This document shows, in pieces, positions 1-34,556 of a stretch of DNA of 34,556 nt (positions are counted from its first letter, which is position 1; every line of letters starts with the position of its first letter). This DNA comes from Candidatus Binatia bacterium (lineage in GTDB: Bacteria; Desulfobacterota; Binatia; UBA12015): assembly GCA_019749875.1 (NCBI GenBank), contig JAIEPK010000429.1:1-34556 (forward strand), written 5' to 3'. Both the position numbers and the translations under genes were made by a program. Below the pieces are notes generated by a model. That model was not told the DNA's origin and searched no databases. It worked only from the letters and a program-made list of their open reading frames with translations.

Positions 1-2088
1 GCGACATTGCTCGCGACCCGCTCGGTGCTGCTCGACGGCGCGTTCGCCCAGCTGCAGACCGTCCGCGCCGCGGTCGGTGCGGACCTGGCGCGCTTCACGC
101 GCGGCGTGGCCGACGACGCGCAGCGCATCGCGGCCGATCCGCGCCTGACGAGCTTCTTGAAGGACGTGCGCGACGCACAGAAGCGCGCCGGCGTCGCGCG
201 CAAGGGCAACGACGACGCACCGGCGCCGCGCGCGCCTCGCTGGCTCGCCGCCACGGCCGAGCACGAGGGCTGGACCGACGTGCTGGTCTTCGACGAGGGC
301 GCGTCGCGCGTCGTGTACGCGTCGGGTGCCACGCCGCAGCTCGTCACGGGCGGCCTCGCGGCGGTCGTGCAGCGCAACGAGAGCCGCAACGAGACCGGCA
401 GCGTGACCTTCGTCGACGGCGGCGCCGATCCGGCCTTCGACGGCCAGGCGATGCTCTACGTGGCGACGTCCGTCGTCGACGGCGGGACCCGCCTCGGCAC
501 GCTGGTGATCGCGATCGCGGCGCCACAGCTCGATGCGGCGCTGCGCGCCGCGAGCGGGCAGACGCTGCCCGTCGGCCTCGGCGACGCGGGATCGGTGTGG
601 CTGATCGACGCGAGCCATCGCGTCCGTGCCGCGCTCGGCGCGCCGCTCGCGGCGAGCGATGGGCAGGTGCCGGGTGACGTTCCGACGGCCGCCGTCGACG
701 AGGCCCTGCAGGGACGCGAAGGCGCCGGCAGCTTCAGCAGCGACGCCGGCGGCGTGCTGGCCGCATTCGCGCCCATCGAGGTCGGCGAGCAGCGCTGGGC
801 GATCGGCGTGCAGATGCCGCGCGCGGTGGCGATGGCGCCGCTCTCCCGCGCGACGCTGAACGTCGCGGGCGCGGTGCTCCTCGCGGCGATCCTGGGCTGG
901 TTCCTCGGCGCGCGTCTGTGGAGCCAGTTCTCCGGCCGGCTGCGCGAGCTCGCGACGGTGCTGGCGCGCGCGCAGCGCGGCGACCGTCAAGCACGTCTCG
1001 AGGTCAAGCAGGACGGACCCGTCGCCGAGCTGGCGGGCGTCATCAACCGCCTGCTCGACGAGCGCGCGACGGCGCTCGCCCGCTCCGAACAGGAAGGCCA
1101 GCGCTCGACGCGCGACGCCGAGTCGCTGCTCGGCGTCGTCCGGGCGGCGACCAGCGGCGATCTGACGCCGCGCGCGCAGGTTGCGGACGGCTCGCTCGGC
1201 AACGTCTCGCGGGCGATGAACGAGATGCTCGACGGCATCGGCGCCCTGGTCACCAGCATGCGCGACGTCTCGAGCCGGGTCGGATCTTCGGCCAGCGAGG
1301 TGAAGGGCTGCACGGAGCAGGCGGCGAGCACGGCGTCGTCGCAGGCACGCGAGTGCGGCACGCTCGCGCAGACGGCGCAGGCGCTGCGCGCGGGCAACCA
1401 GCAGATCGCCGAGCAGTGCGCCGTCGCGGTCGACGCCGGACGGCGCTCCGAGCAGGCGAGCAAGCAGGGCCAGACCGCGCTCTCCGATCTGATCACCGGC
1501 ATGGACGGCCTGCAGCGCGAGACCCGTGCCGCCACCGTCAAGATCAAGCGTCTCGGCGAGCGTTCGATGCAGATCTCGGCGATCACCGGCACGATCTCCA
1601 AGATGTCGGCCCAGACCGACATGCTGGCGCTCAACGCCGCGATCGAAGCGTCGCGCGCGGGCGAGCACGGCCAGGGCTTCACCGTGGTCGCAGAGGAGGT
1701 CCGCAAGCTCGCCGAGCGCGCCGCGGCCGCGACGAAGGAGGTCGAGCGCCTCATCGCCGGCATCCAGTCGGACGTCAACGAGGCCGTGGGCGGCATGGAG
1801 CGCCAAGCCGAGCGGCTCGACGTCCAGACCGCCGCTGCCTCGCAGGCCGGACACGCGCTCGAGCGCGTGTCCACCGTCACCGGCGAGACCACCGTGCTGC
1901 TCGAGCAGATCGCGGGCACCGCGACGCAGCAGCTCGAGCGTGCGACCGAGATCGACGTCGCGCTCAAGCGCATCAGCGATGCCGCGAAGGGCGTGCAGCA
2001 GTCCAGCGAGCAGGCGCGGCGCACCACGGCCCAGATCCTGAGCGCGTCGGAGGAGCTCGGCGCGCGCGCGAGCCAGTTCCAGGCGTAG
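1..2088 (+). CDS. Methyl-accepting chemotaxis protein, 5'-truncated by window edge
   Basis: A transmembrane chemoreceptor that would pass a sensed signal to the CheA-type kinase encoded next. The frame is open from base 1, so the true start and the first membrane segment lie upstream; residue numbers here count from the TTG at base 7. Residues up to about 275 look like an extracytoplasmic Cache-type sensor. A hydrophobic segment follows at about 280-302 (GAVLLAAILGWFLG), then a HAMP region and a second HAMP-like stretch with the GDLTPR motif. From about 430 to the end is a long coiled-coil signalling domain with the conserved hairpin tip near residues 555-570 (VVAEEVRKLAERA). A PilJ-like role for type IV pili is suggested by its place directly before a ChpA-like kinase. 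The ligand cannot be read from sequence. The family assignment is very secure. Confidence 0.95.
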   Translation, partial: ATLLATRSVLLDGAFAQLQTVRAAVGADLARFTRGVADDAQRIAADPRLTSFLKDVRDAQKRAGVARKGNDDAPAPRAPRWLAATAEHEGWTDVLVFDEGASRVVYASGATPQLVTGGLAAVVQRNESRNETGSVTFVDGGADPAFDGQAMLYVATSVVDGGTRLGTLVIAIAAPQLDAALRAASGQTLPVGLGDAGSVWLIDASHRVRAALGAPLAASDGQVPGDVPTAAVDEALQGREGAGSFSSDAGGVLAAFAPIEVGEQRWAIGVQMPRAVAMAPLSRATLNVAGAVLLAAILGWFLGARLWSQFSGRLRELATVLARAQRGDRQARLEVKQDGPVAELAGVINRLLDERATALARSEQEGQRSTRDAESLLGVVRAATSGDLTPRAQVADGSLGNVSRAMNEMLDGIGALVTSMRDVSSRVGSSASEVKGCTEQAASTASSQARECGTLAQTAQALRAGNQQIAEQCAVAVDAGRRSEQASKQGQTALSDLITGMDGLQRETRAATVKIKRLGERSMQISAITGTISKMSAQTDMLALNAAIEASRAGEHGQGFTVVAEEVRKLAERAAAATKEVERLIAGIQSDVNEAVGGMERQAERLDVQTAAASQAGHALERVSTVTGETTVLLEQIAGTATQQLERATEIDVALKRISDAAKGVQQSSEQARRTTAQILSASEELGARASQFQA

Positions 2089-2094
2089 CGGTCC

Positions 2095-5000
2095 ATGAGC
2101 GACCCGGGCGCGAGAGAGCGGAGCGAGGCCGGCATGCCGCACGAATCCGAGTCCCGCACGCGCGGCGGCGAGAGCGTACCGCTCGGGCCGAGCGTCCATA
2201 CGATCCGCGATCTGTTCCGGGTCGAGGCGCGCGAGCTGCTGGCGGGCATGAGCACGCGGCTCGGCCAGATCGACGGCCACGTCGACGATGGCGCCGGGCT
2301 CGCCGACATCGCGGCGCGCGGCCATGCGCTCAAGGGCTCCGCCGCACTGGCGGAGCTGCCGTACCTGAGCCGCGCCGGCGCGATCCTGCAGCGTGCGGCC
2401 GAGCTTGCGCTCGGCGACGCGCAGCGCAACCGCGACGCCGCGCAGAATCTCGTGCGGGCCACGCGCGAGGCGCTCGGCCCGGCGCAGCGCATGCTCGACG
2501 ACTGCATCGACGGGAGCGGCGAGAGCCAGGAGCGGCTGCTCGGCGAGCTGCTCGACGCGTTCGCTCCCGAAACACGCGCCGCGCTCGAGGGCGAGGTGTC
2601 GCGCGAGGAGGCGGCCGAGGCCGCGATGCCCGACTACGAGGAGCTGCTCGGTGACGAGCCGGAGGTCGACGCGTTCCCGCCGTCGCTCACGGACGCCGCC
2701 GACCGCACTCCGTCGCTCGACGACGACGTCGCGCTGGCCGCCGCGTTCGCGGATGCCGACGGCGACCGCGCGGGCGACGACGCCGAGAGCGACGACGATC
2801 CCGCGGAGACCTTCGACCCCGAGCTCGCCGCATTCCTCGCCGAGACCTTCCAGCAGGAGCTGCGCGAGCTGCTCGGTGCCGTCCCGGAGATGCTGGGCGG
2901 ACTCGCCGATCCGGCGCAGCAGGCGAACCTGTGCGCCGATCTCGGCCGCATCTTCCACACCGTCAAGGGCAGTGCGGCGACCGTCGGACGGAACGACCTG
3001 CGCGACGTCGGCAAGACGCTGCAGGACGCCTTCGACCAGTACGCGGACGACGGCACGCTGCCGCTGCCGCCCGAGTTCATCGAAAGCCTCTCGGACCCGA
3101 TCGAGACCGTCTTCCTCGCCGCCGGGCTCGAGCCGCCGATGGTCCAGCTCGAGCTCGCCGCCGCGACCGCGCGCGCGTTCCTCGCCGACGACGAGGACGA
3201 GGCGCCCGGCGCATCCGCGCGGGGCGATGCCGGCGACGATGCGGCGACGATGCTCGCGGAGCAGGATGCGGACGACGCGAGCGCGCCGGCGACGGCGTTC
3301 GACGCGGACGACACCGCGCCGCCGCAGATCGAGCCCGAGATGATGGAGGCCTTCACGCTCGACGCGGACGCCGCGCTGAGCGCGTCGGAGACGGCACTCC
3401 TCTATCTCGAGCGCAACCCGCGCGACCGCACGCAGCTGCGCGCGCTGTTCCGGCACTTCCACACGCTGAAGGGTGCCGCGGCCGCGGTCGGCTTGACGCG
3501 CATCGCGGAGCAGCTGCACGCCGGCGAGACGCTGCTCGAGACGGTCATCGAGAGCCCGGTCGAGCGCAGCCCGGAGAAGCTCATCGAGCTGCTGCTGGAG
3601 CTCGTCGACTCGGTCGCGGGCCTGCTGGCGCAGGTGCGCGGCGTGCCGCACGAGCACCACATCCTGCACGACGTCGAGGCACGCGTCGCCGAGGTTCTCG
3701 GCGAGCCGGGTGCCGCGCCGGGAGCGACCCCGGCCTCTCCCGCGGGCGCCCCGAAGGGGCTGCACGTCGAGTCCACGACCGCGGCGCCGACGACCGAGCC
3801 AGCCGCTTCACCGGCGCCGCCGGCCGATCTCGATGCGGCGATCGTGCGCGTGCACGCGAGCCGGCTCGACCTGCTGATGAACCGCGTGAGCGAGCTCGTC
3901 GTCAGCCGGACGCGCATCGAAGACTCGATGAGCGGGATCTACGAGCTCAAGGACAAGCTGCGCCTCGGTAAGCTGCAGATCCACGAGGCGGTCGAGGGCT
4001 TCCGCGGCTTCGAGTTCAACCCCGCGCAGGCGCAGGGCGACGCGCCGGCGTCGGCCGCCGACGACACCTTCGGCTTCAGCGAGCTCGAGTTCGACAAGTA
4101 CGACGACTTCAACGTGCTGACGCGCACGCTGGTCGAGCTCGCGTCGGACGCGGGCGAGATCGTCGAGCAGCTCGGCGGCATGATCGACGCGATCGCGGAG
4201 GAGAGCCGTCAAGTCTCCAAGGTCACCTCGAGCCTGCAGCGCACGATCACCGGCATGCGGCTCCTGTCGATCGACACGCTGCTGCGCCGCCTGCAGCGGC
4301 CGATCCGCGACGCCGCGCGCCAGACCGGCAAGCAGATCGAGCTCAAGTGCGTCGGCGGCGAGGTCCAGGTCGACCGCGCGGTCATCGAGGCGCTGTACGG
4401 ACCGCTCCTGCACCTGGTGCGCAACTCGGTGTCGCACGGCATCGAGCCCGCCGACGAGCGGCGCGCGCACGGCAAGTCGGAGGTCGGCACGATCGAGCTG
4501 CGCGCCGTGCAGCGGCACGGCAGCGTCGAGGTCACGGTGCGCGACGACGGCCGCGGCCTCGACTTCACGGCGATCCGCAAGAAGGCCGAGCGTCAAGGAC
4601 TGATCTCGCCCAGCGAGACGGTGTCGCGCGAGGAGCTCGCGAAGCTGATCTTCCGGCCCGGCTTCTCGACGCAGAGCCGCGTGACGGATCTCGCCGGACG
4701 CGGCATCGGCATGGACGTCGTCATGGGCGAGGTCGAGCAGCTGCGCGGCACCGTCAGCGTCGACTCGCAGGACGGCCGCGGTGCCGCATTCACCATCCGG
4801 CTGCCGCTCGCGGCCATGATCGATCAGGTGCTGGTGCTGCGCGCCGGCACGCAGGTGTACGCGCTGTCGCAGGGGCCGATCGAGTCGGTATTCAACGTCG
4901 AGCCCGAGATGCTGCGCGAGACGGCCGACGGGCTGCTGCTGAAGATCGGCGAGGACCACGTGCCCGCGCTGTCGCTGCCGATGCTCACTGCCGGCTGCAC

Positions 5001-5706
5001 GGGCACCGCGTGGCAGAGCGGTCGCAACGGCGACGACGGACGCGCTTCGCGCGGCGCGACCGGAGCGGGCGCGACCGCGGTGGTGCTGCGCGGCGGTGAG
5101 CACCGCATGGGACTGCTGGTCGATCGCATCGAGGCGCAGCGCGAAGCGGTCGTCCGCCCGCTCGGCCGCCTGTTCGCCGGACATCCGTTCCTCAACAGCG
5201 CGACGTTCGCCGGCGACGGCCAGGTGATCTTCGTTCTCGACGTCGGGCGACTCGCCGATCTGCTCGGCTCCGAGCTGGCGCGCGCCGCTGCCGAGGCCGC
5301 CATCAAGCCCGACGCCGCCGTGGAGGTCGCCGAGGAGACGAACGACGCGATGGTCCTCTGGGTCGACGATTCGATCAGCGTGCGCAAGCTCGGCGGCCAC
5401 TTCCTCGCCGCCGAGGGCTGGAGCGCCGAGACCGCCGTCGACGGCCGCGACGCGCTCGAGAAGCTGCGCCGCGGTCGCTACCGCGTCCTGGTGACCGACC
5501 TCGAGATGCCGCGCATGCACGGCTACGAGCTGCTGAGCGAGATCCGCTCGGACCCGCACCTCGCGACGCTGCCCGTCATCGTGTGCAGCTCGCGCTCGAG
5601 CGACAAGCACCGGCGGCGTGCACAGGAGGCCGGCGCGAACGGCTACCTGACCAAGCCGTTCACGCAGGCGTCGCTCGCGGCGGCGTTGCGCGACGCGCTG
5701 GCCTGA
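2095..5706 (+). CDS. cheA: Hybrid CheA/ChpA-type chemotaxis histidine kinase with three HPt domains and a receiver
   Basis: A 1203-residue kinase that would autophosphorylate under receptor control and feed phosphate to response regulators. Three histidine phosphotransfer motifs are visible: H77 (HALKGS), H288 (HTVKGS) and H456 (HTLKGA). Acidic, low-complexity linkers separate them. The dimerisation region lies at about 580-740. The ATPase domain has an N box (N777 and H781), a G1 box at D818-G-R-G and a G2 box at G868-R-G-I-G-M. A CheW-like domain follows at about 930-1070 with a glycine-rich insertion. The C-terminal receiver has acidic D1091/D1092, phosphoacceptor D1135 (TDLEMP) and K1187. 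It starts 6 bp after the receptor stop without a clear ribosome site, so translation is probably coupled. Ordinary CheA has one HPt and no receiver; multiple HPt domains plus a receiver is the ChpA/PilL plan known from twitching motility systems. The motility output is inferred. Confidence 0.95.
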   Translation: MSDPGARERSEAGMPHESESRTRGGESVPLGPSVHTIRDLFRVEARELLAGMSTRLGQIDGHVDDGAGLADIAARGHALKGSAALAELPYLSRAGAILQRAAELALGDAQRNRDAAQNLVRATREALGPAQRMLDDCIDGSGESQERLLGELLDAFAPETRAALEGEVSREEAAEAAMPDYEELLGDEPEVDAFPPSLTDAADRTPSLDDDVALAAAFADADGDRAGDDAESDDDPAETFDPELAAFLAETFQQELRELLGAVPEMLGGLADPAQQANLCADLGRIFHTVKGSAATVGRNDLRDVGKTLQDAFDQYADDGTLPLPPEFIESLSDPIETVFLAAGLEPPMVQLELAAATARAFLADDEDEAPGASARGDAGDDAATMLAEQDADDASAPATAFDADDTAPPQIEPEMMEAFTLDADAALSASETALLYLERNPRDRTQLRALFRHFHTLKGAAAAVGLTRIAEQLHAGETLLETVIESPVERSPEKLIELLLELVDSVAGLLAQVRGVPHEHHILHDVEARVAEVLGEPGAAPGATPASPAGAPKGLHVESTTAAPTTEPAASPAPPADLDAAIVRVHASRLDLLMNRVSELVVSRTRIEDSMSGIYELKDKLRLGKLQIHEAVEGFRGFEFNPAQAQGDAPASAADDTFGFSELEFDKYDDFNVLTRTLVELASDAGEIVEQLGGMIDAIAEESRQVSKVTSSLQRTITGMRLLSIDTLLRRLQRPIRDAARQTGKQIELKCVGGEVQVDRAVIEALYGPLLHLVRNSVSHGIEPADERRAHGKSEVGTIELRAVQRHGSVEVTVRDDGRGLDFTAIRKKAERQGLISPSETVSREELAKLIFRPGFSTQSRVTDLAGRGIGMDVVMGEVEQLRGTVSVDSQDGRGAAFTIRLPLAAMIDQVLVLRAGTQVYALSQGPIESVFNVEPEMLRETADGLLLKIGEDHVPALSLPMLTAGCTGTAWQSGRNGDDGRASRGATGAGATAVVLRGGEHRMGLLVDRIEAQREAVVRPLGRLFAGHPFLNSATFAGDGQVIFVLDVGRLADLLGSELARAAAEAAIKPDAAVEVAEETNDAMVLWVDDSISVRKLGGHFLAAEGWSAETAVDGRDALEKLRRGRYRVLVTDLEMPRMHGYELLSEIRSDPHLATLPVIVCSSRSSDKHRRRAQEAGANGYLTKPFTQASLAAALRDALA

Positions 5707-5708
5707 GC

Positions 5709-5732
5709 GCGTCGTCTCGGCGCGGGCGACGC
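5709..5732 (+). terminator. Candidate stem-loop after the chemosensory operon
   Basis: GCGTCG at 5709-5714 pairs with CGACGC at 5727-5732, directly after the kinase stop codon. A second small stem, CCCCG/CGGGG, lies at 5737-5755. There is no T-run, so intrinsic termination is only possible, not shown. Confidence 0.35.
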
Positions 5733-5770
5733 ACCGCCCCGTGTCCTTCGCGGGGACGCACCGGCACGTG

Positions 5771-5776
5771 TAAGGT
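5771..5776 (+). promoter_or_regulatory. Possible -10 element (TAAGGT) for a near-leaderless transcript
   Basis: TAAGGT ends 9 nt before the ATG at 5786, and no Shine-Dalgarno sequence lies between. The same spacing is seen before the kinase gene at 24620 (TAGGGT, 9 nt). No good -35 hexamer is visible. Confidence 0.35.
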
Positions 5777-5785
5777 CGCGCGGGC

Positions 5786-6445
5786 ATGCTCGCGGATTCC
5801 CTCACCCCCGACGTCGACCGATCCGGCGAAGGCGCCTGGCAGCCGTACGTGCATGCAGGGGCGGCGGCGCTGCTGATCGGCGCGCTCGGCTGGTTCGGCA
5901 CGCTGCAGGTCTGGGTGCTGGCGCTGACCGGCGGCGCGATCGCGTTCTCGATCGCGCGCCGCGACGGCAGCGAGCCGGCCACGACCGACCGCAGCGCCAC
6001 GCTTCTGAAGCTCGCGTTCGTCGTCGTGCTGGGTGCGGCGTCGTACGACAATCGCGCCCATCACATCGACGTGCTGCGCCCGTCGGCCGCGCATCTCGCC
6101 GGCTTCTTCCTGATCGCCGCGGGTCTCGACCTGCGACGCCGCGCGATGGCGTCGCTCGGCCACCAGTTCTCGATCAAGGTCGTGCTGTTCGACGATCACC
6201 GGCTGGTCGAGGACGGGCCGTACCGCACGATCCGCCATCCGAACTACACGGGGCTCGTCTTGATCATGGTCGGCACCAGCATCGTCCTCGAGAGCCCGCT
6301 CGCGTTCGCCGCGGTGGTGGTCGTGTGGCTGCCGGCGCTGCTGCTGCGCATCCGGCACGAGGAGTCGGCGCTCGAGCGGCACTTCGGCGCCGTCTGGATC
6401 GCCTACGCGCGGCGTACCGCGCGTCTGGTGCCGCGGCTCTACTGA
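5786..6445 (+). CDS. Isoprenylcysteine carboxyl methyltransferase (ICMT) family membrane protein
   Basis: A 219-residue integral membrane protein with about four or five hydrophobic segments. The C-terminal half carries the ICMT/PEMT signature GPYRTIRHPNY at residues 144-154, the cofactor-binding region for S-adenosylmethionine. It also has the family's terminal RxxxEExxLxxHFG pattern near residue 190. Eukaryotic members methylate prenylated cysteines; bacterial members have mostly unknown substrates, so no specific substrate is assigned. The ATG start is supported by a TA-containing hexamer 9 nt upstream and by the lack of an alternative with a ribosome site. It is followed 5 bp later by a polysaccharide deacetylase on the same strand, so the two may be co-transcribed and could share an envelope role. 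That link is inferred from position only. Confidence 0.85.
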   Translation: MLADSLTPDVDRSGEGAWQPYVHAGAAALLIGALGWFGTLQVWVLALTGGAIAFSIARRDGSEPATTDRSATLLKLAFVVVLGAASYDNRAHHIDVLRPSAAHLAGFFLIAAGLDLRRRAMASLGHQFSIKVVLFDDHRLVEDGPYRTIRHPNYTGLVLIMVGTSIVLESPLAFAAVVVVWLPALLLRIRHEESALERHFGAVWIAYARRTARLVPRLY

Positions 6446-6450
6446 GCGTC

Positions 6451-7395
6451 GTGCCGGCATCCGACCAACGCACGACGCGCGCGACGACGTGCCACGCCGG
6501 CGCGCGCGTCAACGCGCTCAGCATCGACGTCGAGGACTGGTACCACGACGAGAGCCGCGGCGCGGGACCGGCGACCGCCGCGGAGATCGCGGCCGGCGGC
6601 GCGCGCGTCGAGCGCAACCTCGAGCGGCTGCTCGCCTTGCTCGACGCGGCGGCGACGCACGCGACGTTCTTCTTCCTCGCCGGGGTCGCGCGCGAGCATC
6701 CACGGCTGGCGCGCGCCGTCGCGGCGGCGGGGCACGAGATCGCCTGCCACGGCCTGCGTCACGTGCCGGTCGCGCTGCGCTCGCGCGCCGACGTCCGTGA
6801 CGACGTCCGCCGTGCGCGCGCGATCCTCGAGGACGTGACGGGCGCGCGCGTGATCGGCTTTCGTGCGCCGTGCTTCGTGCGCGACGTGCGTCACCTGTGG
6901 CTGCTCGACGAGCTCGCCGAGGCGGGCTTCGCCTACGACTCGAGCTGGCTGCCGCTCCGCTACGCGCCGGGCGCGGCGCCACGCATCGGCGGCACGCGTG
7001 GTCCGACGCGCCTCGCGAACGGGCTGTGGGAGTTTCCGATGCCGGTGAGCCGGCTCGCGGGCCACGAGCTGCCGATCGCGGCCGGCGGCTTCGCGCTGCG
7101 CGCCCTGCCGCTCGCGTTCGTGACGCGGCAGATCCGGCGCTTCAACGCCGAGGTCGGCCCGGCGGTGGTCTACACGCATCCGTGGGAGATCGACCCCGAG
7201 TCACCGAAGCTGCCGGGGACGCGCGGCTACGTGCGTTTCTTCAACGGCGTCGGACGACGCAGCATGGCGCAGAAGCTCGCGCGACTCGTGCGCGAGCTCT
7301 CGTTCGCGCCGCTCGCCGAGGTCTACGCGGCGCAGCTCGCCGCGCCACCCGCCCTCGCCGCAGCGGACCTCAGCGCAGCCCGTTCCCCCCGCTGA
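6451..7395 (+). CDS. Polysaccharide deacetylase, exosortase-locus type (DUF3473 C-terminus)
   Basis: A 314-residue NodB-fold deacetylase predicted to remove acetyl groups from a cell-envelope or exported polysaccharide. The metal site is visible: the N-terminal SIDVEDW motif (D26 and D29) and the H100-G-L-R-H104 pair. The next conserved block, IGFRAPCF, follows. The C-terminal third, containing the YTHPWEIDPE motif, matches the DUF3473 extension typical of deacetylases in exosortase (PEP-CTERM) loci. No signal peptide is present, as is usual for that subgroup. The start chosen is the GTG at 6451, 5 bp after the methyltransferase stop; the open frame continues upstream into that gene but the coding signal does not. 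The 3' end overlaps the convergent recO gene by 26 bp. No exosortase or glycosyltransferase is in the window, so the polysaccharide is unknown. Confidence 0.88.
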   Translation: MPASDQRTTRATTCHAGARVNALSIDVEDWYHDESRGAGPATAAEIAAGGARVERNLERLLALLDAAATHATFFFLAGVAREHPRLARAVAAAGHEIACHGLRHVPVALRSRADVRDDVRRARAILEDVTGARVIGFRAPCFVRDVRHLWLLDELAEAGFAYDSSWLPLRYAPGAAPRIGGTRGPTRLANGLWEFPMPVSRLAGHELPIAAGGFALRALPLAFVTRQIRRFNAEVGPAVVYTHPWEIDPESPKLPGTRGYVRFFNGVGRRSMAQKLARLVRELSFAPLAEVYAAQLAAPPALAAADLSAARSPR

Positions 7396-8233
7396 CGGGG
7401 TCGTTCAGCACCGGTCCGAGCAGCTCCAGCGAACGCAGTCGGCCGCGCAGGTGCGGCGCGAGCAGCAGGTCGAGCGCGAGCGCGACCTCACGCGCGGCGC
7501 GCGCCGAGAGCCGCGCCGCCACCGCGCCTTCCACCGCCCACGGGCCGTGCCCGTCGTGCGCGTCGTGACCGCCGTCGCCGTCATGTCCGTTGCCGAGGCC
7601 GGCGCGCGCGACGGCGACCTGCAGCGTGCCGAGACAGTCGAGGGCCTCGTTCGACAGCAGCATGCCTCCTTCCTCGCGCGCCCGGCACTGCGAGCACAGC
7701 GCACCGCCCAGGCCGCCGACCAGCCGCACCGGTCCGCGATCGGCCGCGAGCGGACGGGTGCAGCCACGACAGACGACCAGCTCCGGGCGATAGCCGGACG
7801 CGTGCAGCGCCGCGAGCTCGAACAGGCGCAGGGTCGCGGGTCCCGGCTCGGCGGCGTTCAGGCGCGCGAGCGTCGCCGCGACGATGCGGTAGAGGTCGTC
7901 GCCGACCTCGCTCTCGACCGACATCTTGTCGGCCAGCTCGACCACGTGGCTCGCGGCGGTGAAGCGCTCGAGCGTGTTCAGCAGACGCGGCCACGGCTGC
8001 AGCAGCACGGCGCGCTCGAGGAAGGCGAGCTCGCTGTGCGGACGACGCTTGTAGTCGAGGGTGACGTGCGAGAAGATCTCGAGCGTGCCGGGGAAGCGCC
8101 GCTGCGAGCGCTTCGCGCCCTTGGCGATGCCCGAGAACTTGCCGGCCGCGCGCGACAGCACGGTGACGATCTTGTCGGACTCGCCGTACTCGCGGGTGCG
8201 CAGCACGATGGCCGGCGTCGATTCGAAGCGCAC
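7370..8233 (-). CDS. recO: DNA repair protein RecO
   Basis: A 287-residue protein of the RecFOR pathway, which loads RecA onto single-stranded gaps coated by SSB. The N-terminal OB-fold is clear, with the family pattern VLRTREYGESDKIVTVL near residues 10-26 and then SGIAKGAKR. A helical domain follows. A zinc site is visible as C155-R-G-C158 and C180-S-Q-C183. An insertion from about residue 215 to 232 is rich in His, Asp and Gly (HDGDGGHDAHDGH), which is unusual and could bind metal. The start is the GTG at 8233; it has no ribosome site but a TGATAAAC sequence ends about 8 nt upstream. The gene is convergent with the polysaccharide deacetylase and overlaps its end by 26 bp. The length is slightly above the common 240-270 residues, mainly because of the insertion. 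Confidence 0.95.
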   Translation of the reverse strand: MRFESTPAIVLRTREYGESDKIVTVLSRAAGKFSGIAKGAKRSQRRFPGTLEIFSHVTLDYKRRPHSELAFLERAVLLQPWPRLLNTLERFTAASHVVELADKMSVESEVGDDLYRIVAATLARLNAAEPGPATLRLFELAALHASGYRPELVVCRGCTRPLAADRGPVRLVGGLGGALCSQCRAREEGGMLLSNEALDCLGTLQVAVARAGLGNGHDGDGGHDAHDGHGPWAVEGAVAARLSARAAREVALALDLLLAPHLRGRLRSLELLGPVLNDPVSGGNGLR

Positions 8234-8241
8234 GCGCTGCG

Positions 8242-8247
8242 TTTATC
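8242..8247 (-). promoter_or_regulatory. Possible -10 element (GATAAA) for recO
   Basis: On the minus strand GATAAA, in the context TGTGATAAAC, ends 8 nt before the GTG start of recO. It matches the -10 consensus at four of six positions, and no ribosome site intervenes. The -35 side is not convincing. Confidence 0.35.
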
Positions 8248-8273
8248 ACACGATTTTTCTGCCGCCGCCGGAA

Positions 8274-8302
8274 TTGACACTGAAATGGTGGGTCCTTAGG
8301 TT
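8274..8302 (+). promoter_or_regulatory. Sigma-70-like promoter upstream of grpE
   Basis: A perfect TTGACA (8274-8279) is followed by a 17 bp spacer and TAGGTT (8297-8302). This lies within the 167 bp divergent gap between recO and grpE. The predicted start of transcription is near 8309, giving a leader of about 90 nt to the ATG at 8401. No CIRCE inverted repeat and no sigma-32-type sequence was found here. Confidence 0.5.
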
Positions 8303-8400
8303 CCCGCAGCCCTCCGGCCGACGCCGTGGCGTCGTTCGAGAACAGGTGCTGCAGCGTCGAGCCGGTGACGACCAGCCGGCCCGGGCGTTCGAGCAAAGCG

Positions 8401-9069
<669 letters not shown>

Positions 9070-9434
9070 AGGCCCACCCGCCGCCGCGTGCGGCGCGTGG
9101 CACTCCGCGGTCGGATCGCCATGCGGTCCGCGCCACGGGGTCGCGGGGCGTGCGGTCACCGGTCGCACCACGTGCGACGTCGGTCCGAAACGCGCGCGTC
9201 GTCGTGGGTGCGATCGTGCGCGCCGTGTGTCGCGAAGCTCCGTGACCCGTCGCGTGCGATGACGCGTGTCTTTCGTGCGCGCTTTTGCGGCAGCGGGGTT
9301 GATTCACCCGACATCGTGATTACCTGCCCGGTGCCTTCGACGAATCCAGAGCAAATTCGGGGCTGATCGCGGGCCTCGAGCCGGGGACGAGGGTGGCGTC
9401 CGAAACCGCGAAAATCACCCTGCGAGGGGACTAC
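9070..9434 (+). other. Intergenic region between grpE and dnaK
   Basis: This 365 bp gap holds no credible coding sequence. Just after grpE there is a small stem (CGCCG at 9082-9086 with CGGCG at 9091-9095). A larger interrupted hairpin spans 9097-9136 (GTGG/CCAC and CGCGG/CCGCG). At 9281-9298 lies GCTTTTGCGGCAGCGGGG, which recurs with two changes upstream of the TPR gene at 28713-28730. A possible weak promoter with TTGATT starts at 9299. dnaK has a good ribosome site (GAGGGG, 5 nt spacer). No CIRCE or sigma-32 site was recognised. Confidence 0.5.
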
Positions 9435-11369
<1,935 letters not shown>

Positions 11370-11376
11370 TGCGTGG

Positions 11377-11415
11377 CGCGGGCCGCGTGACGGCGAGAGC
11401 CGCGCGCGGCCCGCG
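11377..11415 (+). promoter_or_regulatory. Stem-loop 1 in the dnaK-dnaJ spacer
   Basis: CGCGGGCCGCG (11377-11387) is perfectly complementary to CGCGGCCCGCG (11405-11415), an 11 bp GC-only stem with a 17 nt loop. It is followed by TCGTCTTCTCC, which is only weakly T-rich. It could attenuate or stabilise the upstream message. Confidence 0.5.
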
Positions 11416-11425
11416 TCGTCTTCTC

Positions 11426-11454
11426 CTGCGCAACGAGGTCCGTCTCTTGCGCAG
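11426..11454 (+). promoter_or_regulatory. Stem-loop 2 in the dnaK-dnaJ spacer
   Basis: CTGCGCAA (11426-11433) pairs perfectly with TTGCGCAG (11447-11454), an 8 bp stem with a 13 nt loop that contains CGAGGTCC. It lies 38 bp before the dnaJ start. No T-run follows, so a role in termination is unlikely; message processing or translation control is possible. Confidence 0.45.
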
Positions 11455-11492
11455 CAACGTCAACTGACCGACAATCGCCGCCGGAATCCGCC

Positions 11493-12590
11493 GTGTCCGT
11501 CAAACGCGACTACTACGAGATCCTCGAGATCGAGCGCACCGCCGACGAGGAGACCATCAAGAAGGCCTTCCGGAAGCTCGCGCTCAAGTATCACCCGGAC
11601 CGGAACCCGAACGACAAGCTCGCCGAGGCCAAGTTTCGCGAGTGCTCCGAGGCCTACCAGGTTCTCTCGGACGCCAACCAGCGTGCACGGTACGACCGCT
11701 TCGGCCACGCGGCGTTCGAAGGCGGCAACGCCGGCTTCGACTTCAACGCGAGCGGGTTCGAAGACATCTTCGGCGATCTGTTCGGCGAGTTCTTCGGCGG
11801 CGGCGCACGGCGCGGCAACCGACGGCGCCGCGGCGAGGATCTGAGCTACACACTGACGATCTCCTTCGAGGAGGCGGCCTTCGGCTGCAACAAGGAGATC
11901 GCGGTGCCGCGCGCGGTGCAGTGCACCGAGTGCAGCGGCAGCGGCGGCAAGGGCGGCGCCCAGCCGACCAAGTGCGGCACCTGCCGCGGTGCGGGCCAGG
12001 TCCGCTTCCAGCAGGGCTTCTTCTCGATCGCCAAGACCTGCGGCCAGTGCAACGGCCGCGGCAGCATCATCAAGGACCCGTGTGCGAAGTGCGGCGGCGC
12101 CGGACGCGTGCGCAAGGAGCACACGCTCGACGTCAAGGTCCCGGGCGGGGTCGATACCGGCACGCGCCTCAAGCTGCGCGGCGAGGGCGAGGCCGGCAAC
12201 GCCGGCGCCGGCGACCTGTTCGTGGTGATCAACGTCGAGGAGCACGACGTCTTCCGTCGCGACGGCAACGACGTCGTGTGCGACGTGCGCATCGGGTTCC
12301 CGCAGGCCGCACTCGGCGCCGAGATCGAGGTGCCGACCCTCGAAGGTCCCGTCAAGTTGAAGGTCAAGGAGGGCACGCAGTCCGGCAGCGTGTTCCGCCT
12401 GCGCGGCAAAGGCGTGCCCGACCTGCACGGCTACGGCCGCGGTGACCAGCTGACGCGCGTCTTCGTCGAGACGCCGCGCAAGCTGAATCCGCGCCAGCGC
12501 GAGCTGCTCGAGGAGTTCGCCCAGATCTCGGGCGAGGAGGTCAGCGTGTCGCGCGGCTTCTTCGACAAGGTCCGCGAGAAGTTCGGCTGA
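11493..12590 (+). CDS. dnaJ: Co-chaperone DnaJ (Hsp40)
   Basis: A 365-residue class I J-protein that delivers substrates to DnaK and triggers its ATPase. The J domain occupies residues 1-70 with the HPD triad in KYHPDRN. A Gly/Phe-rich segment follows ([27 protein letters not shown] region). The zinc domain has all four repeats: [24 protein letters not shown] and CAKCGGAG. The C-terminal substrate-binding domains are complete. The start chosen is the GTG at 11493, which gives a normal amino end (MSVKRDYYE); no strong ribosome site is visible. It follows dnaK after 123 bp with two hairpins and is followed by thiL 53 bp later on the same strand. Confidence 0.97.
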
Positions 12591-12643
12591 GCGTCGGGCC
12601 GAACGGGTGGAATCTCTGCTGCCCCGAGGCCTCGAGGTGTTGC

Positions 12644-13648
12644 TTGACTGATCCGCCGACGCTGCGCGACGTCGGCGAGCATCCGTTCCTCGCGCGACTC
12701 TGTGCGCGCATCAGGGCGCGGGAGAGCGCTCGACCGCACAGCGCCCGGCTGCTCGTTCCGCCGGGCGACGACTGCGCGGTGCTCGCGGCGGGCGCACGTC
12801 CGCTCGTCCTCACCACCGACGCGCTGGTCGAGGGCGTCCACTTCCGGCGCGGCTGGCTCGACGCACGTCAGCTCGGATGCCGCGCGATCGCGGTCAACCT
12901 GAGCGACCTCGCGGCGATGGGCGCCGAGCCCGTCTGGACGCTGGTCGCGATCGCGGCACCCGCGGATCTGCCCGCGCAGGTGCTCGACGAGATCCTCGAC
13001 GGCTGCCAGGACTCGAGCGCCGCAGCCGGCGCCATGCTGGTCGGCGGAAATCTGACCACCGCGCCGGTGCTCTCGATCACGGTGACCGCAGGCGGCGAGC
13101 TGTCCGGTCCGTGCCTGACGCGTGCCGGCGCGCGCGCGGGCGACCACCTCGTCGTCACGGGAACGCTCGGCGGCGCCGCGGCGGCCGTCGCGGCCTGGCT
13201 CGCGGAGGCCACGCCGAGATCCGAGCTCGCCGAGCGCTTCGTTGCCCCGGTCGCGCGGATCGCGGCCGGAAAGGCGCTCGCAGCCGCGGGCGCGCACGCG
13301 GCGATCGACGTCAGCGACGGCCTGCTCGCCGACCTCGGCCATCTCTGTGCGGCGAGCGGCGTCGGCGCCATCGTCGAGCGCGCCCGGCTGCCGCGCCTGC
13401 CCGCGGTCGCGCGACTCGATGCGACCGAGCACGACTTCGCGGCCTGCGGCGGCGAGGACTACGAGCTCGTGGTCGCGTGTCCCGACGACCTCGTCGCCCG
13501 CCTCGACGAGCTCACGCGGACCACCGACACGCCGCTCACCGTGATCGGACGCTGCACCGACGCCGCCGGCGTCGTTCTGCACGACGAGAGCGGGCGACCG
13601 CATGCGGTGCGGCAGCGCGGCTTCGACCACTTCGCGAGGACCCCATGA
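12644..13648 (+). CDS. thiL: Thiamine-monophosphate kinase ThiL
   Basis: A 334-residue kinase that phosphorylates thiamine monophosphate to thiamine diphosphate, the last step of cofactor synthesis. Family motifs are in order: GDDCAV, TTDALVEGVHF, NLSDLAAMGA, VGGNL, VTGTLGG, AIDVSDGLLADL, CGGEDYEL and the terminal GFDHF. The start is a TTG at 12644, supported by a strong ribosome site GAGGTG four bases upstream. Its last codon overlaps the larB start in an ATGA arrangement, so the two are translationally coupled. The link between thiamine and nickel-pincer genes has no known biochemical reason. Confidence 0.95.
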   Translation: MTDPPTLRDVGEHPFLARLCARIRARESARPHSARLLVPPGDDCAVLAAGARPLVLTTDALVEGVHFRRGWLDARQLGCRAIAVNLSDLAAMGAEPVWTLVAIAAPADLPAQVLDEILDGCQDSSAAAGAMLVGGNLTTAPVLSITVTAGGELSGPCLTRAGARAGDHLVVTGTLGGAAAAVAAWLAEATPRSELAERFVAPVARIAAGKALAAAGAHAAIDVSDGLLADLGHLCAASGVGAIVERARLPRLPAVARLDATEHDFAACGGEDYELVVACPDDLVARLDELTRTTDTPLTVIGRCTDAAGVVLHDESGRPHAVRQRGFDHFARTP

Positions 13649-14394
13649 CACCGGAGCGGCTGCGCGCGATCCTGTCCCGCGTCAAGGACGGCGAGCTCGA
13701 CGTCGACGGCGCGCTCGGCGCGCTCAAGCACTTGCCGTTCGACGATCTCGGCTTCGCGCGCGTCGATCACCACCGCGAGCTGCGCGTCGGCCTGCCCGAG
13801 GTGATCTTCGGGCAAGGCAAGAGCGCCGCGCAGATCGCCGCGGTCGCGGCCCGGCTGCGCGATGCGGGCCAGTGCGTCCTGGTGACCCGGCTCGACGCGC
13901 CGACCGCGGCCGGCGTGCGCGAGCTGCTGCCCGAGCTCGACTACGATCCCGTGTCACGCACCGGTGCGCTGCTGCTGCCGCGCGATCCCGCGCCGACGCG
14001 CGGCACCGTGCTCGTCGTCGCAGCGGGCACGACGGATCTGCCGGTTGCGGAGGAGGCGGCGCGCACGCTCGAGGTCTTCGCGCAGCCGGTGGAGCGACTG
14101 CACGACGTCGGCGTTTCCGGGCTGCACCGGCTTCTCGCCTGCAAGGACCAGCTGGTGCGCGCGAGCGTGCTGATCGTCGTCGCCGGGATGGAGGGCGCGC
14201 TGCCGAGCGTCGTCGCCGGGCTCGTCGACCGGCCGGTGATCGCCGTTCCGACCAGCGTCGGCTACGGCGCGTCGTTCGGCGGGCTCGCGGCCCTGCTCGC
14301 GATGCTGAACTCGTGCGCCGCCGGCGTCACCGTGGTGAACATCGACAACGGCTTCGGTGCCGCGGTCGCGGCCACCGCGATCAACCGCCCGTGA
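13645..14394 (+). CDS. larB: LarB, pyridinium-3,5-biscarboxylate mononucleotide synthase (nickel-pincer cofactor)
   Basis: A 249-residue enzyme that carboxylates and hydrolyses nicotinate adenine dinucleotide, the first step toward the nickel-pincer nucleotide used by lactate racemase and related enzymes. The N-terminal part is the usual LarB helix and strand region ending in LPEVIFGQGKS. The C-terminal part resembles PurE, with VAAGTTDLPVAEEA, VAGMEGALPSVVAGL and PTSVGYGASFGG, and ends with the family block NSCAAGVTVVNIDNGFGAA. The ATG overlaps the thiL stop (ATGA). LarC is encoded 12 kb away at 26002; LarE and the cofactor-using LarA are not in the window. Identification by motif recognition is strong. 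Confidence 0.93.
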   Translation: MTPERLRAILSRVKDGELDVDGALGALKHLPFDDLGFARVDHHRELRVGLPEVIFGQGKSAAQIAAVAARLRDAGQCVLVTRLDAPTAAGVRELLPELDYDPVSRTGALLLPRDPAPTRGTVLVVAAGTTDLPVAEEAARTLEVFAQPVERLHDVGVSGLHRLLACKDQLVRASVLIVVAGMEGALPSVVAGLVDRPVIAVPTSVGYGASFGGLAALLAMLNSCAAGVTVVNIDNGFGAAVAATAINRP

Positions 14395-14404
14395 GCGCGC
14401 TTCG

Positions 14405-14438
14405 GTCCGGCTGCCGCGCCGCTGTTCGCGTGCCGGAC
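14405..14438. terminator. Candidate bidirectional stem-loop between larB and the convergent lipoprotein gene
   Basis: GTCCGGC (14405-14411) pairs perfectly with GCCGGAC (14432-14438). It lies in the 52 bp gap between two convergent genes, where a terminator would be expected. The loop is long (20 nt) and no T-run follows on either strand. Confidence 0.35.
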
Positions 14439-14446
14439 GCCGCGCT

Positions 14447-14869
14447 TCAGCGGTCGTCGTACCAGCGCCGCCCGTCGTCGCCGTAGCCCGCACCGACGTC
14501 GTCGCAGCAGTAGGGCCCGCTGCGTCCCACGCAGCAACGGTCGCGCGGCGCGCAGCACACCGTGACGTCGCCGTGCGAGCAAGTCAGGTCGTCCTCGGGG
14601 CAGCCCGAGTGCCAGCCGTCGCGGCGCGCGTGTCGGGAAGGATCGTCGTCCTCGTTCGCCCAGGTATCGGGCGACTTGGTGTAGTCGTAGCTCGGATCGA
14701 TGACCTTGCGGACGAGATCGATCGGACCGGGCGGCGGCGCGCCGGGCGCGCACGCGGCGACACCGAGCGCGAGCACGAGCAGCGCGATCGTTCCGCCTCG
14801 TACCGCGGCACGCGGCCGCGGCCGCGACGATCGCGATCGCTCGATCCGCCGGGTCGTCGTCGCCTCCAT
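14447..14869 (-). CDS. Small cysteine-rich lipoprotein, unknown function
   Basis: A 140-residue predicted lipoprotein with no recognised domain. An Arg-rich amino end is followed by a hydrophobic stretch and a lipobox at V37-A-A-C40. The mature part has eight further cysteines, including three CC pairs (VCCAPRDRCCVGRSGPYCC), preceded by GWHSGCPEDDLTC, and ends in an Asp/Tyr/Arg-rich tail. This pattern suggests a disulfide-bonded or metal-binding envelope protein. The start is fixed by a textbook ribosome site, AGGAGG, six bases before the ATG, which lies partly in the end of the upstream topoisomerase gene. It follows that gene by only 10 bp and so is probably in the same operon. I do not recognise the family. 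Confidence 0.75.
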   Translation of the reverse strand: MEATTTRRIERSRSSRPRPRAAVRGGTIALLVLALGVAACAPGAPPPGPIDLVRKVIDPSYDYTKSPDTWANEDDDPSRHARRDGWHSGCPEDDLTCSHGDVTVCCAPRDRCCVGRSGPYCCDDVGAGYGDDGRRWYDDR

Positions 14870-14879
14870 GGTCGTCCTC

Positions 14880-15923
14880 CTATGCCGCCCGGCGGCTCGA
14901 GCGCCTCCGCACGCCGGCTTCGAGCAGCGCGAGCAGTGCCTTCTCGCAGCGTCGCAGTGCCGTGCCATCGGTGCCGGACAGCAGATCGTCGAGCGACGTG
15001 ATGCGCGTATCGAGAACGCGGCCGCGTTCGAACGACGAGACGACCACCGGCGAGATGTACGACGCGCGACAGACCGCGGGTGTGTTGCCGAGCTGGGCCG
15101 CGGTCGCTGTGACGGCCGCGACGAGCTTCGAGCGCCGCTTGCGCACGCTGTCGGCCACGTCGATGCCCGCCTGGCAGAGCGCGCACGCGCAGATCAGCGT
15201 ACCGGCCCAGGTCCGGAAGTCCTTGGCGCTGAAGCGGCGCCCCATGACCTCCTTCAGGTACTGGTTGATGTGGGCGCGCCGGACGTCGCACACCGTGCCG
15301 TCCTGGGCGACGTACTTGAACAGCTCTCGACCCGGTAGCTCGAGTAGACGCGCCACGATCCGCGCGACGCGTGCATCCCGCAGCTCGCGCTCTTGCGGCT
15401 TGCCGGCCTTGCCGGTGAACGAGAAGCGCACCGTCGCGCCACGGACCGACACGTGATCGCTGCGCAGGGTGGCGAGACCGAACGTCCCGTTCGCGTCGGC
15501 GTACTCCTCGCTGCCCGGTCGAAGGAAGCAGGTGCCGAGGACACGGACGATGCATGCGAGCACCGTGCAGCGCCCGAGGCCGGCAGCCGCGAGATCGCGA
15601 GCGACGGTGCGACGCAGCTTCGGCAGCGCGCGTCCGAACTCCAGCATGCGCTCGAACTTCGCTTCCTCGCGCCGGCGTACGTGCGTCGGGTGGTAGACGT
15701 ATTGCCAGCGGCCTGCCGCATCACGGCCGACCGCCTGCACGCGCGACGCCGGCGAGGCGCTGATCGCGACTCGCGACCATGCCGGCGGCAGCTTCAGGCT
15801 CGCGAGACGCGCGCGCTGCGTCGGGCCGACGCGCACACCATCGGCATGCACGAAACGAAATCCCGTCCGGGGCGTACCAATGCGGCGGATGCCGGTTCTC
15901 TGCAGACGCTCGACGATGGTCAT
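14880..15923 (-). CDS. DNA topoisomerase IB, poxvirus/Deinococcus type
   Basis: A 347-residue enzyme that relaxes supercoils by nicking one strand through a 3'-phosphotyrosine. The N-terminal domain contains the family phrase WQYVYHPTHVRRREEAKF near residue 68. The catalytic domain shows the arginine in GLATLRSDHV, a lysine in FTGKAGK, the arginine in FRTWAGT, and the active-site tyrosine Y289 in CRASYISP. Asparagine in GNTPAVCR stands where eukaryotic enzymes have histidine, as in bacterial relatives such as the Deinococcus enzyme (from memory). The start is the ATG at 15923, with no clear ribosome site. Many bacteria carry this enzyme as an accessory gene. It lies 147 bp downstream of a DJ-1/PfpI gene and 10 bp upstream of a small lipoprotein gene. 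Confidence 0.93.
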   Translation of the reverse strand: MTIVERLQRTGIRRIGTPRTGFRFVHADGVRVGPTQRARLASLKLPPAWSRVAISASPASRVQAVGRDAAGRWQYVYHPTHVRRREEAKFERMLEFGRALPKLRRTVARDLAAAGLGRCTVLACIVRVLGTCFLRPGSEEYADANGTFGLATLRSDHVSVRGATVRFSFTGKAGKPQERELRDARVARIVARLLELPGRELFKYVAQDGTVCDVRRAHINQYLKEVMGRRFSAKDFRTWAGTLICACALCQAGIDVADSVRKRRSKLVAAVTATAAQLGNTPAVCRASYISPVVVSSFERGRVLDTRITSLDDLLSGTDGTALRRCEKALLALLEAGVRRRSSRRAA

Positions 15924-16070
15924 GGCGATCGGGCGTCATGGCAGGAAGCGTGCCGTCCGCGACGCCGCGCGTTCTCGTCCTGCGACGCGACGCCGTCGTG
16001 CAAGACCTACAGACGACCTGGACGATGTGCGCACGCGAGCGCATCGCCGAGGTGATCTGGGCGGCTCCGC

Positions 16071-16631
16071 TCAAGGGCGCTCGCGTGCGCTCTCGTCCCG
16101 CCCTGCGTCCTCGTGGTGCTGCCGTGCGAGACGGCGGAGGATGGCGTCGCTGAACTGCTCGAGGTCGTCGGGGCGGCGTGAGGTGATGAGGTTCGCGTCC
16201 TCGACCACGGGGCGGTCGACCCACGCGGCACCGGCATTGATCAGATCCTTCCGCACCGACGGCCACGACGTGAGCGTGCGTCCGCGAACCAGGTCGGCCT
16301 CGATGAGGAGCTGAGGGCCGTGGCATACGGCCGCGATCGTGCGACCGATCTCGCCGAGCTCGCGAACGAAGCGGACGACGTCGGCGTCGGTGCGCAAGTG
16401 GTCGGGCGAGTACCCGCCGGGGATCACGACGGCGTCGAAGGATTCGGGATCGCAGTCGCCTGCTCGAGCCTCGATCACGACGTGCTCGTGGCCCCGCTTG
16501 CCGGTGAACGTGCGACCGACCTCGTCGCCGACGATCACCACCTCGTGTCCCGCGGCGACCAGCCGGTCGCGCGGTACCGTCAACTCCGCGTCCTCGAAAT
16601 CCTCACCGACCGGAATTGCAACCTTTGCCAT
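16071..16631 (-). CDS. DJ-1/PfpI family protein (type 1 glutamine amidotransferase-like)
   Basis: A 186-residue protein of the DJ-1/PfpI superfamily. The nucleophile elbow AAVCHGPQLL places the cysteine at C103 with the following histidine, and an acidic residue precedes in the conserved VGEDFEDAELTVP segment. The block VVIPGGYSPDHLR is also typical. Members act as deglycases, chaperones or proteases; the true reaction here is unknown. The start is the ATG at 16631, supported by a GGAGGG ribosome site; a GTG 15 bp upstream is possible but less likely. The C-terminal 15 residues are charged and loosely conserved. It sits in a minus-strand run with a flavodoxin-like protein upstream and topoisomerase IB downstream, a set compatible with stress response. 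Confidence 0.9.
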   Translation of the reverse strand: MAKVAIPVGEDFEDAELTVPRDRLVAAGHEVVIVGDEVGRTFTGKRGHEHVVIEARAGDCDPESFDAVVIPGGYSPDHLRTDADVVRFVRELGEIGRTIAAVCHGPQLLIEADLVRGRTLTSWPSVRKDLINAGAAWVDRPVVEDANLITSRRPDDLEQFSDAILRRLARQHHEDAGRDESARERP

Positions 16632-16682
16632 CGTCACTCCCTCCACGAAACGCTTCCAGGGGGGTCAGCAACGAGCGTGCCC

Positions 16683-16702
16683 TCGCACGGCCAACCGTGC
16701 GA
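16683..16702. terminator. Perfect stem-loop between the flavodoxin-like and PfpI genes
   Basis: TCGCACGG (16683-16690) and CCGTGCGA (16695-16702) form a perfect 8 bp stem with a four-base loop. It lies 29 bp downstream of the flavodoxin-like gene. No T-run follows, so it may process or protect the message rather than end it. Confidence 0.45.
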
Positions 16703-16730
16703 AGGCGTCCGTCAATCGCCGGCGGGTCGG

Positions 16731-17192
16731 TCAGAAGATGCCGAGCGCGAGGCCCGCGGCCACGGTTTCGCCGAGCTCTTCACAGCGTGCGAGGTCGTCG
16801 TCCCCGACCTCACCGCGCACGATCAACGGGTCGGCGACCTTCTTCAGCGGGTAGCCGCGCACGATGCGCTCCACGCTGGTGACCGCTCCGGAGCCATCGT
16901 TGCCCGCTTTGACGAACAGCGCGTACGGCATCTGGGACACCCTGCCCTGCGCGGGATAGAACGTGCGGTCGAAGAAGTCCTTGAGCGCACCCGACATGTA
17001 GCCGAAGTTCTCGGGCGTCCCGAAGATCACCGCCTCGGCCCAGAGCAGATCGTCCAGGGTCGCGTCGCGGGCCGGAACGCTCCGGACCTGGACGCCGTCC
17101 GCCCGCCGCGCACCACGCACCACCGCGGCCGCCATGCGCTCCGCGCTCCCGCCCTGCGAGTGGAAGACGATCAGCAGGCGACGGGGCTCCAT
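16731..17192 (-). CDS. Flavodoxin-like / NADPH-dependent FMN reductase family protein
   Basis: A 153-residue flavodoxin-fold protein expected to bind FMN and carry out cytoplasmic redox reactions. The amino end PRRLLIVFHSQGGSAERMA is the phosphate-binding loop. The segment VIFGTPENFGYMSGALKDFFDR is the second flavin-contacting block of the family. The start is the ATG at 17192, which gives the expected MEPRRLLIV beginning; the frame extends 20 codons upstream but those residues are not family-like. No ribosome site is visible. It is the first gene of a minus-strand run with PfpI and topoisomerase IB. The electron acceptor is unknown. Confidence 0.85.
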   Translation of the reverse strand: MEPRRLLIVFHSQGGSAERMAAAVVRGARRADGVQVRSVPARDATLDDLLWAEAVIFGTPENFGYMSGALKDFFDRTFYPAQGRVSQMPYALFVKAGNDGSGAVTSVERIVRGYPLKKVADPLIVRGEVGDDDLARCEELGETVAAGLALGIF

Positions 17193-17317
17193 GGCCGCGG
17201 TATGCCACGTCTCGCGGCCCCATGCCCGCGCGTGGTCGGGGCGCCGCGACACACCCTCGACCCGCCCCGTTCACGGCTCGAGGCCCGCGGGTCTGCCGCG
17301 ACGGGCGCCCGCAACGC

Positions 17318-17330
17318 GGGTCACGTCGGA
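17318..17330 (-). terminator. Weak stem-loop after the propeller gene
   Basis: CCCGC-AAC-GCGGG lies 23 bp past the stop codon of the propeller protein. The stem has only five base pairs and lacks a T-run. Confidence 0.25.
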
Positions 17331-17352
17331 AGCCGCGGATGTCGCTCAGCTC

Positions 17353-19317
17353 TCAGCGCAGCCGCGCGACGACTCGACCGTCGCGCCGGCTGCCGCGCTC
17401 GGTCGTACCCGCGATGTTGCGCTTGATGTCGCCGGGCGCGAAATCCGCACCCCAGCAGCGCCCGGTGCTCGTATCCTGGAGCTGCACGGTGAGCCCGTTG
17501 GGCGCGACGATCGGCAGGTACGGCGCGTCGAGCAGCGGGCCGCGACCGCGGACGAGCACCTGCCGACGTCCGCCGGCGCTGGTCATCCGCACGCTCGTCA
17601 GGCCGCCCCGTGCGTCGACGAGACGATGGCCGCCGCCGATCGGCAACCAGCACGGCCGCGTCGCGCCGCGGCAGGCCGCCGCGGCGGGTGCTGCGACGTC
17701 GAGCGCCAGCGAGCGCCCATAGATGCAGAGCTGGTACCGTCCCCCTTGGGTCGGATCCGAGAACGCCGGCGTCGACGCGTCACCGCTCCAGGTCCAGGTC
17801 AAGCGATCGTCGTGCACGCCGCCGGGCGCACGCTTGGCGAGCCGGAGGGCGGAGCTCGTCGCCGCGGAACACTCCTGCGGCTCCGCCGGGCACGAGGCGA
17901 GCGTGCGACACGTGCGCTTCTCGTCGCAGGTCCACTCGTGCACGAACACGTCGGCGCGCTCGTTGGTGTCGCCCGCGACGAGGTTGGTCGACGTGCTCCG
18001 GTACGCGACCACGCGGCCGTCGGCGGACAGCATCGGCTCGACGCTGCAGGAGTCGGACTCCCAGCCGGTCTCGTCCACGGAGATGCGACGCAGACGGCGG
18101 CCTTCGAGGTCGAACAGGTAGACCTGGTCGCCGTGGTAGAGGTTCGCGGGCAAGAGCTCGGGGGAGCGACTCGAGAACGCGACGAAGCGGCCGTCTCCCG
18201 AGATCCGTCCCGCAGGCCACCACCCCCCGCCTTCGCAGGGAAACGGCATGTCGGGCCGGCCGCAGTCTGAGACGTCTGCGCTGGTCGGGCTCGCGACGAT
18301 GGTTCGACCGTTCGTCCGATCGCGCACGTAGACGTTGGTGCGGCGGAACGGGTCGGGCGCGATGAGATTCCAGGCGTCGCTCGAGAACGCGACGAAGCGG
18401 CCGTCGTCGGAGATGCTCGGCCAGATCGTCACGCCCTGGGGAGAGTACGGCCAGTCACCGCTCGTGGCGTCCTTGAGGCCAGCCGCCTCGGTGACGCCCG
18501 CGTCGAGATCCCGCACGAACACGGATGCGATCCCCGGCAGGAGCGGCGGCTGCGGGGTGCCGCTCTCGCGAAGATCGGTTGCCTCGCTCACGAACGCGAC
18601 GAAGGCGCCGTTACGCGAGATGACAGGGTCCCAGCTGCCGCCGTCGGGGTCGCCGCCGGTCGCCGCCGAGCGCGACAGCCGCTTCAGGATGTCCTTGACG
18701 CCCTTCCACAGGAAAACGTCGCGGGCACCGTTGCCGTCCCCGGGGACGAGGTTCGAGGCATCGCTCGCGAAGACGACCTTTCGGCCGTCCCCGGAGATCG
18801 ACGGGCACTCGCTGTCGCCGTTCGGGTCGCCGCCGTCCTTCGCGACCGAGATGCGCTGCGTCGACCCTTCTTGACGATCACGCACGTAGACGTCCCAGCG
18901 CGGATGGCCGAGGTTCGCGCCGCCCGGATAGAGGTTCCAGGCGCGGCTGCGGAACGCGACGAAGCGACCATCGTCGGACACCGCGGGGCAATCGCTGTCG
19001 TCGCGTGCTTCGTTGCCGTTCCACGCGACGCTGACGCGTTCGACGACACCGGTCACGCGATCGCGCACGAAGGCGTCGCTGTCGTCGTTGGTATCGCCCG
19101 GCACCAGGTCGGCCGCATCGCTGGCGAACGCGACGAAGCGCCCGTCGGCCGACAGCGACGAAACGGACGAGTTGCCGAGCGCTTCGCCGCCGAGCGAGTC
19201 GACGCTCGCGCGGCTGACGCGGCCGGGGGTCTGCGCCCTCGCCGGCTCGGCGCCGAGAAGCGCCGCGAGCGTACCGCCGATCAGCAGCCCGAGCGTTGCG
19301 TCCATCCGATGGTTCAT
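17353..19317 (-). CDS. Secreted seven-bladed beta-propeller (TolB/PD40-like) with a Cys-rich C-terminal domain
   Basis: A 654-residue exported protein. A signal peptide ends near ARA-Q at residue 28. Seven repeats of about 45-60 residues follow, each with a core like ISDDGRFVAFSSDAWNL and a later VYVRDR strand, giving one complete seven-bladed propeller. The remaining 190 or so residues form a separate domain with paired cysteines (CDEKRTCRTLASC, YQLCIYG, RPCWLPIGG, GRCWGADF), which I cannot name; I have an unverified memory of similar tails in uncultured deltaproteobacterial proteins. The ATG at 19317 has a GGAG ribosome site 7 nt upstream and starts 28 bp after the di-heme fusion gene, so the two form an operon. 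Propellers of this type usually bind proteins or glycans; no catalytic residues are evident. Confidence 0.88.
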   Translation of the reverse strand: MNHRMDATLGLLIGGTLAALLGAEPARAQTPGRVSRASVDSLGGEALGNSSVSSLSADGRFVAFASDAADLVPGDTNDDSDAFVRDRVTGVVERVSVAWNGNEARDDSDCPAVSDDGRFVAFRSRAWNLYPGGANLGHPRWDVYVRDRQEGSTQRISVAKDGGDPNGDSECPSISGDGRKVVFASDASNLVPGDGNGARDVFLWKGVKDILKRLSRSAATGGDPDGGSWDPVISRNGAFVAFVSEATDLRESGTPQPPLLPGIASVFVRDLDAGVTEAAGLKDATSGDWPYSPQGVTIWPSISDDGRFVAFSSDAWNLIAPDPFRRTNVYVRDRTNGRTIVASPTSADVSDCGRPDMPFPCEGGGWWPAGRISGDGRFVAFSSRSPELLPANLYHGDQVYLFDLEGRRLRRISVDETGWESDSCSVEPMLSADGRVVAYRSTSTNLVAGDTNERADVFVHEWTCDEKRTCRTLASCPAEPQECSAATSSALRLAKRAPGGVHDDRLTWTWSGDASTPAFSDPTQGGRYQLCIYGRSLALDVAAPAAAACRGATRPCWLPIGGGHRLVDARGGLTSVRMTSAGGRRQVLVRGRGPLLDAPYLPIVAPNGLTVQLQDTSTGRCWGADFAPGDIKRNIAGTTERGSRRDGRVVARLR

Positions 19318-19345
19318 GGTTCGACTCCGTGCCTCGCCGTATGCG

Positions 19346-21820
19346 TCACAGCGACTTGACGTAGGACACCAGCGCCGCGCGCTCGGCCGGCGCGAGCGCG
19401 CGATAGCGATCGCGTGCGCGCGTCGCCTCGCCCTCGTGCAGCGCGATCGCCTCTTCGATGGTCGGTGCTCGGCCGTCGTGCAGGTACGGCGCGCTGGCGC
19501 GCGCACCCCAGAGCGGTGCGGTGCGGAACTCGTTCGGCCCCGCGTCGGCCGCGACGACGCCGTCGCCGAGACGCGGGCCCATGTCGTGCAGAAGGAAGTC
19601 CGAGAACGCCGGCACCGGCTGGTTCGCGAGTGCGGCGACGTCGCTCGCACCGGTGCGCAGCGACTCGACGTGGCAGCCGACGCAGCCCGCCGCACGGAAC
19701 AGCGCCGCGCCCTGCGGATCGGCATTCGCCTGCGGCGCGAGCGGCGGCAGCAGGCGCACGAACTCGACCAGCGCCGCGAGATGCCGGCCGTCGTCCTCGG
19801 GATCGGCGACGCGGTCGCACGGCGCATCCTTGCCCTCGCGCTTCACCTCGTTCGGCCGGACGGGGTTGGTGATGCCGACCTCGTCGACCAGCGACTTCGC
19901 GGAGAAGTCGCGCAGCGACGGCTGCTCCGCCTTCCAGCCGAAGCGTCCGAGCTTGCCGCCGGGGCGGTTCGGCCGACCCGAGATGCCGTCCCCGTCGCGA
20001 TCGTCGGGGTCGGCGAGGGCGAGGATCGCCGCCTCCGGGATCGCGTCGACGAGGCCGAGGCCGTACAGCGGCGGCGTCTCGCGGCGGCTCTGCACGGAGT
20101 CCGTCGGCACCGGCTCGTTCGGCACCGAGCAGTCCGGCGTGCGGATGCCCTGCGCCTGGATCAGCGGGCCGCCGCGGCTCTCGAGGCCATCGTACGGGCC
20201 GTCGCCCGGACGGCGGATCATGGTCACGACGCGCGCGCTCGATCCGCCCACGGTCGGCTCGCTGTGACACTCGGCGCAGCTCGCGCCATTGAAGACCGGT
20301 CCGAGGCCGGACTCGGGGGTCTCGACGCGCGTGAATGCAAGCAGCGCATCGTGGAACGCGTGCTCCTGCTCGGCGGTGAGGCCGGCCATGCTCGCGACGC
20401 CGCAGCTCGCGACCCCGTCCTGGTCGGGATCGGGGAACTGCGGGCAGCGGTCGCAGGCATCGCCGACGCCGTCGAGGTCCTGGTCGGCCTGATCGGGATT
20501 GGCGCGTCGCGGGCAGTTGTCCGGACGGCAGGCGGCGCCGGTGCCGAAGCCGTCGCCGTCCGCGTCGACGCAGCCGTCGCACGCGTCGCCGGTACCATCG
20601 CCGTCGGCGTCGGCCTGCCCCGGATCGGCGGTCAACGGGCACGCGTCGCAGGCGTCGCCGACGCCGTCGTGGTCCGCGTCCGCCTGATCGGGGTTCCACA
20701 CCGCCGGGCAGTCGTCGAGCGGACAGGTGCTCGCGGGAAAACCCGGATCGCCGAAGCCGTCGCCGTCGCGGTCGGTGCAGGGATCGGAGACGTTCGCGAC
20801 CTTGTCGGCGTCCCAGTCGGCGTTCGCCTCTTCGAGCTCGAGGGTGTTGCCGGTCGGCTGCAGATTGCCGTACGGCTCGGCGCTCACCGGCTTGCAGCCC
20901 TGCGTCAGCACGCCGCGCGCGTGATTGTCGTGCGCGCCGTGAAAGCGAAAGCAGAACTTCGCGCCCGCGATCGAGCCGCCGACGATCTGGTTGTCGTGCG
21001 GCACGCGCACCCAGCCGGGATCGCTCGCGTAGCCCTCGTTGGTGTAGCCCTCGAAGACGTACGCCGAGCCTTCGAGCACGTTGCGCGCGAACAGGTTCTC
21101 GGCCGACTCGCCGCGCACGTGCACGATCGAGCCACGGATCACGTTGTCGAGGTACTGCGCGCGGCTGGTGTGCTTGTGGTAGATCGCCGACGTCCCCGCG
21201 TTCTCGATCGTGTTGCGCGCGATCACGCAGTCGGTGCACCAGAGGACGTAGAGCCCCTCCTGTCCGTTGCGGATGATCTGGTTCTCGACGACGTTCGCGC
21301 GCACGCTGCCGGAGCCGACGTGGATGCCGTCCTGCTCGCTGGCGGTCACGTAGTTGCGCTCGATGCGGTGGTCGAGCGCCTGGCCGCTGTCGGTATTGCC
21401 CGCGACCTCGATGCCGATGGTGTTGCGCTCCACGCGGTTCGCCTCGAGCTTGACGCGCGCACCGCCGCGCAGGCGGATGCCGCGCTTGAAGCCGCTCACC
21501 GTGCAGTTCTTGACGGTGGCGTCGCTCACGTCGTCGATGCGGACGCCGTAGTCCGAGCCCTCGGTCGTGCCCTTGCCGCGGATCGCGTGCCCGGCGCAGT
21601 CGAGCACGGCACCGTTGGTCATGCGCAGGCCGACACGGCCGCAGTCGGTCAGGTCGCGGTCGAGCGTCGCCGTGCCGCGCACCGTCGCGTTGCAGCGGCA
21701 TGCGACGCCGTTGCCGCAGACCTTGCTCTTGCCGGGTTCCTCATCGTCCGCCGCCCACACGGGCCAGGCGAGGACGCAGAGCAGCAGTGCGCACAAAACT
21801 CGGTTCACCGAACGCCTCAT
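19346..21820 (-). CDS. Secreted fusion: right-handed beta-helix, TSP3 calcium repeats and DUF1111-type di-heme oxidoreductase
   Basis: An 824-residue exported protein with three recognisable parts. A signal peptide ends near VWA-A at residue 23. Residues 50-340 are a parallel beta-helix of the NosD/pectate-lyase type, with repeated short strands such as VRIDDVSDATVKNCTVSGF. Residues 346-473 are thrombospondin type 3 repeats, each with Asp ladders like DADGDGTGDACD that bind calcium. Residues 480-824 match the di-heme oxidoreductase family (DUF1111), with two c-type heme sites, C515-A-E-C518-H519 and C713-V-G-C716-H717. Other family blocks include PPLYGLGLVDAIPE, LGRFGWKAEQPS, EFRTAPLWG and YLHDGRAPTIEEAI. 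Only the last part has an enzyme fold, and its substrate is unknown. No ribosome site precedes the chosen ATG. It is the first gene of an operon with the propeller protein. Confidence 0.9.
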   Translation of the reverse strand: MRRSVNRVLCALLLCVLAWPVWAADDEEPGKSKVCGNGVACRCNATVRGTATLDRDLTDCGRVGLRMTNGAVLDCAGHAIRGKGTTEGSDYGVRIDDVSDATVKNCTVSGFKRGIRLRGGARVKLEANRVERNTIGIEVAGNTDSGQALDHRIERNYVTASEQDGIHVGSGSVRANVVENQIIRNGQEGLYVLWCTDCVIARNTIENAGTSAIYHKHTSRAQYLDNVIRGSIVHVRGESAENLFARNVLEGSAYVFEGYTNEGYASDPGWVRVPHDNQIVGGSIAGAKFCFRFHGAHDNHARGVLTQGCKPVSAEPYGNLQPTGNTLELEEANADWDADKVANVSDPCTDRDGDGFGDPGFPASTCPLDDCPAVWNPDQADADHDGVGDACDACPLTADPGQADADGDGTGDACDGCVDADGDGFGTGAACRPDNCPRRANPDQADQDLDGVGDACDRCPQFPDPDQDGVASCGVASMAGLTAEQEHAFHDALLAFTRVETPESGLGPVFNGASCAECHSEPTVGGSSARVVTMIRRPGDGPYDGLESRGGPLIQAQGIRTPDCSVPNEPVPTDSVQSRRETPPLYGLGLVDAIPEAAILALADPDDRDGDGISGRPNRPGGKLGRFGWKAEQPSLRDFSAKSLVDEVGITNPVRPNEVKREGKDAPCDRVADPEDDGRHLAALVEFVRLLPPLAPQANADPQGAALFRAAGCVGCHVESLRTGASDVAALANQPVPAFSDFLLHDMGPRLGDGVVAADAGPNEFRTAPLWGARASAPYLHDGRAPTIEEAIALHEGEATRARDRYRALAPAERAALVSYVKSL

Positions 21821-21965
21821 GAGGGAAACTGCCTTGGCAAATCCGCTGGGCGCTCGGGCGAGAGGACGACGGGGGGAAGGTCGCCCCAACGGGACACGTC
21901 GGTGCTACCTGCGCGGTCACGACGCAGGCAAGGCAGAAATTCGTGCGCCGCAAGAAAATCTCGAT

Positions 21966-22015
21966 GCGGTCAACCGTCGACCGCCGACGTGCCGACGGAC
22001 GGGCCGGCACGTCGG
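21966..22015 (-). terminator. Tandem stem-loops after the ferric-reductase-like gene
   Basis: CCGACGTGCCG (21984-21994) and CGGCACGTCGG (22005-22015) form a perfect 11 bp stem that abuts the stop codon at 22016. A second stem, GCGGTC (21966-21971) with GACCGC (21979-21984), follows. No strong T-run is present, but the tandem strength suggests a transcription boundary before the di-heme fusion gene. The remaining 145 bp to that gene shows no clear promoter. Confidence 0.5.
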
Positions 22016-22624
22016 TCAGGCGGCTTCCGCGAGATCCGACGGGCCGTTCCTGCGCCGGCCGGCGACGCGCAGGCCCAGCGCCGCGACGCAGGCGAGCGCG
22101 AAGATCGCGAACACGTCCGGTGCGCGTCCCAGCCGTCCGGCGTAGGTGAACGTGAACACGAACCAGAGCCACCACATGCCGAAGCGGTGCAGGCGGCGCC
22201 ATCGCGCCCCGCCGAGCCGGCGGACGGACGCGTCGTTCGAGGTCGCGGCCATGAGCGCGGTCGCGACCAGCGCCCCGCCGCCGACGAACAGGGTCGCCGG
22301 CGAGGGCACGGTGCCCTTCACGACGTTGAACGTCACCAGGCTCACCGCGTGTGCCGCGAAGATGGTCGCGAACGCGAGGCCGAGCGCACGCCGGTGGCGC
22401 ACCAGCCAGCGCGGCAGCGGCCCGGGACGGAGGCGCTGCCACGGGCTCGCGACGAACGCCGCGAGGAATACCGGAAAGGCGAGACGCGCCGTGTAACGCG
22501 CGGCGAGCTGCCAGCCGCCGGCGACGTCCTCACCGCGCCCGAGCCCGATTGCGACCGCGCCGAGCCCGACCACCGCGGCCATCGCGCACGCCACACCGAC
22601 GCCGCGGGATCTCGCTCCGCTCAT
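22016..22624 (-). CDS. Ferric-reductase-like transmembrane protein
   Basis: A 202-residue membrane protein with about six hydrophobic segments. It resembles the heme-binding membrane part of the ferric reductase/NADPH oxidase/MsrQ superfamily, with arginines and histidines such as VRHRRALGLAF (H77), IFAAHAV (H92) and RRLHRFGMWW (H146) in positions suited to binding b-type heme across the membrane. No NAD- or flavin-binding domain is attached, so it would need a partner. The ATG at 22624 is preceded by TAGGTC ending 8 nt upstream, and no ribosome site is present. The gene precedes the di-heme fusion on the same strand with a 195 bp gap holding tandem hairpins. A link in electron transfer between them is tempting but unproven. 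Confidence 0.72.
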   Translation of the reverse strand: MSGARSRGVGVACAMAAVVGLGAVAIGLGRGEDVAGGWQLAARYTARLAFPVFLAAFVASPWQRLRPGPLPRWLVRHRRALGLAFATIFAAHAVSLVTFNVVKGTVPSPATLFVGGGALVATALMAATSNDASVRRLGGARWRRLHRFGMWWLWFVFTFTYAGRLGRAPDVFAIFALACVAALGLRVAGRRRNGPSDLAEAA

Positions 22625-22632
22625 GGCCGTAC

Positions 22633-22638
22633 GACCTA
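22633..22638 (-). promoter_or_regulatory. Possible -10 element (TAGGTC) for the ferric-reductase-like gene
   Basis: TAGGTC on the minus strand ends 8 nt before the ATG at 22624, with no ribosome site between. A weak TTTTCC lies 17 bp further upstream. Confidence 0.35.
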
Positions 22639-22657
22639 GAACGATCGACGGCGGCGG

Positions 22658-22678
22658 AAAAGCGGCGCGTTTCGCCGC
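22658..22678 (-). terminator. Intrinsic terminator for the small Cys-rich secreted protein gene
   Basis: On the minus strand GCGGCG-AAACG-CGCCGC is followed directly by TTTT. It begins 28 bp after the stop codon at 22707 and is the best intrinsic terminator in the window. Confidence 0.65.
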
Positions 22679-22706
22679 GCGTGGACCGCCGCCTGCAGGG
22701 CGTCGC

Positions 22707-22997
22707 TCACTTCGCCATCGGGCACTTGCCCTCGTGCCAGCCCGACTTCATCTTGCCGGCCTCCTCGGCCTCGGATTTCTTCAGCGCCTGGTCGTATTTG
22801 GTCTTGTCGTCGTACTGCGGCGCGGCTTGCTGCTTGGCGAGGCACGCCTTCTCGGTGCTCTCGCTGCAGTGCTCGGGACCGCCCCCCATGCAGCAGCAGC
22901 CGGTCGGCTCGGCCACCGCGCCGGCGGGCGAGGTGGTCGTGCCCCCGACGAGCAGGAGCCCGGCGACCATCGCGGTGACGAGACGTCCGTTCCTCAT
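22707..22997 (-). CDS. Small secreted cysteine-rich protein, unknown function
   Basis: A 96-residue protein with an amino-terminal signal sequence (hydrophobic VTAMVAGLLLVGG, likely cut near AGA-V). The mature part opens with PTGCCCMGGGPEHCSESTEKACLAK, which holds five cysteines, then a charged helical stretch, and ends in GWHEGKCPMAK. The cysteine cluster and following His suggest metal binding or disulfides; I do not recognise the family. The start is set by the ribosome site GGGAGGA before the ATG. A TTGACA/CTATCT promoter lies just upstream and a good intrinsic terminator downstream, so it is a one-gene unit. mgtE lies upstream on the same strand. Confidence 0.8.
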   Translation of the reverse strand: MRNGRLVTAMVAGLLLVGGTTTSPAGAVAEPTGCCCMGGGPEHCSESTEKACLAKQQAAPQYDDKTKYDQALKKSEAEEAGKMKSGWHEGKCPMAK

Positions 22998-23018
22998 CGT
23001 CGTTTCCTCCCGCGGCGC

Positions 23019-23047
23019 AGATAGGTCGGAGACGTGGACCATGTCAA
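23019..23047 (-). promoter_or_regulatory. Sigma-70-like promoter for the small Cys-rich gene
   Basis: On the minus strand TTGACA (23042-23047) and CTATCT (23019-23024) are 17 bp apart; alternatively TATCTG with an 18 bp spacer. The predicted start of transcription lies about 13-15 nt before the ATG, leaving room for the GGGAGGA ribosome site. Confidence 0.6.
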
Positions 23048-23077
23048 CGACGACCGGGTCCCGACGCGACCGCCGGG

Positions 23078-24379
23078 CTACTGGATCATCGGCATGAACA
23101 GCACGGCGAAGCCGAGGAAGGCCGTGAATCCGACGATGTCGGTGACCGTGGTGAGGAAGATCGACGCGGATTGCGCGGGATCGCGGCCCGCGGCGCGCAG
23201 CAGCAGCGGGATGCCGGCGCCGGCGAGACCGGCGGCCGCCATGTTGACGATCATCGCGAGCGCGATCACCAGGACGAGCCCGATGCGGCCGTCCCACAGG
23301 AAGACGGCGAAGCCGGTCACGACGGCGATCGCGAGGCCGTTGAGGATCGCGGCGAGCGTCTCCTTCACCATCACGCGGCGTGACGTGCCGGAGCCGAGCT
23401 CGCGCAGCGCGATGCCGCGGATCACGACCGCAAGGGACTGCGCGCCGGTGTTGCCGCCCTGCCCCGCGACGATCGGCAGCAGCACCGCAAGCGCCGTGAC
23501 CTTCTCGATCACGCCCTCGAAGACCCCGATCACGGCCGAGGCGAGGAACGCGGTCGCGAGGTTCACCAGCAGCCACGGCAGGCGCTTCTTGACGACGGTC
23601 GCGACGGGCGACAGCGCGCGCTCGTCCTCGCCCGCGCCGGACAGCTTCTGCAGGTCGCCGAAGGCCTCTTCCTGCACGGCCTCGATCACCTCGTCGTGCT
23701 TGACGATGCCGAGCAGGCGTCCGTCCTGGTCGACCACCGGCAGCGCGATGAAGCGGCGATCAGTCATGAGCTGTGCCAGCTCCTCGCGGTCCATCGTCGC
23801 CGGCACCGACACCACGTCGCGGTGCACCATGCTCGCGACCGGATCCGAGGGCTGCGCGAGCAGCAGCTCGCGCATGTTGAGCACGCCGGCGAGGCGTCCC
23901 TCGCGATCGGTCACGTAGAGGTAGTACAGCGTCTGGCGCGGCGCGCGACGGATCGCATCGATCGCGTCGTTGACCGTGAGGTCGATCGCGATCGAGGTGA
24001 CGTGAGGCTCCATCATCCCGCCCGCGCTGTCCGACGGGTACACGAGCAGGCTGCGGATCTGGCGCGCGCGCTGCGCCGGGAGGCCGTCCAGGGTCGCGTC
24101 GCGCAGCGCCTCGTCCACGTGGTGCAGGATCGCCGCCGCATGCCGGGGCGGCAGGTGGTCGAGCAGCTCGCGCCCCTCGTCGGCGCCGATCTCGGCGAGG
24201 ATCGCTCCGGCGGGCTCGGCGGCGAGCCGCTCGAGAACCGCGCCGACCGAGCGTGCGGGGAGGCGGCGCAGGATCTCGCCGGCGTCTGCGGGCGACAGGC
24301 TCTCGAGCGAGCGGGCGGCGTCCTCGGGATGCTCGATCACGAACGAGCGCACCAGCGACTCGAGAGCTTGCGTTGCCAA
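23078..24379 (-). CDS. mgtE: Magnesium transporter MgtE
   Basis: A 433-residue channel-type magnesium importer. Residues 1-125 form the cytoplasmic N domain of helical repeats (LLDHLPPRHAAAILHHV). A pair of CBS domains follows at about 130-255 (MMEPHVTSIAIDLTVNDAI, then MVHRDVVSVPATMDREEL), the cytosolic magnesium sensor. Residues 270-433 hold about five membrane helices, with the conserved LPIVAGQGGNTGAQSLAV loop and the pore aspartate in TTVTDIVGF. The start is a TTG at 24379, chosen because it gives the normal amino end and has a strong AAGGAG ribosome site six bases upstream; the frame stays open further upstream through repeat DNA that is not coding. Length is typical for the family. Confidence 0.94.
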   Translation of the reverse strand: MATQALESLVRSFVIEHPEDAARSLESLSPADAGEILRRLPARSVGAVLERLAAEPAGAILAEIGADEGRELLDHLPPRHAAAILHHVDEALRDATLDGLPAQRARQIRSLLVYPSDSAGGMMEPHVTSIAIDLTVNDAIDAIRRAPRQTLYYLYVTDREGRLAGVLNMRELLLAQPSDPVASMVHRDVVSVPATMDREELAQLMTDRRFIALPVVDQDGRLLGIVKHDEVIEAVQEEAFGDLQKLSGAGEDERALSPVATVVKKRLPWLLVNLATAFLASAVIGVFEGVIEKVTALAVLLPIVAGQGGNTGAQSLAVVIRGIALRELGSGTSRRVMVKETLAAILNGLAIAVVTGFAVFLWDGRIGLVLVIALAMIVNMAAAGLAGAGIPLLLRAAGRDPAQSASIFLTTVTDIVGFTAFLGFAVLFMPMIQ

Positions 24380-24397
24380 GGCCGTCTCCTTTTCCGA

Positions 24398-24418
24398 CGA
24401 GGAGGGCCCGTCTCCTCG
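24398..24418. repeat. Degenerate copy of the CGAGGAG palindrome
   Basis: CGAGGAG-GGCCCGT-CTCCTCG is a 7 bp palindromic stem. It is a diverged relative of the palindrome at 24432 and of those at 31449 and 31513. Confidence 0.6.
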
Positions 24419-24431
24419 CATGTCATCGCAA

Positions 24432-24497
24432 CGAGGAGACCCGTCTCCTCGCCCCACGCCTCTGCTCGCTTCGCTCGGCCCGCGCTGCGCGCGGGCC
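24432..24497. repeat. REP-like element, two-hairpin form
   Basis: A perfect palindrome, CGAGGAGAC-CC-GTCTCCTCG (24432-24451), is followed by CCCCACGC, then CTCTGCTCGCTTCGCTC and a second hairpin GGCCCGCGC-TGC-GCGCGGGCC (24477-24497). The same two modules occur at 31513-31601 with a third hairpin between them. It sits in the divergent gap between mgtE and the ABC1-type kinase. Confidence 0.75.
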
Positions 24498-24604
24498 GGG
24501 GCGCGGACGTCGTAGCACATGGTCCGGGAGGGGGAATGAGTGACGAGCGGTGATCGTCCTTCCTTGACGGCGTGCGGAACCTCGCCTGCCCCGGAGGGCG
24601 GTGG

Positions 24605-24610
24605 TAGGGT
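24605..24610 (+). promoter_or_regulatory. Possible -10 element (TAGGGT) for the ABC1-type kinase gene
   Basis: TAGGGT ends 9 nt before the GTG start at 24620, with no ribosome site between. A TTGACG at 24564 is too far away to serve as its -35. Confidence 0.35.
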
Positions 24611-24619
24611 CGTCACGAC

Positions 24620-26002
24620 GTGGCGCGGAAGAACCCCGAGAAGCAGCATCTGACGACGGGCCGCACGCGGCGCGCGCTGAAGGTCGGCACGCTGACCACG
24701 CAGGTCGGCGGCAACTACCTCCTGAACGCGCTCAAGCGGCCCTTCCAGTCGGTTGACGAGCGCCAGAAGGACCTGCTCGACACGCACCTCAAGAACGCGA
24801 TGCTGATCGTCGAGCGCTCGCAGGAGCTGAAGGGCACGTTCCTGAAGCTGATGCAGATGCTCAGCATGCGCGGCGATCTGCTGCCGCCCGACGTCCTGCA
24901 GGTGCTGTCGGTCGTGCAGTCGGAAGTGCCGCCGATGCCGTACGACATGATCCGCGCGCAGATCGTCGACGAGCTCGGGGCGCCGCCGGAGCAGCTCTAC
25001 GCGCAGTTCACCGAGGAGGCCTTCGCGGCGGCCTCGCTCGGGCAGGTGCACCGCGCGACGCTGCACGACGGCAGCGACGTCGTGGTCAAGGTCCAGTATC
25101 CCGGCGTCGACAAGACGGTCGGCCAGGACCTGAAGAACGTGAAGGCGCTGCTGCAGACCTTCACGCTGATCGCGCGCGACGTGCTGCGCCAGAAGGTCGA
25201 CGTCGACGGCGTGTATCAGGAGCTCGCCGAGCGCCTCGGCGAGGAGCTCGACTACGAGAACGAGGCGCGCAACACCGAGCGCTTCGCCGCCATGTTCGCG
25301 GACGACGACGAGATCGTCATCCCGCGCGTCTTTCCGAAGCTGGTGTCGCGGCGGGTGCTCACCATGAGCTACGTCGAGGGCTACAAGCTCGCCGACATGC
25401 TGAATCCCGGCGTCGACCAGGAGCTCAAGGACTGGATCGCCGTCAAGTATTTTCGCACGCTGTGGCGGCAGGTGTTCGAGTTCGGCACGCTGCACACCGA
25501 TCCGCACCCCGGCAACTACCTGGTCACGTATCATCCGAAGCTCGCGATCCTCGACTTCGGCTCGATCCGCATCTTTCCCGACGAGATCCGCGCGGACTAC
25601 CTGCAGCTCGCGCGCGCGCTGCTCGACCGCAAGCGCGACGACGCCGCGCACGCCTGCGTGGCGCTCGGCTTCATCGACCAGGGAGACGACCCGCAGCCGA
25701 TGCTCGACATGCTCGACCAGATCTTCGATCCGGTCTACGAGGATCGCGTCTACGACCCGCGCGACTACGACACCATGGAGCGCGCGATGAAGGTCGCGAG
25801 CATCAGCCTCGAGAAGCGCGTCTTCAAGTCGCCCGGCCACAGCGTGTTCCTGGTGCGGGCGCTGGTCGGGCTCGACTCGTACATCCAGCAGTTCGGCACG
25901 GTGACGAACTTTCACCGGCTGTTCCGCGATTGCATCGCCGAAGCGGAGCAGCGCAGCGCGAGGGGCACGGCCAAGCGTCCGGGGCGCGCGCGGCGGGCCT
26001 GA
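24620..26002 (+). CDS. ABC1/AarF/UbiB-type atypical kinase
   Basis: A 460-residue atypical protein-kinase-like protein of the ABC1 family; relatives support ubiquinone or other isoprenoid-lipid synthesis. The signature near the amino end appears as K76-L-M-Q79, where most members have KxGQ, so the usual glycine is replaced. The alanine-rich loop AAASLGQVHRA, the lysine strand VVVKVQYPG, the catalytic TDPHPGNYLV and the metal-binding LDFGSIRIF are present. The start is the GTG at 24620 with a TAGGGT hexamer 9 nt upstream. The stop overlaps the ATG of larC by one base (TGATG), so the two are translationally coupled. A direct link to nickel-pincer synthesis is not known. Confidence 0.9.
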   Translation: MARKNPEKQHLTTGRTRRALKVGTLTTQVGGNYLLNALKRPFQSVDERQKDLLDTHLKNAMLIVERSQELKGTFLKLMQMLSMRGDLLPPDVLQVLSVVQSEVPPMPYDMIRAQIVDELGAPPEQLYAQFTEEAFAAASLGQVHRATLHDGSDVVVKVQYPGVDKTVGQDLKNVKALLQTFTLIARDVLRQKVDVDGVYQELAERLGEELDYENEARNTERFAAMFADDDEIVIPRVFPKLVSRRVLTMSYVEGYKLADMLNPGVDQELKDWIAVKYFRTLWRQVFEFGTLHTDPHPGNYLVTYHPKLAILDFGSIRIFPDEIRADYLQLARALLDRKRDDAAHACVALGFIDQGDDPQPMLDMLDQIFDPVYEDRVYDPRDYDTMERAMKVASISLEKRVFKSPGHSVFLVRALVGLDSYIQQFGTVTNFHRLFRDCIAEAEQRSARGTAKRPGRARRA

Positions 26003-27318
26003 TGGCGATCGCCTACCTCGACACGTTCTCGGGCATCAGCGGCGACATGACCGTCGGCGCGTTCCTCGACCTCGGCATGCCGCTCGACGGTCTCGAGCGC
26101 GGTCTCGCGGCGCTCGGCGTGGACGGCTTCCGGCTCGAGGTCGGCGAGCGCGTCCGCTCGGGGATCCGCGCGACCAAGCTCACGGTCGATCTCGGTCGCC
26201 CCGATCCCGGTGTGTTCGTCCCGGCCGCACCGCCGCGTGCGTCCGGCGCGTTGCGCACGGACGGACGACACGGTCCGCATCGCCCCTACCGCCGGATCCG
26301 CGCGCTGCTCGATCGCGCGGCGCTGCCCGCGCGTGTGCGCGACCGCGCGCAGCGCGTGTTCCGCGCGCTGGCCGTGGCGGAAGGCAAGGTCCACGGCGTC
26401 TCTCCCGACGAGGTCGTCTTCCACGAGGTCGGAGCAGTCGACGCGATCGTCGACGTCGTCGGTACCGCGCTCTGCCTCGAGCACTTCGGCGTCGACGAGG
26501 TCCTGGTGTCGCCGCTGCCGCTCGGCTCGGGCTTCGTGCGCACGCAGCACGGCGTGATGCCGGTGCCGGCACCGGCGACGCTCGAGCTCTTGACGGGCTT
26601 TCCCGTTCGCCCGGACGATGGCGCGACGGAGCTCGTGACCCCGACCGGCGCCGCGATCGTCGCCGCACTCGCCCGACCCGGCGCCGCGGGTGACGTCATC
26701 CCGCGCGCGGTCGGCTACGGCGCCGGCGAGCGCGAGCTCGCCGACCGCCCGAACTTGCTGCGCGTGATCCTCGGCGAGCGCGCGCCGACGCGCGCCGCAT
26801 CACCGGCCGCGATGGCCGGCGCGGGGCCCGGGCTGCTGCGCGAGACGATGGTCGTCATCGAAGCGAACGTCGACGACATGAACCCGGAGATCCTGCCGGT
26901 CGCCGTCGAAGCCCTTCTCGCCGCCGGCGCCCGCGACGTGACGCTGGCACCGGTGACGATGAAGAAGGGACGGCCCGGCACCCTGCTGCAGATCATCGCC
27001 GAGCCCGCCGAACGGGAGCGGATCGCGGGCGTGCTGCTGCGCGAGACCTCGACCATCGGCGTGCGCACCTACGCCGTCGAGCGGCTCGTCCTGCCGCGCG
27101 AGGAGCAGCGGGTCACGACGCGCTTCGGCGAGATGCGCGTCAAGGTCGTCACGCTGCCCGACGGCAGCCGGCGCGCAGCACCGGAGCACGAGGACTGCCT
27201 GCGCGCGGCGCGCAAGCACGACGTGCCGCTCGCGCAGGTGCAAGCGGAGGCGATGCTCGCGGCACACGTGCTGATTTCGGCTGCGGCCGACGCTTCGCGC
27301 GACGCCGGCGAACGCTGA
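26002..27318 (+). CDS. larC: LarC, nickel-pincer cofactor nickel insertase
   Basis: A 438-residue CTP-dependent cyclometallase that inserts nickel into the pincer nucleotide, the last step of its synthesis. The amino end AYLDTFSGISGDMTVGAFLDLG is the family signature. Other blocks include the HEVGAVDAIVDVVG and TPTGAAIVAAL segments, then a variable Ala/Arg-rich linker near residue 265, and the C-terminal EANVDDMNPEILP and KKGRPGTLLQ blocks. In some lactobacilli LarC is split by a programmed frameshift; here it is one continuous frame. The ATG overlaps the kinase stop by one base. LarB is encoded 12 kb away in the same orientation. Confidence 0.94.
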   Translation: MAIAYLDTFSGISGDMTVGAFLDLGMPLDGLERGLAALGVDGFRLEVGERVRSGIRATKLTVDLGRPDPGVFVPAAPPRASGALRTDGRHGPHRPYRRIRALLDRAALPARVRDRAQRVFRALAVAEGKVHGVSPDEVVFHEVGAVDAIVDVVGTALCLEHFGVDEVLVSPLPLGSGFVRTQHGVMPVPAPATLELLTGFPVRPDDGATELVTPTGAAIVAALARPGAAGDVIPRAVGYGAGERELADRPNLLRVILGERAPTRAASPAAMAGAGPGLLRETMVVIEANVDDMNPEILPVAVEALLAAGARDVTLAPVTMKKGRPGTLLQIIAEPAERERIAGVLLRETSTIGVRTYAVERLVLPREEQRVTTRFGEMRVKVVTLPDGSRRAAPEHEDCLRAARKHDVPLAQVQAEAMLAAHVLISAAADASRDAGER

Positions 27319-27392
27319 CGTCTCGGGCGGCGCGGGTACGACGCCGATCCGTGCGGAGCGCGCAGGCACGTCGCCGCGCGCTGCGAGCGGTG

Positions 27393-27417
27393 GTCGTCGG
27401 CGCGCTTCTCCGACGAC
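27393..27417. terminator. Stem-loop between convergent larC and the HIT-GNAT gene
   Basis: GTCGTCGG (27393-27400) and CCGACGAC (27410-27417) form a perfect 8 bp stem with a 9 nt loop, placed between two convergent genes. No T-run is present. Confidence 0.45.
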
Positions 27418-27443
27418 GCGCGGTGCGTCGCATCTGGATCGCG

Positions 27444-28430
27444 TTACAGCTCGCGCTCGAGCGGCAGCAGGACGAGACGGCGCGCGCCGCTGACGCGCGA
27501 GATGCGCTCGCCGGTCGGGCGAAACCCGTGCCGTCCGAGGACCTCGCGCGCACGTGCATTGTCGTCGGCGACGCCGAGGCGCAGGCGCACGCAGCCCTGC
27601 GCGCGCGCCCACTCGACCATCCAGCGGATCATCGCGGCGCCGTGGCCGTGTCCGCGCAGCTTCGGGTGCAGCAGCAGGATGCCCATCCACGCGAGCCCGG
27701 GCCGCGGATAGTTCCGGTAGAGGTCGAGCGCGCCGATCAGGTCGCGGCCCTGGTGCACGCCGATCACCAGCTTGTCGGCGGCCTTGGCGGTCTCGGGCAC
27801 GGCATGCATGAGACCGTGCGCCTCGGTCGGGCTCGCCGGCGCACCGGTCATGAGCTCGAAGTAGTCGCTGCAGGCCTCGCACAGCGCCTGCAACGCGGGC
27901 AGCTGGTCGCGGCGCAGCGGCTCGAAGCGCAGCTCGCCCTCGCCGCCGCCCATCTCGTGCAGGATCGCGGTGCGGAGCCGGGTCGCGAGCGCGACCATCT
28001 CCTCGTCGGGCAGGTGCACCGGCGGCTCGCCGAACAGCGTCAGCGGTCCGGGTGGAGAGCCGTCGTCGGCGTAGCGCGGAAACACGTGGCAGTGCAGGTG
28101 CGGGATCACGTTGCCGAGGATCTCGTAGTTGACCTTGACCGGCGCGCACGTCTGGTGGACGCCGCTCGCCACCGCCATCACGTCGTCGAAGAATGCCCGC
28201 GCCTCGTCCGGCGGCAGCTGGAAGGGCTCGACCACGTGCTTGACGGAGACCACGACGCAGTAGCCGCGCTGGCGCTGGTTGCGCGACAGGCGGACCAGCG
28301 AGCTGTCGGTGCGCAGCAAGGTCACGCCGTAGCGGTCCTGGTCGTGCGGCAGCGCCATCGCCTCGCACAGCGGGCACTCGTCGCCGCGGCACATGCGCTC
28401 CCAGGAGTCGCGATCGAGCCAGCCTCGCAT
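27444..28430 (-). CDS. HIT-domain and GNAT acetyltransferase fusion protein
   Basis: A 328-residue protein joining two enzyme folds. Residues 1-125 are a HIT nucleotide hydrolase/transferase: the CPLC pair at 19-22, and the histidine triad H111-L-H113-C-H115. Residues from about 160 form an acetyltransferase of the GNAT type, with strands ending in AWMGILLLHPKLRG, the acetyl-CoA loop RGHGHGAAM, and the terminal LGRHGFRPTGERISR. A HIT enzyme would split a nucleotide ester, while the GNAT part would acetylate an amine; the two substrates are unknown. The start is the ATG at 28430; a TTG 39 bp upstream is less likely, and neither has a ribosome site. It is divergent from the TPR lipoprotein gene and convergent with larC. 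Confidence 0.85.
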   Translation of the reverse strand: MRGWLDRDSWERMCRGDECPLCEAMALPHDQDRYGVTLLRTDSSLVRLSRNQRQRGYCVVVSVKHVVEPFQLPPDEARAFFDDVMAVASGVHQTCAPVKVNYEILGNVIPHLHCHVFPRYADDGSPPGPLTLFGEPPVHLPDEEMVALATRLRTAILHEMGGGEGELRFEPLRRDQLPALQALCEACSDYFELMTGAPASPTEAHGLMHAVPETAKAADKLVIGVHQGRDLIGALDLYRNYPRPGLAWMGILLLHPKLRGHGHGAAMIRWMVEWARAQGCVRLRLGVADDNARAREVLGRHGFRPTGERISRVSGARRLVLLPLEREL

Positions 28431-28785
28431 GGCGCGGGGACTTTGCAATTCGGGGGGCGGGCGAGTCAATCGAAACGGCCTGCGTGCGCGATCGCAGCAC
28501 GGATGTCTCGCGGCGGGGAGCGGTCTCCGTGCGTCGAGAGTCGCCTCGCATGCGCCGCTGGATCGCCGCGTGAGTTCGGCGGGTCCGGCGAGCTGCGCTC
28601 GCCGACCCGCTCACGCTTCGCACACGCCGCGACCCCACCGGCGCACGCGAGGCTCGCGCCGTGCCGGCTCCCGTGTCGCTCCATGCGTGAGAACCGTGCC
28701 CCGGTCGCGCATGCTTTTGGGGCAGCGGAGAGGCAGATGCGCGCTTTGCCGGCGGTGGGGGTCGTGTTAACGCTGGAGCACGAAA
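28431..28785. other. Divergent intergenic region before the TPR gene
   Basis: This 355 bp gap has no credible coding sequence. It holds a long hairpin at 28571-28613, described separately. The GCTTTTGGGGCAGCGGAG sequence at 28713-28730 recurs upstream of dnaK. GTTAAC at 28766-28771 could be a -10 element for the downstream gene, and GGAG at 28775-28778 could be its ribosome site, though both can hardly be used from one transcript start. Confidence 0.5.
28571..28613. repeat. Long inverted repeat (hairpin)
   Basis: GCGGGTCCGGCGAGC (28579-28593) pairs with GCTCGCCGACCCGC (28597-28610) through a three-base loop, with one bulged base; TGA/TCA extends it. It is a very stable cruciform or message hairpin in a promoter region. 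No second copy was seen. Confidence 0.6.
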
Positions 28786-30540
28786 ATGAAGAATCCGCTC
28801 GCGCTGCTCTTGCTCGCCTCGGCGGTTTCCCTTCCGGCCTGCTCCACCCTGCATCTCACCCGCGGCACGAGCCCCGCGGAGCCCGCCCAGAAGGCGTCCG
28901 CCGAGCAGCTCGGCCTCACCACCGACGATCTCGCGCTCGCCCACTTCCTGAAGGGCGAGGTCGCGATGCGCAACGCCGACTACGACGTCGCGACGCGCGA
29001 GTTCGAGGCCGCGGTCAAGCTCGATCCGGAGGAGCCGCGTCTGCGCGCGCGCCTCGCGAACCTCTACGTCCGCCAGGGCGACCTGTCGCGCGGCTACGAG
29101 CAGGCGAGCGCGGCCGTCGCGGGCGACCCCGACGACATCCAGTCCCGCCTGCTGCTCGCCGGAACCCTCGCCGGGCTCGGTCGCGAGAACGAGGCCGCGC
29201 TGCAGTACGGCGAGATCATCCAGCGCGATCCCGGAACGCCGGAGGCGTATCTCTTCCTCGCCGCGCTGAGCAGCAAGTCGGGCAACGACCAGGTCGCGAC
29301 CGCGACCCTCGAGAGCCTGATCGAGGCCAACCCGAACTCGGTCATGGGCTACTACTACCTCGGCCGGCTGCACGCCGGCGCGGGACGCCTCGACCAGGCC
29401 GAGCACATGTTCAACGAGGCGCTGAAGCGCAACCCGCGCTCGGCGCTGGTGATGACCGATCTGGCGCTCGTCGAGGAGATGAAGCAGCAGCCCGAGAAGG
29501 CGAGCGCGCTCTACCGCAAGGCGCTCGCCGCCGATCCGGAGAACGTCATCGCGCGCAATCGCCTGGCCTCGCTGCTGGTCGGTCAGAAGCGGCTCGACGA
29601 GGCGCTCGCCGAGTTCCGCGAGCTCGAGCGCATCGAGGCCGACCCGACCGAGACGCGCGTCAAGATCGGCCTGATCTACCTCGAGAAGGGCGACCTCGAC
29701 CGCGCCTCGACCGAGCTCAGCCTGGTCCTCAGCACCGATCCCGACAACGCACGCGTGCGCTACTACCTCGGCGTCGTGTTCAGCGAGACCGGCGAGCTCG
29801 CCCGCGCGCGCGAGAACCTGTCGGCGGTCGCGGTCGGATCGCCGTTCTACCCCGACGCTCAGCTGCAGCTCGCGTATCTGGCGCAGAGCGAGGGCAACCT
29901 GAGCGCCGCGGCCGACCATGCGAGCGCGGCGCTGAAGGCGCGCCCGGGCTCGACCAGCATCATCGAGTTCCTGGTGTCGCTCGAGCGCGAGCGCAAGCAG
30001 CTGCAGGCGGCGATCGGATACGCGCAGAAGCTGGTCGAGGTCGACCCCGGCAACGACCGCTACCGCTTCATGCTCGGCGCGCTCTACACGGACGCCGGCG
30101 ACAAGCAGGCGGCGCTCGACCAGATGCGCAAGGCCATCGAGCTCAATCCCCAGAACGCGGCAGCGCTCAACTTCCTCGGCTACTCGCTGGCGGAAGAGGG
30201 CCGCGATCTCGACGAGGCCGAGCGGCTGATCCGGCGCGCGCTGGCGATCGATCCGAACGACGGCTTCTACGTCGACAGCCTCGGCTGGGTGTACTACCAG
30301 CGCGGCCAGTTCCCGCAGGCGGTCGAGGAGCTCGAGCGCGCCGTCGAGCTGACCGGCGACGACCCGACGATCACCGAGCACCTCGCCGACGCGTACATCC
30401 AGGTCGGCCGCGAGCTCGAGGCGCTGCGCCTCTACCGCGACGCACTCCGCCGCAGCGAGGACTCGGCGCAGCGCGCCCGTCTCGAGGGCAAGGTGCGTAC
30501 GATGGAGCGGGCCGACAAGGCGGGCGCGCCGCGCCTGTGA
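28786..30540 (+). CDS. TPR-repeat lipoprotein
   Basis: A 584-residue predicted lipoprotein with a signal sequence and lipobox L16-P-A-C19. From about residue 50 to 565 it is made of tetratricopeptide repeats, roughly 14 to 15, for example YDVATREFEAAVKLDPEEP, RLDQAEHMFNEALKRNPRS and FPQAVEELERAVELTGDDP. The repeats form a scaffold for protein contacts. The last 20 residues are a charged tail. The ATG follows a short GGAG ribosome site. It is followed 2 bp after its stop by the DUF4292 lipoprotein gene, so the two are probably co-translated and act together at the outer membrane. TPR lipoproteins near LolB-like proteins are common in deltaproteobacterial genomes (general knowledge), but the partner cargo is unknown. 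Confidence 0.92.
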   Translation: MKNPLALLLLASAVSLPACSTLHLTRGTSPAEPAQKASAEQLGLTTDDLALAHFLKGEVAMRNADYDVATREFEAAVKLDPEEPRLRARLANLYVRQGDLSRGYEQASAAVAGDPDDIQSRLLLAGTLAGLGRENEAALQYGEIIQRDPGTPEAYLFLAALSSKSGNDQVATATLESLIEANPNSVMGYYYLGRLHAGAGRLDQAEHMFNEALKRNPRSALVMTDLALVEEMKQQPEKASALYRKALAADPENVIARNRLASLLVGQKRLDEALAEFRELERIEADPTETRVKIGLIYLEKGDLDRASTELSLVLSTDPDNARVRYYLGVVFSETGELARARENLSAVAVGSPFYPDAQLQLAYLAQSEGNLSAAADHASAALKARPGSTSIIEFLVSLERERKQLQAAIGYAQKLVEVDPGNDRYRFMLGALYTDAGDKQAALDQMRKAIELNPQNAAALNFLGYSLAEEGRDLDEAERLIRRALAIDPNDGFYVDSLGWVYYQRGQFPQAVEELERAVELTGDDPTITEHLADAYIQVGRELEALRLYRDALRRSEDSAQRARLEGKVRTMERADKAGAPRL

Positions 30541-30542
30541 GC

Positions 30543-31448
30543 ATGTCCGGCTCCGTCGCCCGTGGCGCCGTCGCGGGCGTGCTCGCGCTCGCTCTATTCT
30601 CCGGCTGCGCCGCGGTGCGCCCGGGCGGTGCAGGTCTCGGCAGCAAGGCGCTCGACGAGGCGACGCCGCAGGCGCTCGGTCGCGTCATCGAGGGACATCG
30701 CGCGGCGCTGCGCGGGCTGACCGGGACCGGCAAGCTGCAGGTGTCGGTCGACGAGTGGAAGAACGGCGAGACCGTGCGCGACCGGCTGCGCGCGTCGCAG
30801 GCGATCGTCGTCGAGCGGCCGGCGTCGTTCCGGCTCGAGGCGCTGTCGCCCTTCGGCGTGACCTACGCGGTCGCGAGCGACGGCGCGCAGCTCGCGATCC
30901 TCATCCCCGGCGAGCGGACCGTCTACCGCGGCGCCGCGTCGGCGCCGACGCTCGGCATGGCGACCGGCGTCGCGGCGAGCTCGGCGGAGGTCGCGGAGGT
31001 CCTGCTCGGGCTGCCGCCAGTACCCGAGCTATCGCTGCGCAACGCCTGGGTGTCGCGCGGCCGCGAGGCCGGGCTCGCGACGGGTGACGTCGCGGGCGAG
31101 CTCGAGCCGACCGTTCTGCTGCACGCCTACAGCGACCAGGCGCCGGGTGATACGTTCGTGGTCGGCTTCGCACCGCTGCCCGATCAGGACGCCGTCGCCG
31201 TGGTCTTCTTCGAGCGCATCTCGTCGGAGGGCGAGAAGCTGCTCGAGGCGCGCTTCGGCAACTTCCGCACGATCGGCGAGGTGCCGTTCGCGAGCGCCGT
31301 GACGGTGCGCACGCCGAAGGCGGAAGCGATCCTGCAGTACGGCGACGTCACGCTGAACCCGGCGATCGACCGCAGCCGCTTCGAGCTGCCGACACCAGCG
31401 GGCATGCGCCAGGCGCCGCTGCTGCCGCCCGCCGACGATCAGTTTTGA
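30543..31448 (+). CDS. DUF4292-type LolB-like lipoprotein
   Basis: A 301-residue predicted outer-membrane lipoprotein. The signal segment VAGVLALALFSGCAAV places the lipidated cysteine at C22. The mature part resembles DUF4292, a relative of the LolA/LolB lipoprotein-carrier fold, with the strand pattern LTGTGKLQVSVDE, RPASFRLEALSPFGVTYAVASDG and LAILIPGERTVYRG. A possible role is lipoprotein or lipid binding at the outer membrane. The ATG at 30543 begins 2 bp after the TPR stop; a GTG overlapping that stop (30537) is an alternative start that adds two residues. The stop codon overlaps the first base of a palindromic repeat element that may also end transcription. Confidence 0.82.
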   Translation: MSGSVARGAVAGVLALALFSGCAAVRPGGAGLGSKALDEATPQALGRVIEGHRAALRGLTGTGKLQVSVDEWKNGETVRDRLRASQAIVVERPASFRLEALSPFGVTYAVASDGAQLAILIPGERTVYRGAASAPTLGMATGVAASSAEVAEVLLGLPPVPELSLRNAWVSRGREAGLATGDVAGELEPTVLLHAYSDQAPGDTFVVGFAPLPDQDAVAVVFFERISSEGEKLLEARFGNFRTIGEVPFASAVTVRTPKAEAILQYGDVTLNPAIDRSRFELPTPAGMRQAPLLPPADDQF

Positions 31449-31501
31449 CGAGGAGACCTGTCTCCTCGCCCCACGCGGCAAAGCCGCGCGGGGCCCCACT
31501 C
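31448..31501. repeat. REP-like element, first 54 bp unit
   Basis: The palindrome CGAGGAGAC-CT-GTCTCCTCG (31449-31468) is followed by a second hairpin, CCCCACGCGGC-AAA-GCCGCGCGGGG, with one mismatch. The unit ends in CCCCACTC. It differs from the next unit at one base in the palindrome loop. It begins in the stop codon of the DUF4292 gene, so it may act as its terminator. Confidence 0.8.
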
Positions 31502-31511
31502 GCTTATTCCA

Positions 31512-31601
31512 ACGAGGAGACCCGTCTCCTCGCCCCACGCGGCAAAGCCGCGCGGGGCCCCACTCCTCTGCTCGCTTCGCTCGGCCCGCGCTTCGCGCGG
31601 G
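31512..31601. repeat. REP-like element, three-hairpin form
   Basis: A second 54 bp unit (31512-31565) nearly identical to the first, followed by CTCTGCTCGCTTCGCTC and a third hairpin CCCGCGC-TTC-GCGCGGG (31585-31601). The last module is shared with the element at 24432. Ten bases (31502-31511) separate the two 54 bp units. Confidence 0.8.
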
Positions 31602-31645
31602 AGGCCCGTGCGCAAATCCACTCCTCGTCCTGGGCGGGACGATCC

Positions 31646-31651
31646 GGTAAC
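31646..31651 (+). promoter_or_regulatory. Possible -10 element (GGTAAC) for the solute-binding protein gene
   Basis: GGTAAC ends 8 nt before the ATG at 31660, with no ribosome site between. GTTAAC and GCTAAC precede the genes at 28786 and 33674. Confidence 0.3.
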
Positions 31652-31659
31652 ACGCTTCG

Positions 31660-33390
31660 ATGCTCTTCCCGCGGCGTGCGACGCTCGTGCTCACCGTCGC
31701 GGCGCTGCTGCTGCTCGCGAGCGCGTGCGAGCGTGACGGCGCGCGCGGCGGCCGACGCCACGGTGGCGGCCCCACCAACCGGCTCGTCAACGCGATCCTG
31801 AGCGACCCGAAGACGTTCAACCCGGTGCTGGTGACCGACGCGACGTCGTCGGACGTGCTGAAGCCGATCTTCGAGGGGCTGGTCGACACCGACGTCCTCA
31901 CCACGCTGCCGAAGCCGCAGCTCGCCGAGCGCTGGGAGTGGAGCGAGGACGGCAAGACCTGCACGTTTCATCTACGCCGCGACGTGCGCTGGCACGACGG
32001 GCAGCCGTTCCGCGCGGCCGACGTGGTGTTCACGTTCGACGCCGTGTTCGACGACAAAGTTCCGAACAGCGCGCGCTTCACCCTGACGGTCGCGGGGCAG
32101 CCCGTCCGCCCGGAAGCCGTCGACGAGCACACGGTGCGCTTCGTCCTGCCGCAGCCGTTCGCGCCGTTCCTGTCGGCGGTCGGGATCGGCATCCTGCCCG
32201 AGCACATCCTGGGAAAGGCCCTCGCCGAGGGACGCTTCGCCGAGACCTGGGGCATCGACACGCCGCCCGAGAAGCTGATCGGGACGGGGCCGTACAAGCT
32301 GAAGCGCTACGAGTCGGCGCAATACCTGGAGTACGCGCGCAACGACGACTACTGGCAACGCGACCACGAGGGAAAGCGCCTGCCGTATCTCGAGCGCCGC
32401 GTGACTCTGATCGTGCCGGAGCAGAACGCGGCGAGCCTGCGCTTCCTCGACGGTCAGACGCACTACTACGCGCCGCGCCCCGAGGAGATCGCCGACCTCC
32501 AGGACCGGGCGGCGCAGCTCGGCATCGTCGTCAAGGACGTCGGCGTCGACTCGGGAACGCTCTTCATCTCGTTCAATCGGAACCCGCGCCGCTACCCCGA
32601 CGGCGACCCGCGACTCACCTGGTTCACCGACCGCCGCTTTCTGACCGCGCTCGCGCACGCGGTCGACAAGCAGGGCATGATCGACACGATCTACTACGGC
32701 TTCGGCGAGCCCGCGGTGGCGTACGTCTCGCCCGCGAACCCCGTGTTCCACAACCCGGACCTGAAGGACTACGCGTACGATCTCGATCTCGCGGCGCGCC
32801 TGCTCGACGAGGCGGGCTACGTCGATCGCGACGGCGACGGCGTGCGCGAGGATCCGCAGGGCAACAAGGTCGAGTTCGGCCTCGTCACCAACGCCGGCAA
32901 CCTGCTGCGCGAGCGCATGTGCTCGATCCTGCTGGACGACTGGACGCGGCTCGGGCTGAAGATCAACTACCGCCCACAGACCTTCCAGTCGCTGGTGGAG
33001 CGCCTGACGACGACGTTCGACTGGGACGCGGTGATCATGGGCTTCACCGGCAGCATCGATCCGAACAACGGCGCCAACCTGCTGCGCTCGAGCGGCAACC
33101 TGCACCTGTGGAACCCGGCGCAGAAGACGCCCGCGACGCCGTGGGAGGCAGAGATCGACCGTCTGCTGGACGAAGGTGCGGCGGAGCTGGACCTCGACAA
33201 GCGGCGACTCGCCTACTTCCGCATCCAGGCGATCCTGCACGACGAGCTGCCGCTGATCGAAACGGTCCGGCAGCGGCAGGCGATGGCGTACAGCGCGGAC
33301 CTGCGCGACTTCGTCCCGACGGTGTGGGGGCTGTACGAGCCGGAGCGCATCCGCATCGGCCCGTCTTCGGGGACGCAGCCGACCGAGTGA
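31660..33390 (+). CDS. ABC-type oligopeptide solute-binding lipoprotein (SBP_bac_5 family)
   Basis: A 576-residue extracytoplasmic binding protein of the dipeptide/oligopeptide family. The amino end has a signal sequence and a lipobox ending at C23 (LLASAC). Family blocks are clear: LVNAILSDPKTFNPVL, the RWEWSEDGKTCTFHLRRDV segment, WHDGQPFRAADVVFTFD, IGTGPYKLKRYE and DPNNGANLLRSSGN. It would deliver peptides or similar solutes to an inner-membrane permease. No permease or ATPase gene follows in the window, so it is an orphan or its partners are elsewhere. The ATG has a GGTAAC hexamer 8 nt upstream. A weak stem CGGCGG/CCGCCG (33394-33415) follows the stop. Confidence 0.93.
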   Translation: MLFPRRATLVLTVAALLLLASACERDGARGGRRHGGGPTNRLVNAILSDPKTFNPVLVTDATSSDVLKPIFEGLVDTDVLTTLPKPQLAERWEWSEDGKTCTFHLRRDVRWHDGQPFRAADVVFTFDAVFDDKVPNSARFTLTVAGQPVRPEAVDEHTVRFVLPQPFAPFLSAVGIGILPEHILGKALAEGRFAETWGIDTPPEKLIGTGPYKLKRYESAQYLEYARNDDYWQRDHEGKRLPYLERRVTLIVPEQNAASLRFLDGQTHYYAPRPEEIADLQDRAAQLGIVVKDVGVDSGTLFISFNRNPRRYPDGDPRLTWFTDRRFLTALAHAVDKQGMIDTIYYGFGEPAVAYVSPANPVFHNPDLKDYAYDLDLAARLLDEAGYVDRDGDGVREDPQGNKVEFGLVTNAGNLLRERMCSILLDDWTRLGLKINYRPQTFQSLVERLTTTFDWDAVIMGFTGSIDPNNGANLLRSSGNLHLWNPAQKTPATPWEAEIDRLLDEGAAELDLDKRRLAYFRIQAILHDELPLIETVRQRQAMAYSADLRDFVPTVWGLYEPERIRIGPSSGTQPTE

Positions 33391-33393
33391 CCT

Positions 33394-33415
33394 CGGCGGT
33401 GGGGTCGTTCCGCCG
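33394..33415 (+). terminator. Weak stem-loop after the solute-binding protein gene
   Basis: CGGCGG (33394-33399) pairs with CCGCCG (33410-33415), three bases after the stop codon. Only CTT follows, so intrinsic termination is doubtful. Confidence 0.35.
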
Positions 33416-33448
33416 CTTGACGGACGGACTTCGTGCCCGCGCAGGGGC

Positions 33449-33545
33449 GGCCATGCGCGGGTTCCGCTCCGGTCGCCATCGTTGGGAGGCAATTCAGTCT
33501 TCCTGCGGAGCGGCTCCCAAGCAGTCGCTCCACCCGCGCATGGCC
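33449..33545. repeat. 97 bp structured element with a 14 bp perfect inverted repeat and inner arms
   Basis: GGCCATGCGCGGGT (33449-33462) is the exact reverse complement of ACCCGCGCATGGCC (33532-33545). Inside are two further inverted pairs: CCGCTCC (33464-33470) with GGAGCGG (33507-33513), and TTGGGAG (33482-33488) with CTCCCAA (33514-33520). These inner pairs cross, so they could form a pseudoknot or alternate. The element lies in a gene-free gap of 283 bp and has no credible reading frame. It may be a mobile repeat or a structured RNA. Confidence 0.6.
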
Positions 33546-33658
33546 ACCTCTCCGCTCGATCCGCCGTGCCGCGACGGAGCCGACCGCGCGGCTCGCGCGG
33601 CGCTGCGTGCCGGTCGACCGTCGCTCCGCGTACGCGTCTTGTGGGGCGGGAGGGGGAT

Positions 33659-33664
33659 GCTAAC
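33659..33664 (+). promoter_or_regulatory. Possible -10 element (GCTAAC) for the metallophosphoesterase gene
   Basis: GCTAAC ends 9 nt before the ATG at 33674, preceded by a very G-rich stretch. No clear Shine-Dalgarno motif lies at the right distance. Confidence 0.3.
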
Positions 33665-33673
33665 CCGCCGGGG

Positions 33674-34556
33674 ATGCCGCGGCTTCGGATCGTGCAGACC
33701 TCGGACGTGCACCTGCGTCCCGATCGTCCCGAGCGCCGGCGGGCGCTGGAGCTGGTGTTCGCCCAGGCCGCGGCGCGCGCGGCGGACGTCGTCATCCTCG
33801 CGGGCGACCTCTTCGACCGCGCGGTCGACGCGCAGGCCGAGCGTGCCGCGGTGCGCAAGATGGTCGAGGAGCTGGCGCCGCGGCCGGTGATCTTCGTGCC
33901 CGGCAACGCCGACCAGGACGCGTACACCGCCAGCGCCGACTTCGGCAGCAACGCCCTGCTGCTCGCGAAGACACCGTACACGCGAGCGCGCATCTCGGGC
34001 CTCGAAGTCGTCGGCGTGCCGTACCAGGCGGGACGGAGCTTGGCCGAGTGCTTGACCGGGCTCACCTGCGAGCCGCGGCACACCGTGCTGATCGCGCACG
34101 GCACCCTGCTCGACGCCGGCGCCGACGCGTTTCCGGGCGACGGCGAGGACGCGGCCTTCATGCCGATCTTCGCGCAGGATCTGACGCGCCGCTTCAGCTA
34201 TGCGGCGCTCGGACACCTGCACGGGGGCGACGCATTGGTGCGCCGCGAGGACCAGCGCCTGATCGCGTACGCCGGCTCCCCGGTCGCGACGAGCCGCCGC
34301 GAGCTCGGTCCGCGCAGCGTCGTGGTGGTCGACTTCGAGCCGGGTGTCGGCGTGCTCGCGCACGAGGTGGTGCCGCTGCTGACCCCGTCGTACGAGCTGG
34401 TGCACGTGGTCTGCCTGCCCGGCGCGGAGCAGGACGCGATCGAGCGCCTCGCGCGCGAGGCCGCAGCGAAGAAGGGACCCGGCGTGCGCGTGATCGCGCG
34501 CCTCTCGGGTGCGACGACCGAGCCGCTGGACGCGCTGCGCGCCGCCGCCGAGCGCG
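33674..34556 (+). CDS. Metallophosphoesterase, SbcD/Mre11-like, 3'-truncated by window edge
   Basis: The first 294 residues of a calcineurin-like phosphoesterase; the frame is open to the last base. Metal-site motifs are visible: D11-V-H13, G44-D-L-F-D48, G77-N-A-D80, the IAHG motif and GHLHGG. The overall order, with RLRIVQTSDVHL at the start and AYAGSPVATSRRELG later, resembles DNA repair exonucleases of the SbcD/YhaO type. The third motif reads GNAD where SbcD enzymes have GNHD, so the histidine used for catalysis in that family is an alanine. Simple phosphodiesterases with GNxD also exist, so the substrate is open. No SbcC-type ATPase is visible, but it would lie downstream of the window. 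Confidence 0.85.
   Translation, partial: MPRLRIVQTSDVHLRPDRPERRRALELVFAQAAARAADVVILAGDLFDRAVDAQAERAAVRKMVEELAPRPVIFVPGNADQDAYTASADFGSNALLLAKTPYTRARISGLEVVGVPYQAGRSLAECLTGLTCEPRHTVLIAHGTLLDAGADAFPGDGEDAAFMPIFAQDLTRRFSYAALGHLHGGDALVRREDQRLIAYAGSPVATSRRELGPRSVVVVDFEPGVGVLAHEVVPLLTPSYELVHVVCLPGAEQDAIERLAREAAAKKGPGVRVIARLSGATTEPLDALRAAAER

Follow-up and report, generated by a model that had tools for sequence, protein, structure and literature searches.

The window is the whole stretch of 34,556 nucleotides analysed here, and its source genome (G000) is a 7.78-Mb MAG of 680 contigs with an estimated completeness of 96.75%. Two loci within it carry related hairpin modules, named H1, H2, S and H3, and the larger of the two begins in the stop codon of one gene and ends upstream of another on the same strand. 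The features are as follows.

24397 to 24419, plus strand: imperfect additional H1, cut short at its 3' end, preceding the second locus
24432 to 24451, plus strand: H1 of the second locus
24460 to 24495, plus strand: S and H3 of the second locus, with H2 missing and a variant H3 loop
30543 to 31448, plus strand: upstream gene (codon-usage gene model), its TGA stop overlapping unit 1
31448 to 31501, plus strand: unit 1, made of H1, H2 and CCCACTC, a 3'-truncated copy
31449 to 31468, plus strand: H1 of unit 1, CGAGGAGAC-CT-GTCTCCTCG
31469 to 31494, plus strand: H2 of unit 1, CCCCACGCGGC-AAA-GCCGCGCGGGGC
31502 to 31511, plus strand: left-end sequence of unit 2, GCTTATTCCA, which fits the family motif G-Y-N-R-T-Y-N-C-M-A
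31512 to 31601, plus strand: unit 2, complete H1-H2-S-H3
31513 to 31532, plus strand: H1 of unit 2
31533 to 31558, plus strand: H2 of unit 2
31566 to 31584, plus strand: S module CTCTGCTCGCTTCGCTCGG, mini-stem GC-TTC-GC
31585 to 31601, plus strand: H3, CCCGCGC-TTC-GCGCGGG
31660 to 33390, plus strand: downstream gene, SBP_bac_5 solute-binding protein (gene model and Pfam)

A preliminary description of this DNA had recognised two near-identical 54-bp units and a third hairpin, and this anatomy held: the units (31448-31501 and 31512-31565) start 64 bp apart and differ at a single base, the H1 loop reading CT in the first and CC in the second, with H3 at 31585-31601. It had also rightly placed the start of unit 1 inside the upstream stop codon, since the unit opens with the A of the TGA (31446-31448), and the modules do recur at 24432 in another combination, H1, S and H3 without H2, at a locus (24397-24495) that sits between divergent genes. 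Two of its annotations fell away. The label DUF4292 for the upstream gene is unverified, as a Pfam search of the encoded protein (30543..31448) returned nothing at E<=0.001, and the Shine-Dalgarno-like GAGGAG is merely part of the palindrome arm, with no suitably placed start codon. The exact H1 palindrome is found at three places in the window (24432, 31449 and 31513) against 0.11 expected after shuffling, while H2 with its AAA loop and the S module are each present twice, with a shuffled expectation of 0.00 for both. Compared with shuffled sequences the region folds much more favourably, with a z of -5.7 as RNA and -5.4 as minus-strand DNA; on the minus strand the S module reads GC-GAA-GC, with flanking G.A opportunities. 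Elsewhere in the window, minus-strand genes at 17980-19152 contain six to seven tandem degenerate repeats within the coding region (repeat family D1, period 174-210 bp), which suggests a repeated protein domain.

Rather than being confined to the window, the modules belong to a dispersed and nearly entirely intergenic family, as a genome-wide count proposed in the preliminary description made plain. A BLAST search of G000 with unit 2 gave 65 matches, and a covariance model built from 31 units, with the RNAalifold consensus as its structure, gave at least 131 at E<=0.01. Many contigs terminate inside or beside a copy (e.g. C560, C670, C241 and C655), as expected of a repeat that breaks assembly, so the true copy number is probably above 131. 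The family unit spans ~95 bp and comprises H1, ACGAGGGGGC-ACGC-GCCCCCTCG; H2, CCCCACGCGGC-AAA-GCCGCGCGGGGC; the sequence CCCACTCCCC; the short GC-TNC-GC mini-stem S, GCGCTCGCTTCGCTCGGC; and H3, CGCGCGCTTCGCGCGCG. In H1 the copies of the window depart from this consensus and represent a minority variant. To the left of the unit, G-Y-N-R-T-Y-N-C-M-A precedes CGAGG, although the motif is weak in G000.

Copies are often joined in arrays, which run head-to-tail in a single orientation in nearly all clusters; REP and inverted REP do not alternate. Of the G000 units, 98 have an intact left end, and 29 of these come immediately after another copy, which breaks off after the H1 loop (7), inside the H1 3' arm (2), after H1 (1), after H2 (10), after H2 plus CCCCACTC as at the window (3) or after H3 (6). 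In 23 of these 29 the preceding copy thus keeps its left end and is cut at its 3' end inside or just after H1 or H2. Such break points would fit synthesis that stalls at hairpins and switches template back to the left end.

The stems themselves are well supported by covariation across 40 units from seven genomes. Standard pairs fill 93.8% of the paired cells, and two-sided changes occupy 76 cells, compared with 24.5 in shuffles and no more than 13 with slid partners; within H2, 7 of 11 pairs have changed on both sides. The 103 H2 stems of G000 show 42 different 5' arms and contain 1034 Watson-Crick pairs, 10 G.U pairs and 89 other pairs, 55 of which fall at one fixed A.C position. The scarcity of G.U pairs suggests that H2 stems are kept at the DNA level, or exchanged as whole stems through conversion or hairpin-templated repair, instead of being compensated stepwise at the RNA level. 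We also noted that the base in CCYC just after H2 tracks the basal pair of H2 (columns 25, 47 and 51 of alignment A1), with CTCC..GGAG followed by CCTC and CCCC..GGGG followed by CCCC; this mirror-like three-way correlation could be subfamily ancestry.

The position of the elements relative to genes was determined with a purpose-written codon-usage gene caller. Of the 87 G000 clusters, 33 lie between tandem genes, 29 between convergent genes and 1 between divergent genes; 23 are at contig edges, and the last falls within a low-scoring ORF. The second window locus, a weak partial match, was excluded from this table. Divergent settings account for 1 of the 63 clusters with genes on both sides, against 87 of 305 in a background made up of every intergenic gap of 60 bp or more from the same loci (164 tandem, 54 convergent and 87 divergent; Fisher p ~1e-9, clusters versus other gaps). 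In 60 of 77 G000 clusters the H1 side faces a stop codon, at a median of 9 nt and within 15 nt in 38 of the 77, while the H3 side lies farther off, at a median of 46 nt from stops. The H1 side is also turned toward the stop in 13 of 17 cases in the congener G001 and in all 22 copies analysed in a more distant carrier, G032. The proximity to a stop codon seen at the window is a real trait of the whole family, oriented and found in four genomes.

The best-resolved insertions are those of G032, whose near-uniform population of ~135-bp elements runs from YTAR|ATCAGCGAGG to GAGCTCC and starts directly after YTAR, usually the in-frame stop. YTAR stands immediately 5' of ATCA-H1 in ~17 of 22 copies, and 14 of the 22 begin exactly 4 nt after an in-frame stop. 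Outside the elements, 136 kb of this genome (L316-L335) hold 63 YTAR sites, with 18 at in-frame stops, 38 in intergenic DNA and 7 in coding sequence. A target of this type, rare in coding DNA, would bring elements to gene ends without selection. However, filled sites overuse in-frame stops (14 of ~17 insertions, compared with 18 of 63 available YTAR), and target availability alone does not explain this excess. Comparison of left and right ends revealed no consistent target duplication in G032, and none was found in G000.

Other carriers show further variants of the left end. In G025 (L382-L399) four or more element subfamilies can be told apart, and the 4-nt linker that follows TAG or TAA is particular to each (TCTA, CTCA, ATCA or TTCA), as if the left-end tags diversified along with the hairpin. 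A second subfamily in G010 (L366, L368, L371 and L378-L381) has an H1 of GAGAGGGG-CGCCG-CCCCTCTC and the left end CATTCG or CAATCG, and several of its copies are found next to a start codon, 10-16 nt away, and not behind a stop.

Across the class the family is patchy, being carried by 7 of 148 genomes in two families: G000 and its congener G001; G003; G010, the only carrier in a genus represented by four genomes; and three genomes that share a genus in the other family (G025, G032 and G091). Matches number at least 131 in G000, 80 in G001 and 89 in G010. An exact copy of the H2 pattern also turned up on a 3.9-kb contig (L163; VGBT01000085.1) whose MAG is labelled Actinomycetota and comes from the sample that yielded G010; a binning error may account for it. 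A 795-kb sample of G001 provided 17 sites orthologous to G000, and as we read the alignments, both genomes have a copy at about half of them; the others are empty, decayed or hold copies in opposite orientation. The window site is filled in G001, with one unit against two in G000 and with a different H2 stem, GTTCGGGC-GAA-GCCCGAAC rather than ACGCGGC-AAA-GCCGCGC. Three G032 sites (L325, L331 and L320) have no element in the related G091 and G025, and at element-free counterparts the stop is TAG at some and TGA at others, so that the element may either reuse a TAG already present or bring its own. The preliminary description had proposed that presence or absence at each site would discriminate between mobility and fixation. 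The outcome was divided, since the three G032 sites are empty in relatives and some G000 sites are empty in G001, whereas several sites are common to G000 and its congener.

We considered whether the repeat acts at the 3' ends of transcripts. The preliminary description had suggested that unit 1 was adopted as a terminator, and for this we found no support in the sequence: there is no U-tract after any stem at the window site, and a search for terminator-like sites (a GC-rich stem with a U-tract) across 31300-31800 on either strand found none, and the reading as an intrinsic (Rho-independent) terminator was rejected on this ground. An Rfam search of window positions 20000-34556 assigned no family and returned one unrelated match below threshold. 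A different role remains conceivable, as E. coli REPs no more than 15 nt from a stop codon are reported to stall ribosomes, according to work cited in PMC12306157, and about half of the G000 clusters (38/77) lie within that distance; by analogy, the element may possibly act in translation termination or mRNA decay. More broadly, the repeat might be a functional mRNA 3'-end element kept by selection and copied by occasional duplication, its mobility being secondary. The tight oriented position behind stops in four genomes, the avoidance of divergent intergenic regions and the compensated stems at orthologous sites, the window site among them, all speak for such an element, but we regard it as unlikely, because U-tracts are lacking after the window stems, just 7 of the 148 class genomes carry the repeat, orthologous positions following the same genes are empty, near-identical G032 copies with fixed ends stand behind unrelated genes, and the second G010 subfamily adjoins start codons.

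The preliminary description had instead attributed the repeat to spread by a RAYT-type transposase, and proposed a search for the (Y1) gene. PF01797 and the NCBIfam model REP_Tyr_transpos (NF047646) gave zero matches in G000, G001 and G003, and a purpose-built profile (A2) of a divergent RAYT family gave zero matches in G000 and G001. The absence of a RAYT/Y1 gene from G000 is strong though not absolute, given a MAG that is 96.75% complete and in which repeats may be lost. The divergent family consists of proteins of 225-300 aa with an HxH motif and a conserved downstream Tyr, which score weakly with Pfam and NCBIfam models and fall below the REP_Tyr_transpos cut-off. Its genes are high-copy in the carriers G010, G025, G032 and G091 (11-17 matches) and occur at 1-4 matches in seven non-carriers; at a stricter E-value, 4 carriers are shared between the 11 RAYT genomes and the 7 element genomes, out of 148. 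This association is weak, since three of the four co-occurring genomes come from one genus, and co-occurrence is therefore suggestive at most, while the largest element populations are found where RAYT is absent. In the RAYT-bearing carriers, 20 loci (~3-5.5 kb) around Y1/RAYT genes contained one marginal element match. The RAYT-like copies have a 5' end of their own, RYCGATTCAAG, unlike the left end of the element. In G010 this end lies upstream of a TTGACTT-like promoter, and the RAYT-like family includes many fragments (L185-L196 and L198-L204 in G010, G025 and G032; also in G091).

These observations bear on the proposal that the repeat is a classical REP/BIME family moved in trans by a RAYT (Y1) that G000 encodes now or encoded recently. 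The high copy number of the divergent RAYT in four of seven carriers compared with RAYT-bearing non-carriers, the presence of both high-copy RAYT and the element in G010 only within genus g6, and the G032 left end (target tetranucleotide, 4-nt linker, hairpin), which resembles an IS200/IS605 end, are all in its favour. Nevertheless it appears distinctly improbable, as neither G000 nor G001, carriers with at least 131 and 80 copies, has a Y1/RAYT match, the GTAG tag is missing, units run head-to-tail rather than in alternating orientation, and one genus supplies three of the four co-occurring genomes. Spread by a RAYT was thus not borne out for G000. Chance palindromes or a MAG assembly artefact, to which the fragmented assembly and the many copies at contig ends might point, are refuted by a shuffled expectation of just 0.00-0.11 per window and by the recurrence of the family in several independent MAGs and on long contigs with unique sequence to either side.

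Comparison with known systems places the element near REPs without identifying it with any of them, and a literature search found no paper describing this family. Like REP/BIME sequences with RAYT (TnpA-REP), it is a short, GC-rich, palindromic intergenic repeat that is high-copy, clustered and modular, and as with E. coli REPs, a large share of which lie within ~15 nt of stop codons (PMC12306157), H1 is within 15 nt of a stop in 38 of 77 clusters. Unlike REP/BIME, its unit of ~95-135 bp has three or four stems and forms one-way head-to-tail arrays; a GTAG/CGTC foot tag is absent, with G-Y-N-R-T-Y-N-C-M-A before CGAGG in G000 and YTAR-ATCA in G032; and no RAYT is present in G000, while the RAYT genes of other carriers lack flanking element copies. 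The REP/BIME-like behaviour described at first therefore stands as a modular interspersed repeat with site differences between related genomes, but the tests of tag, orientation and enzyme failed in G000. CGTC-tagged REP elements without a dedicated transposase (PMC3733652) are likewise dispersed palindromic families with no linked transposase, and differ in having the CGTC tag and in lacking the multi-stem unit and the orientation behind stops. Non-autonomous IS200/IS605 derivatives (PATEs) share the non-coding hairpin element, which in G032 has fixed ends and abuts what may be a short target tetranucleotide; however, an autonomous parent with the same ends was not found, the left end of the RAYT copies differs, and the element ends are putative cleavage sites at most. 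The G/C-rich intrastrand triplex motif (TM; PMC4666352) likewise recurs many times between genes as a short structured sequence rich in G and C, but it is ~37 nt long without strand bias, whereas the element has another sequence and is an oriented series of duplex hairpins; identity with TM was rejected on sequence and anatomy.

Taken together, the copy number, structure, oriented stop anchoring, presence and absence at sites and patchy spread make this a dispersed element of mobile type. We conclude, with a probability of about 0.62, that the left-end motif and the modules H1, H2, S and H3 make up a short interspersed element of non-autonomous, REP/MITE-like type, which has multiplied in G000 and a few relatives and has settled with its H1 end against gene 3' ends. 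Shared congener sites at which structure is kept weaken this conclusion, being compatible with selection for function as well. The zero Y1 matches in the genome with most copies, the excess of in-frame stops among G032 insertions, and the weak left-end motif and missing target duplication in G000 also count against it; any mobiliser is putative, and mobility is deduced from the comparison of sites.

A plausible course is that the element moves, or moved, as folded single-stranded DNA and inserts on the 3' side of a short target that contains A/T (YTAR in G032), which in a 72% GC genome would be almost confined to stops and intergenic DNA. Copies would then expand locally by slippage at hairpins, giving head-to-tail arrays and 3'-truncated copies such as unit 1. 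The mobilising enzyme is probably of the HUH/Y1 type. As it is absent from G000 as assembled, the family there may be a relic or may have been moved from outside. Once settled, the element would place a stable hairpin in the 3'-UTR, with possible effects on translation termination or mRNA decay like those of E. coli REPs near stops. More speculatively, and we would hold this only tentatively, it might be a miniature single-stranded DNA element that homes to stops, its target being approximately the stop codon itself (YTAR), so that it supplies or reuses the stop; its stems would be kept by whole-stem switching without G.U intermediates, and it would be moved by the divergent RAYT clade or by an unrecognised enzyme.

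The stop-codon position of a repeat family can here be explained by the rarity of its target in coding DNA, an account that offers a testable explanation for REP-like clustering at gene ends in general. The family is patchy and linked to genomes in which a divergent RAYT clade is high-copy, yet its largest populations occur where RAYT is absent, and it provides a natural setting for asking what becomes of such repeats after transposase loss.
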